Assembly: GCF_000430585.1 (NCBI RefSeq)
Contig: NZ_AUMH01000008.1
Location: 62,001 to 126,000, forward strand
Source of the DNA: Alicyclobacillus herbarius DSM 13609
GTDB taxonomy: Bacteria; Bacillota; Bacilli; Alicyclobacillales; Alicyclobacillaceae
Direction of reading: 5' to 3'
Length of the DNA: 64,000 bases
In this document: in pieces, positions 1 through 64,000 of the stretch
Layout of the letters: each line of letters begins with the position of its first letter
Numbering within the stretch: position 1 is the first letter of the stretch
Notes under the pieces: model-generated
Databases searched by the model: none
Told to the model about the DNA's origin: nothing
What the model saw: only the letters and a program-made list of their open reading frames with translations
Program-made: the position numbers and the translations under genes

Positions 1-222
1 GGTCATCACGATGGGATTTTTGTTCATGACCAAGTGAACAGGTTCATGCAAGCCGATCCCGTGCAAGATGGCCCGCCGCACGTCGCCATCCGTCACGGTT
101 CCCAGCAATCGTGCGTTTGTATCCACCACCAGGGCAATTTGTCTCGCATCCGCGTCGATAATCTGGATGGTCTCTTCCAACGAATCCGTAGGGGCCACCA
201 AGATATGGTTGCACATTCTCAC
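1..222 (-). CDS. CBS-domain nucleotidyltransferase, N-terminal part
   Basis: Only the first ~74 codons are in the window; the gene runs off the left edge. The translation contains a CBS-domain pattern: an acidic stretch ending IDADARQIALVVD, then LLGTVTDGDVRRAIL and VMNKNPIVM. In the family, this N-terminal CBS module precedes an NDP-sugar pyrophosphorylase domain and is common in flagellin glycan (legionaminate/pseudaminate-type) loci, which fits the Maf and GT2 genes next door. The catalytic domain is not visible, so the nucleotidyltransferase assignment is inference. The GTG start at 222 lies 6 nt after an AAAGGTGA ribosome site; an in-frame ATG at 216 is the alternative. Confidence 0.7.
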   Translation of the reverse strand, partial: MRMCNHILVAPTDSLEETIQIIDADARQIALVVDTNARLLGTVTDGDVRRAILHGIGLHEPVHLVMNKNPIVMT

Positions 223-310
223 GGACAATCACCTTTCCTGGTAAATCAATTCCTAGGTACGTCGGCCCTGGAAGACGGAATCCAGGGCCAGACGCACAAC
301 TACGAAGGAA

Positions 311-985
311 TTACACATGGCCCTGCGCGAACGTCAGCAGGGTGCTGCCGGCCGCATCTGCCTTTTTCGACGCGATCCGTGCGTATTTGGTAAACCGCCC
401 TGGTGTGAAGGTGAAGATTTTTCCTGCGGTCAGGGTTTGTACCGTCGAACCAGGATCGTCGTACCAATTTGTTGCATCGGCACTCAGCTGGATCTTCGCG
501 TTGATGTTTCCCGTTGCGCCCGCATTTTGCACTGTAAATGTGAAGGCCGATAGTTGAAGTACGTTTTGGGTGAACCCAAACCCATAGGTTGCAGTGGAGG
601 AGACTACGCGTGTCGAAGCGGTGCTCACCGTGGCACGGCCCCCAAGTTGCACATACGGTGCCGTGGATGCGATGGACTGAACGAACGTAACCCGCAGCAG
701 AGAGGCCAACGACTGGAACACGCGCGCCCTCAGGTTGGACTGAGCCGACTGGAACACGCCAGCCTGCAAGAGCGAGTGGGCGGACTGGAACACGCGCGCC
801 CTCAGGTTGGACTGAGCCGACTGGAACACGCCAGCCTGCAGGAGCGAGTGGGCGGACTGGAACACACGCGCCCTCAGGTTAGATTGAGCCGACTGGAATA
901 CCTGTGTTCGCAAATTGGATGCGGTCGTCTGGAACACTTGCGTCAAGAACGACGAAGCCACTTCTGAAAAGACTTTGGTAGCCAA
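311..985 (-). CDS. DUF6385-like protein with 12-residue repeats
   Basis: The 224-residue product has two parts. Residues 6-101 are eight tandem 12-residue units of the form FQSAxSxLxAxV, some identical. Residues ~110-224 form a beta-rich domain (pattern TFTVQNAGATGNINAKIQLS, later FTPGRFTKYARI) resembling DUF6385 proteins found beside glycosyltransferases in spore formers. No signal peptide or membrane segment is visible. The start is a TTG at 985 behind AAGGAGATGAAAGG. The role is unknown; a structural or surface-associated protein tied to the neighbouring glycosylation genes is inference. A second DUF6385-like gene lies at 2556-3185. Confidence 0.7.
   Translation of the reverse strand: MATKVFSEVASSFLTQVFQTTASNLRTQVFQSAQSNLRARVFQSAHSLLQAGVFQSAQSNLRARVFQSAHSLLQAGVFQSAQSNLRARVFQSLASLLRVTFVQSIASTAPYVQLGGRATVSTASTRVVSSTATYGFGFTQNVLQLSAFTFTVQNAGATGNINAKIQLSADATNWYDDPGSTVQTLTAGKIFTFTPGRFTKYARIASKKADAAGSTLLTFAQGHV
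683..970 (-). repeat. Eight tandem 36-nt coding repeats
   Basis: Eight consecutive 36-nt units encode residues 6-101 of the DUF6385-like protein. Two alternating unit types (FQSAQSNLRARV and FQSAHSLLQAGV) recur with nearly identical DNA, giving a higher-order 72-nt period. This suggests recent expansion by slippage or unequal crossing-over. Outer units are more diverged. Confidence 0.85.
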
Positions 986-1211
986 TACCTTTCATCTCCT
1001 TGTGTAGTTAGTCAACCAAAAAGCTGAAGATCAACGGCTTTGACACGAACAATATCAGCCTCACCGTAAATCATGTCCTTGTTCGGGGCGGCACTGACCC
1101 GATGGACTGTCTATTTACGTGCCTTTGACATATAATGCGGGGAGCTTTCGTGGAACAACGACATACGCCGCTAACCAAATGTTTAATTTTCGTTTTTGGG
1201 GGGATGAGGCG

Positions 1212-2522
1212 GTGCTTGTTTTCAACCCTTCGCTTTCGGTCTGTATTATCTGCCGGGATGAAGCAGAGAACCTTGCGCGCCTTCTTCCAACGGTGACTTC
1301 ATTCGCAGACGAAATCGTCGTGGTAGATACGGGTTCGTCGGATCAATCGGTGACGATAGCGAGGCGTTATGGGGCAAAAGTGATTGATTCCCCGTGGGCA
1401 GATGATTTCAGTGCTGCGCGTAATACGGCGCTTCGACACGCTACGCGGACGTGGGTTCTGTGTCTGGACTGTGACGATGAGATCCCTGCGGAATCCATGG
1501 AACGAATTCAATCATTCATTCGCACAACTTCTGCAGAGGGGGCGTATTTACGCTATGAAAGTCCTGTTGTGGCGCACGGTGAGCAAGCAACCGTTGTCGA
1601 TTACAAGTTGATGTTGTTTCGAAACCGGAGACACTATAAGTTCCGAGGGCGGATCCATGAGACGGTGGATGAATCCTTGGCTGAGAGGGTTCCTCTGTCG
1701 GAAATTCCAGTGTCCGACATTCTCATTCGGCACCACGGGTATGAGGACCCGTGTTCCATGAAGGCAAAATATGAACGGAATTTACGAATTATCCGGTCCA
1801 TGGCGGACGGAGAAAAGGACCACACTTTTCTTCGTTACTGCGAAGGGGTGTGTCATATCGAAGGGCTTCAATACGAAGCGGCGCTGGCGTCCCTTCGTCC
1901 CCTCAAATCTGCATGGTCCCCGGCAAATCCCTTGCATTCCGATGTTCTCTATAAGCTGGTCATCTGTTTGTACGAACTGGGCAAACTGGACGAGGCTCAG
2001 AGGGAGCTGTCCACTGCTATCGAAGTATATCCGGATTTTACAGATCTCTACTATTTTTCTGCGTGCATCGACTTTCAACAGGGCTATCTGGAGGAAGCCG
2101 AAAGCAAGTGGAGACACTGCCTGGAGATAGGTGAGTCACCTTCCTGCTATTTACACTTGCAGGGAACGGGCACGTATCTCGCCTGGCGCGGGATTCTAGA
2201 AATCTGTATACGGCAAGAGAGGCATCGAGACGCAGTGCACGCCTGTCTCAACTGCTTGCGGGCCAAGCCGAATGATTTCACCCGTATGAGGCAGCTGGTG
2301 ATGTTGATTGCCGACCGCTTCGATTGGCCGGACGGAATACGAGAGTTATCCCGGATCTTTGACCTTGCCGATCCGTCCACAATCTGCTCAATTGCCTCTG
2401 TTGGAGAGCAGATTGGCCGACTGGAATGGGCCTATGCCTTGCTGACGTCAGGACTCATGCAGAAATCCGCGGAAAGGTATTCGTGTCAAATCGCACGGCT
2501 TCTGAACAAGATGATTGATTAG
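1212..2522 (+). CDS. GT2 glycosyltransferase with TPR-like C-terminus
   Basis: The N-terminal ~230 residues are a GT-A fold family 2 glycosyltransferase: LSVCIICRDEAENLARLL at the start, EIVVVDTGSSDQS, and the metal-binding LDCDDEIP region (DxD-like). The remaining ~200 residues are helical and repeat-like (YKLVICLYELGKLDEAQREL, DLYYFSACIDFQQGYLEEAE), resembling TPRs. This architecture is typical of SunS/Maf-neighbour protein glycosyltransferases. The frame is open from a GTG at 1119, but a TATAAT at 1131-1136 would put transcription start inside that extension. The GTG at 1212 behind GGGGGATGAGG better matches where the GT2 domain begins. Probable role: glycosylation of flagellin or a surface protein. 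Confidence 0.8.
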   Translation: MLVFNPSLSVCIICRDEAENLARLLPTVTSFADEIVVVDTGSSDQSVTIARRYGAKVIDSPWADDFSAARNTALRHATRTWVLCLDCDDEIPAESMERIQSFIRTTSAEGAYLRYESPVVAHGEQATVVDYKLMLFRNRRHYKFRGRIHETVDESLAERVPLSEIPVSDILIRHHGYEDPCSMKAKYERNLRIIRSMADGEKDHTFLRYCEGVCHIEGLQYEAALASLRPLKSAWSPANPLHSDVLYKLVICLYELGKLDEAQRELSTAIEVYPDFTDLYYFSACIDFQQGYLEEAESKWRHCLEIGESPSCYLHLQGTGTYLAWRGILEICIRQERHRDAVHACLNCLRAKPNDFTRMRQLVMLIADRFDWPDGIRELSRIFDLADPSTICSIASVGEQIGRLEWAYALLTSGLMQKSAERYSCQIARLLNKMID

Positions 2523-2555
2523 AAAAACAGGCAGCGGACAGGGTGCTGGATTTAT

Positions 2556-3185
2556 TCAGTTGAGAATTTGGGACTGAAATACAATCCGCAATTTTGTCCG
2601 TTGGTCTTCCTCAGAAGAGCGATATAGCAGCCTTATGAGTTTGGAAAAACGAAGTGGGGTGACAATGGTTGTCTCTTTTGCTGGGATGGTCAGAATGCCG
2701 TCAAGGTCGTTCGCCAAGTTCTCATGGTCAGTTCCAATCTGAACATAGACTTCGGCATCGGCGTCGCCCATATTATGCACCAAATATACATATTGGATGG
2801 AGTGGCTTATATCTTCCAGTGGAAGGGGAGTGAACTGGTTTGTAGCGATGACTGTGTATCTGTGTTCGACAAAGGCGAGATTTTTTGTGCGAACATCGAT
2901 CTTTGAACGCGTCTCAAGCCTCCCTTTTTTATCGACCTTCACTGGCAGGGCCTTTCCATCATACTGTCCATATATCAGGGTGCGGGGAAGTTTGTTTCGT
3001 TTCCGTGTGCTCGATACTGTCCGGATTTTTCTGTGCGAGTAGGTTTCTGATGGACACAAACGACGGTCTGTCGCGGTGTGGCCGCAGATGGTTGAGAGGG
3101 CAGGCTTGAAGATGCGTGGTTCCGTCTTCGTCCTCGTTTTGCGCTTGCGGCATACATAAATAGGCCTCTTTCCTTTGTGACTCAC
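2556..3185 (-). CDS. DUF6385-like hypothetical protein
   Basis: The product is 209 residues. The first ~65 are very basic (KRKTRTKTEPR, RKIRTVSSTRKRNKLPR), and the rest is a beta-rich domain with YTVIATNQFTPLPLEDIS, VYLVHNMGDADAEVYVQIG and SKLIRLLYRS, which I recognise as DUF6385-like. It is convergent with the GT2 gene and divergent from the gene at 3363. The start is GTG at 3185, 10 nt downstream of GAGGGGA. Function is unknown; the positive N-terminus could bind an anionic polymer or membrane. The pairing of two DUF6385 proteins with Maf and GT2 genes suggests a role in the same glycosylated structure. Confidence 0.65.
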   Translation of the reverse strand: MSHKGKRPIYVCRKRKTRTKTEPRIFKPALSTICGHTATDRRLCPSETYSHRKIRTVSSTRKRNKLPRTLIYGQYDGKALPVKVDKKGRLETRSKIDVRTKNLAFVEHRYTVIATNQFTPLPLEDISHSIQYVYLVHNMGDADAEVYVQIGTDHENLANDLDGILTIPAKETTIVTPLRFSKLIRLLYRSSEEDQRTKLRIVFQSQILN

Positions 3186-3362
3186 GGCTACATCGTCCCC
3201 TCCACTGCGATATCCGTCATTATATCTATGTCCTTGTCATCTGACACGGCAGAGACCCATCGTTCGTTCCCCGTGCAACCACGGTACCTTGGGCCATCAT
3301 CCAATCACTTCAGCGAGCTGCTGCTTATATTGACGGTGATCCCAGCATGGGGGAGCAGATCA

Positions 3363-3872
3363 ATGAGCGGTCAAGTCCGAGCAGCCACGACACATCAATG
3401 CAGACAAAAAATCGAAGACTGGTATATCTGGCTCAGGGACAAATTCAGCAGCACCCAGAACGAAAGTTTCCATTTTAGAAACACGGAATTCGAACATCGC
3501 GCAATGAGTCTATTATCACGACTATTGGAAGACACACACTGGTTCATACAAACGGGATCGCAAATACTGTACCGGGAAAAATCCGGTCATGAAGCCGGGG
3601 GAGACGAGACGATGGACCCATCACACTGGCTTGATTCGCGCCAACAATTGCAATCCGCGATTGAGAAATGGTATGCATGGCTGCTTTCCAATCCCAGTCC
3701 CTTGCTAAATTCCGATGACGTAGTTCGGATTCACGCACCTGTTGTGGTTTTTCACAAGGCGAATGAGTGGTTGAGTCGAACCACGATGCTCAACACCGAC
3801 TGGTTTTTCGATAAGGGTTCCGACATTGTCATGGATCGGTGGAGAAAGGAAGATCACGATGCATACGACTAA
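3363..3872 (+). CDS. Hypothetical protein, internally duplicated
   Basis: I do not recognise a named family. The 169-residue product consists of two copies of a ~60-residue module. Each begins IE(D/K)WYxWL and ends (E/N)T(H/D)WF(I/F)xxGS(Q/D)I, separated by a linker near residue 75. The sequence is tryptophan-rich and probably helical, with no signal peptide. The open frame extends upstream to 3177, but the ATG at 3363 has GGGGGAG seven nt ahead and starts just before the first module. It overlaps the next gene by 14 nt, so the two are likely translationally coupled with the Maf glycosyltransferase. A chaperone or adaptor role is speculation. Confidence 0.6.
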   Translation: MSGQVRAATTHQCRQKIEDWYIWLRDKFSSTQNESFHFRNTEFEHRAMSLLSRLLEDTHWFIQTGSQILYREKSGHEAGGDETMDPSHWLDSRQQLQSAIEKWYAWLLSNPSPLLNSDDVVRIHAPVVVFHKANEWLSRTTMLNTDWFFDKGSDIVMDRWRKEDHDAYD

Positions 3873-4191
3873 GGTGCCCGATTTCGTCTCCTCTATAGAA
3901 CAAGGTTGTACGGCATGGCGTAGGGGTGACGATTCTGAAGGAGTCACTTGGTTCCAAAAAGCGTGTCTGTTATGGCTCAATGCGTTGGAGCGGGAGGCAT
4001 TGGGTGAAACGGGTATCAAGTCTGAGACCATGGACCAGATAAGCGGGCTGCTGGATAAAATGATTGAATATTTGTGTAACTCTGATGTCATCCGGGCGAC
4101 GGACATTGTGGAATATGAGATATTACCCCTTTTAAAGTGCGAATACGGTGTAGGGAGAGGGGACACTGAAATTGAACAATCCCATTCTTGA
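3859..4191 (+). CDS. Small helical protein upstream of maf
   Basis: The product is 110 residues, predicted mainly helical (SSIEQGCTAWRRGDDSEGV, LLDKMIEYLCNSDVIRATD), acidic, with no signal peptide. No family is recognised with certainty. Size and helical content recall FliS/FlgN-like chaperones that neighbour flagellin-modification genes, but no diagnostic motif is visible. The ATG at 3859 has GGAAAGGAAG before it. The gene overlaps the upstream gene (to 3872) and the downstream maf gene (from 4172) at both ends, indicating a coupled operon. Confidence 0.6.
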   Translation: MHTTKVPDFVSSIEQGCTAWRRGDDSEGVTWFQKACLLWLNALEREALGETGIKSETMDQISGLLDKMIEYLCNSDVIRATDIVEYEILPLLKCEYGVGRGDTEIEQSHS

Positions 4192-6085
4192 AGACAACCT
4201 GAATTGCCTGCCGGAATCTATTCGGAGGATTTTACCAAGTATCGAACCCAGCAGCGACCTCCCTCAATCGGTTCGAATTATACTTGGGCGGCAAGGTTGG
4301 CCAGTTGCTCGAGTGAAACTCGGAGACGCTTTCGTTCATACGAACAGTCTTGTCGATCCGTGGGATGAGGCGAAGCGATGGGCTGAAACGTTGGACTACA
4401 AAGATGTGATGGTCAGTTTTATCTACGGATGCGGCTTTGGTTATCCGTTATTGGAATATGCAAAGAGAAAGAAACCCTATACTGAAACCGTCATTTTTGA
4501 ACGGAATGTTGATCTGTTTTATGCCATGTTAAGTCGTATCGACATGCGGTCGTTATTGACGGACCCATCCGTTCATTTTGTGGTGGGTGACATGCAGCAG
4601 ATGCGCGAGCAGCTGGGAGAGGTTCTTACAGCCGACTTTTTACTCCGGGCCACCAAGCCAGCGTCATTCTTCACCTGGCTGGCTCATCGGAATGAAAAAG
4701 CAACTTACCTTGAGGTTCATGAGTGGATATGGAATAATCTGGAGCTTCACTTGAGTGGGGTTGGGAACTCGGTTCACGACACACTGGTTGGAATGTACAA
4801 CACACTGGATAATGTTGAGAAAATCTTCTCCAGCGTCCCGTTGAGCTCGCTTCGGGGTGCGTTTGCCGGAAGGCCCGCCTTTATTGTTGCAAATGGCCCG
4901 TCCCTCGACAAGAATATTGATACTCTTGCTCAGGCGATAGGAAAATCTCTCATTTTGACGGCCGAATCTGCGCTTCGTCCTTGCTTAAAGAAAAGTATTT
5001 GTCCAGACGCCGTCTGCGTGACGGAACGCACTCCGAACGTGTATCATATCCACTTCGAACATGAGCACCTTCCACCCGAACTGGTACTCGTAGGATTGAC
5101 TTTGATTGACCCAAGAATTCCCCGTCGGTTTTCGGGTCCATGGGTACCGGTGTTTCGTAAAGGGGAATCCACCGGCAAGTGGATCCAGGAGTCTATTTCA
5201 GACGATCTCGAAGGGCTCAACGGTGGGGGGTCATCGGCTCATCTGGCGTTTGAATTCGCTCTGTGGTTAGGTGCAAATCCCATTATCTTCGTTGGCCAGG
5301 ACCTTGCCTTTGGTCCGAACAAGGTTACCCATAGCCGGTTATCGGCGTACTCGGAAGCTTACCTGACGGAGCAAGTACAACTCCTTCAGGCTCAGCCCAC
5401 CTATTCTGTCCCTGGGATTGACGGAAAACCTGTCGCGACAACAAAAACTTGGTATGAGTTCAAGACGTGGTTTGAACAACAGATTCGCTTACACCCTGAG
5501 ACGAGATTTATTGACGCTACGGAAGGAGGGGCTTACATTCAAGGGACGGAGGTCATGACGTTGCAAGATGCCATTTCCGCATTTTGCCATAAACCTCTTC
5601 CAACATGTCTTTACCATTACGTAACCGCCACGACAATTCCGAACACAGCAGCCGATGAGACGAAGCACAAGGCCTTGTTGCATAGAATTCGTCAGATTCG
5701 AGATCAGTTTAATGAATTAGCGCAAGCGGCAGACGAAGACATCCGGACCTGTCGCATGGTCGAAAAAGCATGTTATCTGCAAGAAAAATACCCAGGTACC
5801 GTATTGCCTCCTTTTATTGAAACATTGTTTCAGCGAAATACGAACGCGTTTCGCAAGTACGCGGTTGATGAGTGCATTGTTCCATTTACCCAACAGGTCA
5901 TTTTTGCAGTGCATAAACAGATCAACGACGTCGGAGAGGTAGATACAGTTGAGCGCCTGGAAAAGGTATCAAGATTGCAAAGACAAATGTTCGAATCTAT
6001 ACAAAAAATCTGTCGTCTGGTAGCACGGCACTTTGAATTGGCTGAGGATAGGATCAATGCTCGTCGAACAGCTATCGATCTATAA
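4172..6085 (+). CDS. maf: Maf-family (DUF115) flagellin glycosyltransferase
   Basis: The 637-residue product has the motility-associated factor architecture. An N-terminal region (~1-200) is followed by the DUF115/MptE-like core beginning near residue 230 with AGRPAFIVANGPSLDKNI, then VCVTERTPN and GGGSSAHLAFEFALWLGANPIIFVGQDLAF. A helical C-terminus (~480-637) completes it. Maf enzymes transfer nonulosonic acids (pseudaminic or legionaminic) to flagellin Ser/Thr residues in the cytoplasm before export. The start is TTG at 4172 behind GGGAGAGGGG, overlapping the previous gene by 20 nt. The sugar donor cannot be read from sequence, but the CBS nucleotidyltransferase at the window start would suit donor synthesis. 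Confidence 0.85.
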   Translation: MNNPILEDNLNCLPESIRRILPSIEPSSDLPQSVRIILGRQGWPVARVKLGDAFVHTNSLVDPWDEAKRWAETLDYKDVMVSFIYGCGFGYPLLEYAKRKKPYTETVIFERNVDLFYAMLSRIDMRSLLTDPSVHFVVGDMQQMREQLGEVLTADFLLRATKPASFFTWLAHRNEKATYLEVHEWIWNNLELHLSGVGNSVHDTLVGMYNTLDNVEKIFSSVPLSSLRGAFAGRPAFIVANGPSLDKNIDTLAQAIGKSLILTAESALRPCLKKSICPDAVCVTERTPNVYHIHFEHEHLPPELVLVGLTLIDPRIPRRFSGPWVPVFRKGESTGKWIQESISDDLEGLNGGGSSAHLAFEFALWLGANPIIFVGQDLAFGPNKVTHSRLSAYSEAYLTEQVQLLQAQPTYSVPGIDGKPVATTKTWYEFKTWFEQQIRLHPETRFIDATEGGAYIQGTEVMTLQDAISAFCHKPLPTCLYHYVTATTIPNTAADETKHKALLHRIRQIRDQFNELAQAADEDIRTCRMVEKACYLQEKYPGTVLPPFIETLFQRNTNAFRKYAVDECIVPFTQQVIFAVHKQINDVGEVDTVERLEKVSRLQRQMFESIQKICRLVARHFELAEDRINARRTAIDL

Positions 6086-6215
6086 AGCATAAAATTTAGT
6101 ACAATATAGACTTTAAACAGGCCTATATCACGGAGAAATTTATAGCCCTCCCCAGAGCACGGACGTTATCCCAGATGCAAGATTTCAAGATGAGGATTCC
6201 AGTCACGGCGGGCGG

Positions 6216-6244
6216 TTCTCAATTCAGTTGATATCGAGTATTAT
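6216..6244 (+). promoter_or_regulatory. Possible promoter upstream of acsA
   Basis: In the 258-nt gap between maf and acsA, TTCTCA (6216) and TATTAT (6239) are 17 nt apart. TTGATA (6228) with TAACAT (6250) is a competing weaker pair at 16 nt. The whole gap is A+T-rich. No cre-like operator was seen. The call rests on consensus match only. Confidence 0.3.
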
Positions 6245-6343
6245 GAATATAACATTTATATCTCCTCATCTTTTGAAACACTTGTGTGCCCCGGGGTGAT
6301 TTCGTGTGTCCAGTCTGTAAGACCAAGGAAGGGGAGGTCGGTC

Positions 6344-8299
6344 ATGACCAATACACCGAAAAATCTCGACACCCTACTGGCAGAATCACGAACGTTTCCA
6401 CCCAGTCCATCTTTCCGAGCAAACGCCAATTATCAAGATCCAGCCATCTACGCGCAAGCTTCGGCTGACCCGGAACAATACTGGTCTGACGAGGCGTGTC
6501 ATCTCGACTGGTTTGAGACTTTTCACACGGTTCTCGAATGGAATCCCCCACACGCCAAATGGTTTCTCGGAGGCACCCTAAACGCTGCGTATAACTGCGT
6601 AGATCGCCACCGGGTGGGGGCGCGCAAGAATAAGGCGGCGCTGATATGGGAAGGGGAGCCGGGCGATGTCAAAGTCTATACGTATGACCTGCTCGGCCGG
6701 GAAGTAGACCGCGCTGCCCACGTCCTCAAGCAGTTAGGCGTCCAAAAGGGAGACCGGGTTACGATTTACCTGCCGATGATTCCAGAACTCCCCATCGCGA
6801 TGCTCGCGTGTGCCAAGATTGGCGCCATTCACTCGGTGGTTTTCGCTGGGTTTTCTGCTCAGTCGCTGCGAGACCGGATCTTGGACGCGGATGCCAAGCT
6901 GCTCATTACGGCAGATGGCGGCTGGCGCCGAGGGAACCTGCTGCCGCTCAAGGCTAACGCGGATGAGGCGGTGGCTGGAACTCCGGTTGAAAAGGTGTTG
7001 GTGGTCGAACGTGTGGGTGAGGCTTCCGGGGCGGTTTATCAGCCCGGCCGTGACGTGCGCTGGGAGGAAATGATGGCCAGCGCCCCGACCACGCCCTTCC
7101 CGGCGGAACACATGGACGCGGAAGATATTTTATACCTTTTGTACACCTCCGGCACGACCGGGAAGCCGAAAGGCATCGTGCACACCACGGGTGGGTACTT
7201 GGTCGGGTGCAACACGTCGATGCGTAGCGTGTTCGACCTGAAGGATGACGATGTGTACTTCTGCACTGCGGATATTGGCTGGGTGACCGGACACACCTAT
7301 ATCGTTTACGGTCCGCTCTCCGCGGGAGCGACGGTACTCATGTACGAAGGGGCTCCGGATTGGCCGAATCGGGAACGGTTCTGGGAAATGATAGAGCGTT
7401 ATGGGGTCACCATTTTTTACACGGCGCCGACCTTGATTCGTACGTTTATGAAGTGGGGACCGCAGTATCCGGCCGGCCATGACCTCAGTTCCCTGCGACT
7501 CTTGGGCACGGTCGGTGAGCCTATCAATCCGGAGGCCTGGATGTGGTTCCACGAACACGTGGGGCAAGGCCGCTGCCCGATTGCCGACACCTGGTGGCAA
7601 ACGGAGACCGGCTGCGCCATGATTGCCCCGTTACCCGGCATTGTTACGACCAAACCGGGCTCAGCCACGCGGCCAGTACCCGGTATCTCCGCCAAGGTGG
7701 TGGACGAGGAAGGAAAACCGGTGGCGCCGGGGCAAGGCGGATACCTGGTTATCGATAAGCCGTGGCCGTCGATGCTGCGCACCATCTGGCGCGACGATGA
7801 GCGGTTCCAAAAAACCTACTTCGGCAAGTTCCCTGGGGTCTACCTGCCCGGGGACGGCGCTCATGTGGATGAGCAAGGGTACTTCTGGATCTTGGGCCGA
7901 ATCGACGACGTAATCAACGTATCCGGACACCGCATTGGCACGATGGAGGTCGAGAGCGCGCTCGTCGACCATCAGGCGGTGGCCGAGGCGGCGGTCATCG
8001 GACGCAGCCATGAGGTCAAAGGCCAAGTCATTACCGCGTTTGTCACGGTGAAGGAAGGCGTCGAGACCAGTGACGCATTGGTTCAGCAGCTGAAGCAGCA
8101 TGTGGTGGAGAAAATCGGCGCCATGGCCCGGCCGGAGGAAATCATCTTCACGGCAGAGTTGCCAAAAACGCGTAGTGCCAAGATCATGCGGCGCCTGTTG
8201 AGGGACATTGCCGAGGGGCGGGTCCTGGGGGATACCACGACCCTGGCCGATCCGTCCGTGGTTGAACAGCTCAAGGAACTCTACCGAGACAAAGAGTAG
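6344..8299 (+). CDS. acsA: Acetyl-CoA synthetase
   Basis: This enzyme makes acetyl-CoA from acetate, ATP and CoA through an acetyl-AMP intermediate. The 651-residue product is full length. The adenylate-forming core motif [11 protein letters not shown] is near residue 265, WWQTETG near 415, and the C-terminal domain contains [15 protein letters not shown]. The acylatable catalytic lysine sits in [11 protein letters not shown] near the end, the site that Pat/AcuA-type acetylation controls in homologs. The ATG at 6344 is preceded by GGGGAGGTC; the frame is open further upstream without a better site. The acetate permease gene follows 11 nt downstream, so the pair forms an acetate-scavenging operon ending at the hairpin at 8941. 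Confidence 0.95.
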
Positions 8300-8310
8300 G
8301 GGGCGTCACC

Positions 8311-8892
8311 ATGGCCAATGAAGTGAAGATTGCAGATCCAGGACCGCTGGGACTGGCCGGTTTTGGCATCACGACCTGCATTCTCAGCTTGATCAACGCA
8401 GGGGTCACCAGCGCAGACGCGATGGGTGTCGTGCTTGGATTAGCCATCGCCTACGGTGGCGGTGCACAGTTGTTGGCTGGAATGTGGGAGTTTCGCAAGG
8501 GCAACACGTTCGGTGCTACGGCGTTTTCGTCCTATGGCGCGTTTTGGCTGGCGTTTTACTTCATTGTGAAAGCGGCTCCAAAAGCAGGAATGGGCGTGTT
8601 TCTCCTGTTTTTCGGCATCCTTACCCTGTACCTGTGGTTCGGTACGTTCTACCTCAACAAAGCGCTGTTCTTCGTCTTTCTGACTTTGTGGATTACGTTT
8701 TTCTTACTTGCCCTGCACGAGTTCGGTGTACTCGGCTCGTCAGCTCTTGGTGGATGGGTCGGTGAACTATGCGGTTTGTTGGCTCTCTATACTTCAGCTG
8801 CCATCGTCCTCAATACCACCGCCGGCCGAACCATTCTACCGCTGGGGAAGGCGTACCGGACGCCGACCTTGGCTCACGGCGTTTCTGCCTAG
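8311..8892 (+). CDS. Acetate permease, GPR1/FUN34/YaaH (SatP) family
   Basis: A 193-residue membrane protein with six hydrophobic segments. The N-terminal DPGPLGLAGFGITTCILSL is the family signature region (a variant of NPAPLGL), followed by GGGAQLLAGMWEF and FSSYGAFWL. Members are hexameric acetate/succinate:proton symporters or channels in the cytoplasmic membrane. The gene starts 11 nt after acsA with AGTAGGGGGCG as ribosome site. The context strongly supports acetate uptake feeding AcsA. Confidence 0.9.
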   Translation: MANEVKIADPGPLGLAGFGITTCILSLINAGVTSADAMGVVLGLAIAYGGGAQLLAGMWEFRKGNTFGATAFSSYGAFWLAFYFIVKAAPKAGMGVFLLFFGILTLYLWFGTFYLNKALFFVFLTLWITFFLLALHEFGVLGSSALGGWVGELCGLLALYTSAAIVLNTTAGRTILPLGKAYRTPTLAHGVSA

Positions 8893-8940
8893 TACGGAGG
8901 GGCCGAAGGGCCGTAAGCGAAAGTACCTGTTTCGAATATG

Positions 8941-8969
8941 CCACCCTGCCTATGCAGGGTGGTTTTTTT
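8941..8969 (+). terminator. Rho-independent terminator of acsA-satP
   Basis: A perfect 9-bp stem CCACCCTGC/GCAGGGTGG with a 4-nt loop (CTAT) is followed directly by seven T residues. It lies 48 nt after the permease stop codon. Confidence 0.93.
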
Positions 8970-8998
8970 ATGCCTTTTCCAAGTTGAAAAATCGGTTA

Positions 8999-9027
8999 TT
9001 GACGATCCCGACGAGATGGCGTAGACT
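8999..9027 (+). promoter_or_regulatory. Promoter of the sulfate assimilation operon
   Basis: TTGACG (8999-9004) and TAGACT (9022-9027) are separated by 17 nt, a good housekeeping-sigma match. It lies about 50 nt upstream of the chosen cysH start and just after the acs terminator, so it would drive the operon to 15862. Confidence 0.7.
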
Positions 9028-9040
9028 GATTGCAACTAGA

Positions 9041-9065
9041 AGATATACTATTTATATCGGAATTA
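9041..9065 (+). promoter_or_regulatory. Possible CymR-type operator
   Basis: An A+T-rich segment (ATATACTATTTATAT) followed by CGGAATTA lies between the promoter and cysH. It resembles the binding site of CymR, the cysteine-metabolism repressor of Bacilli, whose consensus is A+T-rich and ends in GGAATT. The position just downstream of the -10 box suits repression. The assignment is from memory of the consensus and untested. Confidence 0.4.
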
Positions 9066-9077
9066 GAGGTGTATGGT

Positions 9078-9776
9078 GTGGAGAGGACGAAGCTGGCCCG
9101 CGAGGAGATTGAACGCCTGGCAGAGGAATTCGAGAACGCTCCGGCTGAAGACATTCTACGCGAAGCGGTGCGGTTGGTTGATGGTCTGACGTTTGCATGC
9201 AGCTTTGGCGCTGAGGACATGGTGCTGCTGGACATGTTGATGAATATCCATCCGAACGCTTCGGTGTTTTACCTGGACACGGACGTTTTGTTTCCAGAAA
9301 CCTATGAACTGGTGGAACGCGCTAAAGCGCGCTACGGCATTCCCAACCTGCACCAGGTGCGGGCTAAGCTGACGCTGGCGGAGCAAGCAGAGCAGTACGG
9401 GGACGAACTCTGGAAGCGAGATCCCGACCAGTGCTGCGCTTTGCGCAAGGTGCAGCCGCTGACGGAGTGGCTGGCAGGACACGAAGGCTGGATAACCGGC
9501 ATCCGTCGTGAACAGGCCCCTACACGCCGGAACGCAAAGACGTTTGAATGGGACAAGAAGTTTGGTCTGGTCAAGGTGAACCCTTTGGTGCGCTGGACGA
9601 ACGATGAGGTTTGGGATTATATCAAGGCACACGATGTCCCCTACAACCCACTTCATGACCAAGGCTATCCGAGCATCGGATGTTTCCACTGCACGCGCCC
9701 AGTGGCTCCAGGAGAAGACCCGCGCAGTGGCCGTTGGGCTGGATTCGCCAAAACGGAGTGCGGCCTGCACAAGTAA
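9078..9776 (+). CDS. cysH: APS reductase (CysH family, iron-sulfur type)
   Basis: The product reduces adenylyl sulfate to sulfite with thioredoxin. The 232-residue protein has the PP-loop region FACSFGAEDMVLLDML and the two cysteine pairs of the Fe4S4 class: CCALRK in the middle and CFHC in the C-terminal segment with TRPVAPGEDPRSGRW, ending KTECGLH. Enzymes with CC...CxxC act on APS rather than PAPS, and no APS kinase (cysC) occurs in the operon, which agrees. The start GTG at 9078 follows AGAGGTG; the frame is open from TTG 9030 but that lies inside the likely operator. Confidence 0.93.
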   Translation: MERTKLAREEIERLAEEFENAPAEDILREAVRLVDGLTFACSFGAEDMVLLDMLMNIHPNASVFYLDTDVLFPETYELVERAKARYGIPNLHQVRAKLTLAEQAEQYGDELWKRDPDQCCALRKVQPLTEWLAGHEGWITGIRREQAPTRRNAKTFEWDKKFGLVKVNPLVRWTNDEVWDYIKAHDVPYNPLHDQGYPSIGCFHCTRPVAPGEDPRSGRWAGFAKTECGLHK

Positions 9777-9861
9777 CGGGTATGGGCTTGGCGCGTGGAC
9801 GCCGCGCAAAGTTTGGTCCGCCCGGACCCACCGGCACGAGAAGAGAGCGGAGTGATTCCGA

Positions 9862-10638
9862 ATGGACCTGCGAGTGTCCATCGGCGGCTTCGTGGTCGGC
9901 GCCCTGATTGGCCTGACCGGGATGGGCGGCGGTTCCATCATGACGCCGATGCTGATTTTTCTGTTTAACATTCATCCAACGACCGCGGTGGGTACTGACC
10001 TTTTGTACGCATCCATCACGAAACTTGTTGGAGCGATTCAGCACATTCGCCAACGCACGGTAGACTTCACCGTCGTGATGTATTTGGCGTTGGGCAGTGT
10101 GCCAGGGGCGGCCCTCGGGTCCCTCGGTATCGGATGGATGGAACACCATCTCAATGCGGCGGCACTGGATTTATGGATGAGCCGCATTCTCGGTGGGGTC
10201 TACATCCTTGCGATTGCCGCGATGCTTTGGCGCTGGTGGCGGTCGCGGCATGCTGATGCCCATAAGGTGCAGGTGGGTGCCAGGCCACCGGCCGCCCGTT
10301 TAGTGGTGTTGGGACTGGTGGCCGGAACCATCGTGGGCGCCACGTCGATTGGCAGCGGATCCATCTTGGTTGCGATGTTAGGGCTGTTGTATCCGATGGC
10401 TGCGGCAAGAATGGTCGGTACCGATGTGGTGCAGGGTGTATTGGTGACCGCAGTGGCTGCGCTGGTTCACTTTGCCTTTGGCAACGTGGATTTGGGCCTG
10501 GCGGCGAGCATTCTCATCGGTTCTATCCCGGGTATCCTGCTGGGTAGCCGGCTGACGGCCCGGCTACCCGAAAAGGCGATTCAGGCTGCGCTTTTGATGA
10601 TGCTCGGTTGGTCGAGCTGGAACTTATTAATGAAATAG
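9862..10638 (+). CDS. TauE/SafE-family permease
   Basis: A 258-residue membrane protein with about eight hydrophobic segments in two related halves: GLTGMGGGSIMTPMLIF near residue 18 and GATSIGSGSILVAMLGL near 153, the duplicated TauE/SafE signature. The family moves sulfite, sulfoacetate and other sulfur anions. Its place between cysH and sat, with no CysP, CysZ or ABC sulfate permease in the operon, makes it the candidate sulfate (or sulfite) transporter here; direction of transport cannot be told from sequence. Start ATG at 9862 after GAGCGGAGTGATTCCGA. Confidence 0.88.
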   Translation: MDLRVSIGGFVVGALIGLTGMGGGSIMTPMLIFLFNIHPTTAVGTDLLYASITKLVGAIQHIRQRTVDFTVVMYLALGSVPGAALGSLGIGWMEHHLNAAALDLWMSRILGGVYILAIAAMLWRWWRSRHADAHKVQVGARPPAARLVVLGLVAGTIVGATSIGSGSILVAMLGLLYPMAAARMVGTDVVQGVLVTAVAALVHFAFGNVDLGLAASILIGSIPGILLGSRLTARLPEKAIQAALLMMLGWSSWNLLMK

Positions 10639-10662
10639 AAAATGGAGTTTGGGAGGTACATC

Positions 10663-11844
10663 ATGTCGGAGTTGATTGCAGCGCACGGCGGACAACTGGT
10701 GGATCGGCGGTTGACCGGGGAGGAACGCGAGGCCCAACTAGCCAAGGCGGCCACGCTGCCCAAAATTCCGATCAATAGCTGGGCGCTGTCTGACCTTGAA
10801 ATGATTGGCATTGGTGTCTTTTCTCCGCTCACGGGATTTGTCGGTGAGCGGGATTGGGCGAGCATTCTGGACACGATGCGGCTCGTGGACGGAACGGTCT
10901 GGACCATTCCCATTACCCTCGCGGTTCCCGAGTCGGTAGCGCTGTCTTTAAAGATTGGCCAGGAGGCCGCACTGGTGGGGGAAGATGGGGTCATCTACGG
11001 TACGATTGAGGTGACCGAGGTCTACCAGCCGGATAAGCAGTGGGAGGCCGAGGCGGTCTACCGGACTACGGACGAGGCGCACCCGGGAGTGCGGAAACTG
11101 TACGAGCGGGATGACTTCTATGTAGCGGGGCCTATCAAGCTTCTCAACCGGAAACGGCCGACCGAGTTTGCGGAATATTATTTAGACCCGCAAGAGACGC
11201 GCGCGGCTTTTGAGCGCTTGGGCTGGCGGACCGTAGTCGGGTTTCAAACCCGCAACCCAGTTCACCGCGCGCATGAGTATATTCAAAAGTGTGCCTTGGA
11301 AATCGTCGATGGTCTATTCCTAAACCCGCTCGTCGGGGAGACGAAGGCGGATGATATTCCGGCCGATGTGCGGATGCGCAGCTACCGTGTACTGCTTGAT
11401 ACGTACTATCCCAAAGACCGGGTGTTTTTTGCGGTATACCCAGCGGCCATGCGCTACGCAGGGCCGCGCGAAGCAGTGTTGCACGCCATGGTGCGGAAAA
11501 ACTTCGGTTGCACCCACTTTATTGTTGGGCGCGATCACGCCGGGGTTGGCAACTACTACGGCACCTACGATTCGCAGAAGATTTTCAGCAACTTCTCGCC
11601 CGAGGAATTGGGCATTACGCCACTTTTCTTTGAACACAGTTTCTATTGTGTCAAGTGCGACGGGATGGCTTCGACCAAGACCTGCCCGCACGGGCCGGAG
11701 GACCGCATCATGCTCTCGGGTACGAAGGTTCGACAGATTCTGCGCAGTGGCGAGCGGCCCTCGCCGAAATTTACGCGCCCGGAAGTGGCGGATGTGTTGA
11801 TTGAAGGACTGGCTGAACTCGAGAGGAGTTCGGTGTCTCGTTAA
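10663..11844 (+). CDS. sat: Sulfate adenylyltransferase (ATP sulfurylase)
   Basis: Activates sulfate with ATP to give APS, the substrate of CysH. The 393-residue product is of the single-subunit PUA-domain type, with the nucleotide-binding [12 protein letters not shown] motif near residue 190 and GRDHAGVG near 290. A C-terminal cluster with [15 protein letters not shown] is also typical of bacterial enzymes. No APS-kinase domain is fused. The start ATG at 10663 has GGGAGG seven nt upstream; the gene begins 24 nt after the permease stop. Confidence 0.96.
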
Positions 11845-11877
11845 GCCGAGAATGGCCATTGGGGGTGGAGAGCCAAG

Positions 11878-13698
11878 ATGAGTGATACGCAGAAAGAGTT
11901 GCGGGCGGAGCCGCGAGAGAGCAAGATTGAGGTCATCAAGCGCGACAGTAACCACCTGCGCGGAACCATCGCAGAGGCGTTAAAGGACGGGAAGACCTCC
12001 TTCTCGGAAGAGAACGTTCAGGTTCTTAAGTTTCACGGGGTCTACCAACAGGACGACCGGGATTTGCGTAAGCAATTGAAAAAAGAGGGGAAAGACCGCC
12101 ACTACATGCTGATGCTGCGGGCACGCATCCCGGGCGGCAAGCTGACGGCAGATCAATACCTGCGCTTTGATGAATTGGCGGACGAATACGGGAATGGAAC
12201 CCTGCGCATCACCACCCGTCAGACGTTTCAAATGCACGGGGTGTTGAAGGCCAACCTGAAGGAGACCATCCGTACCCTGAACGAGGCCCTGATTACCACG
12301 CTTGGGGGATGCGGGGACCAGGTACGCAACATCACCAGCTGTCCAGAGCCCCGGAACGACGCGGTCGCCCGTCAGCTGCGGCAAGATCAGTTGAAGTTGG
12401 TCGCGCGGTTTGGAGCCAAGACGAAGGCGTACCATGAGATCTGGCTCGACGGCCAGGAGGTTACCCCCAACTACGGCGGAGATGCCAATTCAGAGCTGGA
12501 GCAGGCGGTGGTGTCGGGGCTGCGACCGGAAGCGGGGAATCCAGACCGCAGCGACTCGGAGGAACCATTGTTCGGCCGCACCTACATGCCGCGCAAGTTT
12601 AAGATTGGCCTGACCTATGAAGGAGACAACTGCTGCGACGTCTACTCCAATGACATCGGTTTGGTCGCGCATGCAGAGGGTGATACGCTGGTCGGCTATA
12701 CGGTGCTCATCGGCGGCGGAATGGGACGCACCGCCGGCGATGCTAAAACGTACCCCAGGGCGGCCACCCCGTTTGCGTTTGTCACCCGGGACGAGCTGGT
12801 GGAGGTCTGCGAAGCGATTCTCACGGTGCAGCGGGATTATGGAAACCGCGAAAACCGCCGCTTTGCCCGGATGAAGTACTTGATTGACGAACGCGGGCTC
12901 GACTGGTTCCAGAATGAGGTGGAATCGCGCATCGGGCGCAGCCTGAATCCGCCCCGGCCCTTGGTTTGGCATTCGGCGGAGGATCATCTCGGCTGGCGGG
13001 AGTACGGCGATAAGGCGTACTTGGGCGTGTACATCGAAAACGGCCGCCTCCTCGATAAAGAGGGTCTTAAGCTGCGCACCGTGTTGCGTGAAATTGTGTC
13101 CGAATACCGGCCCATGATTCACCTGACCACGCAGCAAAACCTGATTTTGTCCGATTTGCCCCTGGATGCCCGGAAAGATATTGAGTCGCGCCTGCGCGCG
13201 GCCGGGGTTCAGCTGGTGCAGGATATGCCGAAAACCCGGCTGTTGGCCATGGCCTGTCCCGCGCTGCCGACTTGTGGGCTAGCGATTGCGGAGTCGGAAC
13301 GCGCCCTGCCTGGGGTCCTGCCGAAGTTCGAGGCGCTGTTTGCCGAGTACGGCCTGGAAAACGAGCCGATTTCCATCCGCATGACCGGGTGCCCCAATGG
13401 CTGTGCCCGTCCGTACCTCGCGGACATCGGATTTGTCGGTCGCGCCCTCGGTAAGTATGACGTCTTCCTTGGCGCCGACTCCCTCGGCACGCGTGTCAAC
13501 CGGCGGTTCTTGGAGATGATTCCGCTCGACGGGTTGGTGGACGCGGTGCGCCCGTTGATTGCGGCGTATGCGAAGGAGCGGAAGAACGGAGAACGGTTTG
13601 GTGACTATTGTGAACGAGTCGGCTTTGAATATCTGCACCAGGTGCGGGAACGCGCCTTGGAGGCGAAGACCGCCGACGGAACCCCGGCAGGGGTATGA
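11878..13698 (+). CDS. cysI: Sulfite reductase hemoprotein (CysI type)
   Basis: Six-electron reduction of sulfite to sulfide. The 606-residue product has two ferredoxin-like half domains and TTRQTFQMHG. The siroheme/Fe4S4 cysteines lie in CPALPTCGLAIAE and MTGCPNGCARPY near residues 460-510. This matches the CysI/NirA family rather than dissimilatory enzymes. No CysJ flavoprotein is encoded nearby, so the electron donor (ferredoxin or a distant CysJ) is open. ATG at 11878 follows GGGGGTGGAGAGCCAAG. Siroheme genes directly follow. Confidence 0.93.
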   Translation: MSDTQKELRAEPRESKIEVIKRDSNHLRGTIAEALKDGKTSFSEENVQVLKFHGVYQQDDRDLRKQLKKEGKDRHYMLMLRARIPGGKLTADQYLRFDELADEYGNGTLRITTRQTFQMHGVLKANLKETIRTLNEALITTLGGCGDQVRNITSCPEPRNDAVARQLRQDQLKLVARFGAKTKAYHEIWLDGQEVTPNYGGDANSELEQAVVSGLRPEAGNPDRSDSEEPLFGRTYMPRKFKIGLTYEGDNCCDVYSNDIGLVAHAEGDTLVGYTVLIGGGMGRTAGDAKTYPRAATPFAFVTRDELVEVCEAILTVQRDYGNRENRRFARMKYLIDERGLDWFQNEVESRIGRSLNPPRPLVWHSAEDHLGWREYGDKAYLGVYIENGRLLDKEGLKLRTVLREIVSEYRPMIHLTTQQNLILSDLPLDARKDIESRLRAAGVQLVQDMPKTRLLAMACPALPTCGLAIAESERALPGVLPKFEALFAEYGLENEPISIRMTGCPNGCARPYLADIGFVGRALGKYDVFLGADSLGTRVNRRFLEMIPLDGLVDAVRPLIAAYAKERKNGERFGDYCERVGFEYLHQVRERALEAKTADGTPAGV

Positions 13699-13728
13699 CA
13701 CGGCTTGAAACCATCGGGAGGCGAGGGA

Positions 13729-14985
13729 ATGCACGCACCAGGTGTTGGCAAAGTCTATCTGGTCGGTGCGGGGCCGGGCGCTGCCGGCCTTATCACCGTC
13801 CGCGCCCGGCGCCTCCTGGAGCGGGCTGATGCCGTTGTCTATGACCGGCTCTTGTCTCCGCGCCTGTTGGCTTGGACCCGCCCGGATTGCCGCTGCATCT
13901 ACGTGGGCAAGCAGGCCAGTTTGCACACCTTGCCGCAGCCGGAAATCCAGCGTTTGCTCATTGACCTGGCCATGCAGGGGTTGACGGTGGTGCGCCTCAA
14001 AGGGGGCGATCCGTTCGTCTTTGGCCGCGGGGGTGAGGAGGCGTTAGCCCTTTCGGCGGCCGGGATCGACTGGGAGGTGGTGCCGGGCGTTACCTCCGCC
14101 GTTTCAGTCCCTGCGTATGCCGGCATCCCAGTTACGCACCGCCATCGTGCCCGTGGGTTCGTGGTGGAGACGGGACACCGCGGCGAGCCGCAGCGTGGCG
14201 AGTCCCAGTGTGGGGCGCCGAGGCCTGTTCCGGGGGACGAAGCCGCGGTATCGCTCGCGGAGAGCGCAACGGATGCGTCTGCGGACCCCACGCTTACGCA
14301 GGTGGTGCTTATGGGCGTAGGCCACTTGGCCGAGCGTGTAGCGCACTGGCGCCGCCAGGGGTGGCCGGAGGACACGCCCGTGGCTGTGGTCAGCTGGGGG
14401 ACGCGCGCGTGGCAACAGGTAATTGAGACCACGCTGAGCGATGTGGTCGATGAAGTGCGGCGGAAAGGCATCGGCGCGCCAGCGGTGATTGTGCTCGGTG
14501 CGACGGTCGACTTGCGTGCCCAGCTCTCGTGGGTCGAGAAGCTGCCCTTGTTTGGTCGGCGCCTATTGGTAGTGGCCGAGACGCGTGCAGAGGCCACGGC
14601 GCGTGCGGACGAGTTGGAAGATCTGGGCGCCGAGGTCTATGAGGTCTCCCTACAGCACTTGCCGGCACAGCCTTCCACCGTCATGGGCGACGGACAGCGG
14701 AAAGAGGGTGCCGAAGTTCAGCACGGGGTTTGGGAGGCGGTGGCCCGGGAGGTGGCCGAACATCCATTTGACGCCATCTGGATGGAATCTGCCGCATGTG
14801 GTCCTGCACTCCACATGTTGGGTGAGCGGGTGCAGGGGGTCCCACGTCTCGCCATGCGTAGACATGAGGTCTGGTCGGACACTTCGGGCCGGCCCATTGC
14901 CGTATGTGAGAATGGCCTGGCGGTCGCTGAGTTCCTGCAGGCAAAAGGTGTCGTCGGGGGGCGAGCCAACCATGTCGATTCCTGA
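13729..14985 (+). CDS. Uroporphyrinogen-III methyltransferase fused to HemD-like remnant
   Basis: Residues 1-~260 form the SUMT domain that methylates uroporphyrinogen III to precorrin-2: KVYLVGAGPGAAGLITVRA, VVRLKGGDPFVFGRGGEE, VVPGVTSA and VVLMGVGHL. After THRHRARGFVVETGH the domain carries an unusual ~38-residue low-complexity insertion (GEPQRGESQCGAPRP and on) before TLTQVVLMG. The C-terminal ~150 residues start GRRLLVVAETRAEATARADEL, resembling the opening of uroporphyrinogen-III synthase (HemD), but are short. The ATG at 13729 follows GGGAGGCGAGGGA. No precorrin-2 dehydrogenase is in the operon. Confidence 0.88.
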   Translation: MHAPGVGKVYLVGAGPGAAGLITVRARRLLERADAVVYDRLLSPRLLAWTRPDCRCIYVGKQASLHTLPQPEIQRLLIDLAMQGLTVVRLKGGDPFVFGRGGEEALALSAAGIDWEVVPGVTSAVSVPAYAGIPVTHRHRARGFVVETGHRGEPQRGESQCGAPRPVPGDEAAVSLAESATDASADPTLTQVVLMGVGHLAERVAHWRRQGWPEDTPVAVVSWGTRAWQQVIETTLSDVVDEVRRKGIGAPAVIVLGATVDLRAQLSWVEKLPLFGRRLLVVAETRAEATARADELEDLGAEVYEVSLQHLPAQPSTVMGDGQRKEGAEVQHGVWEAVAREVAEHPFDAIWMESAACGPALHMLGERVQGVPRLAMRRHEVWSDTSGRPIAVCENGLAVAEFLQAKGVVGGRANHVDS

Positions 14986-15862
14986 CGAACGGTCGATCCG
15001 ACACGTGGGCGTGTTACTGGTTGCGCATGGTAGTCGAGATCCGGACGGCGTCGCGGAGGCACTGCAATTCATGGCGGCCATTCGGGAACACCTACGTGAG
15101 AAATCCTGTGATATACCGGTACAGGAATCGTTTCTGGAACTGACCCAACCGGACATCCGTAGCGCGGTGGCTGCTTTGGCAGCCGCTGGGGTGCGGCAGG
15201 TGCTCGTCTGTCCGCTGCTGTTGTTTGCGGCCGCGCACATTCACCGCGATATACCGGCTCAGTTGTCTGCGGCCCGGGCCGCTCTGGAGAACCAGTCATC
15301 AGTCCCCGCGGACCCGGCGCCCGACTCCGGGCACTCGTTGAAGGAACTCGGGCATTTGTCGTTGGAGTTGGAGTTTACGGTGATGCCGGCTGTCGGCGTC
15401 GATGACGAGTTTATGCAGGCGGCTGTGTCACGCATTCAGGAAACGAGGCAGCCTGGGTGTGGCGGCGACGACGCAGCGGCTGTCCTTCTGTCTCGCGGCA
15501 ATCGTGACGAGAACGCGTGGCGGAGTCTGGAACGAGTCGCTGCGGGGGTGCAGGCTCATACCCAGCTCACACGGGTGATTCCAGCTTCCTTAACTGGGCT
15601 GGGCAGTCGCCTGGAGCCGGCTCTGGACGAGGCGCTGGCGAGCGGTGCCCGCCACATCACGGTCATGCCGTATCTGTGGTTCACTGGGGTGCTACTCAAA
15701 TCCCTTCCCGATCGCGTGTCCCAGTGGGGCGCGCAACACCCAGGGTGTGCCGTCCGACTGGCTCGGCACCTGGGTATGGACAGCCGTTTAGTGGCGGTCA
15801 TCGGGGAGCGTATCCTGAGTCATTTGGAAGGGGCCGCCGTCAGCCCAAAAGGGCGTGTCTAG
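14972..15862 (+). CDS. Two-domain sirohydrochlorin chelatase (CbiX/SirB)
   Basis: Inserts iron (or cobalt) into sirohydrochlorin. The 296-residue protein has an N-terminal CbiX domain (VGVLLVAHGSRDPDG, FLELTQPDI, CPLLLFAAAHIHRDIP) and a more diverged second one (AVLLSRGNRDENAW, VMPYLWFTGVLLKSLPDRV). The catalytic histidines are clear in the first half (VAHGS, AAHIHRD) and mostly lost in the second. The ATG at 14972 overlaps the SUMT gene by 14 nt with GGGGGGCGAG ahead. Context (sulfite reductase) favours iron and siroheme over cobalamin. It is the last gene of the sulfate operon. Confidence 0.88.
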   Translation: MSIPDERSIRHVGVLLVAHGSRDPDGVAEALQFMAAIREHLREKSCDIPVQESFLELTQPDIRSAVAALAAAGVRQVLVCPLLLFAAAHIHRDIPAQLSAARAALENQSSVPADPAPDSGHSLKELGHLSLELEFTVMPAVGVDDEFMQAAVSRIQETRQPGCGGDDAAAVLLSRGNRDENAWRSLERVAAGVQAHTQLTRVIPASLTGLGSRLEPALDEALASGARHITVMPYLWFTGVLLKSLPDRVSQWGAQHPGCAVRLARHLGMDSRLVAVIGERILSHLEGAAVSPKGRV

Positions 15863-15885
15863 AGACGGAGATTCGGCATCAACCG

Positions 15886-16110
15886 CTATAAAGCTTGAAT
15901 GAGCGGCTCATCCGGGATACAGCGAACGGGGACAGTGGAAAACGATTGCGCCAGTCGATCCGCCAGCCGCTTCATACCGGTGCTCTCGCTGGCGCTGTGG
16001 CCAAACAGGATGAGGGACCTGGCTACGCCCTGTGCCTGGCGTCCTGTATGTATACCGGAGTCTCGCACTCCGGTCCCTCGCCGGCGATGACTAGGTCGAG
16101 GTGCGGTTGC
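15886..16110 (-). pseudogene. Nif3-family C-terminal remnant
   Basis: On the minus strand, IAGEGPECETPVYIQDA in one frame and ARSLILFGHSASESTGMKRL followed by ADRLAQSF in another join across a frameshift near 16040. Together they match the C-terminal third of Nif3-like dinuclear-metal proteins (GE.xEWET...LGHAxSEExGMK pattern). The last frame ends at a stop at 15886. The N-terminal two thirds are absent. It is a decayed fragment left between two operons. Confidence 0.6.
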
Positions 16111-16215
16111 TGATTGGAATGAACCTTCCGAGAACAATGGCAACTCGGGCTCGACCCCTTTTGGACACGCACATTAATCATCAAACATATTGGAAATAAA
16201 TAGACTGATTCCTGT

Positions 16216-16236
16216 GAGCGGCCGTTGTGGCCGTTC
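16216..16236 (+). terminator. Weak hairpin after the sulfate operon region
   Basis: CGGCC-gttgt-GGCCG, extendable by G-U and A-T pairs to 7 bp, is followed by a pyrimidine-rich run (CTTCCTGTCTT). It could terminate readthrough before prkA. The stem is short and the T-run imperfect. The rest of the 16111-16436 gap shows no clear promoter. Confidence 0.3.
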
Positions 16237-16436
16237 TTCCTGTCTTGACATGTACGCCTGCAGACGATGGAAGTACGATCCGAGGCGGCGGAGGCGAACC
16301 CGGTTCGGACAACCTCTCACAAATCTCCCCCTTCTCCCACGTTTATTCTCGCTCAAAGGTGTGACAATGAATAACAAGGACACGTTGCGGTGATTCCTGA
16401 TTCGGTGAACACCAATTGACAAGGGGGAGAACAACA

Positions 16437-18323
16437 GTGAGTTTGGCCTTGCGATTGAAAGAGTTTAAAGAACGTGAAGAGTCACTTCGGTGGAAAGGCA
16501 CTTTTGAGCAATATTTGGCCATTGTCGAGAAGAATCCGGCGGTCGCTCAAACGGCCCACGCCCGCGTGTACGACATGATTGTCGCGGCTGGCGTCGAGGA
16601 AGTCGACGGTCACAAGAAATATCGTTTCTTCGAGGACGAATTGTTCGGTCTGGATGAGCCCCTGGAGCGGCTGGTTGAAGAATACTTCCACTCGGCGGCT
16701 CGACGCCTCGATGTGCGCAAACGCATCCTGCTGTTGATGGGACCGGTCAGTGGCGGCAAGTCATCCCTCGTAACTCTGTTAAAGCGCGGCTTGGAGGAGT
16801 ATAGCCGTACGGATCGGGGAGCATTGTACGGCATCCAGGGATGCCCCATGCACGAGGAACCCCTGCACCTTATCCCGAACAGGCTTCGCCCCGAGATGGA
16901 AGCGGAACTCGGTGTGCATATTGAAGGCGATCTGTGTCCTGTGTGCCAACTGCGGTTGGAAGAAGAGTTCCACGGAGAGATCCTGCGAATGCCGGTGGAA
17001 CGGATCCTTATCAGCGAAGGAAAGCGGGTCGGCATCGGCACCTTCAGTCCCTCGGATCCGAAGTCTCAGGACATCGCGGATCTCACCGGAAGCATTGATT
17101 TTTCCACCATTGGGGAGTACGGGTCCGAATCGGATCCCCGCGCGTTCCGGTTTGACGGCGAACTGAACAAGGCCAACCGGGGCATCCTTGAGATGCAGGA
17201 GATGCTCAAGATCGACAGTAAATTCTTGTATCACCTGCTCAGTTTGACACAAGAAGGCAACTTCAAAGCCGGCCGCTTCGCTCTTATCAGCGCCGACGAG
17301 TTGGTCATCGCGCATACGAACGAAACGGAGTACCAAGCCTTTATTTCCAACCAGAAGAACGAGGCATTGCATTCCCGGATGGTTGTGATGCCGATTCCGT
17401 ATACGCTCAGCGTCTCGGACGAAGTGAAGATCTATGAGAAGTTGATTCGCCAAAGTGACCTGAAGAATGTTCATCTGGCACCGCACAGCCTGCGCACGGC
17501 GGCGACATTTTCGGTTCTGTCCCGCCTGAAGGAATCCATGAAAGCCGATTTGATGAAGAAATTGAAGCTCTACGATGGGCAGTTCGTGGAAGGCAATGAG
17601 GTCGATGTGAAAGAGTTGCGCAGCGAGCATCCCCTGGAAGGGATGGACGGGATCGATCCTCGCTACGTGATCAATCGTATTTCATCAGCGCTAGTCCGCA
17701 GCGATGCAAAGTGCATCAATGCCCTCGATATTCTGCGCGCGCTCAAGGATGGGCTGGGTCAACATGCGAGCATCTCCAAGGACGACAAAGAAAGACTGCT
17801 CAACTTCATCGCCGCGGCGCGGCAGGAGTACGACGAGATTGTCAAAAAAGAGGTTCAAAAAGCGTTTGTCTACTCCTACGAAGAGTCGGCGCGAGCGCTG
17901 TTCAACAACTATCTCGATAACGTTGAGGCCTATTGCAACAAACAAAAATTGAAGGATCCGATAACGGACGAGGAAGTCGATCCGGACGAACCTTTGATGC
18001 GCTCCATTGAAGAGCAGATTGGCGTGAGTGAAAACGCGAAAACCCAGTTCCGCGAGGAGATTCTGATTCGCATTTCCTCCTACGCCCGGCGCGGCAAGAC
18101 ATTCACGTACGACTCGCACGACCGCTTGAAAGAAGCGATTGAACGCAAGTTATTCACAGATCTGAAGGATGTCGTGAAGATCACGACCAACGCGAAGACA
18201 CCCGACCCCGACCAATTAAAGCGGATCAACCAAGTCCACGAGACGCTAGTGGACAAGCATGGCTACTGCTCCATATGCGCCAACGAGGTATTGAAGTACG
18301 TCGGCAGCCTATTGAACCGATGA
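16437..18323 (+). CDS. prkA: PrkA serine protein kinase / AAA protein
   Basis: The 628-residue product matches PrkA. An AAA-type nucleotide-binding domain has the P-loop GPVSGGKSSLVTLL near residue 100, with GCPMHEEPLHLIP downstream, and a C-terminal kinase-like domain begins after ~residue 400. In Bacillus PrkA is a sporulation-related kinase or protease-like ATPase associated with the spore coat and sigma-K control. GTG at 16437 has AAGGGGGAG before it; the frame is open from TTG 16416, inside the ribosome site. It forms an operon with yhbH and spoVR, a classical conserved trio. Confidence 0.95.
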   Translation: MSLALRLKEFKEREESLRWKGTFEQYLAIVEKNPAVAQTAHARVYDMIVAAGVEEVDGHKKYRFFEDELFGLDEPLERLVEEYFHSAARRLDVRKRILLLMGPVSGGKSSLVTLLKRGLEEYSRTDRGALYGIQGCPMHEEPLHLIPNRLRPEMEAELGVHIEGDLCPVCQLRLEEEFHGEILRMPVERILISEGKRVGIGTFSPSDPKSQDIADLTGSIDFSTIGEYGSESDPRAFRFDGELNKANRGILEMQEMLKIDSKFLYHLLSLTQEGNFKAGRFALISADELVIAHTNETEYQAFISNQKNEALHSRMVVMPIPYTLSVSDEVKIYEKLIRQSDLKNVHLAPHSLRTAATFSVLSRLKESMKADLMKKLKLYDGQFVEGNEVDVKELRSEHPLEGMDGIDPRYVINRISSALVRSDAKCINALDILRALKDGLGQHASISKDDKERLLNFIAAARQEYDEIVKKEVQKAFVYSYEESARALFNNYLDNVEAYCNKQKLKDPITDEEVDPDEPLMRSIEEQIGVSENAKTQFREEILIRISSYARRGKTFTYDSHDRLKEAIERKLFTDLKDVVKITTNAKTPDPDQLKRINQVHETLVDKHGYCSICANEVLKYVGSLLNR

Positions 18324-18374
18324 TGCACATGCGAGCGAAACTGCATCATCCAGGGACTGAGGAGGGAACCATGG

Positions 18375-19502
18375 ATGGGCATTCTGGTGCACGATGACTG
18401 GTCACTGGACCGCCGTGGCCAAAGAGCGCAGGCTCGACACCGGGAAAAGGTCAGGCAATGCATCCGCGACAATCTGGCGGACATCATCTCCCACCAGGAC
18501 ATCATTCTGTCCGATGGCAGGCGGACCGTCCGCATCCCGGTGCAGCAGCTCGACGAGCCGCATTTCCGTTACGACTACGGAAAGCAACAACACGTGGGTC
18601 AAGGTCCGGGAAAGAAAGGGGACGCCATCGGCAAGGCGGAGCCAACACCAGGTAAATCCGGTTCGGGCGCGGCCTACGCTCCTGGCGAGCGCGCCCTCGA
18701 GGCGGAGATTGAACTGGCAGACATTGAGGACGTCCTGTTTGCGGACCTGCGCCTGCCAAATTTAAAGGACAAGCCTCATACTAAAGCAGTCGTGACGGAC
18801 GCCATAGAATTTACGGACATTCGCACGAAGGGCATTCGCGCGAACATCGACAGGAAGCGCACGTTCATGGAGGCTCTGCGGCGATCACGCACCGCACACA
18901 AGCCGTTTCAGATTACGGAAGATGACTTGAGATTCAAGACTTGGCGAGAAGTTGTCGCCCCGGACAGCGGCGCCGTGGTGATTGCCATGATGGACGTGTC
19001 TGCAAGTATGGGCATGACTGAAAAATATATTTCGAGAACTTTCTTCTTCTGGATGGAGAAGTTTCTGCAGAAACAATATTCAACTGTAGAAATGCGCTAT
19101 ATCGTCCATCACACGGAAGCGTACGAAACAACCCGAGACGCATTCTACCGGACGAAGGAAAGTGGCGGAACCGTTTGTTCGACCGCGTTTCAGGCTGCAC
19201 AAGAACTGATTGCGGCCGCCTATCCCCCCGCTCTCTGGAACATTTACATCATTTACGTAGGAGACGGAGACAATCTATATTCCGACAATGATCGTACGAC
19301 CGCACTGATGCGCGAGCTGTGCGATGTCTCCACGATGATTGGATACCTTGAAGTGAATCCATACAATCGCATGACCGCGCTGTCCCACGCCGTGGCGACT
19401 CTCGATTTGCCCGAAATGCGCTGGACCTCTGTCGCACATCAGAAGGACATTCTTAAGGCGCTGCGCCTATTCTTTAGCGGAGAGGAAGTGGCAAGGTCAT
19501 GA
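18375..19502 (+). CDS. yhbH: Sporulation protein YhbH (DUF444/YeaH)
   Basis: The 375-residue product is of the YeaH/YhbH family. Residues ~60-120 hold a glycine-rich linker (GQGPGKKGDAIGKAE). The C-terminal half has a von Willebrand A-like fold with AVVIAMMDVSASMG (metal-site DxSxS) and VGDGDNLYSDND. Partners are the PrkA kinase upstream and SpoVR downstream; the gene overlaps spoVR by 4 nt. The molecular function in sporulation and stationary phase is unresolved in the family. ATG at 18375 follows GGAGGGAACC. Confidence 0.93.
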   Translation: MGILVHDDWSLDRRGQRAQARHREKVRQCIRDNLADIISHQDIILSDGRRTVRIPVQQLDEPHFRYDYGKQQHVGQGPGKKGDAIGKAEPTPGKSGSGAAYAPGERALEAEIELADIEDVLFADLRLPNLKDKPHTKAVVTDAIEFTDIRTKGIRANIDRKRTFMEALRRSRTAHKPFQITEDDLRFKTWREVVAPDSGAVVIAMMDVSASMGMTEKYISRTFFFWMEKFLQKQYSTVEMRYIVHHTEAYETTRDAFYRTKESGGTVCSTAFQAAQELIAAAYPPALWNIYIIYVGDGDNLYSDNDRTTALMRELCDVSTMIGYLEVNPYNRMTALSHAVATLDLPEMRWTSVAHQKDILKALRLFFSGEEVARS

Positions 19503-20995
19503 ATCGGGAAGACTGGGCTCGACTGGAGAAAACCATCGAGTGGATGGAATCCAAGGCTCGGGAGTTCGGTTTGGATTTTTTCGATATGCGGTACGAAATT
19601 TGCCCGGCGGACGTCGTCTACACGATTGCAGGGTTCGGTATGCCGACTCGCTACAGCCACTGGAGTTTCGGTAAGCAGTATTATCGACAGAAACTCGACT
19701 TCGATCTAGGTATCTCGCGCATCTACGAGTTGGTCGTCAACAGCGACCCTTGCTATGCCTTCCTGCTCGACAGCAACACGGTGCTGCAAAACGAAATGAT
19801 TGTCGCGCATGTGCTCGGCCACAGCGACTTTTTCAAGCACAACGCTCGCTTTCGCTACACCAACCGGCGCATGGTCGACTCTATGGCGGCCGCCGCAGAG
19901 CGCATCCGAAAGTACGAAGAGACGTATGGGATGACCCGCGTGGAGGAAATTCTGGACGCAGCTTTGTCGATTCAGGAGCACGTGGATGCCTCTTTTCGAG
20001 CACAGGTTGCTAGTCGACCGGATGATGATGGCTCACGTGCACCATATGGACCAGGCAAGCCCAGGCCTGCGCCCGGTGCGTACGACGATCTGTGGTCGAT
20101 GGATGCAGCTCTCCCGGCGGTCAATGACATCCGACCGTCGGGCCCTGGTGACCGAGCCAAGGATACAGGCAATGGGTCCAGGAATATTAACCAAAATTCC
20201 AACGAAATACAGCCCGATAACGCACACAAGGGTACCGGCGAAGGTACCACGAACAAGTCGACGACTTCTAGGTCTGCCTATGGAAAAGATTTATTGCGCT
20301 TCATCATCACGCACAGTAAACACCTGGAAGAGTGGGAACGTGATATCGTGTCGACCGTCCGGGACGAAATGTTATACTTCTGGCCACAACTGGAGACCAA
20401 AATCATGAACGAAGGCTGGGCGACGTACTGGCATACCCGGCTCATGCAGGAACGAGAGTTGACGGGGCAGGATGCCGTCGACTTTGCCCTACTGACAGCA
20501 AACGTCGCACAGCCCAATCGGTTCACGTTGAATCCGTACAACGTGGGCTATGCAGTGTGGCGGGACATTGAACGAAGATACGGAACGGAGAAAATGTTCG
20601 AGGTCCGTGAGTGCGACTCGGACGTCAGTTTCATTCGCAACTATCTGAATCAGGACATTGTCGATCAGTGCGAGCTCTACCTGTTTGAAAAAAAGGGCGC
20701 GGACTGGGTGGTTGCAGAGAGAGACCACACGATTATCCGGGACGTATTGGTGCAACAAAGAACCAACGCTGGCTTCCCCGTGTTGCACGTGTCAGAAGAT
20801 GCTGACGGAGCATTCGATGGACTCGGCATCACTCATGCATACGAGGGACAGGAGTTGGACCTCGAGTACGTTGAACGGACGTTGCCGAGAGTCTACCGAC
20901 TGTGGGGACGCCCCGTTACGCTTAAAACCATCGTCAACGGGCAACCCGTCGAATTCGTATATGACGGAACAACCATGCAAAAAAAAGTGGTGTAG
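19499..20995 (+). CDS. spoVR: Stage V sporulation protein R
   Basis: The 498-residue SpoVR-family product has FDMRYEICPADVVYTIAGFGMPTRYSHW-type N-terminal sequence (only partly quoted), the HVLGHSDFFKHN region near residue 105, and NEGWATYWHTRLM near 300. Family members are cytoplasmic proteins needed for spore cortex formation. A low-complexity linker lies at residues ~170-260. ATGA overlap with yhbH indicates translational coupling. Confidence 0.95.
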   Translation: MNREDWARLEKTIEWMESKAREFGLDFFDMRYEICPADVVYTIAGFGMPTRYSHWSFGKQYYRQKLDFDLGISRIYELVVNSDPCYAFLLDSNTVLQNEMIVAHVLGHSDFFKHNARFRYTNRRMVDSMAAAAERIRKYEETYGMTRVEEILDAALSIQEHVDASFRAQVASRPDDDGSRAPYGPGKPRPAPGAYDDLWSMDAALPAVNDIRPSGPGDRAKDTGNGSRNINQNSNEIQPDNAHKGTGEGTTNKSTTSRSAYGKDLLRFIITHSKHLEEWERDIVSTVRDEMLYFWPQLETKIMNEGWATYWHTRLMQERELTGQDAVDFALLTANVAQPNRFTLNPYNVGYAVWRDIERRYGTEKMFEVRECDSDVSFIRNYLNQDIVDQCELYLFEKKGADWVVAERDHTIIRDVLVQQRTNAGFPVLHVSEDADGAFDGLGITHAYEGQELDLEYVERTLPRVYRLWGRPVTLKTIVNGQPVEFVYDGTTMQKKVV

Positions 20996-21157
20996 GGTGG
21001 AACTGATTGCATCAAAAGACCTGCTCCGGGGACGGTGAACGGGGACGTGCTGGTGCCGTACGCCTTAGGAGACTTGGCAAGTTGGTAAGCATCGGATTCA
21101 ACAACCCAAGGCGCGTGCCCAGGCTGCTGTCGATGCTTTATCGCAGGTCAGTTTTGT

Positions 21158-21382
21158 GACAGCCTGTCTGGGAAGACGTTCACGACTGTCAATCCGACCA
21201 CCAATCAGGCATTGACCACGGTCGCCGACGGACAGGCGGAGGACATCGACAGGGCAGTGGCGGCCGCTAAGAAAGCGTTTACAGATAGCCCTTGGTCGGG
21301 GATGAAGGCGAAAGACCGAGCGCGGATTCTGGACCGGATCGCCGACACGATTGAGGCACACGGGGAGGAATTAGCCCAGTAG
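21158..21382 (+). pseudogene. Aldehyde dehydrogenase N-terminal fragment
   Basis: The frame reads SGKTFTTVNPTTNQALTTVA, then AEDIDRAVAAAKKAF and ARILDRIADTIEAHGEELAQ, followed by a TAG. This is the N-terminal ~70 residues of an ALDH (nucleotide-binding domain start) with the rest missing. There is no start codon with a ribosome site. The stop abuts the GTG of the MFS gene, so a deletion probably joined the two. It is not a copy of the ALDH at 63781, which differs in sequence. Confidence 0.75.
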
Positions 21383-22753
21383 GTGCGGAGACAGCCGGAT
21401 GGGTTTATCCGTGCGGTGGAAGAATCGCTGCGCAAGGTGGCGCCCTTTTACGACATCTTTGACAGCAATGTCTCGTTCATTCAGACCTGTGCCAGCGTCA
21501 TCCCCGGCTTCAAACCGGACATGGTCGGTCAATACGTCGGGATGCCCATTCTTATGAACCTACTCGGATACGTCGTAGGCACGCTGGTGCTTAGCCCGAT
21601 GGCCGACAAAATCGGGCGTCGGAATGTGCTGCTTATCACCATGCTTATCACCGGTCTAGGCTCCCTGTGCACTGCATTAACGACCAGCTACTGGGCGTTT
21701 GTTCTCTTCCGCGGCTTCACTGGCATCGGCGTCGGCGCGGATTTGGCAGTGGTCAACACCTACATCGCCGAGGTGGCACCGACCAAGACTCGAGCGAAGT
21801 ATACGGCCCTCATCTTTGTGTTCTCCGCGCTCGGGGCGTTGCTTGCGGTCTGGGTGGGGCTGTGTTTGACCACACCTGGAGCACCGTTTCCGTCCGGGTT
21901 GCCGTTCGCGGTCGGGGGGAGTCTCGCCTACGGTTGGCGCATTATGTATTGGATTGGTGCCGTGCTGGCCTTAATCGCCATTTTGATGCGGATTCAACTC
22001 TCCGAATCGCCGCGCTGGCTACTCGCCGTCGACCACATGGAGGAGGCGGATAGGGTCGTCCAGGGCATGGAGGAGATGGCTTCCCGATATACTACTCTGC
22101 CGGATGTCGTCCCAGTTCAATTTATCTGGACGGAGGCAAAAGCTAATCCGTACGCGGACCTGTTTGCCAACGGAACGTATCTGCGGCGCATACTGCTCCT
22201 GTTTTTCGTCTGGTTGTTCAGCTACATCACCGTCTACGGATTTTCGGGCGGTATGACCTCGCTCCTGGTGGGCCTTCACTACGGGGAAGGAGAAGCGGGG
22301 ATGATTACCGCGGTCGGCGTGATTGGCATGGTGCTGTCTGCCCTGTTGGCCTTCTGGATCGGCGAAAAACTGGAACGTAAGGCATGGCTGGTAATATCCG
22401 CGCTGACGACGATGGTTGGAGGGGTCATCATCGGCTTGGCAGGCCACAACCTACCCGTGGCAATGATTGGCTCCATCATCCTGTTCCTAGGCGAGAACTT
22501 CTGGGTCCCTATCGCCTACGCCTGGACCTCAGAAAACTTCCCAGCGCGTGCCCGGACCAGCGGCTTTGGTCTGGTGGATAGCGTCGGACATGTTGGAGCC
22601 GGCATCGGCATCTGGGCCATCGCCCCCTTGGTCACGCCGATGGGGGTAACGAAAGGGTTTCTGTTCATCAGTGGATTCTTGTTCATCGCAGCCCTCATCG
22701 CCCTGGTTGGCATACGGACGAAGGACCGCGCCCTGGAGGAGGTTTCACCGTAG
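21383..22753 (+). CDS. MFS transporter, metabolite:H+ symporter type
   Basis: The 456-residue product has the sugar-porter-like motifs SPMADKIGRRNVLL (loop 2-3), RGFTGIGVGADLAVVNTYIAEVAPTK written here in two parts (RGFTGIGVGAD; NTYIAEVAPTK), and RIQLSESPRWLLA. About 11-12 hydrophobic segments are visible. The N-terminus is hydrophilic and the first membrane segment (FYDIFDSNVSFIQTC) is short. The GTG start directly follows the ALDH fragment stop with only a distant GAGGAA. The true N-terminus may therefore have been replaced or trimmed. Substrate unknown; possibly a carboxylate. Confidence 0.75.
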   Translation: MRRQPDGFIRAVEESLRKVAPFYDIFDSNVSFIQTCASVIPGFKPDMVGQYVGMPILMNLLGYVVGTLVLSPMADKIGRRNVLLITMLITGLGSLCTALTTSYWAFVLFRGFTGIGVGADLAVVNTYIAEVAPTKTRAKYTALIFVFSALGALLAVWVGLCLTTPGAPFPSGLPFAVGGSLAYGWRIMYWIGAVLALIAILMRIQLSESPRWLLAVDHMEEADRVVQGMEEMASRYTTLPDVVPVQFIWTEAKANPYADLFANGTYLRRILLLFFVWLFSYITVYGFSGGMTSLLVGLHYGEGEAGMITAVGVIGMVLSALLAFWIGEKLERKAWLVISALTTMVGGVIIGLAGHNLPVAMIGSIILFLGENFWVPIAYAWTSENFPARARTSGFGLVDSVGHVGAGIGIWAIAPLVTPMGVTKGFLFISGFLFIAALIALVGIRTKDRALEEVSP

Positions 22754-22860
22754 GGTTTCGGTGTAGGGCTTCGCCATACTTTCGCGATCGTCAGAGTTCG
22801 CCTCGGTCCAATGCCCTAGAGTCCGACTTTCACCGATTGACCGAACCGGAATGACCCTAT

Positions 22861-23541
22861 ATGATAAAATGTATGAAATCACAGACTTCTAGTCCCAACA
22901 AACAGGAACAAGCGTACGAGTGGATTAAATCCCGCATCATGGATGGGACGTTTGGCGCCGGATACCGGCTGGTGATTGACCGTCTCGCCCGTGAGCTGGG
23001 CATTAGCGCCATTCCTATTCGGGAGGCGATCCGCCGATTGGAGGCGGAAGGGCTTGTCGAGGTGGAGCGATTCAGCGGTGTACGCGTCACCCGCATTGAT
23101 GAACAGGTCTACGTGGAGACCTTATCAGTGCTCGCCTTGCTCGACGGCTATGCTACGGCCCTGGCCGCGCCGCATCTGACGGAGGCGGACTTTGAGGCCT
23201 TGCGTGTCATCAATAAGCAGATGGAGGCGGCACGCGCCTCGTTTGCGCTTGAGGCCTACAGCAGCCTGAACAAACAGTTTCACGAGCGCATCTGGCAGGC
23301 GTGTCCCAACTCGTATCTGGTGAATCAGTTGAAATCCGTACAGGAGCGGATGGATACCGTGCGCTCCACTGTGTTTATGCTCATCCCTCACCGGACGACC
23401 GATTCGATTGCCGAGCATGAGGAACTGGTTCGATTGATGATCGATGGGGGGCCGGCGGATGAAATTGAGTCTTTCGCGCGGCGGCACAAGCTAGCCACGT
23501 TGGAGGCGTTCCAGCGCTGGCGGAAAGTTCGTCAAGGATAG
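22861..23541 (+). CDS. GntR-family regulator (FadR/VanR subfamily)
   Basis: The 226-residue product has an N-terminal winged helix (YEWIKSRIMDGTFGAGYRL, ELGISAIPIREAIRRLEAEG) at residues ~15-80. A helical FCD ligand-binding domain (~90-220) contains the metal-site style NKQFHERIW and H-rich segments. Such regulators respond to organic acids. It lies between the MFS gene and the CoA-transferase on opposite strands, either of which could be its target. Start ATG at 22861; an alternative ATG is at 22873; neither has a strong ribosome site. Confidence 0.87.
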   Translation: MIKCMKSQTSSPNKQEQAYEWIKSRIMDGTFGAGYRLVIDRLARELGISAIPIREAIRRLEAEGLVEVERFSGVRVTRIDEQVYVETLSVLALLDGYATALAAPHLTEADFEALRVINKQMEAARASFALEAYSSLNKQFHERIWQACPNSYLVNQLKSVQERMDTVRSTVFMLIPHRTTDSIAEHEELVRLMIDGGPADEIESFARRHKLATLEAFQRWRKVRQG

Positions 23542-23595
23542 GACATCGTGCTACGGGCAGGCATGGGGAGATCCTTATACCTGCCCAAACGGAGA

Positions 23596-23622
23596 CGGGC
23601 CGGCACACACTGTACCGGCCCG
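23596..23622. terminator. Hairpin between convergent genes
   Basis: CGGGCCGG and CCGGCCCG form a perfect 8-bp stem with an 11-nt loop, between the convergent GntR and CoA-transferase genes. It is flanked by direct copies of CCTGCCCAAAC (about 23580 and 23630). There is no T-run, so it is a weak intrinsic terminator at best. Confidence 0.45.
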
Positions 23623-23641
23623 AACTGTGCCTGCCCAAACC

Positions 23642-25162
23642 TTAGTGGATGGCCCGAACGGGGGGCAGCACATCGCGCATATCGCCTTGGTTCTGCATCC
23701 GAAGGTGCCAACTAAACGCTTCGTCCAATAGATGCGGGGTGTTGCCGCCGCGGCTCTCGGCCCGCCGTACATAGTCCCATAGTGCATACTGATAATCGGG
23801 GTGGGCCAAGTTTTCGATAATGACATGGGCACGTTGGCGCGGGGTCAAACCACGCAGGTCGGCGATTCCGCGTTCGGTGACAATGACGTCCACATCATGT
23901 TCGGGATGGTCGACGTGCGTGACAAACGGCACGACACTGGAAATGCGGCCTCCCTTGGCGGTCGACTTGGTGACGAATATGGACAGGGCTGCGTTGCGTG
24001 CAAAGTCGCCGGATCCACCTACGCCATTCATCATGTGCGTGCCGTATACGTGTGTGGAGTTGACGTTTCCGTATACATCGACCTCCAAGGCCGCGTTCAT
24101 CGCGATGACGCCCAGTCGGCGCACCACTTCTGGATGGTTGGATATCTCCTGCGGACGAAGGATAACCTTGTCACGATAGTCTTCAATGTGACGCAGCACG
24201 TGCTGGCGCATGGTTTGCGAAAGGGTGAAGGAACAGCTGGACGCAAAACTGACTTTGCCGGCATCCAACAACTCGAATGCTGCGTCTTGCATCACTTCGG
24301 TATAGATTTCCAAATGCTCAAAAGGCCCATCCACGAGTCCACTCAATACCGCGTTCGCGACGGATCCGATGCCACTTTGTAGCGGACCGATATTCTGCGG
24401 TAGCCGCCCACGGCGCACCTCGTGATCGAGGAATTCGAGAATGTGACCGGCCATCGCGGCCGTGTCTTCATCCGCGGCCGAAACATTCGATGGGGTATCT
24501 TGTTCCGTCGTTAGAATCACGGCGGCAATTTTCTCCAGCGGGCAAGGAATATAGGGCGTGCCGATGCGATCGCGCACGTTGACCAGCGGGATCGGCTGAC
24601 GGTTCGGGCGTGCAGCCGGGATATAGATATCATGCAGACCTTCTAATTCTGGGGGAATGGAAAGATTGATCTCGACAATGACTTGCTTCGCTTTTTCGAC
24701 AAAAATGGGGCTGTTGCCGACTGAGGTGGTTGGTACGATGCCTCCGTTTTCGGTGATCGCGGTGGCTTCGATGATGGCGAAATCGATTTCGTCAAACCAT
24801 CCGCTGCGTACCCACTCAGCCGTTTCACTCAGGTGTTGATCGATGTATCCAGTTTCCCCTAGGTTGATGCTTTTCCGCAGCGCGGGATCCGATTGAAACG
24901 GCAGCCGCAGGCCTAAAATGCCTCGACTGGCCAATATCCCGTCCGTTTCGCCCAGTGACGCACCGGAAAGCAGGCGGATTTGCAGGGACTCTCCAGTTTT
25001 CTCGATCCGCCTGGCCAGCGCTTTTAAAGTTGCTTTCGCATCACCGGACTTCGTGAATCCGCTCACAGCAATGGTCATGCCATCTGTTATCCACGCCTGC
25101 GCCTCGTCGGCGGAGATAATCCGAGACCGCAGCTGTGCGTTGCGAATTCGTTGTTCCAACAT
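23642..25162 (-). CDS. Acetyl-CoA hydrolase / succinyl-CoA:acetate CoA-transferase
   Basis: The 506-residue product belongs to the class I CoA-transferase family of AarC/Ach1/Cat1. Visible are VSGFTKSGDAKATL at the N-terminus, the catalytic glutamate region LEIYTEVMQDAAFELLD near residue 290, and the glycine motif GVGGSGDFARNA near 385. The enzyme exchanges CoA between succinyl-CoA and acetate (or hydrolyses acetyl-CoA), complementing acsA in acetate handling. ATG at 25162 follows AAAGAGGTGCAGG. The LytTR regulator directly upstream on the same strand is a likely controller. Confidence 0.92.
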   Translation of the reverse strand: MLEQRIRNAQLRSRIISADEAQAWITDGMTIAVSGFTKSGDAKATLKALARRIEKTGESLQIRLLSGASLGETDGILASRGILGLRLPFQSDPALRKSINLGETGYIDQHLSETAEWVRSGWFDEIDFAIIEATAITENGGIVPTTSVGNSPIFVEKAKQVIVEINLSIPPELEGLHDIYIPAARPNRQPIPLVNVRDRIGTPYIPCPLEKIAAVILTTEQDTPSNVSAADEDTAAMAGHILEFLDHEVRRGRLPQNIGPLQSGIGSVANAVLSGLVDGPFEHLEIYTEVMQDAAFELLDAGKVSFASSCSFTLSQTMRQHVLRHIEDYRDKVILRPQEISNHPEVVRRLGVIAMNAALEVDVYGNVNSTHVYGTHMMNGVGGSGDFARNAALSIFVTKSTAKGGRISSVVPFVTHVDHPEHDVDVIVTERGIADLRGLTPRQRAHVIIENLAHPDYQYALWDYVRRAESRGGNTPHLLDEAFSWHLRMQNQGDMRDVLPPVRAIH

Positions 25163-25205
25163 GGTTCCTGCACCTCTTTATCTGTTCGACCGGACTTACT
25201 CTAGC

Positions 25206-25215
25206 GGGAATTCCC
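25206..25215. promoter_or_regulatory. Palindrome GGGAATTCCC upstream of CoA-transferase
   Basis: A perfect 10-bp palindrome sits 44 nt upstream of the CoA-transferase start, within a possible promoter (TTGAGA on the minus strand, 19 nt before AGTAAG). It is the only obvious symmetric site in the 281-nt gap 25163-25443. The binding protein is unknown. Confidence 0.3.
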
Positions 25216-25443
25216 TGAATCTCAATGAAAGCGAATACGTAACGTTTAAGGATGATAATAAACGGGACGGGCAGGGTGTGCATTTGGTTTTCGACAAATC
25301 ATGATTATCGTGGATAAGACGAGATTACGAGGGATGGAACATGGATGGGATACGTTCTGATGCGGATACGAAAGGAACGGGCCCCCGCCTGTCACGGGGT
25401 TACCCGTTTCCACAGCTAGCTCTCTGGAAGTTGCTGTTTCGGA

Positions 25444-26106
25444 TCAAAAGCCGAGGGATTGGCGGACGTGGTGGACGTAGTTTTGGGATACGGGCAGACG
25501 TTGTGCCAGTGGGGCACGGAGGGTAATCAAGAGGCTCGAGTGAAAATCCCGTTCAATCTTCTCAATCCACGCCACGTTGATAAGGTACGAACGATGGATG
25601 CGCAAAAACTGCGCAGAGGATAGGCGTTGTTCCAATGCTCGCAAGGTAAACCGGGTGGTATACGCGCCGTCGGCGGTATGCAGCCAGGTGCGCTTGTCAT
25701 AACTTTCAAACCAGGCGATCTCGCCCACGGGAACGGGACGCCACACGTCACCCTGCTGCCCGACAACATAGGAAGGTTCGGGTGAATGGGCGGCTGTACG
25801 CGGGGGTAAAATCACGGTAAGCGCCACTTTCTGACCCGGTTCCGTGCGCAGCGGATACCCGAGACCGTGATACGGAATGCCGTACACAGACGCGTCCACG
25901 TCCGTTTCCACGCGTTTTCCAATTCGGAATACACGATTGGCCACACTTCCCGGGCGAATCGGGTCGCCCGGGCGGAGGCGCAAATCGTATCCACCCGCTC
26001 GATAAAAAATGTATCGTTCTCCATCCGCAATGGCGATGGATGCCTCGGACGGTATCCATTCTTGCAATACTTGCGGCAAGTCTGAGAGGATGGGCAAATC
26101 CGCCAT
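25444..26106 (-). CDS. LytTR-domain transcriptional regulator without receiver
   Basis: The 220-residue product pairs an N-terminal sensory domain (residues ~15-105; [50 protein letters not shown]) with a C-terminal LytTR DNA-binding domain (~120-218; [33 protein letters not shown]). No phosphoacceptor receiver domain is present. The N-terminal segment resembles the soluble PAS/GAF-like ligand-binding region of some chemotaxis-type sensors. It probably senses a small molecule directly and controls the CoA-transferase gene downstream. ATG at 26106 after GGAGAGGTTTCC. Confidence 0.82.
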
Positions 26107-26190
26107 GGAAACCTCTCCTTTGTGCAGATCCTGAAACCAGAGTGTGTACGAACCCTAGCACGAGTATTTCCCCTTGGTTCGATTTCAGTA

Positions 26191-26202
26191 TAGACTTGTC
26201 TA
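26191..26202. promoter_or_regulatory. Inverted repeat in divergent intergenic region
   Basis: TAGAC-TT-GTCTA lies in the 155-nt gap between the divergent LytTR and M20 amidohydrolase genes, just downstream of a TATAGA hexamer. It may be an operator shared by both. No partner protein can be named. Confidence 0.3.
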
Positions 26203-26261
26203 AAAGAAAAGGACAGCGGGGTATGGCCGTGAAGACGCAGACACTGTCTGGGAGGGGAGAT

Positions 26262-27548
26262 ATGATGAGCGAGAACGGTCATCGCCATGCGGATTCAGTC
26301 ATGAGGAGCGCCAACCGAACACAGCGGACAAACAAAGAGCGCTTATGGAAGCGGCTGATGGAGTTGGCTGAGGTTGGCCGACAACCATCCGGCGGGGTCA
26401 CGCGGATGTCGTTTACCCCGGAGGAGCGAGCCGCAAAAGACCGGGTCGCGGCCTGGATGTGCGAGGCGGGGCTGACGGTGCGCGAGGATGCCATCGGCAA
26501 CCTCATTGGCCGGCGGGAAGGAAGCCAGCCCGACGCGCCCGTGGTCCTGGTCGGTTCACACCTTGACTCGGTGCCAAACGGCGGCAACTTCGACGGACCA
26601 CTCGGCGTCCTAGGCGCAGTTGAGGCCGTACAGACGCTGGCGGAGGAGGGCATCTCGCACACCCACCCGATTGAGGTCATTGCCTTCACGGATGAAGAGG
26701 GGGCGCGCTTTCGCTTTGGGATGATTGGCAGCCGAGCCCTGGCCGGAACGTTGACCCAAGAACATTTGCAAGCTTGTGATGCAAACGGAGTGTCCATTGC
26801 CGAGGCGATGCGGGCTGTCGGGTTTAACCCTGAGAACGTGCATCAGGCCGCACGGACGAGCGGATCGGTCAAGGCGTACCTCGAACTGCACATTGAGCAG
26901 GGCCGGGTGTTGGAGGCGGCCAACCTGGCTGTGGGGATTGTGACCGGTATCGCAGGGCCACTGTGGCTGCGAGTGCGCATTACCGGCGAGGCAGGGCACG
27001 CTGGGACCACGCCCATGGCGATGCGTAAGGACGCGCTGGCGGCCGCGGCGGAGGTTCTGCAGGCGGTGGAGGCGTTGGCGGTGCGGCAGGAGCGGACCGT
27101 GGCGACGGTGGGCCAGCTGCACGTGCAGCCCGGAGGCGTCAACATTATCCCGGGCGTCGTCGAGTTTACGCTCGACCTGCGTGACACCGACGAGGCGGTC
27201 CGTGACGCGGTCGAACAAGAGATTCGGGCGCAGGCGGCGATTATCTGCAAGCGGCGCGGGGTCCTGTTGGACATCACGGAGCTGCAGCGGGTTCCGCCGG
27301 TCGCCTGCTCGCCTTGGCTTAGGACGGAGATGGCGGCGGCCGCCGGGGAACTGGGCCTCGAAACCCAGTCTCTGCCCAGCGGCGCGGGCCACGATGGCAT
27401 GCAGCTGGCGGGCCTGTGCCCGATTGGCATGTTGTTTGTACGTTCGAAAAACGGCATCAGCCACCAGCCGGAGGAGTGGAGCTCGCCCGAAGACTGCGCA
27501 GCCGGGGTCGAGGTGTTATACCGGACGCTCCTGCGCGTTGTCGGATAA
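26262..27548 (+). CDS. M20 amidohydrolase (N-carbamoyl-amino acid hydrolase / allantoate type)
   Basis: The 428-residue product is a dinuclear zinc hydaser: [21 protein letters not shown] supplies the His/Asp ligands (quoted partly), FTDEEGARF the catalytic Glu, [12 protein letters not shown] the next ligand, and [10 protein letters not shown] the last His. The family cleaves N-carbamoyl-L-amino acids, allantoate or ureidoglycolate; the substrate cannot be settled here. ATG at 26262 (or 26265) follows GGGAGGGGAGAT. Its 3' end overlaps the convergent oligopeptidase gene by 33 nt. Confidence 0.88.
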
Positions 27549-29597
27549 CTCTAAGGACGCCGCACCGATTTTATCCAATAAGAACGCGAACATTTCGGCC
27601 GTCTCGCGCAGCCGGTTGAGCCGGCCGGAGGACCCGAAGTGGCCCGCGCCCATGTGGGTTTTGAGCACCAGCACACCATCGTCCGTTTTAGTGGCGCGCA
27701 GGCGGGCCACCCACTTCGCGGGTTCCCAGTAGGCGACGCGCGGATCGTTCAGACCCGCGGTCACGTACAGGTGCGGATACGGCTTGGCGGTCACGTTGTC
27801 GTACGGGCTGTACGATTTCATGTACGAGTAATACGGCTCCTCCGCTGGATTGCCCCACTCATCCCACTCCAGGGTGGTCAGCGGAATGCTCTCGTCGAGC
27901 ATCGTGGTCACCACATCGACAAACGGTACCAACGCCGCCAACGCCGCGAACAGCTCGCCCCCCAGATTCGCCACCGCGCCCATCAACAGGCCGCCGGCAC
28001 TGCCGCCGTACGCGGCCAGCCGATCCGGTGCTGTATAGCCTTCGGTAATCAGGTGCTGAGCACAGGCGATAAAATCGGTGAACGTGTTCCGTTTTTTCAG
28101 CAGCTTCCCGTCCTCGTACCACTGCCGGCCCATTTCCGATCCGCCCCGCACCTGGGCATAGGCGAGAATGACTCCGCGGTCGAGCAGGGGCAACAGGGTG
28201 GATTGAAAGTGCGGGTTCGTGTTGATTCCGTACGATCCGTACCCGTTGAGAATCAGGGGGGCTGGTCCGCGGCTGCGGCTGTCGCGGCGGTAGACCACGG
28301 CCAGCGGCACGGCGGTGCCATCCTCAGCTTTAGCCCACAATCGCTCCTCGGTGTACGCGTCGCGGTCAAATTCCCCTGGGACCTCCGCCTGCTGCAGGAC
28401 CGTGCGCTCGAGCGTGATGGGGCTTACGGCCAGGGTGGTGCGCGGCGTCAGCAACGATTCGTACTGGACCAGCACTTCCGTCGCGTCGTAGCTCTGGTTG
28501 CCGCCCATGCGTACAGTGTAGAGCGGATCGTCCCAAGACAGGCGCTGCAATTGGCCGTCTCGGTAGACCCACAGCTGAGTCAGGCCTTCCTCGCGACCGC
28601 TGATGAACAGAGCCTCCCGAAACGGATGGAGCCCGGTCAGGTAGCGCCGCTCGTCATACGGGAACAGCTCGCGCCGGTGGGTGGAAGCCGTGACGGGGCA
28701 CGTGAGTACCCGAAAATTCGGCGCTCCCTCGTTGGTCAGGATAAGAAACTCATCCTGCCAGTGCTCCAAAGAGTACTCCACGCCTTGTGTCCGCGGTTGA
28801 AACAGGGTCCACTCGGCGTGTGGCATATCGGCCCGCAGCCACCGCACTTCACTGGTCGTCTTGGAGCCGGCGAGCAAGAACAGGTATTGGCCGCTTCGCG
28901 ACTTGTTCAACTCAAGGGTATAGGTGGTATCGGTCTCTTCGTAAAGCAGGTCATCTTCACCTTGAGACTCCACTTCGTGCCGCCACAGGCGGTACGGCCG
29001 CTGCGTCTCATCGACCGTGATGTAGAACAGGTAGCGGCCGCTTTGGTCCCATTCCACGCTGTTGGATAAGAAGACGTTGGGTATCGTCTCTAGCAGGTCG
29101 TGACCCGTGGTTAGGTCGCGCACGCAGAGCGTATATTTATCGGTGCCGTCGCGATTGACCAGGTACGCCAGGCGCTGCCCGTCCGGGCTGACGCGTACTT
29201 CAGTGACGCTCAAGTAACCGCCTTCCTCGGCCAATTCGTTGACGTCGAGCAGGATTTGTTCCGCTGCCGCATCCAGATCGGCTCGCGTGGCCGCCTGCTT
29301 GCGGGCAAAGATGGGGTACTGTTTACGCTTCTCTATCCGAGTGTAGTAAAAATATGGCCCATCTTGCACGGGGACCTGTTGGTCCACGTCCGGGATGCGT
29401 GCGGCCATTTCGTTGAACAACGACTCGACCAGCGCTTTTAGGGGACGCATTTGTTCCTCGTAATAGGCGTTTTCCGCCTCCAAGTAGGCAATAACCTCCG
29501 GATTATCCCGATTGCGGAGCCAATAATAGTCGTCCTGGCGTTCATCGCCGTGCAAGTGGTGCGGATGCGGGATGCGTTTTGCCACAGGCGCCTTCAT
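27516..29597 (-). CDS. ptrB: Oligopeptidase B, S9 prolyl oligopeptidase family
   Basis: The 693-residue cytosolic serine peptidase has an N-terminal beta-propeller (~70-400) and a C-terminal alpha/beta hydrolase domain. The nucleophile elbow is [10 protein letters not shown] near residue 530, preceded by [15 protein letters not shown]; the catalytic Asp and His follow in GLNDPRV and THMGAGHFG. Family members cut after basic residues in short peptides. ATG at 29597 is 5 nt after GGGAGGGG. Tail-to-tail overlap with the M20 gene is seen. Confidence 0.92.
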
Positions 29598-29638
29598 CAA
29601 ACCCCTCCCATGTATCTCGTACTCTCTTTCTCGCCTTA

Positions 29639-29667
29639 ACTATACCGCGTGAAGGCTGGAGTTTCGA
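29639..29667 (-). promoter_or_regulatory. Promoter of the oligopeptidase gene
   Basis: On the minus strand TCGAAA and TATAGT are 17 nt apart, about 40 nt upstream of the ptrB start. It is a good -10 with a moderate -35. Confidence 0.5.
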
Positions 29668-29816
29668 GCCAGGTATGATGGGGAAATGGAATCTCTGGCC
29701 CTGTCGTGGGGGAAGTTACACACGTGAGCCGATTTTCGCGGGACGACGCGTTGGGAAGCGGATGCGAGACGGAGTCAGCGATAACAGTACGTCCGAGTGA
29801 ATGAGGAGGGACGTTC

Positions 29817-32800
29817 GTGAAGGATTCCCCAAACGTAAACACTGTGCATGTCACGGTGGACGGGCGGCCGGTGGAGGTAGCCGCGGATGAACCGGTGCTT
29901 GCCGCCGTGTTACGGACGGATGTTGAGTTTCCCCACGTATGTTTTCACCCGGCGCTAGGGGCCATTGAGACTTGTGACACCTGCATTGCGGAGGTGAACG
30001 GCCAGCTGGTCCGCACTTGCGCCCAGGCGCCGGCGGATGGCATGGTCGTGGACACGCACACCCCGCGCGCCGAGGCAGCGCGGCGCGAGGCAATGGATCG
30101 CATCCTGCATAACCACGAGTTGTACTGTACCGTTTGTGATAACAACAACGGGAACTGCGTCGTGCATAACACCACCATGGCCATGCGCATTAACAGCCAG
30201 AAGTACCCGTTTGCGCCGAAGCCCTATGAACAGGACAATTCGCACCCGTTTTATCGGTACGATCCGGACCAGTGCATTCTTTGTGGGCGCTGCGTGGAGG
30301 CCTGCCAAAACCTGCAGGTGAGCGAGGTGCTTTCGATTGACTGGGAGCGGGAACGCCCGCGTGTCATTTGGGATGACGACGTTCCGATTAACGAATCTTC
30401 TTGTGTTTCCTGTGGCCACTGTGTGACCGTCTGTCCGTGCAACGCTTTGATGGAAAAGTCGATGCTTGGGGAGGCCGGTTTTCTGACCGGGATGAAACCG
30501 TCCCTGTGGGAGTCGATGGTTCACTTGACCAAAGAGGTGGAACCCGGCTACGGGCCGATCTTCACCGTATCCGAGGTGGAGGCGAAGATGCGTGAGTCGC
30601 GCATCAAGCGTACGAAGACGGTCTGCACGTACTGTGGTGTCGGCTGCAGTTTTGACATTTGGACCAAAGGCCGAAAAATCCTCAAGGTGGAACCGCAGCT
30701 TGAGGCTCCGGCGAATCAAATCTCCACCTGCGTCAAGGGCAAGTTTGGCTGGGAGTTTGTAAACAGCGAAGAACGGCTGACGCAACCGTTGCTTCGCCGC
30801 GGGGACGAGTTTGTCCCTGTGTCTTGGGACGAGGCCCTCGACTACACCGCACGGCGGCTGCAGGAGATCCGTCAGAAGGACGGACCGGATGCCATTGGCT
30901 GCATCTCCTCGTCCAAGTGCACGAACGAAGAAAACTATCTGATGCAAAAGTTCGCTCGCGCCGTGATTGGGACCAACAACATCGACAACTGTTCCCGCTA
31001 TTGTCAGACCCCAGCCACCGAGGGGCTCCGAAGGACCGTGGGGTACGGGGGTGACAGTGGAACGATTTACGACCTTACCCTGGCGGACTTGGTCATCATT
31101 GTCGGTGCCAATCCCGCGGAATCGCACCCAGTACTCTCCACCCGGATTCGGCGGGCGCACAAGCTGCACGGCCAGAAGCTCATTGTGGCGGACCTGCGCA
31201 AGAATGACATGGCAAACCGTGCCGATTTGTGGCTGCACCCAAGGCCGGGCACCGACCTCATCTGGTTGGCGGCGGTTACCAAACACATCCTCGACAACGG
31301 CTGGGAGGACAAAGACTTCCTCGAGCGACATGTCAACGGTCTCGACGAGTTCCAACAGTGGCTTGAGCCGTACACCTTGGAGTTCGCCGAAAAGGAAACT
31401 GGGATTCCCCGCGCCGAGCTGGTCAAGGCGGCGGAGATGATTCACGCGGCGGACAAGGTGTGCATCTGCTGGGCGATGGGTGTGACACAGCACGTAATGG
31501 GCAGTGAGACCAGCACGGCAATTTGTAACCTCCTGCTCATCACCGGCAACTTTGGCCGGCCGGGAACCGGCGCCTATCCGCTGCGTGGCCATAATAACGT
31601 CCAGGGAGCCGGCGACTTTGGTTGTGCCCCCGACTACATGCCCGGATACGAGCGAGTAGAGGACGAAGCGGTTCGTGCCAAGTACGAACGCGCCTGGGGC
31701 GTCAAACTGCCTGAGACGCCCGGATTGGATAACCACCAGATGGTGGAGGCGATTCACAAAGGCGAGTTGAAGGCCATGTACCTCAAAGGCGAAGAGATGG
31801 CCTTGGTGGACTCAAACTCCAACCACGTTCAAGCCGCGTTTGAGAAACTGGAGTTTTTCGTCGTTCAGGACGTGTTCTTCAGCAAGACGGCCCAGTTTGC
31901 CGATGTCATCCTGCCGGCCTGCCCGAGCCTTGAAAAGGAAGGGACGTTCACGAATACCGAACGCCGCATCCAGCGTCTGTACCAGGTCTTGCCGCCACTC
32001 GGGGACGCCAAGCCGGACTGGTGGATTATCACCCAACTCGCCCGCCGCATGGGCGCGGATTGGAACTATGAACACCCAGGGCAGATTCTCGATGAGGCGT
32101 GTGCCCTCACCGACTTGATGGTCGGGGTGCGTTGGAACCGGCTGGAGGGTTACAACAGCCTGTTATGGCCGGTTCTTCCAGACGGCCGCGATACACCGCT
32201 CCTCTATGTCGACGGCTTTCCGTTTCCCGACGGTAAAGCGCGCCTACACCCGCCGACCTGGCGTAATCCGGTGCTGGAGCCGGACGCTACGTACGATTTG
32301 CACCTGAACAACGGCCGTATGCTGGAACACTTCCACGAAGGCAACCTGACTTACCGCGTGCGCGGCATCCGCAGCAAGGTCCCGACCACGTACGTGGAGG
32401 TTTCACCTGAACTGGCTAAAGAACGCGGAATTGCCGACGGGGCGCTGGTCCGGCTCGTGTCGCCGTACGGATCGGTCAAGGTGCGGGCCACGGTCACTGA
32501 CCGAGTGCAAGGCAAGGAGTTGTACCTGCCGATGAACACGCCGGCCGACGACGAGGCGGTAAACTACCTCACCAGTAGCTACCATGACGATGTCACTCAT
32601 ACGCCGGCCTACAAAGAGGTTTCGGTGCGTCTTGAGGTGATTGAACCGGAAGGCAAGTCTCCGGTCGTGCGCGGCAACTTCCGCTTGGGCCATCCCAACC
32701 CGAAGGCAGGGGTCGAGGTGGAACGGAAATGGCGGCGCAGCGATTACCGGCCCCTGGTGGAGCGGGAGGCACAGCCGTTCGTCAAAGGCGCGGCGGTGGA

Positions 32801-32960
32801 TGTACAGGCAGTCCGGCGCCACCTACATGGGACTACCGCTCCACAGCCTGGTCCGGGTGGCCATTCGGCAGACGGTCGATCCGGAAGCGGAATGGGCGCG
32901 GGGACACCGGCGTCAGATACCGCGCGCCACCAGCCCACCGCCGACCCAAGCCGGAAATAG
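29817..32960 (+). CDS. fdhF: Formate dehydrogenase alpha subunit (YrhE/FdhF-like)
   Basis: The 1,047-residue molybdenum (or tungsten) enzyme oxidises formate to CO2. In order: a 2Fe2S domain (HVCFHPALGAIETCDTC, ~40-70); a His/Cys cluster motif (HNHELYCTVCDNNNGNC, ~97-115); two ferredoxin Fe4S4 motifs (CILCGRCVEAC, CVSCGHCVTVCPC); a further Fe4S4 at CTYCGVGCSFDIW; then molybdopterin domains. The active-site residue is cysteine, not selenocysteine, in SRYCQTPATEGL. The C-terminal ~60 residues are Ser/Pro/Gly-rich and probably disordered. GTG at 29817 follows GAGGAGGG. The partner DUF1641 gene is 16 nt downstream. Confidence 0.93.
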   Translation: MKDSPNVNTVHVTVDGRPVEVAADEPVLAAVLRTDVEFPHVCFHPALGAIETCDTCIAEVNGQLVRTCAQAPADGMVVDTHTPRAEAARREAMDRILHNHELYCTVCDNNNGNCVVHNTTMAMRINSQKYPFAPKPYEQDNSHPFYRYDPDQCILCGRCVEACQNLQVSEVLSIDWERERPRVIWDDDVPINESSCVSCGHCVTVCPCNALMEKSMLGEAGFLTGMKPSLWESMVHLTKEVEPGYGPIFTVSEVEAKMRESRIKRTKTVCTYCGVGCSFDIWTKGRKILKVEPQLEAPANQISTCVKGKFGWEFVNSEERLTQPLLRRGDEFVPVSWDEALDYTARRLQEIRQKDGPDAIGCISSSKCTNEENYLMQKFARAVIGTNNIDNCSRYCQTPATEGLRRTVGYGGDSGTIYDLTLADLVIIVGANPAESHPVLSTRIRRAHKLHGQKLIVADLRKNDMANRADLWLHPRPGTDLIWLAAVTKHILDNGWEDKDFLERHVNGLDEFQQWLEPYTLEFAEKETGIPRAELVKAAEMIHAADKVCICWAMGVTQHVMGSETSTAICNLLLITGNFGRPGTGAYPLRGHNNVQGAGDFGCAPDYMPGYERVEDEAVRAKYERAWGVKLPETPGLDNHQMVEAIHKGELKAMYLKGEEMALVDSNSNHVQAAFEKLEFFVVQDVFFSKTAQFADVILPACPSLEKEGTFTNTERRIQRLYQVLPPLGDAKPDWWIITQLARRMGADWNYEHPGQILDEACALTDLMVGVRWNRLEGYNSLLWPVLPDGRDTPLLYVDGFPFPDGKARLHPPTWRNPVLEPDATYDLHLNNGRMLEHFHEGNLTYRVRGIRSKVPTTYVEVSPELAKERGIADGALVRLVSPYGSVKVRATVTDRVQGKELYLPMNTPADDEAVNYLTSSYHDDVTHTPAYKEVSVRLEVIEPEGKSPVVRGNFRLGHPNPKAGVEVERKWRRSDYRPLVEREAQPFVKGAAVDVQAVRRHLHGTTAPQPGPGGHSADGRSGSGMGAGTPASDTARHQPTADPSRK

Positions 32961-32976
32961 GAGGAGGGATTTGCAC

Positions 32977-33522
32977 ATGGCACAGCCCATTCGCTCTATC
33001 GCCAAGGCGGCCGTCGATTCATCTGCCGCGCCGCAAAATCTGCGGTCCAACATCGAGGCTGCGGCAGCGGCACACCAGGATGCGGTGTTGGAGGCCATCC
33101 GACTCCTGGCGGCGCTTAAGAAAACCGGACTGCTGGAGATGGCCAGTGCGCTGCTCGAACAGGGTAGCGATGTGTTGGAGATTGTCGTCCGCCAGGCGGA
33201 GAAACCCGAGTACGCCGGCGGGCTCAAGAACCTGATTGGCCTCGTCCAGCTATTGGGCCGCCTCGACCTGACGCGCCTCGAACCGCTCCTGGCTCCGTTT
33301 GTCCGTCCTATGTCGGCCGGCACTGCGGGCGAGGAAGTCCAGGATGTGTCCACTCCCGCCATGGCGCCGGTCAGCGCTGACGGATTTTTTTCGATTCTCG
33401 CCGCCCTGCGCGATCCGGACGTTTCAGCGGGTCTATCGTGGATGCTGGGGCTCCTGCAGGCGATTGGCCGGGGTGTGCGGACCAAAGCGGAGACGGTCGT
33501 AGGTAGTGTGCGGTTTTCGTAG
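32977..33522 (+). CDS. DUF1641 protein (YrhD-like)
   Basis: The 181-residue helical protein contains the DUF1641 signature region (LEIVVRQAEKPEYAGGLKNL, LIGLVQLLGRLD). Homologs accompany YrhE/YjgC formate dehydrogenases in Bacilli and are thought to assist them; the molecular role is unknown. ATG at 32977 with GAGGAGGG. Two hairpins end the operon at 33599-33657. Confidence 0.85.
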   Translation: MAQPIRSIAKAAVDSSAAPQNLRSNIEAAAAAHQDAVLEAIRLLAALKKTGLLEMASALLEQGSDVLEIVVRQAEKPEYAGGLKNLIGLVQLLGRLDLTRLEPLLAPFVRPMSAGTAGEEVQDVSTPAMAPVSADGFFSILAALRDPDVSAGLSWMLGLLQAIGRGVRTKAETVVGSVRFS

Positions 33523-33598
33523 AAGGGATTGCAGAGGCGCTGCGGTGTCTGGATTCGGGGGCGGCGTGGGCGCAACTACAAAGCATGCAAGCGAGAAC

Positions 33599-33620
33599 TT
33601 GAAAAACGTTGTTTTTCGAG
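33599..33620 (+). terminator. Hairpin downstream of the fdh operon
   Basis: CTTGAAAAAC-gtt-GTTTTTCGAG: a 10-bp stem with one wobble, 76 nt after the DUF1641 stop, including a T5 run in its 3' arm. It could act on either strand between the convergent fdh operon and aldo/keto reductase gene. Confidence 0.5.
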
Positions 33621-33630
33621 CGATGACAAC

Positions 33631-33657
33631 AGGCGAGCGCGCATGCGCGGCTCGCCT
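33631..33657. terminator. Second hairpin between convergent genes
   Basis: AGGCGAGC and GCTCGCCT form a perfect 8-bp stem around an 11-nt self-complementary loop. Directly after it the 15-nt unit TTAGACGTGCTCCTA occurs twice in tandem, ending at the aldo/keto reductase 3' end. A bidirectional terminator is likely. Confidence 0.5.
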
Positions 33658-33696
33658 GCTGAATGCGCGTTAGACGTGCTCCTATTAGACGTGCTC

Positions 33697-34527
33697 CTAA
33701 AAGTTGAAATTGTCTGGATCCGCTCCGAAGCGATGATTTTGGTTCAAACCGTCAATTCTGGCCATGTCTTCGGCGGACAACTCGAAGTCAAACACGTTCG
33801 CATTTTCAATGATGCGATTTTCGTGCACCGACTTTGGAATCGTCACGACCTCGTTTTGCAGGTCCCAGCGCAGCACGATTTGGGCCGGCGTTTTGCCATA
33901 CTTTTGGGCGAGATCGGCGAGCAGCGGCTGGTCCAAGTGGCCCTGCATCAGCGGGCTCCAGGCCTCCAGTTGAATCTTGTGCTGCTTGCAGAAGGTGTGC
34001 AGTTCCTTTTGTGTCAGCAAGGGGTGGTACTCGACCTGGTTCACCATCGGGACGACCTGGCTGTCGGCCATGACGTCCTCCAAGTGATGGATTTGGAAGT
34101 TGCTGACCCCAATCGCGCGCACCACACCATCCTGATAGAGGCGCTCCAGCGCTTTCCATGTATCCTTGTACTTTCCTTTCACCGGCCAGTGAATCAAGTA
34201 CAAATCCACGTACTCAAATCCGAGCCGCTTACGGCTTTCTTCAAACGCCCGCAGCGTGCTGTCATAACCCTGGTCCGCGTTCCAAACCTTTGTTGTAACA
34301 AAGACCTCTTCACGCGGTACGCCGGACTCACGAATGGCCTCTCCGACGCCCGTTTCGTTACCGTAGGCAGCCGCGGTATCGATGTGCCGATAGCCGTGGG
34401 CAAGGGCTGCTTTGACGGAATTCTTCACTTCGTCTCCATTTTGGACCTGCCACACACCCAAGCCCAGCCAGGGCATCTGGACGCCGTTGTGTAACACCGT
34501 CGAGTCTGAAAGGTGACGAGCCACCAT
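33697..34527 (-). CDS. Aldo/keto reductase (YvgN/DkgA type)
   Basis: The 276-residue NADPH-dependent TIM-barrel reductase shows the AKR tetrad. Asp and Tyr are in [15 protein letters not shown], Lys in FVTTKVWN, and His in [10 protein letters not shown]-terminal [22 protein letters not shown] is the coenzyme-binding region (quoted within limits as [10 protein letters not shown]). Members reduce methylglyoxal, diketogluconate and other carbonyls. ATG at 34527 after GGGGAGGTTGATTCGCG. Monocistronic by context. Confidence 0.92.
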
Positions 34528-34643
34528 CGCGAATCAACCTCCCCATTGTGGGACTTACGGCACATGCACGCCGCACAAACTCTACTTTAATCCATAATTG
34601 AGCGGAGATTCAAGCATGTATGGAAGACAAGGTAACAGGGGGC

Positions 34644-34668
34644 GACGCCGGGCGCGCGGCCCGGTGTC
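34644..34668 (-). terminator. GC hairpin after the alpha/beta hydrolase gene
   Basis: CCGGGC-gcgcg-GCCCGG extended by GAC/GTC, about 80 nt past the hydrolase stop on the minus strand. No T-run follows, so function is uncertain. Confidence 0.35.
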
Positions 34669-34750
34669 GGCGGGACAAGGCAAGTGGCTCGGCGTCGCGG
34701 GGCATTGAATTTGGGGCCGGGCCACTGCGCGGACAGAGATGGGGAGTATG

Positions 34751-35563
34751 TCATTGGATGCGCAGCAGCTGCTCCGATTCTACGATGCCGGAAACCGCAA
34801 AGTCGTGAACGGCGCGTGCCACCATGCGCGGATCTTCCAAAGGAAGAAAGTGACCGCTACCGGGAATCGTCATCAATACGGAATCGGCAATTTCCTGATG
34901 CAAAAACATGGGGCCGGCCGGATCGACAATATGGTCTTCGGCCCCACAAAGGATCAGTGTCCGGGTGTCAATGTGGTGCACGTCCTTCGTCCGGTCAAAC
35001 TGAGCGGCGGCAAGGAAATCATGATAGCTGGCCTCAAGGGACACCGCCTGGTTCTTGAACAAGGATTTCCGTAGCCGTTCAGGAGCGCCCGCAGCAAACC
35101 CCCGGCCGAGGAAGTACTCGGCATCGTAATCTCCGTGTGCCAGCCGTTGGAGAAACGTGTTCGGGACGGATAGTTTCGCGGCGGTATTGAGCAGGACGAG
35201 GCCGTCCAGCCAATCCGGCCGGTCAATCGCCAATTCCTGACCGATGGCGCCGCCCATGGAATGGCCGACGTAAATGAACCGCTGGCCGAGGTCCGGGTGC
35301 AAACGGGTGATGACTTGAACGAAATCACGGATAAACGATGCATAATCGCCCACCCGGGTTCGCGCTTCTCCCGATGATCGGTAATGTCCGGGCAGGTCGA
35401 GCAAAATCCCTTCCACGTCGCCCATCTGCGCCAAACGCGCCATCACCGGCAGCCAAAACGACGCATAGCTGCTGGCGCCATGGACAAACAGGAGCTTGTA
35501 TGGCCCCGATTTATCGCCGGTACGGTCATAGAAAATGCGTTCACCCTGAACTTCACAATACAT
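34751..35563 (-). CDS. Alpha/beta hydrolase
   Basis: The 270-residue product has the oxyanion/strand motif LLFVHGASSYASFW, LDLPGHYRSSG, the nucleophile elbow YVGHSMGGAIGQE, an acid in LILCGAEDHIVDP and the catalytic His in GSGHFLPLEDP. The substrate is unknown; esterases, lactonases and meta-cleavage hydrolases share this fold. The ATG at 35563 lies 8 nt after AAGAGGTGG; a TTG at 35611 would add 16 residues without a ribosome site. Confidence 0.85.
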   Translation of the reverse strand: MYCEVQGERIFYDRTGDKSGPYKLLFVHGASSYASFWLPVMARLAQMGDVEGILLDLPGHYRSSGEARTRVGDYASFIRDFVQVITRLHPDLGQRFIYVGHSMGGAIGQELAIDRPDWLDGLVLLNTAAKLSVPNTFLQRLAHGDYDAEYFLGRGFAAGAPERLRKSLFKNQAVSLEASYHDFLAAAQFDRTKDVHHIDTRTLILCGAEDHIVDPAGPMFLHQEIADSVLMTIPGSGHFLPLEDPRMVARAVHDFAVSGIVESEQLLRIQ

Positions 35564-35847
35564 ATTGAGATCCACCTCTTTGTGGCTGTACGGCTTCGTA
35601 TGTGAGGACAAAACCTCAGTTTCTCACCTTACACCTCGCGCGATGGACTGGCAAATCATGAAAGCGCCCACCTAGAGATTTCCCGAAAATGGAATTCCTC
35701 AACAGGCGATATGTGTTTCGGACCATCTCTTGAAGCGGACGAGTCGCGGCCCAGTTAATGGGACGCTGGGGCAATCTAAGGGGACTTCGTGCTAGAATAG
35801 AAAGCGTTATACAAGCAGTCATTCCGCGAGAAAGTGAGGACATTATC

Positions 35848-36570
35848 ATGGGACAATCCATCCGTGTTACCGTTTGGAATGAATTCCGCCACGAGCAGAC
35901 CGATGCGAACGTGCGCGAAGTGTACCCAGAGGGTATCCATCAGACCATCGCGCGTTTCCTTGCGGAAGACGGCCATCAGGTGCGCACGGCCACTTTGGAT
36001 GAACCTGAACATGGATTGACGGAAGCGGTTTTGCAGGACACCGACGTCTTGATTTGGTGGGGGCATGTAGCTCACCATGAGGTCTCCGATGAAGTGGTCG
36101 AGCGTGTGGTTCAGCGCGTTTGGCAGGGCATGGGCCTGATTGTCCTGCACTCTGGCCACTTTTCCAAAGTGTTTAAGCGCTTGATGGGAACCACTTGCGA
36201 TTTGAAATGGCGTGAAGCCGGAGAGCGCGAACGTCTCTGGGTGGTCAATCCCAGCCATCCGATTGTGCGCGGCCTCGGGGAATATATTGAACTCCCACAT
36301 GAAGAAATGTATGGCGAACACTTTGACGTGCCGACGCCCGATGAGGTGGTGTTCATCAGCTGGTTCCAAGGCGGTGAGGTGTTCCGAAGCGGCCTGACCT
36401 ACCGGCGCGGACGTGGCAAGGTGTTTTACTTCCGGCCCGGGCACGAGACGCACCCAACGTATCACAATCCAGAGGTGCAGACCGTGATTCGCAATGCCGT
36501 ACGGTGGGCTGCAGACAACGGTGGGGTCGCCCCGGTGTACGGCAATCGGAAGCCGCTAGAGTCGCTGTAA
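35848..36570 (+). CDS. ThuA domain protein
   Basis: The 240-residue product is a ThuA-like, glutamine-amidotransferase-fold protein: [46 protein letters not shown] and [18 protein letters not shown]. ThuA proteins act in trehalose/sucrose use through 3-keto sugar intermediates in rhizobia. Here the gene precedes a TIM-barrel epimerase-like gene and a Gfo/Idh/MocA dehydrogenase, the usual partners. ATG at 35848 after AGTGAGGA; a TAGAAT 54 nt upstream may be a -10 box. Confidence 0.88.
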
Positions 36571-36792
36571 TGGCCGGTGCCGGACGGCGCTGCTTCTACA
36601 GAGGAGGGGCGGCCGGCCGATTGATTGACGCTGGCTGTTCAGGATGAAGTGGTTCAGAGCCAAATGCGTAAGGACATGACCAGATACGTCATTCTCACTG
36701 GGTACGGGGTGTGGTTAAATCATAAGTACACGCCCAAACGGCAAGCGGTTTCCGCTGTCGTAGGATGCATCAGAAAGGAATGAATCTGGGTC

Positions 36793-37572
36793 ATGTCGAG
36801 ACAAGTTGCCTTGCAATTGTATTCTGTCCGGGAGCCGGCGGCCAAGGATTTCGTCGGCACTCTGCGGCAGGTTGCCGAAATCGGTTACCGAGGTGTCGAG
36901 TTTGCCGGTTACGGGGGGCTCTCGGCCGAGCAGCTGCGCGCTTTGCTGGACGAGTTGGGGCTGACCGCGGTAGGAAGCCACATCAGCTTCGACGCCCTCG
37001 AAACCCGTCTGGAAGAAGAGGTTGCGTATCTGGCGGCCATCGGCAGTCGTTATGCCGTCTGTCCGTTTTTGTCTGAGCCGCATCGGTACCAGGCAGAGAA
37101 ACCGGAGGCGTGGCAGCATACACTCGACGTTTTCAATCGAGCGGGCCGTGCGTTTCAGGAAGCGGGCATTCGCTTTGGCTACCACAACCACTGGTTTGAG
37201 TTTGAGGAAAAAGTAGGCGGCGAGTGGTTGTTTGACGCCCTCTTTCGTGGCACGGATGCAGACTTGGTGTGTGTTGAGCTGGACACCTGCTGGGCGGAGC
37301 GCGCCGGTCAGAGTGCTCCCGCCTACTTGGCGCGCTACGCGGGCCGGGTGCCGCTGATTCACCTAAAGGATATTCGCCGCAGTCCTTCTGGCGAGGTAGA
37401 AACCGTTTCCCTCGGCGAGGGAGACATTAACCTCCAGGCTATCGTGGAGGCAGCCGACGCGGCCGGTGTTGAGTGGCTGATTGTCGAGCAGGACCACTCC
37501 CAGGGCGATCCGCTCGAAAGTGTAGCCAATAGTATGCGCTGGCTGCGGGAAAACAGCATCGTGGAAGACTAA
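36793..37572 (+). CDS. Sugar phosphate isomerase/epimerase (TIM barrel)
   Basis: The 259-residue product is of the xylose-isomerase-like/AP endonuclease 2 fold. Metal-ligand strands are visible: FGYHNHWFEFE, VCVELDTCWAE, PLIHLKDIRR and WLIVEQDHSQGDP. Homologs isomerise or hydrolyse keto-sugars (IolE-, ThuB-neighbour type). It precedes the Gfo/Idh gene by 16 nt. The 222-nt gap upstream holds only the small inverted repeat AGCGGTTTCCGCT (36744-36756), possibly an operator. Confidence 0.88.
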   Translation: MSRQVALQLYSVREPAAKDFVGTLRQVAEIGYRGVEFAGYGGLSAEQLRALLDELGLTAVGSHISFDALETRLEEEVAYLAAIGSRYAVCPFLSEPHRYQAEKPEAWQHTLDVFNRAGRAFQEAGIRFGYHNHWFEFEEKVGGEWLFDALFRGTDADLVCVELDTCWAERAGQSAPAYLARYAGRVPLIHLKDIRRSPSGEVETVSLGEGDINLQAIVEAADAAGVEWLIVEQDHSQGDPLESVANSMRWLRENSIVED

Positions 37573-37588
37573 CAGGAGGGACACACGG

Positions 37589-38635
37589 GTGGCAGAAAAA
37601 CTACGAGTAGGCATCATCGGAGCGGGCGGTATTGCGCAGTCGATTCACCTGCCCAATTATCAGAAGCACGCGGATTCGGTTGAGTTGGTCGCGATTGCGG
37701 ACGTGGCCAAAGACCGCGCCGCCGAAGCAGCAGAAAAGTTTGGGATTCGCCATCACTTTGCGGACTATGAAGAAATGTTGCAGAAAACCGAGCTGGATGC
37801 GGTCAGCGTGTGCACCCCGAACAAGTTCCACGCTCCGGCGGCGATTGCGGCCCTGCAGGCTGGGTGCCATGTGCTGTGCGAGAAACCGCCTGCGATGACG
37901 GTGGCCGAGGCGGAGGCCATGGCCGAAGCCGCCAAGCGGGCGGGCAAGATTCTCACCTATGGTCTGCATTACCGGTATACGCCAGAGGTCTTGGCGCTCA
38001 AGCGGTTTGTGGATGCGGGTGAGCTGGGCGAGATCTATGCGGCGCGCTCACATGCTGTCCGGCGCCGCGGCATTCCAGGCTGGGGCGTGTTCACCAACAA
38101 GGAGCTGCAGGGTGGCGGGGCCTTGATTGACATCGGCGTGCACATGCTGGATACCGCCCTGCACCTGATGGGATACCCAGAGCCTGAGCTGGTTGTAGGT
38201 AGTACGTATCAAAAGCTGGGCACGCGCAAAGGGGTTGGCCTGCTCGGACAGTGGGATTGGCAGAACTTCACCGTGGAAGACATGGCGCGTGGGTTTATCC
38301 GCTTCCGCAATGGAGCCACCCTGTCTCTGGAGGCTGCGTTTGCGGCGAACGTCGAGAAGGCCGACGTGATGCAGGTACAGGTGATGGGCGTGGGAGGCGG
38401 TGCGGATGTATTTCCGCTCAAGATTTATCAGGAGAAGCAGGAGACCTTGATTGACGTCACACCGGTCTACTTGCCGAAGAAGGGCGGCCATGAGGCCGAA
38501 ATCGACGCCTTTGTGGCGGCCTGCCTGGGCGGTCCAAAACCGCTGGCGACCCCGGAACAGGGCGTGACTTTGCAGAAAATCATCAACGCCATCTATGAAT
38601 CGGCAGAGACCGGCGAAGCGGTACGGCTTGGCTAA
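37589..38635 (+). CDS. Gfo/Idh/MocA-family oxidoreductase
   Basis: The 348-residue NAD(P)-dependent sugar dehydrogenase has an N-terminal Rossmann fold (VGIIGAGGIAQSIHLPNY), the conserved EKP motif in VLCEKPPAMTVAEAE, and the C-terminal domain with GGGALIDIGVHMLD. With ThuA and the TIM-barrel protein it probably oxidises and processes a glycoside or cyclitol; substrate unknown. GTG at 37589 after GGAGGGACACACG. Confidence 0.92.
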   Translation: MAEKLRVGIIGAGGIAQSIHLPNYQKHADSVELVAIADVAKDRAAEAAEKFGIRHHFADYEEMLQKTELDAVSVCTPNKFHAPAAIAALQAGCHVLCEKPPAMTVAEAEAMAEAAKRAGKILTYGLHYRYTPEVLALKRFVDAGELGEIYAARSHAVRRRGIPGWGVFTNKELQGGGALIDIGVHMLDTALHLMGYPEPELVVGSTYQKLGTRKGVGLLGQWDWQNFTVEDMARGFIRFRNGATLSLEAAFAANVEKADVMQVQVMGVGGGADVFPLKIYQEKQETLIDVTPVYLPKKGGHEAEIDAFVAACLGGPKPLATPEQGVTLQKIINAIYESAETGEAVRLG

Positions 38636-38659
38636 ACACGCCTGCAACCGGATCGAAAC

Positions 38660-38697
38660 AACGAGCAGCCACAGGGTATTCTTGTCGGCTGCTCGTT
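38660..38697. terminator. Bidirectional hairpin after the Gfo/Idh gene
   Basis: AACGAGCAGCC and GGCTGCTCGTT form a perfect 11-bp stem with a 16-nt loop, flanked by GAAAC and TTTC. It lies between the convergent Gfo/Idh and M20 peptidase genes. Confidence 0.6.
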
Positions 38698-38776
38698 TCA
38701 CGGGGCATGAATGCGGCATGAGCGCGGTACACGGTGTTTCCCCTGCCACCGACACGGGAAGGCTTGCGCCATGGGT

Positions 38777-39931
38777 TCAAGCTTCGCTGATTCCTCCCTG
38801 TGAGGCTTCTAGCTGTTGCACTAAGCCAGCAAACAACGCCGCCCGTTCCACCAAACTGGGGATGAGAATGTGTTCGTGTTCGGCGTGGGGTCCATCACCT
38901 CGGGCGCCGAGGCCGTCCAAGGTCGGAACGCCCAGACCCGCGGTGAAGTTGCCATCACTGCCGCCGCCAACCGTCGCCTCGCAGAGGGACAGACCCAATT
39001 CGGCGGCCGCCGCCTGCGCCTTCTGAAACAAAGCCACCGTGGCTGGCGTGCGTTCCATCGGCGGGCGATTCAAACCCCCGCTGACTTCCAAGGAAGCCCC
39101 TGGCAAATACGGTTGCAAGTTGCGAAATACGTCCTCCATGCGACGAGCTTCCGCCATGGTCGCGACGCGGATATCAATTTCTGCCTCGGCGTAGGCAGGC
39201 ACCACGTTGTCGCGTGTCCCTCCATGAACGATCCCGACATTGACCGTGGTTCCTAGCTTGTAGTTGGTCAGGTTTTGCAGGGCATCAATGTGCTTTGCCA
39301 TCTCCCATACCGCGTTGACACCTTCCTCATGGTGGTTGCCGGCGTGCGCCGCAACCCCGTGGACCCGCAGTCGATAGATGAGAATCCCCTTGCGGCCGGT
39401 TTTCAGGGCTCCAGTATCCGCCTTTGCAGGTTCCATCACCAGGACCGCTTGACTCTTGCGGGCCTGTGCCTCAATCAGGGGACGTGAGCTGGGACTCCCC
39501 AGTTCTTCGTCCGATGTACATAAGAACACAAGCCGATGCTGCAGCCGGGGCGCGCTGTGAAGGAGTGCTTTGACCCCCCAGAGGGCAATGATGAGTCCGG
39601 CTTTCATGTCGAAAATTCCGGGTCCGTACAGGCGTTCCCCTTCCTGGCGCAGCGAGAGTCGGCCCGGCTCCCAAACGGTGTCAAAGTGGCCCAGGACCAA
39701 CAGCGCTTCGTCACCCTGCCCCACCTCAAACCGCAGGTGATTCCCGTAGTCCGCTTCCGGGACGACCTCGGCCGCTACACCGAGGCGTTCGCGAAACAAC
39801 GCCTGCAAGGTTTGGCCACAGGTGTCGACCAAGTCCTTGCGGTTCGATGGCGACTCGGCTAACACGAGCCTTTCTAGGTCTCTCTGGATGTCTGTCTGGT
39901 GATTTTCCAGATACGCGTAAGTGTTCTTCAC
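38777..39931 (-). CDS. M20 metallopeptidase (carboxypeptidase G2-like)
   Basis: The 384-residue zinc peptidase has the metal-binding LLVLGHFDTVWEPG (His, Asp bridge nearby), the catalytic glutamates in CTSDEELGSPSSR, and a dimerisation domain (~180-290, VHGVAAHAGNHHEEGVNA). The C-terminal His is in HAEHEHILIPS. Glutamate carboxypeptidase or amino-acylase activity is likely. GTG at 39931 behind GGAGGAAACC. It is divergent from the sugar-acid MFS gene. Confidence 0.88.
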   Translation of the reverse strand: MKNTYAYLENHQTDIQRDLERLVLAESPSNRKDLVDTCGQTLQALFRERLGVAAEVVPEADYGNHLRFEVGQGDEALLVLGHFDTVWEPGRLSLRQEGERLYGPGIFDMKAGLIIALWGVKALLHSAPRLQHRLVFLCTSDEELGSPSSRPLIEAQARKSQAVLVMEPAKADTGALKTGRKGILIYRLRVHGVAAHAGNHHEEGVNAVWEMAKHIDALQNLTNYKLGTTVNVGIVHGGTRDNVVPAYAEAEIDIRVATMAEARRMEDVFRNLQPYLPGASLEVSGGLNRPPMERTPATVALFQKAQAAAAELGLSLCEATVGGGSDGNFTAGLGVPTLDGLGARGDGPHAEHEHILIPSLVERAALFAGLVQQLEASQGGISEA

Positions 39932-40033
39932 TCGGTTTCCTCCTTGCGCAACCTGCCTTTTGAACTCCTTGGCGATGCAGGGGCCGTCGCATCGTTACCC
40001 TGATTGTATGAAAAAATAAATCGAGTTGTGGGC

Positions 40034-40062
40034 TTGCCGATTGAATCTTCTCCTGTTATGAT
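40034..40062 (+). promoter_or_regulatory. Promoter of the sugar-acid MFS-kinase operon
   Basis: TTGCCG (40034-40039), a 17-nt spacer and TATGAT (40057-40062) form a strong promoter. The predicted start point near 40069 coincides with the first operator repeat. Confidence 0.75.
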
Positions 40063-40068
40063 AGAAAA

Positions 40069-40103
40069 CGTTTTACGAAATCGTTTTACGTTAACGTTTT
40101 ACG
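40069..40103 (+). promoter_or_regulatory. Triple CGTTTTACG operator array
   Basis: The 9-mer CGTTTTACG occurs at 40069, 40082 and 40095, with an exact 13-nt period, immediately downstream of the promoter. AACGTT cores resemble LacI-family half-sites. The LacI-type regulator at 43200-44216, encoded at the far end of the same module, is the natural candidate ligand. Confidence 0.65.
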
Positions 40104-40171
40104 TGTTTGAAGCCGAGTTTTGTAGAAACTCAGGTAAGGAGAAGCTCGAGTTGTTTGGAAGGAGGAACCGC

Positions 40172-41467
40172 ATGATGCGGCGAGGAGTGCGCTGGACGAT
40201 TGCACTGGTATTGTTCTTTGGGGTTCTTATCAACTACTTTGACCGGACGAATATGTCGGTCGCGACGAAACCAATGATGGCCGAGTTCCACCTGACCACC
40301 GGTCAGATGGGGATTCTGATGTCGGCCTTTGCTTGGTCGTACGCCGCTTTGCAGATTCCGATTGGCGCGCTGCTCGACAAGGTTGGCGTCAAGTGGCTGA
40401 TGCGCATTGGCACGTTGATCTGGTCGCTGGCCACTTTGATGACGGCCGTGGTCAGTGGCATGGGGCTTATCATTCTCTCACGTCTCATTTTGGGCGCGGC
40501 GGAGGCCCCGGCGTTCCCGAGCGCTTCCAAAGCGACGGGCTATTGGTTCCCCATCTCCGAGCGCGGCATTGCCACGTCTACATTTGATGCCGCTGCGAAG
40601 TTTTCAAACGTGATTGGTGCGCCGCTGGTTGCCTGGGCCGTCACGGAGTGGGGATGGCGCGGTGGATTTTTCTTAACAGCTATTTTGAGCTTCGTCTATT
40701 TTGTGGTGTACTGGATTTGGTATCGCGATCCGAAGGAACACCGTTACCTGTCTGATGAAGAGCGGCGTTACATTGAAGAAGGCGGCGCCCAAGACGAGGG
40801 CAGCGCGCCCGGCGGCACCCTGCGCAACCTGGGTTTTTTGCTCCGTCAGCGTAAAGTCTGGGGCTTGACGATAGGGTTCGCCGCCTACGGATACTCCTTT
40901 TACTTGTTTCTGACCTGGTTGCCGGGCTACCTGGAGAAACAGATGGGCATGACCGTGCTAAAGAGCAGTTTCTACACTGCAATTCCGTGGCTGATTGCCA
41001 CGCTGGCCGACTTTTTCATTGGCGGTTTGTTGGTTGATGTGTTGATCCGCCGTGGCCACAACCCGACCCGCGTGCGGAAAACGCTCTTGGTCATCGGGAT
41101 GATTCTCGGGTTGGCGGTCGGTGGCGCCGCTTTCACGCACAGCGCCAACGTGGCCATTATCTTCATCTCCATCGCCCTGGGCGGACTCGCTTTTGCGGCG
41201 CCGATTGGCTGGAGCATTCCGTCCCTGATTGCCCCTAAGGGAACCGTGGGTATGGTCGGCAGCATCATGAACTTTGTCAACAACCTGATGGGTATCGCAG
41301 CCCCCATCGTGACCGGGTTTATCGCGGGGGGGAGCGGATCGTTCGCCAACGGATTTTTGGTGGCGGCAGCCGTGCTCATGATTGGAATCTTGTCGTTCTT
41401 ATTCCTGCTGGGTTCGATTGAGCCGATTCCGTCGCCGTACGAGGCAGAGACTGAAAACGGTCGTTAA
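40172..41467 (+). CDS. MFS transporter, anion:cation symporter (hexuronate/glucarate-like)
   Basis: The 431-residue protein has 12 hydrophobic segments. The N-terminal INYFDRTNMSVATKPMM is typical of the ACS family (ExuT, GudP, GarP), which imports sugar acids with protons. A central cytoplasmic loop (~190-225, DPKEHRYLSDEERRYIEEGG) separates the halves. ATG at 40172 (second ATG 40175) with GGAAGGAGG. The FGGY kinase downstream supports a gluconate- or uronate-like substrate. Confidence 0.9.
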   Translation: MMRRGVRWTIALVLFFGVLINYFDRTNMSVATKPMMAEFHLTTGQMGILMSAFAWSYAALQIPIGALLDKVGVKWLMRIGTLIWSLATLMTAVVSGMGLIILSRLILGAAEAPAFPSASKATGYWFPISERGIATSTFDAAAKFSNVIGAPLVAWAVTEWGWRGGFFLTAILSFVYFVVYWIWYRDPKEHRYLSDEERRYIEEGGAQDEGSAPGGTLRNLGFLLRQRKVWGLTIGFAAYGYSFYLFLTWLPGYLEKQMGMTVLKSSFYTAIPWLIATLADFFIGGLLVDVLIRRGHNPTRVRKTLLVIGMILGLAVGGAAFTHSANVAIIFISIALGGLAFAAPIGWSIPSLIAPKGTVGMVGSIMNFVNNLMGIAAPIVTGFIAGGSGSFANGFLVAAAVLMIGILSFLFLLGSIEPIPSPYEAETENGR

Positions 41468-41497
41468 TGAAGAATCGTAAAGGTGGCGGAGAAGCCG

Positions 41498-41516
41498 GCA
41501 CGGCCTTTGGCCGTGC
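41498..41516 (+). terminator. Intercistronic hairpin (attenuator-like)
   Basis: GCACGGCC-ttt-GGCCGTGC is a perfect 8-bp stem, 31 nt after the MFS stop, followed by a T-rich stretch (TGCTTTCG then TTTATTCTTTTT). It could reduce readthrough into the kinase gene or protect the upstream mRNA end. Confidence 0.55.
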
Positions 41517-41568
41517 TGCTTTCGTGCGTTTATTCTTTTTCGGACTACCTCTAACGGAGGGGGAGACC

Positions 41569-43089
41569 ATGGGAGAGCAGATTTGCAGCATCGGGATTGA
41601 CATCGGAACCACCTCCGTGAAGGTGATTGCGTTTGTGGACGGCAGTGAACGGGCGCGAGCCAGTCGGCGTTTGGAAATGCTGCCCGCAAAGGAGGACGGT
41701 GCTAAGGAACAAGACGTGGTTTTGATCTACCAAGCCGTGATGGACGCGCTCGGAGAGGTTCTCCATACGGTGCAACGGTTTGGGGGAGAGGTCCGGTGTA
41801 TCGGCTTTAGCGCGGCCATGCACAGTCTGCTGGCTGTCGATTCTACGGGGCGGCCGCTCACAGGAGCCATGACCTGGCTGGATACGCGCGCGGATGGTGC
41901 GGCTGCGACGATTTGGACATCCAAATCGGGGCTGGGCTTGTATCAACGCACCGGTACTCCGATTCACCCGATGGCGCCCTTGCCGAAACTGGTCTGGCTG
42001 CGCCAGGCAAGGCCCGAGGTATTCGCAAAGGCGGAAAAGTTTGTTTCCATCAAGGAATGGATCTGGTTCCAGTGGTTTGGCGAGTGGGTGATTGACCAGT
42101 CCTTGGCCAGCGCCACCGGGCTGTTCGACATCCGGAAACAGGACTGGGACGAGGAAGCCCTGGGGTGGGCCGGGTTATCCCCGGAGCGGCTGAGTCGGCC
42201 GGTGCCCACCTCGTACTGCCGCCAGCCCCAGCCGGGCAGCCCGTTGGTCGAGCTGGGTCTGGGAACGGATGTGTCTGTGAATGTGGGGGCTTCAGACGGA
42301 GTGCTAGCCAACCTAGGCGCCGGCGTGATTGACAATCGCGCGATGGTGTTGACCTTGGGCACCAGCTGCGCCGTTCGGGTTGGCAGCCCGCGCCCCTTGG
42401 CAGACCCCGTGACACGCCCGTTTTCTTACATTCTAAGTGCGGATCGATACGTGGTGGGTGCCCCAAGCAACAGTGGCGGTGTGGTTTTGGAACATGTACA
42501 CCGCCGTCTTTGCACGATGTCGGGAGAGCCCCCGATGTCATTGTCGGGCGCCCTCGCGCGAGCCGGTCAGGTGGAGACCGGTTCTCTACTCTACCTTCCG
42601 TACGTCGCTGGCGAACGCGCACCGCTGTGGAACGCCAACGCGACGGGGGCGGTGCTCGGGTTGACCACCGAACACCGCGGGGAACACATCCTGCGCGCGG
42701 CCGTGGAAGGCATCCTGCTCAATGCGTACTGGATGGCTGCTCGTTTGATGGAGGAAGTGGGACGACCAGAGCGTTTGATTGTCTGTGGAAAGCTGTTCGA
42801 CCTGTCTTGGACACGAAAGCTCGCGGCCGACGTGTTTGGGCTGCCGGTAGAGACCGCCGACGCCGCCGACGCCTCGACTTTAGGCGCCGTTCGCCTGGCG
42901 GAGATAAGCAACGGGATGCGCGACTGGGCGGACGTGTCTGCTCCCGCACCGAGCGTTGTCAACCTCCCGGACGACGCACAACATGCGCGGTGGAACGGAC
43001 AGCTCCAGCGCTTTCAAGAGGCAGCGCGGGCTCTGAGACTTCTGCCACAGGAGAGCGGCCGTCAGAGTCCGGATGGCACGTGCAAGTAA
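41569..43089 (+). CDS. FGGY-family carbohydrate kinase (gluconokinase-like)
   Basis: The 506-residue two-domain kinase starts CSIGIDIGTTSVKVIAF (phosphate-binding loop). It has MTWLDTRAD, the catalytic Asp region GASDGVLANLGAG, and the FGGY C-terminal motif region PYVAGERAPLWNANATGAVLG. Length and motifs fit GntK-type gluconokinases, in line with the sugar-acid transporter upstream. ATG at 41569 follows GGAGGGGGAGACC. Confidence 0.88.
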   Translation: MGEQICSIGIDIGTTSVKVIAFVDGSERARASRRLEMLPAKEDGAKEQDVVLIYQAVMDALGEVLHTVQRFGGEVRCIGFSAAMHSLLAVDSTGRPLTGAMTWLDTRADGAAATIWTSKSGLGLYQRTGTPIHPMAPLPKLVWLRQARPEVFAKAEKFVSIKEWIWFQWFGEWVIDQSLASATGLFDIRKQDWDEEALGWAGLSPERLSRPVPTSYCRQPQPGSPLVELGLGTDVSVNVGASDGVLANLGAGVIDNRAMVLTLGTSCAVRVGSPRPLADPVTRPFSYILSADRYVVGAPSNSGGVVLEHVHRRLCTMSGEPPMSLSGALARAGQVETGSLLYLPYVAGERAPLWNANATGAVLGLTTEHRGEHILRAAVEGILLNAYWMAARLMEEVGRPERLIVCGKLFDLSWTRKLAADVFGLPVETADAADASTLGAVRLAEISNGMRDWADVSAPAPSVVNLPDDAQHARWNGQLQRFQEAARALRLLPQESGRQSPDGTCK

Positions 43090-43199
43090 GGTTAAAGGTT
43101 TGCGTAGGTCTTCGCGCGGCGCCACCGGGCAACTCCAGTTCATCCGCGGCCACCGCGGGCACTTCCCGTCTTGAAAAGCCACCGGACGGTCCCTGCATT

Positions 43200-44216
43200 T
43201 CACCTCAAGTCAGCGGACGCCCGCCAGACCAAATCGGACGCAAACACCTGTAGGCTGGCGGGGGATGGGTTCTCGCCGGCGCGGGCCGAAAGAACGATGT
43301 CGGCCGCGCAGGCGCCGATAGCGGCGGTGGGCTGGCGCACACAGGTCAGCGGTGGAGAGGCCACGTGTGCCCAATCGGGATCGTCAAAGGTGGCGATGCC
43401 CAGCTCTTGCGGCACCGCCAAACCGAGTTGTTTGAGGTGTGGGTACAGTTCCAGCATGACGAGGCCGTTGGCGGTGTACACAGCCTGCGGCCCGCAAGAT
43501 GTCTTTCCTGGTTTCAGCATGGTGGCGGCGTCCTGCATACTCCGCGGGTCGCCACGGCGCACCCAGGCCACCCACGGTTCTCGGTGGTGACGCTGACAGC
43601 TGGCGGTGTATCCATTTAATCGATCCGTACGTGTGCTAATGCCTTCCAGCGGCTCGGTCACGTACAAGACCCGTTCGTACCCGGCTTCGAACAACGCATC
43701 GACCAGTTGTTCGGAAGCCTCGTGGTTGTTGGTGATGACATTGTGCGCCTTGGCCACGGGAAACTGACGGTCGACAATCACGACCGGCAGCCGGTTCGCC
43801 AGGTCGGCCAATAGGTCATTGTTGTCCCCGTTTGTTTGAATGACCAAACCCTCCACCTGGTGCGTCCAAACGGTTTCCAGGAGTGCCCGTTCCCGGGTGG
43901 CGTCGCCGCCGCTCTCGTAGACCATGAGGCTGCAACCCGCCCGTTGCAAGGCATCGGAGAGGGCGCGGATAACCCCGATACAAAACGGATAGCCTAGGTT
44001 GACGACGATGGCGGCCACGCTGTGGCTCGCCCCGCGCAACCCCTGCGCCAGCTTATTGGGACGATAGCCGAGCTCTTGGATAACCTGGCCAATCCGCTGC
44101 CGAGTGGCTTCGCTCATCGCGTCGTACTGCTGATTCAGGTACCGGGAGACGGTGGTGATGGAAACTCCGGCGGCTTTGGCCACATCCTTGATAGTAACCC
44201 GTGTTTGCAGACGCAT
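43200..44216 (-). CDS. LacI-family transcriptional regulator
   Basis: The 338-residue product opens with a LacI helix-turn-helix (VTIKDVAKAAGVSITTVSRYLN, here quoted partly as VTIKDVAKAAGVS) and hinge helix (RPNKLAQGLRG). A periplasmic-binding-protein-like effector domain follows (VAAIVVNLGYPFCIGVIRAL). It is convergent with the transporter-kinase operon and probably binds the CGTTTTACG array at 40069. The ATG at 44216 after GGGGTGTTGGA is preferred over an upstream in-frame codon at 44240. Confidence 0.9.
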   Translation of the reverse strand: MRLQTRVTIKDVAKAAGVSITTVSRYLNQQYDAMSEATRQRIGQVIQELGYRPNKLAQGLRGASHSVAAIVVNLGYPFCIGVIRALSDALQRAGCSLMVYESGGDATRERALLETVWTHQVEGLVIQTNGDNNDLLADLANRLPVVIVDRQFPVAKAHNVITNNHEASEQLVDALFEAGYERVLYVTEPLEGISTRTDRLNGYTASCQRHHREPWVAWVRRGDPRSMQDAATMLKPGKTSCGPQAVYTANGLVMLELYPHLKQLGLAVPQELGIATFDDPDWAHVASPPLTCVRQPTAAIGACAADIVLSARAGENPSPASLQVFASDLVWRASADLR

Positions 44217-44463
44217 TCCAACACCCCGACAGTTCTGCATCCCCTAGTTCTGCATCCAGGCCGCAAGTCCTCCTCGCAGCATCAATTCGACTGTCTCCAG
44301 TATAGCGCATGTAGAATGCGTCGGCACCGTTGAGCGCGGGATGCGGTTGGAGGAAGGGGGGACTCCGACTGTTCCAGCTTCTATCCAAGCCGCCGCAAGT
44401 TTTGGCCGCGGGGTGTGTTGGTCCGGGTGCCTCAATGTCTCAGCAAGCACGTCCTCCCGTGGA

Positions 44464-45288
44464 CTAGCGCCGACGGACGTAGTAGCCCAATCGTTTAGAG
44501 ATTTCCGCCCCGACGTCAATCAGTTGACGCGCAAACGCGTCCACCTTGTTGGGGGTAAAGCGGTAGGTCGGGCCCACCACCGTCACGGCGCCGATGACGC
44601 GGCGTGTGTAGTCGCGGACCGGGACCGCCACCGAGGAGACGCCATCGCGCAGCTCCCCTTCGCTGGTGGCGAATCCTTTTTGGCGAATCTCCTCTAGGTG
44701 CTGGTGTAACCGAACGGGGTCCGTGATGGTGGTGCGGGTGTAGCGGGTTAAACCACGGCGGATGACCTCGTCAATCATCTCCTTGTCCTGAAAGGCGAGA
44801 ATCGCCTTGCCGGAACTGGTGCAGTGGAGCGGGTTTTTACGTCCCAGGTGAGTGAGCATAGGGACCGGGTGTTTGGACTCAATCTTGCTCACATAGACCG
44901 TGTTAAACCCTTCGAGCACCGCCAGGTGGACGGTTTCGTCGAACCGATTGACGAAACTCTCCAAGAGGTGCTGGCCCTCGCGATAGATTTCCAAATTGGA
45001 CATGAGGATGCCGCCCAGGGTAAGGACAGATAGACCGAGTCGGTACCTGCGCGTGGTCTCGTCCTTGCGGACGAAACCGCTTTCCTCAAGGGTGACCAAA
45101 ATCCGGTGCACGGTGCTTTTGCCCACGCCAAGGCGCTGGGCAATCTCGGTCACACCCAGTTCCGGCTCTTCCATGGAAAAGCACTGCAACACGCGCAGCG
45201 CCGTCGTGAGGGAACTGAGTGTCTTGGAGTGTCCCCGCGCGCGGGCAGGTGCGTGCTCTTGTTTCCGTGCGTCTCGCTCATCCAGCAT
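44464..45288 (-). CDS. IclR-family transcriptional regulator
   Basis: The 274-residue product has a winged-helix domain (ALRVLQCFSMEEPELGVTEI, GKSTVHRILVTLEESGF) at residues ~25-90 and an IclR effector domain (HCTSSGKAILAF near 160, RDYTRRVIGAVTVVGP). IclR proteins commonly control aromatic-acid catabolism. The meta-cleavage operon now at 62916 reads away from it, with the mobile island in between; it may be its displaced target. ATG at 45288; TTG/GTG codons just upstream are alternatives. Confidence 0.9.
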   Translation of the reverse strand: MLDERDARKQEHAPARARGHSKTLSSLTTALRVLQCFSMEEPELGVTEIAQRLGVGKSTVHRILVTLEESGFVRKDETTRRYRLGLSVLTLGGILMSNLEIYREGQHLLESFVNRFDETVHLAVLEGFNTVYVSKIESKHPVPMLTHLGRKNPLHCTSSGKAILAFQDKEMIDEVIRRGLTRYTRTTITDPVRLHQHLEEIRQKGFATSEGELRDGVSSVAVPVRDYTRRVIGAVTVVGPTYRFTPNKVDAFARQLIDVGAEISKRLGYYVRRR

Positions 45289-45445
45289 AGGTACCACCAA
45301 CTCTTGGCGAAGGCGCTTGCAGACATTCCAACGCCAATGATTTATCCAAGTAGCTCACTGGAATTTGGGCTCGTGACCTTGTGGGCACATCCGGAATGAA
45401 AAGAAGTAAAGATGAGCCTGTTTGCGGTGTCCTGAGGTGCCACAT

Positions 45446-46555
45446 TCAAGATCGAGTTGCATACAAGACCGTCTCATAAACGTATTTCGGGTGGTGATGA
45501 CCCAAATATAGTTTGTACTGTGGATACATTTTCTTAAGCATCTGCGGAATGGATAATAGGTGTTTTACATCATGGTAGACGCATATGGATAACGCAGGAC
45601 TGTGTCGGTCAATAGTTTCTTGACATCCCAAAAGGACTTCCGGCTCAGCTCCTTCAACATCTAACTTTACGTAGTCGCATTTCTTTACACGTTCCTTTGC
45701 CATGAAATCGTCGATTGAGATAGCTCTAACTGTTATTTCTCCTCGCAGAGATAACTTGTTGGATGAGGGGTCGATACTTTGCATAAACTTCAGTGTATCC
45801 GTTTTAGACCACAACGCAAAATTTAGTGGAATTACACGATCAGTCAATCCAGCATGTTCCAGGTTCTTAATAAGGCGTATATACGTATCTGGGCTAGGCT
45901 CAAATGAATAGATCAGACATTGCCCCAATGTGGCTTGATAAAATATCTTTGCGGAATCACCGTCATATGCTCCACCATCGATGATAACAGGATTAGGCGA
46001 GAGCTTAATACTAGGGTGCAGATATTGAGAATAGGGGGTATAGGGAATAAATGATCCATTACCGGAAATCCTTAATAAAATAACGTTTAAATATATCGAC
46101 CTAGATAAGTCATCGTTAAGCAATAGATACGTTTCCCGAATATCGCCTAGGCCGTTCTCTATGAGTCTATGTAGACTTTTTCCCCTATCGTATAAAATAG
46201 GGGATGGCATGGCACAACAACAGGAGAACAGATGCGCGCGTAACTGCCCCATATCCTTGAGGAGCTTCAACCGATTAGCTGCAATATAATGCGGCTCATA
46301 GTTACGGGCCGAGATGACTAAGATGTCTCTTGGTTCCGACTCACATAGTTCCAATGCTGTTTCATACGTGCTTTTAACTTCTATACCAAATATGTCTAGA
46401 TACCATTTCACAAAATCAATTTCATCTTTGTTGCCAAATACGACGACAGGCCTTGATCTGTTCCTCTCTATAAATTGGATAACAGTTGAGATGCTACCCA
46501 AGCGCTCCGGCCTAACCAGCGACTCAAATTCTGCCCACTCAATATGCCTTGCCAC
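45446..46555 (-). CDS. FkbM-family methyltransferase with extra N-terminal domain
   Basis: The C-terminal ~190 residues are an FkbM-type SAM-dependent methyltransferase: VIIDGGAYDGDSAKIF (SAM loop), YSFEPSPDTYIRL, VKLDVEGAEPEVLLG. The N-terminal ~170 residues (VVVFGNKDEIDFVKWYLD, ILVISARNYEPHYIAAN) form an unassigned domain that also looks Rossmann-like. FkbM enzymes often O-methylate glycans or natural products. GTG at 46555 sits 7 nt after AGGTGG and 28 nt past the GT2 stop. The DNA is A+T-rich and probably acquired. Confidence 0.78.
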   Translation of the reverse strand: MARHIEWAEFESLVRPERLGSISTVIQFIERNRSRPVVVFGNKDEIDFVKWYLDIFGIEVKSTYETALELCESEPRDILVISARNYEPHYIAANRLKLLKDMGQLRAHLFSCCCAMPSPILYDRGKSLHRLIENGLGDIRETYLLLNDDLSRSIYLNVILLRISGNGSFIPYTPYSQYLHPSIKLSPNPVIIDGGAYDGDSAKIFYQATLGQCLIYSFEPSPDTYIRLIKNLEHAGLTDRVIPLNFALWSKTDTLKFMQSIDPSSNKLSLRGEITVRAISIDDFMAKERVKKCDYVKLDVEGAEPEVLLGCQETIDRHSPALSICVYHDVKHLLSIPQMLKKMYPQYKLYLGHHHPKYVYETVLYATRS

Positions 46556-46583
46556 GATTAACCACCTGCGCAAATGTGATGAC

Positions 46584-47984
46584 TCACTGAGTGTATCTCG
46601 ATTTACGGATATTAAACACAACATGCGTTCCGAGATTTTTAACTTTCACATCGATGTTTGTATCGCGCTTCATTCTTGCTTTAATCAACTTGTTGACACT
46701 TGCGAAAGCAATCCACTGATCCAGGGATCTGTCCCTAGAACGAGCAAATACGTCTATACTAAAAACAAGAACGGTTTGTTTGCCTATCCGAGTTAGTTCA
46801 GCTAAAATGAGGTTAAATACTTCTTCATTGAATAGCCTAATATAGTCCGTAACAATTACCACATCAAAGGTATCTGTCGCGAATGGAGTGTTTAATCCAA
46901 TGAAACAACTAACAACTACCTTATCTGCTCTAGACATCAATTTTCTGTATGTGCCATAATTCGGAGTCATTGCGTGTGTTATGCCAAGATTTTGAGCAAT
47001 ATCTATGCTCCAGACACCAACGGCCAACGATGACGTAGACTCTTTTACATATTTGGACGCTATATAGTTAACGGTTTCCTGAGGAATACCAGGCACACAT
47101 TCGTCGAGCGCGAGTATCTTTAGTTTTGCTAAAAACTGATTAACTAGATACCCCCGCCTGATTACACTAAAAATCTCGCTTTCTAATGTCGAGTATTTCT
47201 TATGAAACCGTAGCATATTTTCTCTACTGGACTTTTGCTTTGTTAGTGTTGTTTCATGGCTAGGATGGGGGATGTGAATCGCCCAAGCTTCTCGTTCTAC
47301 GGAGAACTTCGTACCTACCTGTTGCAAGCGATAACAAAGGTCGATATCTTCTCCTCCCCATGTTAGAAAACTCTCATCAAATCCGCCTATTTCCTTAAAT
47401 AATTTAGAGGATGTTGTCAAGCAATGAGTCCATCCAAATATCCATGGAGCTTCTAGAATGTCAAGGTTATCTTCAACCGCCGTAAATATTCCTTCTCTTT
47501 CATCTCTCCAGTCTGGCAATCTTTTAAGCACGGCTGCGTACCGTTCAATATTTGTTGGCTCTATCCCGTGTAACTTACTTACGGAGTCACTGTTATACGG
47601 AGCCGAGTGACCTAGTACATAGTGAAAAAGGGTTCTCAAATCGTTTGCCTGGAGACGATTCGAGACTGTGTTTATAAAATGGGTAGGGACAATAACCCCA
47701 CTATCGAGAAATACCAATATTTTACCGGTAGTGCGTAAAGCACCAAAATTACGTGCACGTGCACGGCTGGACATAGTGTCCCTTGGTAGGTAGTAATATT
47801 TAAAGTTAGGTATAAGGTTCTCATAGCTCGATACTATACTTTGAGTGTTGTCATCGGATCCATCATCAACGACTACCACCTCGTAAGTGAGATTCGAATT
47901 CATGACCTGAGCTGCCAGGAAGGTCAGTGTATACTTGATATACCGACCCATGTTGTAAGTTGGAACAACCACTGAGACGTCCAT
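46584..47984 (-). CDS. GT2 glycosyltransferase with C-terminal extension
   Basis: Residues 1-~270 are a family 2 glycosyltransferase: VSVVVPTYNMGRYIKYTL, VVVVDDGSDDNTQ, ILVFLDSGVIVP (DxD equivalent LDSG), and the galactosyltransferase-like acceptor loop GGFDESFLTWGGEDIDLCYR. Residues ~300-466 form an unassigned domain (VVVSCFIGLNTPFATDTFDVVIVTD) that resembles a SAM- or nucleotide-binding Rossmann fold without clear motifs. ATG at 47984 after AAGAGGTG. It forms an operon with the FkbM gene. A+T content is much higher than in the IclR gene next to it. Confidence 0.78.
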   Translation of the reverse strand: MDVSVVVPTYNMGRYIKYTLTFLAAQVMNSNLTYEVVVVDDGSDDNTQSIVSSYENLIPNFKYYYLPRDTMSSRARARNFGALRTTGKILVFLDSGVIVPTHFINTVSNRLQANDLRTLFHYVLGHSAPYNSDSVSKLHGIEPTNIERYAAVLKRLPDWRDEREGIFTAVEDNLDILEAPWIFGWTHCLTTSSKLFKEIGGFDESFLTWGGEDIDLCYRLQQVGTKFSVEREAWAIHIPHPSHETTLTKQKSSRENMLRFHKKYSTLESEIFSVIRRGYLVNQFLAKLKILALDECVPGIPQETVNYIASKYVKESTSSLAVGVWSIDIAQNLGITHAMTPNYGTYRKLMSRADKVVVSCFIGLNTPFATDTFDVVIVTDYIRLFNEEVFNLILAELTRIGKQTVLVFSIDVFARSRDRSLDQWIAFASVNKLIKARMKRDTNIDVKVKNLGTHVVFNIRKSRYTQ

Positions 47985-48575
47985 AGATCTAACACCTCTT
48001 GATCATATGAACTAAAGGACCTGAGATGCTGCATCAGGCTGTGAGCCCATTTGTGCCATGGAACTTAACCGTGTCCGTTGCAAAATTCTGAGGTTCGACT
48101 GTCATGCAAGGGTTCGTGTCTAGCGTTATTCGTTCCCATCATCTCTTCTGGGTTATGCTTCATGTTTTAGAAACAGAAATGTGAGATCTGAAATATTCTG
48201 GAGGATAATACACCGTCTCGCACGTTAAGTGTGAACACACACACAAAGTTTGGTGGCTCTCAACTTCTCCACACCTTAACATAAGTGTCTACTGAGTCGG
48301 TGCAGGTTAGGAGCACTTTCATGACTGGGCGAACGTGCTCCAACAGATGTTCTCCCAAAGGCCTTTCTCTATTAACGACGTCTTCACACAACTTCAAAGT
48401 GTCGATCATCCCCGAGCATTCGCTCCATATCTCTATACTACCAGATCCCCTCAACATTTTCAGCGTAGCTATAAGCAGTATTCAGCAATGTGGCTACTCC
48501 GTTAGCTCAGCTTCCGTAGAGGTACGAACATGCTTTTGGTAGAATGGGTTTGAATTCCTGAAAGCGGTGAGAGTG
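47985..48575. other. A+T-rich gap with no convincing gene
   Basis: A 65-codon frame on the minus strand (48260-48457) and an 85-codon frame on the plus strand (48285-48542) overlap each other; neither has a ribosome site or a recognisable family. The minus-strand one has the more protein-like composition (LKLCEDVVNRERPLGEHLLE) and could be a gene remnant. No terminator or tRNA was seen. Confidence 0.4.
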
Positions 48576-48962
48576 ATGAAACAGCAGTACATGAACCTTA
48601 GACTTTTTCAACGGAACGTTCCGTTGCTCGGCATGTAGGCACGACAAGAATTACAAGATTTCGAATCGACTGCTGTTCGGTGTACGGCCTGTGGGCACTA
48701 GATATCACGGACGGCAGGTAAGATAATTTATAAGACGCGGACCCCATTGACCGTCTCGTTTTGGGCATTATTACTTGTTGCCCATGATATACGTGGCATT
48801 TCTGCCCTGGCGCTCTTCCCGTGAATTGGACTTCAGATATAAAACCGGATGGCTCCTGTTACACAAGCTCTGCCGCGCTATGCGTACGCGCGAGGAAGAG
48901 TACGTCCTAGCCGGCATCGCGGGAATGGACGAAGCCTACTTTGGCGGTCCCGGTGAAGAACC
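48576..48962 (+). pseudogene. IS1595-like transposase, 5' part (interrupted)
   Basis: Reading from the ATG at 48576 gives MKQQYMNLRLFQRNV, then RCTACGH (zinc-ribbon remnant), TPLTVSFWALLLVAHDIRGI, and after a frameshift near 48812 RELDFRYKTGWLLLHK and GIAGMDEAYFGGPGEE, the IS1595/ISXO2 catalytic Asp region. In-frame stops and the frameshift show decay. The gene is cut at 48962 by the IS66 insertion and resumes at 54179 with KRGRGTNKTPVL. Confidence 0.85.
48955..48962. repeat. Target-site duplication of IS66, left copy
   Basis: GAAGAACC immediately precedes the left terminal repeat; the identical 8-mer follows the right terminal repeat at 54179-54186. An 8-bp duplication is the hallmark of IS66-family insertion. 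Confidence 0.9.
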
Positions 48963-48983
48963 GTAAGCGTAAGACTCCTCACA
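48963..48983 (+). repeat. Outer copy of the left IS66 terminal repeat
   Basis: The 21-nt terminal sequence (GTAAGCG...CTCACA) occurs here and again exactly at 49116-49136, as direct repeats 153 nt apart. The outer copy is the one adjoining the target duplication, so the element's end has been duplicated with foreign DNA between. Confidence 0.85.
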
Positions 48984-49115
48984 GCGCGCCTAGCAAAGCT
49001 AGGCACAACTAGCCGGTGGAAGTCCGGTCGAGGTAGGGGCCAGACCGCCTCGTAGCTAGCAGGCACCTGGTGGTGAGAGCCTAAGGGTGAAGCCCTGTGA
49101 AAAGCCCGAATGGGT
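48984..49115 (+). ncRNA. Group II intron-like 5' fragment between duplicated IS66 ends
   Basis: This 132-nt segment starts GCGCGCC, close to the group II intron 5' consensus GTGCGNC. It continues with short hairpins (CCTAGC/GCTAGG, GCCGG..CCGG) and GAGCCTAAGGGTGAAGCCC, resembling the start of intron domain I. No reverse transcriptase, domain V or 3' end follows. It differs from the intact intron at 51090. The identification is by pattern only. Confidence 0.45.
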
Positions 49116-49136
49116 GTAAGCGTAAGACTCCTCACA
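49116..49136 (+). repeat. Inner copy of the left IS66 terminal repeat
   Basis: An exact second copy of the 21-nt terminal sequence, followed by CCTTGTGC as expected for continuing IS66 DNA, matches the right end's ...CACACCT continuation better than the outer copy does. It is therefore probably the original element end. Confidence 0.8.
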
Positions 49137-49220
49137 CCTTGTGCTTGTCCGGACTTAGGCGAGAGTAGTCTACAGCAACAATCAACCCCGCCAGGGAACC
49201 CAGCGGGGCGATTTCTCATG

Positions 49221-50828
49221 CTATCCTTTTTTTCCACGTCTCCGGATTCGTTCCGGCAGACGCTCCGACCACGGCAGCAAGTCGTCCATCGCTGCCGGGT
49301 CATCTGTTCGGATGTTGGGCAGCCGCTCGAATAGGTACTCCAGGTACAAGTACGGGTCCAGGCCGTTCTCCTTGGCCGTCTCCACCAGGCTGTACGCGAT
49401 GGAGCTCGCCCTTGCCCCGCGCGGCGTATTCGCAAACAGGAAGTTCTTACGTCCTATCACAAATCGTTTGATGGATCGCTCGCTCCGGTTGTTGTCCAAC
49501 TCCAGATGGCCGTCCTGCAGGTACACCACCAGCTTCGGCCACTGGTTCAGGCAATACGAAATCGCCTTGCCCAAGGCACTCTTGGGCACCACCTGTCCGC
49601 TCTGCTCCTGAAGCCATGCCAAAAACTCGTCAAGCACCGGCCGACTCAGCCTCTGCCGTTCGGTACGACGTTCCTCCGGGGTTGTGTCTTTCAATGCACG
49701 TTCGATTTTGAACAGCCGGTTGCAGTACTCAAGCCCAATCCGGGCGGCTGTTGGTTTTTTCCGTTCCGCTGTTGGCAACACCTTGAGTGCCTCGTCAAAC
49801 TTGCGCCTCGCGTGTGCCCAGCACCCCACCAAGGTGACGCCCTTGATACCGTGGTATCCGCTGTACCCATCCACATGCAGGTACCCCTTAAATCCCTCCA
49901 GGAACCTCCTTGGGTGCTCCCTCGAACGGGTCTCCTGATAGTCGAATAGCACGATAGGGGGACCATCCCGGCCGCTGCGGTACAGCCACATGTACGACTC
50001 CGACTCGGCCGCCCGTCCCGGCTCGTGCAGCACCTGCAACGTCGTCTCGTCCGCGTGCAGGTACGTGCGGGAAAGCAGCTCCTCGTGCAGTCGCTCATAC
50101 ACCAAGCTAAGCCACCGTGTCGTGCCCAGCACAACCCAGTTGGCCAGGGTTTGCCGTGTCAGCTGCAAGCCGTGTCTAGAGAAGTGTTGCTCCTGCCGGT
50201 ATAGTGGCAATCCGTCCACGTATTTCTTGTCAATCACATGCGCCAGCATCGAGGCGGACGCTAGACTACCCGGAATCGGAGGCTTGGGCATCTGCGCTTT
50301 CACCATCGGTGTTTCGGTCCCATGCTTGTCGCACGGTCGACACGCGTATTTATACTGTACATGTTCGACCAACACCGTTTGAGCCGGGATGTGCTTGAGC
50401 TCACGACGAACCTCAGTGCCCACCTCGTCCATGACTACGTGACAGCAGGAACAGATCCGCTCTTCCTCCGACAAACGGTATTCAATCCGCTCGACAGGCA
50501 GATCTGCAAGCATGGCCTCTCGCTGGCCAGGCTGTTTCTTGCGTCGTTGATACGTAACCGTCTCGACAGTGGGTTCCTCTGCCTCTGGCTGCGCCTCCGC
50601 CTCGGCCTCGTTAAACACCAGATCCAATCGAACCTGGTTTTCCATCGTGCGTTCGCTGGATTTCCCGAACTGCCGATGGCGAGCCAGGCGAAGCTCTTCC
50701 AACAACAGCTTCACCTGCTTTTTCAGTTCCGCGTTTTCCCGCTCCAGCGCTTCGTAGCGCTCCTGCAGGGATTCCGGTTGGTGGGTGGTCACCTTCGTCG
50801 TGTTCATCATGCAAAAGGATTTCGACAC
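49221..50828 (-). CDS. tnpC: IS66 transposase TnpC
   Basis: The 535-residue DDE transposase is full length. It has a leucine-zipper-like N-terminus ([21 protein letters not shown]), a zinc-finger region ([20 protein letters not shown]), and catalytic parts including [39 protein letters not shown] and [19 protein letters not shown]. The start is taken as GTG 50828; ATG at 50810 is an alternative. It shows no inactivating mutation, so the element may still be able to supply transposase. Confidence 0.95.
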
Positions 50829-50842
50829 GGCCGTCGAAATCC
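50817..50842. repeat. 10-bp inverted repeat over the tnpC start
   Basis: GGATTTCGAC and GTCGAAATCC form a perfect stem with a 6-nt loop between tnpB and tnpC. The stem contains the GTG start codon of tnpC, so it could limit tnpC translation in the mRNA. Confidence 0.6.
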
Positions 50843-50874
50843 CTTGACAGATCCTTCTGAGTTTACCGGTTCCC

Positions 50875-51089
50875 TTACACCACTTTTTTCGCGGTTACTC
50901 TCCGGTGTGCCTTTGGCTGGTGGGGTGGCAGTCCGTCCAACAGCCAGTTCAGCTCTCGGCGGCTGATGACGACGGTTTTGCCATCGCTGGCGTCTGGCCA
51001 TTGAAACCGGCCTCGTTCCAGCCGCCGATAATATAGCCAGAAGCCGTTGTGCTCCCAGTACAGGATCTTCAATTTGTCCCGTTCCCGGT
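50875..51089 (-). CDS. tnpB: IS66 TnpB, 3' exon
   Basis: The frame enters at the intron 3' junction with [18 protein letters not shown] and continues [14 protein letters not shown] to a stop at 50875. This is the C-terminal ~70 residues of IS66 Orf2/TnpB. Joined to the 5' exon at 53628-53775 it gives a 120-residue protein, the normal TnpB length. TnpB is an accessory protein required for IS66 transposition. Confidence 0.88.
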
Positions 51090-51099
51090 GTCGGGTAAG

Positions 51100-51164
51100 T
51101 CGGTGGCCTTACGGCCACCTCCTCCCCTAAGAACCGTGCATGACAGTTTCCCGTCACACGGCTC
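51100..51164 (-). ncRNA. Group II intron domains V and VI
   Basis: On the minus strand, GAGCCGTGTGACGGGAAACT and its pairing partner TGTCATGCACGGTTC form the 34-nt domain V hairpin with a GAAA tetraloop (51131-51164). GGTGGCCgtaaGGCCACC (51102-51119) is the domain VI stem, just before the 3' splice site. Confidence 0.85.
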
Positions 51165-51180
51165 AAGCCATCCTGCAGTT

Positions 51181-53046
51181 TTATCGTCGTTCGACCTTTG
51201 ACCGTTGTTCACCATTCCACGCCACATGTCCATCGACCACACTTTCCTGGTTGGAAAGGTAGCGTTCTGGATGGATGGGAAGGGTATCATGGTCATAAAC
51301 GGAACGGTACTTCTCGTAGCACCATCGGTGCGTAACGACGACATTTGCAATCGTATTGCGGCCTCCGAGTCGTTCGGGAATCATCCGAACGAACAGGACA
51401 TTCTTGTCTCCATTGACCTGCCAGCGTCGGAAGTGTTCCGTAGAAATGGGACATCCACAGAGTGCACACCGTCCGTGGGTTTTGCGCACCACTGTCTTCT
51501 GGAAGCCGTTCAACCGTTTCAGGAGCAGTTGCTCGCGTCTTGCTTCGAAATACTCCTGGTCGCTTGGGCGATAAGGCGAACGTCGTCCCTGTATCTTCAC
51601 GTGCCGTATGATGCGAATGTCGCTCATGATGGCTAGCGTGAGTGGACCGTCCGCGAATACCCCCTTGCGATTTCCACGCCGAGGGAAGTACCTCCGGTGA
51701 ATCCACCGGGCTCCTTTCCCCGGATGTCGTCGTTTCGCCCATCTCCAGAGCATCCAGTGTATCCTATGGTCGCAGTAGTTAAAGATTTTCTTACTCACCT
51801 GGGTGCTGTAATAGTTGCCCCATCCCCGAATCAAGGGGTTCAGCAATCGAATGACCGTAGATGGCTTGGCCGACTTGTTCGCGTCCAGGATGCTCTTGAT
51901 TTTCCGCAGAAAGGCCAGCACATTGGCCTTGGCGGGTTTAATCAATAGCGTTCCGTGGTACTTTCGGACATGGAATCCCAGGAAGTCAAACCCGTCATTG
52001 ATGTGTGTGATACGGGTCTTCTCGAGACTGAGTTCAACTCCGACATTCTCCGCAAGCCACTGGGCGATGACCGGTATAAACTGCTCTGCCTGCTCTTTGG
52101 TTTTGCACGTGACGATGAAGTCATCCGCATAGTTAACGATGTGGATGCCGGGGTTCGTACGGTCTCTTCCAAATTTCATTTGGAATGCCCTTTTCCGCAA
52201 CTCGTTCTCCATACCCTGTAACGCGATGACCGCCAGTAAGGGGGATAACAGACCCCCTTGAGGTGTGCCCCTGGTGCTTGGAACAAGCCCATTTTCCGGG
52301 TCAAGAACTGGGGCTTTCAACATACGCCGAACAAACACACGGTCTTCTGGAGCCAGCTTAGCCAGCAGTTTCGCGTGGTCGACGTTGTCAAAATACCCTC
52401 GAATGTCCCCTTCGATGACCCATTGGGGTGAGTTGGAACGGTTAAGGATGAGGTAGACTTGTCCGATCGCGTCCCATGTCGATCGCTGTGGTCGGAATCC
52501 GTACGTGTTGGGCGCAAATTGAATGTCCCACTCCGGTTCCATGGCCATCTTGTGGATGGCCTGACACACGCGGTCGTGCATGGTGGGAATTCCTAAAGGT
52601 CGGAGCTTACCGTTCTTCTTACGGATGTACACCCGCCGAACCGGGTAAGGACGTGGACGCAGATTTACGAGTTCGCAGAGTTCGCGGCGTTTTTCTGGGG
52701 TCGTGTATGTCTTCCCGTCGACTCCTGGGGTGCGCCGCCCCCGGTTTTCTTGCGTCACGTGCCGAATGGCCAGAAGTTTGACGTGGTGGCTGGTCCGAAT
52801 GAGCCACTTGTAGTGGCGCACAGCTTTACGATTGCCATTTTCCACTGCGTGAGCCAGTTGTCGCTGCAACCTGAGGACGTGGCGTTCGATATCCTTCCAG
52901 TCTATCCACTGGTCCATATCGTGTGGACTGGTCTCGGCCGTTTGGGCTTCCAGCCATGCGCGCATGATTGAGTCTTCGTGGATTTCTCGGGGATTCTTAC
53001 GAATGTGGCCTGTTGACTCGTCTTTTGAGACGGCTTTTCGGTTCAT
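51181..53046 (-). CDS. ltrA: Group II intron reverse transcriptase/maturase/endonuclease
   Basis: The 621-residue intron-encoded protein is intact. RT blocks include RRVYIRKKNGKLRPLGIPT, GDIRGYFDNVDH, TPQGGLLSPLLAVIAL and the catalytic YADDFIVT. A maturase (X) domain follows (IRGWGNYYSTQVSKKIF). A C-terminal HNH endonuclease shows CALCGCPI and later VVTHRWCYEKY. The ATG at 53046 is preferred; the frame is open further up to 53190. All motifs needed for splicing and retrohoming appear present. Confidence 0.95.
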   Translation of the reverse strand: MNRKAVSKDESTGHIRKNPREIHEDSIMRAWLEAQTAETSPHDMDQWIDWKDIERHVLRLQRQLAHAVENGNRKAVRHYKWLIRTSHHVKLLAIRHVTQENRGRRTPGVDGKTYTTPEKRRELCELVNLRPRPYPVRRVYIRKKNGKLRPLGIPTMHDRVCQAIHKMAMEPEWDIQFAPNTYGFRPQRSTWDAIGQVYLILNRSNSPQWVIEGDIRGYFDNVDHAKLLAKLAPEDRVFVRRMLKAPVLDPENGLVPSTRGTPQGGLLSPLLAVIALQGMENELRKRAFQMKFGRDRTNPGIHIVNYADDFIVTCKTKEQAEQFIPVIAQWLAENVGVELSLEKTRITHINDGFDFLGFHVRKYHGTLLIKPAKANVLAFLRKIKSILDANKSAKPSTVIRLLNPLIRGWGNYYSTQVSKKIFNYCDHRIHWMLWRWAKRRHPGKGARWIHRRYFPRRGNRKGVFADGPLTLAIMSDIRIIRHVKIQGRRSPYRPSDQEYFEARREQLLLKRLNGFQKTVVRKTHGRCALCGCPISTEHFRRWQVNGDKNVLFVRMIPERLGGRNTIANVVVTHRWCYEKYRSVYDHDTLPIHPERYLSNQESVVDGHVAWNGEQRSKVERR

Positions 53047-53627
53047 AACAGACCACTCCTTTCGTCTCATGCTACAGGATTTCCGGTTGGATGACCTTGG
53101 GCAAGTCTGCATGCTTTCGCGTTGGGGTATCCCGGCCTTTCTGCCGCCCCTATCTGTCTCATTACAAGACAGCCTTCGCTTTTTGCCCATTCCTCTACCC
53201 CCTGAGGAGTTCGGCGTAACTTACGTTCCGCTTACTGTCGCGTTTCGGACAGACCCCATGGGGCTTACCTTGTTCCGTCGAGACCCCATCTCTGAAGTGT
53301 TTAGGTGCCCTGAATCCCGCGGTAGCGCTCGGAACTGCGAATCGGCAATCTGCAAGTGCCGATTCCGGCTACATGCCCTTTTGGCTCAAGCGTATCAGAG
53401 TGTTTCGCTTGTTTTCGTTCACGCGGTTTATTTAGGGTTCACGGATGTTCACCATGCACTTCGCAACCTAGCTCCGGCCCGAATTCACTCTATCTGGCAC
53501 GGCTACATTGTTCCGTGAGCTATCGCAAGACCGCGTTGCCACTGCCCCACGTCACGGTAGGTTCGCGTCCGCAGTTCTGGACGGGTGGATTCGCACCACA
53601 TGAATCTCGACGACTTTCAAGTCGCAC

Positions 53628-53775
53628 TACAGAACACGAAGACCGCTTGAGAAAACGGGTCCAGGTGAAAGGACTCCTGCACGAGAGCTGCCAAGCCGTC
53701 GATGGATTTGCGCATGTCTGTGCTGCCGCAAGCCAGGTACACGCGCAACTCCGGTCCCGTGCCGATGTTCAGCAT
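53628..53775 (-). CDS. tnpB: IS66 TnpB, 5' exon
   Basis: ATG at 53775 opens MLNIGTGPELRVYLACGSTD and continues MRKSIDGLAALVQESFHLD, the conserved IS66 TnpB start, to the 5' splice site after FVFC plus one base. The ATG overlaps the tnpA stop (ATGCTGA arrangement), indicating coupled translation. Continuation is at 51089. Confidence 0.88.
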
Positions 53776-54095
53776 AGCGACGCCAGGGTGTGCACCACAT
53801 CGCGCAGGAGTTCAGCGTCGTAACCCTGCGTAACCTCGATAATGGCCGGGCCTACACGGACGGAAAGCGGCTTGTCCGCCACGTCACCGGGGTCTTCAAT
53901 GCATGCAGTCACAAATCGTGGTGGATGGTCGTTGCAGTCCGTTTCCGACTTGAACTTGCTGATCCAATACCAAAGCTGGTGTTCCTTGACCTGATGAGCG
54001 GCACACCATGCGGCACCAGTTAACCCGCTGGCCCGGAAGTCCGCCACACGGGCACGCCAAAGCTCCCGATGTTTTTCCAACTCCGCCTTGGTCAC
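53769..54095 (-). CDS. tnpA: IS66 accessory protein TnpA
   Basis: The 108-residue product starts (GTG 54095, after GGGAGGG) VTKAELEKHRELWRARVADF and contains the helix-turn-helix-like SGLTGAAWCAAHQVKEHQL and WYWISKFK typical of IS66 Orf1. The frame stays open to 54140, but the family start matches 54095. It overlaps tnpB by 7 nt. Confidence 0.85.
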   Translation of the reverse strand: MTKAELEKHRELWRARVADFRASGLTGAAWCAAHQVKEHQLWYWISKFKSETDCNDHPPRFVTACIEDPGDVADKPLSVRVGPAIIEVTQGYDAELLRDVVHTLASLC

Positions 54096-54178
54096 CAAGA
54101 ACCCTCCCACATTCGATTCTGGGGGAATCATCTCGCACAAGGCAGGTTGGCGCTAGGTGTGGACTATTTGACGCTCAC

Positions 54179-54186
54179 GAAGAACC
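54179..54186. repeat. Target-site duplication of IS66, right copy
   Basis: GAAGAACC, identical to 48955-48962, directly follows the right IS66 terminus at 54178. Confidence 0.9.
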
Positions 54187-54640
54187 TAAGCGGGGGCGAG
54201 GAACGAACAAAACGCCCGTTCTCGGAGCGAGGCACTCATGTCACAAGGCAAACCCAAATACCTAAAGATGCGGGCCACGGAAAATGTGAAAAATCAAACC
54301 CTCACACAGTTCGTCAAGCAATCCTTCGCGTCAGATGTCACCATTCTGAACGATGGATACAGCGCGTACAAAAAGTTGGCTCAGGCGCTAAGCACGTTGA
54401 CCATGAAGTTTGATTTCGAAAAATAACCTGGACCACATGGAATGGGTACACCGGGCCATCTCGAACGCGAAAGCATTCTTCCAAGGCACGTATCATGGCA
54501 CCAAGGGCTAACATCTTCAGGCCTATTTAGATGAATATACGTAAACGATTGCAGCAATTCGAGAGAGAGTGGTCCAACAGGCTCCTAACTGCTGCCGTTT
54601 CTACGAAAGCCGTGACCGGATTAACACCCGTATATTGGAC
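54179..54640 (+). pseudogene. IS1595-like transposase, 3' part
   Basis: Continues the gene interrupted at 48962: EEPKRGRGTNKTPVL, then after a frameshift GKPKYLKMRATENVKNQTL and VTILNDGYSAYKKLAQ (second catalytic Asp region). Next come HMEWVHRAISNAKAFFQGTY with HGTKG, and RKRLQQFEREWSNRLL near 54540. Several frameshifts and a stop at 54509 break it. The order and reading direction match IS1595/ISXO2 transposases, confirming the insertion. Confidence 0.8.
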
Positions 54641-54826
54641 ACATACTCCCGATATTGAGCTCTTTCGTAGTTTTTCTTTCGACCTTTGCCCTTGACTATA
54701 AATTGCCATCGGTCGTCGGTCCGTCAAAGGTCGCTGTCGCTGAACCTTCGGTCCCCCTTGACTGCCCCTCCTCCCTCTGGCTTTGGGGAGTTAGGGGCAA
54801 AGGCCCTGGATACGCACCGGCGTGCG

Positions 54827-55711
54827 TCACACCCTCACAGGGCGTCTAGGCTCGAGCCCTGTCTCGACATGACGGCGGTAAAACTCCGACGGAGGCAGGT
54901 AGTGCAGGCTCGAATGCAGCCGACGGTTGTTATATCGGGTCACGAACTCCACAACCGCCTGGTACGCTTCTGCGTAGGTCTGAAACTCGTACATTGACAA
55001 GCACTCATCCTCCAGGAGCCTGTGATACGACTCGATGTAGGCGTTCATATTCGGCGTCTTAGGCGGTATACGCTCGTGGATGATATTCCGGCGTCCACAC
55101 TCCGCTTCAAACAAATGGCTCACGAACTGCGGGCCATTATCCGAACGGATGATGGGCAACAGGAGATTACGCTGAAGAATCTGACGCTTCCACAGGGCTG
55201 CTCGAAACGTTTCGGCGGCATGCCTGGCTTCGCAGGTAAGACCAATATGGTATCCCACAATCTGCCTGTCATACACGTCGATATACGACAGCACGAAGAA
55301 GAGACGGTCCTCTCCTGCGATGTATTCACACTTGACGTCCACCTCCCAGAGCTGGTTTGGCGCCGTGATGGTGCGGTTCTGTGCCAGCTTCCTCGGGTGT
55401 TTTTGACGGAGTTTCCGTTGCGGCCGCAGGATATTCAGTTCCTTACACAGGCGGTAGACCTTCTTCTCGTTGACCACCAGCCCATGGTCTTGCCTGAGCA
55501 TGTGGGTGAGCTTGCGGTACCCGTAAGCGTAACCATCGCCGGAAATGGCCTCCAGAATCCATTCCTTGATCTGCTCATCACTGACCTTGCGGTCCTCCGT
55601 AGTCAGTGAATACCCGGGAATCGGGCGGCCACCCGAGGTGGTATGTGGCCTTGGTTCGTGCGTCAACTGGTAATAATAAGTGGATCGAGAGACCCCCACG
55701 ATGCGCAGCAC
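54827..55711 (-). CDS. IS3-family transposase OrfB
   Basis: The 294-residue open frame carries an rve/DDE integrase core: LWEVDVKCEYIAG (first Asp), IIRSDNGPQFVSH (second Asp) and NAYIESYHRLLEDE (Glu), with a helix-turn-helix-like start IVGVSRSTYYYQL. The protein is likely made as an OrfAB fusion by -1 frameshifting from orfA; the in-frame extension upstream of 55711 (PSLADKVAVAHKW) reaches the slippery site. All catalytic residues are present. Confidence 0.93.
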   Translation of the reverse strand: MLRIVGVSRSTYYYQLTHEPRPHTTSGGRPIPGYSLTTEDRKVSDEQIKEWILEAISGDGYAYGYRKLTHMLRQDHGLVVNEKKVYRLCKELNILRPQRKLRQKHPRKLAQNRTITAPNQLWEVDVKCEYIAGEDRLFFVLSYIDVYDRQIVGYHIGLTCEARHAAETFRAALWKRQILQRNLLLPIIRSDNGPQFVSHLFEAECGRRNIIHERIPPKTPNMNAYIESYHRLLEDECLSMYEFQTYAEAYQAVVEFVTRYNNRRLHSSLHYLPPSEFYRRHVETGLEPRRPVRV

Positions 55712-55755
55712 GAGAGTAACGTTATACCCGGCTGTGATCCACTTGTGCGCAACGG

Positions 55756-56127
55756 CTACTTTATCTGCAAGTGAGGGCTCTGTTTTTTTAGCAGGTCACG
55801 CAAAATCGCAATTTCAAGGTCTTTTTCGCCCAAAAGCTGCTTCAGATGCGCATTTTGCTTGTCCAATTCACGGTTTTCCGCTACGAGTTGAGCGTGCTCC
55901 TGCTGGGTAACATGAGTGGCGTTCCCCTTCGGATGACTGCCTTGCAAGGCTTGGCCAGCCTTATACTGGCGGACCCATTTACTCACAACATTGGGGCGAA
56001 TATCGTACTTCCGAGCCACTACGGAATTGTTTCCGGCAGCAATGGCCTGTTCGACAACTTGGCGTTTGAACTCTGCAGTAAATTTCCGACGTTCCACTTG
56101 AACAACCTCCTGATCCCATAGTCTCAT
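55756..56127 (-). CDS. IS3-family OrfA (transposase DNA-binding subunit)
   Basis: The 123-residue protein has an HTH_28/IS150-type helix-turn-helix (FKRQVVEQAIAAGNNSVVAR, IRPNVVSKWVRQYK) and a C-terminal leucine zipper (NRELDKQNAHLKQLLGEKDL). The TAAAAAAAC run at 55783-55790 near its 3' end is a typical -1 slip site for producing OrfAB. Confidence 0.9.
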   Translation of the reverse strand: MRLWDQEVVQVERRKFTAEFKRQVVEQAIAAGNNSVVARKYDIRPNVVSKWVRQYKAGQALQGSHPKGNATHVTQQEHAQLVAENRELDKQNAHLKQLLGEKDLEIAILRDLLKKQSPHLQIK

Positions 56128-56164
56128 GGATGAGGGAGATTGTCCAATTCGATTACGGGGCTTA

Positions 56165-56610
56165 AAAGTGACCTATACCGTGCCCTTAGTTGGTCTTCTT
56201 TTGTTACTTCTCTGGCTCGCACGAGATCACGCAGGGCTTCATCTTCCTCTGTTGGAATGTAAATGGGCGTAAGCTCGCCAGCCCTTTATAATTGAGCTCG
56301 TCGAATTGCATCGCGCCGGTCCGTCTTCATTCGGTCTCTCGCACGTGTTGGGATTAAAGATGGAGCGACGACGCAACATTCGATTCCTAACGCGGTAAGG
56401 ATACAACCCATAACCTGTTGGACCAGCCTCGTAACAGAAATTGAGCTCGCATTCTTCCTCATCCAACTTTTTGATAAGCTTACGAATCGATTCTTCGTTG
56501 TTTGGAATCTGACCAAAATACCTGGGATTACCTCGTCCTTCATCAGCAATGGCCACTGCGATAAAATCCTTGGAAACGTCTAAACTAACATACTTTGTGC
56601 TATGCTTCAT
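56165..56610 (-). pseudogene. IS110-family transposase, N-terminal fragment
   Basis: From the ATG at 56610: [19 protein letters not shown] (DEDD first Asp) and [15 protein letters not shown]. After frameshifts come [35 protein letters not shown] and ELTPIYIPTEEDEALRDLV. It ends near 56163 at the IS3 element. Two frameshifts and truncation make it a remnant; the C-terminal domain with the serine motif is missing. Confidence 0.8.
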
Positions 56611-56675
56611 ATTATCGGCTCCCTCAAAATGTAGCTCTGATTGGCATTGGTGTTAACAAATATCAGTATGGCCAA

Positions 56676-56897
56676 TTAACCTACGGAATTCTGACGTGGA
56701 GCCGAACAATGTTCATGATAACTTACCGTGGGCTTATGGGGATGGCGGAGGACGGTGATGGCGTACTTTCTCGCATACCCGAGGGTGGTTACGACCTCGT
56801 CTATAATCTGGGATTTCTGGGGCCTGGATTTGGCCTTGTAGTAGCGCTCTCGGGCATCAGCAAGGTACTCTCGGCGGCTTTCCATGGACATACGCAC
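56676..56897 (-). pseudogene. Integrase/transposase N-terminal fragment (ISNCY-like)
   Basis: The 73-codon frame reads MESRREYLADARERYYKAKS and KSQIIDEVVTTLGYARKYAI, matching the N-terminus of ISNCY-type integrase-core transposases (EYL..R.RY..A.K..K..ILDE....GY.RKYAI). No catalytic core follows. It is a short remnant at the edge of the mobile-element cluster. Confidence 0.6.
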
Positions 56898-56976
56898 GAC
56901 GATCCCTTCGGCTAGATTTAGAGATGAGTGATCTCAATCCCTTTCGGTTAGGTTTTAATCGTGTGATCACAAATTG

Positions 56977-57004
56977 TTGATAATATTTGTTGTTGTTATA
57001 TTAT
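56977..57004 (+). promoter_or_regulatory. Promoter of the lanthipeptide locus
   Basis: TTGATA (56977-56982) and TATTAT (56999-57004) are separated by 16 nt in a very A+T-rich stretch, about 90 nt upstream of the precursor gene. A second overlapping TATTAT at 57002 gives a 19-nt alternative. Confidence 0.5.
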
Positions 57005-57090
57005 TATAGCGTATGTGGGGGATGTGCGAATGTAGGCGGAGAAGGAAGATGTTATGACTCTCTATTTGTAGTTTTGGGGAGGTGAGCGAC

Positions 57091-57204
57091 ATGACACGCG
57101 TACTGTCTCTGCAAGCGCTTCCGATCTACTCCGATGACGACTTCTTTTGGGGACTCGCCAACGCCTTTAGCAGTGCGTTTAGTGTGGGGTGTGTTTGTTG
57201 CTGA
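57091..57204 (+). CDS. Class III lanthipeptide precursor peptide (candidate)
   Basis: A 37-codon gene with an excellent ribosome site (GGGGAGGTGAGCGAC, then ATG). The leader begins MTRVLSLQALPIYSDDDFFW and contains VLSLQAL, matching the (I/V)LxLQxL recognition motif of class III precursors. The C-terminal core GLANAFSSAFSVGCVCC has Ser28-x2-Ser31-x2-Cys34, the labionin/lanthionine substrate pattern, plus Ser27, Cys36 and Cys37. One Trp (20) is present. It lies 172 nt upstream of a LanKC gene on the same strand. The call rests on motif and context; the cleavage site and rings are not known. Confidence 0.85.
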   Translation: MTRVLSLQALPIYSDDDFFWGLANAFSSAFSVGCVCC

Positions 57205-57376
57205 AACGATAGTTTAGCACTTTTATCCTTCTATCTGTCGGCACAACCCCCACTTTCTAACATATCCGGTGCCCTAACACTGCATGGCCTACTCTGTAAA
57301 ATAAATAGTCACATCAGTAGCTGAATGATGGCGATTGTTCATCAATGAATGTTATCGAAAAGGGGCAGTGGTTTAG

Positions 57377-60112
57377 ATGTCTATTGCGGATATCCGCCGT
57401 AACGAGCGTCAATTAGAGAAATTCCGCAACGCAAGAGTTCACATGATAGCTAGTACCGACTTCTATGATTCCCCCGATTCGTATATCCCTCGAGATGACT
57501 TTCTCAATCTTGTAAAGGAAAAGCTTCCTGTTGATTGGGAAATCGCTCGAAATTCCATTTGGTACAACCTGTTTCCGCCTGGGATAAAGCTGCCACAACA
57601 GGGTTGGAAGATTCACGTGTCAAGCACACTCGTTGATGCCCTTACGATTCTTCAAGGAGTGTTATCCGTCGTAATAAAGCACCGAGCGGCGATGAAATTC
57701 GCGGTCGACTCAGTAATGCTACGTACGATTAATTCGCGCGAATGGGTTCGAGGGGGGGCTGGAAAATTTATAACAATATACCCGCAAAGTACAGAGCAAT
57801 GCGCGCAACTGCTTGAACTTCTCTATGCGGAGCTGAAAGATGTCTCTGGGCCGTACATTTTATCTGATAAACGATATAAAGACTCAAAGGTGCTTTATTA
57901 TCGTTATGGTGGTATAAATCCCGTTACCCGTCTCCGGTACGATGGCCGGAAGGAGACTATATTGGTATCACCAGATGGGACAGAGTGGGTTGATAGACGT
58001 GAGCCGTTTTTTTTGTTACCTCCATGGGTAAGAGATCCGTTTGGAAATGAGCCTGAGAGCAATCAGGAGGATAATGGAATACTAACCTTGAAGGACGATC
58101 GCTATTTGATATTGCAAGCTATCCATTTCTCTAACGCGGGTGGCGTATATCTCGCATTGGATAACCAAATTGGTACTGAGGTTATAATTAAGGAGGCTCG
58201 CCCTTATACAGACTGTGATGCCAAAGGTAACGATGCACGCTCGATTCGAGAAAATGAATGGCGGGTACTTACTAAACTACAAGGTACTGGGGTAGTACCG
58301 CGCGTCATAGACTTCTTTCAGGAATGGGAACATGTGTTTCTTGTACGAGAGTTCGTAGCAGGTCAACCCCTTTCATTAGTTCCATTTGCTCCGAGTGGCT
58401 TGAAAGGTTCTGGTGAGTTTCAATCTATGTTACAGAAGCTACAACGTAACATGGACCTCGCGGTCAGGATACAAGAGGCTGTTGAAACCATTCATAATGA
58501 AGGTGTCGTTCTTGGAGACCTGTCCGCGGATAACATAGTGATAGATGAGGACGGAAATCCAAAACTCATAGATTTGGATGCAGCTACTTTACTAGGGGAA
58601 CCTAGTGGTATTAGCTTCTTTACCATCGGGTTCTCTGGAAAGGAACGAAGGACCAGATTCGCCCCTACATTCGAGGATGATTATTATTCATTGGGTTGCC
58701 TACTATTCTGGATGATCCTGCCTATAAATGGCATGTTTGAATTGTCGTCTATCCCGTTTCATTTTCTGGAAGAACTAGAATTCGATTATGGTTTACCTTC
58801 GAGTATTCGACTCGCGATTGGTCGGTTGCTCAATAATACCAAGCAACGAGAAAGTGACGAAGAACAAAAAAGAATACCACGAATCGAGCTCGCGACCTAT
58901 AGTGTAAATGGAATGTCCAAGCTTCCTAGGTTTCGAGGTATTTCCGACACCGACATAGATGTACTCTTGCAACAGCTGATCCTAGGCGTAAAACGTACCG
59001 CAACACTCGCTCGGACAGATCGACTGTTTCCAAGTGATCCCGCGCTCAGTAACCCACTTGGTGTGGCTCATGGAGCCTTGGGGGTAGTCTACGCCTTGAA
59101 TCTTATTAGTGGAGAAGTTCCAGACGCTTATAAAGACTGGATCAGATCCCAAGAGCTTAGTACTAAAACGTATACTCCAAGTCTTTATCATGGGTTATCT
59201 GGAATAGGGTGGGCGATGTATGAAATCGGTCTCTATGATGAAGCAATGGAAGTTATAAAGTTGGCGGGAAACCATCCATTGTTATTGGAGTGCGCGGACA
59301 TAGAACACGGTGTATCTGGATTCGGGTTAGCGAATTTGTATTTTTGGATGAAGACCGGGCAATCGGAATTTCTAAAGACTGCCCTTGATGTAGGGACGTT
59401 TCTCACTAGTGTTGCCAAGTGGGATGAGAATGGACCATATTGGCTTTCCCCTGACGGACGCAGGTTCCTAGGATATGCAAGAGGCAATGCGGGGATCGCT
59501 TTGTTTCTCTTGTATTTGTATCTCGGTACGAGAGAGAAACGGTTCTTGGATATCGGTGTTAATGCGTTAAAGGCCGACATAGCGTTTGGTGTGCCTCAAC
59601 AGGGGGGATACATCTCCTTTCCGGAAGAACCAGGCGGTCAAATTGTTTCTCCCTACTGGCGTTACGGATCTGCTGGTATCTGTACTACTCTGATTAGGTA
59701 TGCTGTTGTTACCAAAGATCCAGAGCTAGTGCTTATGCTTAGTGATATCCTTCCAGACGTCAAACGGAAGTATACTGTATTTCCCAGTTTGTTTTCTGGA
59801 TTGGCAGGGCTAGGCAATCTGTTGCTTGATTATCATATGCTGATGGGCGATAGTGATGCTTTAGATGTTGCAAAAGCGATTGCGCGTGGAATAAGTTTGT
59901 TTAAGGTTCAGCGAGATGATCATGTTCTTTTTCCTGGGGAACTCCTTTATCGCTTTAGCGCAGACTTTTCAACGGGTGCCGCGGGAATTGGCTTATTCCT
60001 CTGGCGATTGAGAAATATGACATCGAATTTCAACTTTTTACTTGATGAACTTCTGACCGGGTTCAAGAATGGTGCGAGTGAACATCGAAAACGGTTGACT
60101 CTCGAAAACTAA
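57377..60112 (+). CDS. Class III lanthionine synthetase LanKC
   Basis: The 911-residue three-domain enzyme phosphorylates, eliminates and cyclises the precursor. Residues ~1-225 are the lyase-like N-terminus (LPQQGWKIHVSS near 72). Residues ~240-500 are a Ser/Thr kinase-like domain (VIIKEARPY with Lys272; GDLSADN with Asp381/Asn386; LIDLDAA near 398). Residues ~560-890 are a LanC-like cyclase (YHGLSGIGWAMYEIG, YGSAGICTTLIRY, FSGLAGLGN). The cyclase zinc ligands are absent: YGSAG instead of WCxG, and FSGLAG instead of CHG. This separates class III LanKC from class IV LanL. ATG at 57377 after AAAGGGGCAG. Confidence 0.93.
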   Translation: MSIADIRRNERQLEKFRNARVHMIASTDFYDSPDSYIPRDDFLNLVKEKLPVDWEIARNSIWYNLFPPGIKLPQQGWKIHVSSTLVDALTILQGVLSVVIKHRAAMKFAVDSVMLRTINSREWVRGGAGKFITIYPQSTEQCAQLLELLYAELKDVSGPYILSDKRYKDSKVLYYRYGGINPVTRLRYDGRKETILVSPDGTEWVDRREPFFLLPPWVRDPFGNEPESNQEDNGILTLKDDRYLILQAIHFSNAGGVYLALDNQIGTEVIIKEARPYTDCDAKGNDARSIRENEWRVLTKLQGTGVVPRVIDFFQEWEHVFLVREFVAGQPLSLVPFAPSGLKGSGEFQSMLQKLQRNMDLAVRIQEAVETIHNEGVVLGDLSADNIVIDEDGNPKLIDLDAATLLGEPSGISFFTIGFSGKERRTRFAPTFEDDYYSLGCLLFWMILPINGMFELSSIPFHFLEELEFDYGLPSSIRLAIGRLLNNTKQRESDEEQKRIPRIELATYSVNGMSKLPRFRGISDTDIDVLLQQLILGVKRTATLARTDRLFPSDPALSNPLGVAHGALGVVYALNLISGEVPDAYKDWIRSQELSTKTYTPSLYHGLSGIGWAMYEIGLYDEAMEVIKLAGNHPLLLECADIEHGVSGFGLANLYFWMKTGQSEFLKTALDVGTFLTSVAKWDENGPYWLSPDGRRFLGYARGNAGIALFLLYLYLGTREKRFLDIGVNALKADIAFGVPQQGGYISFPEEPGGQIVSPYWRYGSAGICTTLIRYAVVTKDPELVLMLSDILPDVKRKYTVFPSLFSGLAGLGNLLLDYHMLMGDSDALDVAKAIARGISLFKVQRDDHVLFPGELLYRFSADFSTGAAGIGLFLWRLRNMTSNFNFLLDELLTGFKNGASEHRKRLTLEN

Positions 60113-60142
60113 GATGAAAAACAAACTACAAAAAGTTGGGGT

Positions 60143-61237
60143 ATGAGTATGAGGCTTTTATATCTAAGTCGGGGGCGTGGCTTCGGCCACGCTGTCGTCG
60201 ATATTCAAATAGCATTATGGTTAAGAGAGCGGTTCCCGAGGCTTGACATTGTATTTGCATCTTATGGCGACGGGGCATCGCTTATTAGTAATTCGGTTTT
60301 CGAGTTCTCTCGCTTACAAATAACAGAAGACAGCGAGATGCAAGCGCAAATTGTAATTCCAGAAATCCACCGCGTCATAGACTTGCTTTCCCCACAAATT
60401 ATACTCTCGGATGAGGTGTTTTTAGCCCCACCGGCAGCAAAATTTCGTTCCATTCCATGCATACTACTGACGCACTGGTTCTTCTCGGAACTAGGGCTTG
60501 ATACCCCTCTCTATCGCTCACTTGACAGTCTCATGTGCATGGCAGAAAAAGTCTTGCTTTTAGATATGGAACCGTTTCACAAGGTGCCCGCTCCCCTACG
60601 GTCAAAGGTGAAGTTTATCGGTCCGATCATTCGTGATAGCTTTGTCCCTTATATCGATGCAAAACCAGATTGGGAACCAGAATTTGATGTTGTTATAACT
60701 ATGGGAGGTAAAACCAGAGCGTTTATACGGGAGATCCAAAAGATTCTCGATGCACTCTTTGTTCTATCCGAACAGGGAAAGGAATTAAATACAATGCTTG
60801 TAGTTCCCGGTATGCGCGAGTATTTCGAAGCATATGTTAGAGCAAAGGGAATGAACAGTGTTGTCGTTCGAGACTTTGTAAGTGACATTGCAGCATTAGT
60901 GCATTCAGCCCGTCTAACCGTAGGACGGGGATCATATACAACCCTTGCGGAGCTAGCCACTTTGGGAAAACCTTCTTTGCATCTTCTTGCAGATGGCAAC
61001 CCTGTGGATGAATTTCACGTCCTAAATTTCGCGACTCTAGGAACTATACAGTGGGAACGAGCTTCGAGAATCAATGTGGCATCCACAGCTCAACTCATAT
61101 GGTCGTCTTTCATGTGGGCTCAGCAAAATCAGACGAATGTTATGGAAGCGGGTTCAATATATAGACGATGTAATTCGCGTTTGGAAATAGAAACCGTCTT
61201 TGATGATATCCTATCGGACATTGGATTTTCGGACTAA
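60143..61237 (+). CDS. GT-B glycosyltransferase of the lanthipeptide locus
   Basis: The 364-residue product resembles GT1/GT28 (MurG-like) transferases. The N-terminal LYLSRGRGFGHAVVDIQIAL is the acceptor-side glycine loop; the C-terminal half has FDVVITMGGKTRAF, AALVHSARLTVGRGSYTTLAELATLGKP-type donor-site sequence (GRGSYTTLAELATLGKP) and a late LLADGNPVDEFHV. No membrane segment is visible. Between LanKC and the exporter, it most likely glycosylates the lanthipeptide. The alternative start ATG 60149 is equally plausible. Sugar donor and acceptor residue are unknown. Confidence 0.82.
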   Translation: MSMRLLYLSRGRGFGHAVVDIQIALWLRERFPRLDIVFASYGDGASLISNSVFEFSRLQITEDSEMQAQIVIPEIHRVIDLLSPQIILSDEVFLAPPAAKFRSIPCILLTHWFFSELGLDTPLYRSLDSLMCMAEKVLLLDMEPFHKVPAPLRSKVKFIGPIIRDSFVPYIDAKPDWEPEFDVVITMGGKTRAFIREIQKILDALFVLSEQGKELNTMLVVPGMREYFEAYVRAKGMNSVVVRDFVSDIAALVHSARLTVGRGSYTTLAELATLGKPSLHLLADGNPVDEFHVLNFATLGTIQWERASRINVASTAQLIWSSFMWAQQNQTNVMEAGSIYRRCNSRLEIETVFDDILSDIGFSD

Positions 61238-61306
61238 CTTGAGCTCTACGCACCAGCGTTTCAAGTCCGTGCTGTTCGTGTCTAATCCCGAGGAGTGACG
61301 TAAAGC

Positions 61307-62584
61307 GTGGGTGAAGAGAGCACGTTTTCTTTAAAGTCTTCCTACTATCAACTGGCTAAGACGCCAAGTTTCTTGGTTTTTTTGATTGGCAGGGTTATCT
61401 CTTTGTTAGGGGACATGTTGTTCTCTATGGCCACCATGTGGTATGTACTCGAGAAAACAAATTCGCCAATGAGTACCGCCGTCGTTGTGGTCATCCCAAT
61501 GTTGACAGCCTTGGTGGTATTTCAACCGTTCGCCACGATTGCTGACCGGTTGCATAAGAAAGTTGTGCTAGTTGGGAGTGACGTCTTTCGGGCCGCTGTA
61601 GTGTTGCTTGTAGCTTTATTGATGACCGTACACCGGGTCGATACGGTCGGTATCTATGTGGCCACATTTTTTCTCACACTGGCTGGATATCTTTTTGGTC
61701 CAGCACAGAATGCCGCCCTTCCGAGAGTGCTCCCAAACTCTGAAAAACTATTGCCGATTGCAAATAGCTTACTATCCGCAACGTCTGGGATTATCAGCCT
61801 CCTGGGCTACGCCATTGGGGGCATAATCGTGGCCATTCTATATCCAGTAGGTGCAGTTGTTGCAGATGGATGTTCATTTTTAATATCTGCTTTATCTATT
61901 TTAGTACTGCCTATTCCGGCCCTTCGTGCAAAGGGCCGCAAGGGAGTGTGGGGATTCGTAAAAGACAGTTTTGCAGGGCTACAATTCATTTGGAACCGAC
62001 CGGCCATTCGGATGTTTGGCCTCTTCGTACTCCTAATCAATTTTGTCAGCGGTCCAGCGGGGGTTCTTACAGTCGTATTCAGTCGGTCGGTTCTCCACGC
62101 AGGATTGCAGGGGTATGGATATCTAGAGGCGGCATATGCAGTGGGAGGCGTGGTTGGCTCAGTCGTGTCGGCCTGGGCATCGAGGAGATTGCGGTTATGG
62201 CAACTGTCGTTCATTGCGCTTGTTGGTTCCGGCCTATCACTCGCCAGTATGCCAATCGCCGCGAGTTTAATAGAATCCATCATTGCATTAACACTTGCTT
62301 CGATAGTTATAACCATGTTAAATATCCCGTTGTTTACTGCATTACAGTTACTTTCACCTGAAGAGCTTCGTGGTCGTGTTATGGCCAGTTTTGGTCTTTT
62401 TGCCGGGATCGGGCAACCGTTGGGGCTGCTTATCGGATCCTGGTTAATGGGCGCGATAGCACCTTCTCCTGTCTTCCTCGCGTCAGGAATACTGTTGGCC
62501 ATGTGCGGGATTCTCAGCTTTTTCTCTCGCACGTTACGCGGCCGTCAGAATCAGCTTGAGTCCCAGTCAGAGGTTCAGATATGA
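61307..62584 (+). CDS. MFS exporter of the lanthipeptide locus
   Basis: The 425-residue protein has 12 hydrophobic segments and the MFS export pattern (GRVISLLGDMLFSMATMWYV at the start, ATIADRLHKKVVLVGSDVFR in loop 2-3, RLRLWQLSFIALVGSGLS). It resembles macrolide/peptide efflux MFS proteins (MefA-like). GTG at 61307 follows AGGAGTGACGTAAAGC. It is the last gene of the locus and a candidate for product export or self-protection. No dedicated leader peptidase gene is present. Confidence 0.87.
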   Translation: MGEESTFSLKSSYYQLAKTPSFLVFLIGRVISLLGDMLFSMATMWYVLEKTNSPMSTAVVVVIPMLTALVVFQPFATIADRLHKKVVLVGSDVFRAAVVLLVALLMTVHRVDTVGIYVATFFLTLAGYLFGPAQNAALPRVLPNSEKLLPIANSLLSATSGIISLLGYAIGGIIVAILYPVGAVVADGCSFLISALSILVLPIPALRAKGRKGVWGFVKDSFAGLQFIWNRPAIRMFGLFVLLINFVSGPAGVLTVVFSRSVLHAGLQGYGYLEAAYAVGGVVGSVVSAWASRRLRLWQLSFIALVGSGLSLASMPIAASLIESIIALTLASIVITMLNIPLFTALQLLSPEELRGRVMASFGLFAGIGQPLGLLIGSWLMGAIAPSPVFLASGILLAMCGILSFFSRTLRGRQNQLESQSEVQI

Positions 62585-62915
62585 CGCGAGAGCTGATTTG
62601 TGATTTCGTCGGTTCACGCGTTCCATCTGCATGATGGAGATGGTATCGTTTGAAGATCGATATGTCTTGCGTCGGTTTCGTATAGAGGAACAAGCGACTA
62701 TTCGCCCATCACCAGGCGGTGCTAAGATCACCCCAGAAAGCGAATACATGGGTTGCCTTGGGGAGGCTCGTGATGCTCGGTTCTGGAATCAGCACCGTGG
62801 GTACGCCTCTCCGCAAATTCAAGTTGCCACCCGGAACCAAGGTGTCCCAAAAGTAGAGAGCTTCCTGTACGGCCTCCTTTCTGGACACTGAGAAAAATCA
62901 GGAGGGGTATGAGCG
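62585..62915. other. Gap at the island border, no gene supported
   Basis: An 86-codon frame (62631-62891) lacks a ribosome site and family resemblance. A shorter frame reading MLGSGISTVGTPLRKFKLPP near 62770 ends at a stop after 27 codons and may be a gene remnant. Base composition shifts here from A+T-rich to the G+C-rich aromatic operon, so the island boundary probably lies in this gap. Confidence 0.4.
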
Positions 62916-63734
62916 ATGAGTCTCGAGTTGGCCATGATTTCTCCCCACACCCCACGCATCTGCCATGAAGACCGCATTCCGGAATTCCAACGCCCGATGG
63001 TGGAGGCCATGCGCAAGACGGCCGACATCATTGAACAGGTGCAGGCGGACGTGATGGTGTTGGTGTCCTGTCACTGGATGTCGAGTTTTGAGCATTACGT
63101 CGATGCGACCGCCCGTCATAAAGGTATTCTGACGGCCGTAGAGTGCCCGGACCTCATCAGCGATGTGCCGTACGACCACGAGGGGCATCCAGAGTTGGCC
63201 CGTGCCCTGGTCACCGCCGGCAAGGAGGCCGGCTTGTCCGTCGTCGGCATTGACGATCCGTCCTATATCTGGGACTACGGTACGGTGGTACCGCTGCGTT
63301 ACCTTTTGCCTCGGCGCAAAATTCCGGTTGTTGACCTGTCCGTATGCTGGGCGGCTTCGCTGGAGGAGACGCAGGAGTGGGGCCGCGTCATCGGTCAGGT
63401 GCTGCGCGAGTCGCCGCTGCGCGCCGTGTTCGTAGCCAGCGGGGCCCTGGCCCACAACCTGCGTCGAGGGGCACAGAACTGGCCGAATCGGACCGAGCAG
63501 GCCCTGGACAAGGAGTTTTGTCAGCGCCTGGTGGAAGGGGACCTGAAGGCGGCCACCGAGATGCTGCCCTCATACGCCCGGGCGGCCACGCTGGAATCGG
63601 GTGGGCGCCACGTCGCCATGCTGCTCGGAGTTCTGGAAACCAACTATAACGACCTGTTTAAAGGGCAATTGCACGGGTACGGGCCTTCATCCGGATCGGG
63701 GAATCCGGTGTTGACGCTGCACCCTGTGGCATGA
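62916..63734 (+). CDS. Class III extradiol ring-cleavage dioxygenase (HpaD/LigB-like)
   Basis: The 272-residue product is of the LigB superfamily. Metal-site and catalytic histidines are visible in MISPHTPRICHEDR, VLVSCHWMSSFEHYVD and SGALAHNLRRG, with an acidic ligand near the C-terminus (LLGVLETNYNDL). The family cleaves catechols such as 3,4-dihydroxyphenylacetate or gallate meta to the hydroxyls. The aldehyde dehydrogenase gene 46 nt downstream fits a homoprotocatechuate-type pathway. ATG at 62916 after AGGAGGGGTATGAGCG. Confidence 0.85.
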   Translation: MSLELAMISPHTPRICHEDRIPEFQRPMVEAMRKTADIIEQVQADVMVLVSCHWMSSFEHYVDATARHKGILTAVECPDLISDVPYDHEGHPELARALVTAGKEAGLSVVGIDDPSYIWDYGTVVPLRYLLPRRKIPVVDLSVCWAASLEETQEWGRVIGQVLRESPLRAVFVASGALAHNLRRGAQNWPNRTEQALDKEFCQRLVEGDLKAATEMLPSYARAATLESGGRHVAMLLGVLETNYNDLFKGQLHGYGPSSGSGNPVLTLHPVA

Positions 63735-63780
63735 ATCGACCGCAAGATCGGAGCCAAGGAGTCGGAGAGGAGAACGTACT

Positions 63781-64000
63781 ATGGAAAAGATTTTGCACTT
63801 CATTGATGGAAAGTTTGTCGAGTCCAAGTCTGGACGTTTCTTTGACAACGTGAACCCGGCCACGGGTGAGGTCATCGGCCAGGTGGCCGAAGGCGGCCGC
63901 GAGGAGATTGACCAGGCGGTGGCGGCGGCTAGACGCGCGTTTCGCGCCTGGGGGAAGACACCGGCGGCCGAGCGGGCCAAAATCTTAAACCGCATCGCCG
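63781..64000 (+). CDS. Aldehyde dehydrogenase (hydroxymuconic semialdehyde type), partial
   Basis: The first 73 codons of an ALDH are present before the window ends: ILHFIDGKFVESKSGRFFDN, NPATGEVIGQVAEGGREEI and DQAVAAARRAFRAWGKT. The pattern matches 2-hydroxymuconic or 5-carboxymethyl-2-hydroxymuconic semialdehyde dehydrogenases, which act directly after extradiol cleavage. ATG at 63781 with GGAGAGGAG. The catalytic Cys and Glu lie beyond the window. Confidence 0.85.
   Translation, partial: MEKILHFIDGKFVESKSGRFFDNVNPATGEVIGQVAEGGREEIDQAVAAARRAFRAWGKTPAAERAKILNRIA

Follow-up and report, generated by a model that had tools for sequence, protein, structure and literature searches.

The 64-kb stretch of DNA analysed here (the window) contains a horizontally acquired gene cluster of the class III lanthipeptide type, the product of which is probably glycosylated. 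What is new here is that its glycosyltransferase falls in a rare family; judging from the genes, the product is probably a glycosylated class III lanthipeptide that varies beyond the known NAI-112.

An intact class III lanthipeptide cluster

The core of the cluster is made up of the following features:

57078-57084, + strand: ribosome-binding site of the precursor gene, GGAGGTG, read from the sequence
57091-57204, + strand: class III lanthipeptide precursor of 37 aa, MTRVLSLQALPIYSDDDFFWGLANAFSSAFSVGCVCC, recognised by its leader/core motif and LanKC adjacency
57377-60112, + strand: LanKC, class III lanthionine synthetase of 911 aa (NF038151; PF25816, PF00069, PF05147; alignments)
60143-61237, + strand: MurG-like glycosyltransferase (GT28 type), from a rare family associated with RiPPs (PF04101, family profile, seven relatives)
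61307-62584, + strand: MFS transporter that probably exports the product (PF07690, 8.4e-28; TIGR00900, 7.1e-57, below its cut-off)

As the first-pass annotation had it, the four genes are co-directional, and they are separated by gaps of 172 nt (precursor to LanKC), 30 nt (LanKC to glycosyltransferase) and 69 nt (glycosyltransferase to MFS gene). All are intact, full-length frames that retain their catalytic residues. The single promoter that had been assigned to them is not supported, because the TTGATA-N16-TATTAT sequence at 56977-57004 is no better than chance (one of nine promoter-like sites, where shuffles yield 10.9 +/- 2.9) and 172 nt part the precursor gene from LanKC. Terminator-like sites numbered 8, versus 6.0 +/- 2.5 in shuffles, and RNA structure in the gap between precursor and LanKC was not above shuffles (z 0.45).

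The precursor frame as listed runs from a GTG at 57082 to 57204 (40 aa), and the ATG at 57091, which is preceded by the strong ribosome-binding site, gives the 37-residue peptide that had been proposed, with its MTRVLSLQ leader (VLSLQ motif) and SAFSVGC core. When six frames were scanned for an [VILMF][LIVM]xLQ leader followed by a (S/T)xx(S/T)x2-5C core, this was the sole matching frame in the window, and 60 order-2 Markov windows averaged 0.3. Because such a frame is rare and lies just upstream of a LanKC gene on the same strand, its placement is not a matter of chance.

LanKC scored 717.8 bits against NCBIfam NF038151 (cut-off 575) and 548.2 bits against the class IV LanL model, under the cut-off of 650 for that model; it combines lyase, kinase and cyclase-like domains with a better score for class III than for class IV. 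Its N-terminal domain retains QGWKIH and GKFITIYP, and the alignment shows no variation at the kinase residues K272, E273, D381, N386 and D399. Its relatives in the PDB include 8sap. The cyclase-like domain, which is matched over residues 593-883, was correctly described as lacking the zinc ligands of LanC and LanL: YARGNAG and LFSGLAG stand at what we take to be the positions of the Cys and Cys-His ligands of zinc-dependent LanC enzymes.

A leader like that of the precursor is common to precursors adjoining other LanKC genes, and a similar leader and core type is found beside LanKC genes across many phyla. The first-pass annotation had staked its reading on conservation of the small frame next to LanKC homologues, and this is borne out: a frame with an LQ leader and an SxxSx2-5C core lies within 1 kb of LanKC at 56 of 83 loci. 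The assignment as a class III lanthipeptide cluster is strongly supported by the match of LanKC to a curated model, by the conservation of the leader and by these similar small frames.

By analogy with the family, LanKC would recognise the VLSLQ leader, phosphorylate and then eliminate the core serines S27, S28 and S31, and form a lanthionine or labionin ring to C34, C36 or C37, each of which is compatible with Sx2Sx2-5C spacing from S28 and S31. That LanKC dehydrates the core without closing a ring, e.g. in a route to D-Ala via another enzyme, is barely conceivable here: excerpts of PMC10036551 describe LanKC together with LanJC in daptide clusters, with predicted conversion of L-Ser to D-Ala, but the core cysteines of the window peptide are spaced as in canonical SxxSxxC, LanKC has the match to a cyclase-like domain given above, and neither family matches nor inspection by eye pointed to a LanJC-like gene in the acquired segment. 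The ring-bearing peptide would then be freed of its leader by a protease encoded elsewhere, and the MFS protein, the family of which was correctly named, would export the product.

Horizontal acquisition of the cluster

The cluster looks horizontally acquired because it lies in an IS-rich segment of low GC content that is absent from both same-genus genomes. The segment includes the following features:

45222-62893, no strand: acquired segment of 17.7 kb, in place of which both same-genus genomes have about 2.3 kb (blastn synteny, interval lengths, GC)
45446-46624, - strand: FkbM-family methyltransferase gene, overlapping the GT2 gene (PF05050, 9.1e-18; TIGR01444, 88.5 bits, cut-off 37.7)
46584-47984, - strand: GT2 glycosyltransferase, conceivably a second tailoring enzyme (PF00535, 1.6e-21)
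49221-56897, - strand: mobile-element block between the GT2 and precursor genes (Pfam; transposase-like fragments by eye)
49221-50828, within this block: IS66 transposase (Pfam)
51181-53190, within this block: group II intron reverse transcriptase (Pfam)
54827-56127, within this block: IS3-type pair (Pfam)

This setting raises the question of a decayed or silent cluster, carried along by mobile elements, from which the GT2 and FkbM genes were split off by insertions. About 9 kb of mobile-element genes do lie between these two genes and the precursor gene, promoter-like sites are at chance level, and no protease or regulator gene was recognisable in the 17.7-kb segment, but the intact core genes with their catalytic residues and the strong ribosome-binding site of the precursor gene make such decay highly improbable.

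The GT2 and FkbM genes might encode additional tailoring enzymes, although the indications are weak; GT2 might extend the sugar, and FkbM might methylate the sugar or the peptide. The window GT2 matches the GT2 from a RiPP cluster of Paenibacillaceae with 27% identity across 416 aa (140 bits), and relatives of similar score (110-131 bits) occur in plasmid records (12 of 17 records listed); four of these plasmid contexts are secondary-metabolite or glycan loci, with no recognisable RiPP enzyme in their annotation. In 61 genomes the sole other GT2 relative had no RiPP gene, by eye, within 12 kb, and the FkbM protein had two distant relatives (2.3e-23 and 3.9e-11), neither in the same genus. Because comparable GT2 relatives also occur in non-RiPP loci, we rejected GT2/FkbM as a firm second tailoring step.

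A proposed glycosyltransferase family associated with RiPP clusters

That the glycosyltransferase carries a GT28-type donor domain is supported by two matches, in keeping with its original description as a glycosyltransferase: PF04101 at 22.0 bits, a borderline score exactly at the gathering threshold, and an 8-row family profile that finds the MurG structures 1f0k (9.1e-6), 3s2u and 7d1i at 9.1e-6 to 2.8e-5, in a match limited to the C-terminal part (positions 226-324). Among the glycosyltransferase and its relatives, the putative donor site does not vary at T267, E270 and L271. For the putative two-domain GT-B fold, a single-sequence AlphaFold model had a mean pLDDT of 38.5. The protein also has a weak PseG match, by which it may instead be a nucleotide-sugar hydrolase.

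Censuses with the single protein, a 5-row profile and the 8-row profile, in samples that overlap and in part with at most 5 or 6 candidates scored per genome, yielded seven strong relatives (phmmer E-values 5.9e-19 to 1.7e-14; 22-26% identity; 33 invariant columns), and all seven sit in clusters of other RiPP classes: five in Paenibacillaceae radical-SAM clusters and two in actinomycete YcaO/TOMM clusters. This count covers strong relatives, with 42 weak, mostly C-terminal matches (33 + 2 + 7) outside it. The two actinomycete proteins align poorly in the C-terminal half (tblastn coverage 46%). Five of the seven relatives belong to a single bacterial family and a single type of cluster.

Within our samples, the family appears to be rare. 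The 8-row profile found no new member among the at most 5 or 6 candidates scored per genome in 299 Bacillota, nor among 111 Chloroflexota, where an empty answer by itself shows nothing, and a scan of viral contigs gave no relative. The rarity suggested by the first-pass annotation was borne out in this range: none of the 82 other LanKC loci carries the family, so its pairing with LanKC was seen once. Some other glycosyltransferase-like gene lies within 50 bp of LanKC at at least 4 of these 82 loci, a minimum from three profiles in which the GT2 and GT4-like profiles include the hit loci L100, L110 and L112 and the GT4 label was assigned by eye.

The proposal of a glycosylated product, which had been drawn from the gene neighbourhood, thereby gains indirect support: because all seven strong relatives are in RiPP clusters, peptide glycosylation is better supported than by position alone. 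An ordinary, unglycosylated class III cluster, with a glycosyltransferase that acts elsewhere (on an envelope glycan or in self-protection) or was captured by chance, is unlikely. It would agree with the absence of this glycosyltransferase from the other LanKC loci and from the cluster of closest layout, that of Hazenella, with the weak resemblance of the protein to MurG and similar envelope enzymes, and with the rearrangement of the segment by mobile elements, but the gene is embedded tightly between LanKC and the transporter gene, its GC content (0.447) is like that of LanKC (0.451), and the strong relatives are found with RiPP genes throughout. Based on this co-location and these relatives, the GT28-like enzyme would transfer a sugar from a nucleotide-sugar donor onto the modified core, the candidate acceptors being a Ser or Cys left over in the core, or Trp20 by analogy with NAI-112. 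That the possible acceptors span three core residue types was counted against glycosylation, as were the low identity of the relatives, the origin of five of them in a single family and cluster type, the single instance of pairing with LanKC, the borderline Pfam score and the weak PseG match.

We tentatively raise a broader idea, which we consider possible but doubtful: a class-independent family of peptide glycosyltransferases may have moved between lanthipeptide, radical-SAM and YcaO pathways, reading a short core motif (AFSVG) and not the leader; a second glycosyltransferase in some clusters would build a di- or oligosaccharide, and the product here would bear a methylated sugar chain. The AFSVG stretch of the window core also occurs in the cores of the Paenibacillaceae clusters. 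A five-residue identity with one Paenibacillaceae precursor arose in 0.86% of core shuffles and 0.21% of whole-precursor shuffles (100,000), and was reached by none of 119 collected LQ-leader frames, some of them spurious. Because the motif was noticed after the fact, because S-x-hydrophobic-S-hydrophobic-x-C occurs in 18 of the 119 frames and because the TOMM cores lack AFSVG, it is suggestive only that the shared AFSVG is meaningful.

If a glycosyltransferase is indeed common to unrelated RiPP classes, it would be a practical tool for placing sugars on engineered peptides, and the family profile would find glycosylated RiPPs missed by current models. The window precursor itself falls under every NCBIfam precursor cut-off (lanthi_III_b, 15.8 bits versus 30) and the glycosyltransferase lies exactly at its Pfam cut-off. 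If the class-independent reading is true and extends to GT2 and FkbM, the class III lanthipeptide made here would bear a methylated sugar chain.

Relationship to known systems

Excerpts of PMC12328550 and PMC10373908 name a single class III lanthipeptide with a sugar, NAI-112, which is glycosylated on Trp. Its Actinoplanes cluster (AplA, AplKC, AplG), as described there, resembles that of the window in combining precursor, LanKC and glycosyltransferase and in having Trp in the core; this is a likeness of gene content, and the lineage and core differ, and the window transporter is of the MFS type. The paenithopeptins and bacinapeptins are class III products of Firmicutes, often without a clustered protease, and no glycosylation is reported for them in excerpts of PMC8960859. 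The LanKCs common in Bacilli form a different clade from the window LanKC in our tree, which does not include the split LanKC of L091.

The Paenibacillaceae radical-SAM/SPASM clusters (L158-L160, L169, L170) share with the window a GT28-like relative, exporters and the AFSVG core, and their precursors have 37-39 residues, but they have a radical-SAM maturase in place of LanKC, an unrelated leader, and an extra GT2 together with another glycosyltransferase-like gene. The actinomycete YcaO/TOMM clusters (Rhizocola hellebori, L179; Streptomyces microflavus plasmid, L051/L185) have the related glycosyltransferase at the cluster end and an ABC exporter; unlike the window, azoline-type chemistry is expected of them, their Cys-rich core is without AFSVG, and the C-terminal half of the glycosyltransferase has diverged.

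An MFS gene follows LanKC at 4 of the 82 other loci. Hazenella coriacea (L022/L052/L116) shares the order precursor-LanKC-MFS, with an MSRVLDLQKL leader and a LanKC 38-39% identical to that of the window, but has no glycosyltransferase and a different core, SISSCDVQSC. A sulfur-cave MAG carries a core stretch, LSSLLSIGCVC, that is near-identical to the window core.

The gene cluster

The first-pass annotation had proposed a glycosylated class III lanthipeptide cluster of four co-directional genes, and all four were borne out, at the same coordinates, by ORF listing and Pfam/NCBIfam matches:

57091-57204 (+), precursor peptide
57377-60112 (+), LanKC
60143-61237 (+), GT28/MurG-like glycosyltransferase
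61307-62584 (+), MFS transporter and probable exporter, with a clear Pfam match

The precursor is the only ORF of its type in the window (60 Markov windows average 0.3), and its start ATG (57091) lies six bases downstream of GGAGGTG. Its top NCBIfam match, lanthi_III_b, scores 15.8 bits, below the cut-off of 30, and it is therefore probably overlooked by model-based annotation. The promoter named in the first-pass annotation does not stand out from chance. In LanKC the kinase residues are retained in alignments, and the cyclase, as had been noted, lacks zinc ligands at the positions where LanC enzymes carry them. LanKC scores 143 bits above the class III model cut-off and misses that of class IV, and its nearest solved structures are class III LanKCs (8sap, 3.5e-78).

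A glycosyltransferase family in RiPP clusters

The glycosyltransferase meets Pfam's GT28 C-terminal model exactly at its cut-off. Relatives were sought in plasmids and in overlapping samples of 398 Bacilli, 148 Paenibacillus-family, 49 LanKC-carrying, 394 Rhizocola-class, 299 Bacillota and 111 Chloroflexota genomes. Seven were strong, with phmmer E-values between 5.9e-19 and 1.7e-14 in a comparison with ORFs from 93 loci: those of five genomes (G149, G169, G237, G434 and G461), of Rhizocola hellebori (G556) and of a Streptomyces microflavus plasmid. Weak, mostly C-terminal matches in a further 33 Bacilli, 2 Paenibacillus-family and 7 LanKC-carrying genomes were put aside as generic MurG-like and left out of the context count. 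The window protein is 22-26% identical to the seven, with 33 invariant alignment columns that include SRGxGxGHA and T267/E270/L271; among solved structures, the family profile picks up MurG and also, though weakly, a processive glucosyltransferase, the matched stretches lying C-terminally or in the middle.

Each of the seven strong relatives sits in a RiPP cluster; the sample is small, and five share one cluster type. We read the family as putative peptide-tailoring glycosyltransferases. The weak match of the window protein to PseG makes a nucleotide-sugar hydrolase a possible alternative role. The clusters that contain the relatives are of two kinds:

L158-L160, L169, L170 and L180-L184 (Paenibacillaceae loci), radical-SAM RiPP cluster; precursor of CGCGCAFSVGGGYG type, plus several glycosyltransferase-like genes
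L179, 9305-17679 (Rhizocola hellebori), YcaO/TOMM cluster with the same glycosyltransferase family at its end
L185, 1982-10671 (Streptomyces microflavus plasmid), YcaO/TOMM cluster with the same glycosyltransferase family at its end

In the five Paenibacillaceae loci the precursor is conserved and 37-39 residues long, and its core is of the form CGCGCAFSVGGGYG, with CGCAC in one locus. It is followed by a radical-SAM maturase whose nearest model, the sactipeptide maturase StsB, scores well below cut-off (L159 and L182 tested), and then by two ABC exporters (model-tested in L159), the GT28-like gene and either one or two genes of GT2 type; an additional glycosyltransferase-like gene lies upstream. 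A glycosylated radical-SAM peptide is a possible product; in the open-licence literature searched, no paper was found with the wording "glycosylated sactipeptide". The two actinomycete loci combine a Cys-rich precursor with a SagD-type YcaO above cut-off, a TOMM leader-binding protein (from the annotation of the plasmid, by eye in Rhizocola) and a SagB-like protein below cut-off (plasmid tested), and close with an ABC transporter, an unidentified gene and the glycosyltransferase, which suggests glycosylated azoline peptides.

Proposed pathway and relation to known systems

In the window system, LanKC would carry out leader-guided dehydration and cyclisation, the glycosyltransferase would modify the core, the MFS protein would export it, and a protease encoded outside the cluster would trim it, by analogy with other Firmicutes class III peptides, for which PMC8960859 shows trimming by a protease encoded elsewhere. 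Candidate sugar acceptors are S31 of AFSVG, a spare Cys of CVCC, and W20; in NAI-112 the glycosylated residue is Trp (PMC12328550). AFSVG is common to the window core and all five Paenibacillaceae cores, a match that was spotted after the fact and that arises under shuffling at a frequency of 0.2-0.9%. S31 may also be consumed by the ring.

Like the window, NAI-112 biosynthesis pairs a LanKC with a glycosyltransferase, but the window system differs in lineage, in core and in having a glycosyltransferase family that is not bound to class III. Neither this family nor a glycosylated Firmicutes class III lanthipeptide was found described in the open-licence literature searched, most subscription papers lying outside it. 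Finding a glycosyltransferase close to a lanthipeptide synthetase is no novelty per se, since class IV clusters with glycosyltransferase genes are mentioned in PMC7268733.

The pairing seen here does appear rare within our samples, in line with the rarity that the first-pass annotation had stated for glycosylated class III lanthipeptides: a window-type glycosyltransferase occurs in 0/82 other LanKC loci, 69 of which extend 2.5 kb or more to either side of LanKC, and none was found within ~1.5 kb of 26 further LanKC-model matches from the 398 Bacilli genomes. A GT2 gene lies immediately 3′ of LanKC in three of the 82, all actinomycete (L100, L110 and L112; Streptomyces, Microbispora), one further GT2 lies 5.3 kb away, and another glycosyltransferase-like gene follows LanKC by 46 bp in a single locus (L063, Poribacteria). 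In L112, a daptide-type metalloprotease above model cut-off is encoded upstream of LanKC, consistent with the daptide clusters with LanKC/LanJC published in PMC10036551.

Origin of the segment

Horizontal acquisition of the segment at 45222-62893 is well supported. In both same-genus genomes, window matches lie at or before 45221 and again at 62894-64000, the interval between being 2,309 and 2,302 bases versus 17,672 in the window; in one (G002) it holds, by eye, ABC-transporter genes and a GntR-type regulator. LanKC has a GC content of 0.451, the glycosyltransferase 0.447 and GT2/FkbM 0.41-0.42; the flanks are higher, at 0.574 (1-45221) and 0.612 (62894-64000). Across the window's own genome and 60 relatives, 61 in all, a LanKC search gave matches in 32, the sole LanKC being the window's own and the others matching by the kinase part alone; 11 of the 398 Bacilli genomes, its own included, passed the LanKC cut-off. 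Pfam places an IS66 transposase, an IS3-type pair and a group II intron reverse transcriptase inside the segment:

51181-53190 (-), group II intron reverse transcriptase/maturase, lying within the IS66 element region

What links the segment's GT2 and FkbM genes to the cluster is limited to their shared absence from relatives, their low GC and their position; relatives of this GT2 also occur in non-RiPP loci.

Precursors beside other LanKC genes

A 4-row LanKC alignment, scanned against the species-genome collection, gave 289 relatives; the best 80, together with two Deinococcus plasmid loci and L034, make up 83 LanKC loci, many of them contig ends. The expected conservation of a small frame next to LanKC held in this set (best 80 of 289 plus three): 67 of the 83 carry one or more short ORFs on the same strand that combine an LQ-type leader with a late Cys, and in 56 such an ORF has SxxSx2-5C and lies no more than 1 kb from LanKC. 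The motif is present in 95 of 119 distinct collected ORFs, some of which are spurious. Hazenella coriacea resembles the window in the order precursor (MSRVLDLQKL...SISSCDVQSC), LanKC, MFS, and the core stretch LSSLLSIGCVC of a sulfur-cave MAG (L091) is like FSSAFSVGCVC of the window. At 5464-8146 of that MAG locus, LanKC appears as two frames that overlap, 511 and 386 aa long, from sequencing error or a true split. The window LanKC forms a long branch in a tree of 57 rows, joined to a Latescibacterota sequence (support 85; 40% identity) and separate from a supported clade that unites four of the six LanKCs selected from Bacilli genomes with the actinomycete ones. The Poribacteria locus stands out in precursor number:

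L063 (Poribacteria MAG), 2104-4262, one LanKC with nine precursors upstream

These nine have the leader [MT/MS]RILALQ in common, and likewise NN at the C terminus, with very different cores, and make up a combinatorial-looking class III set.
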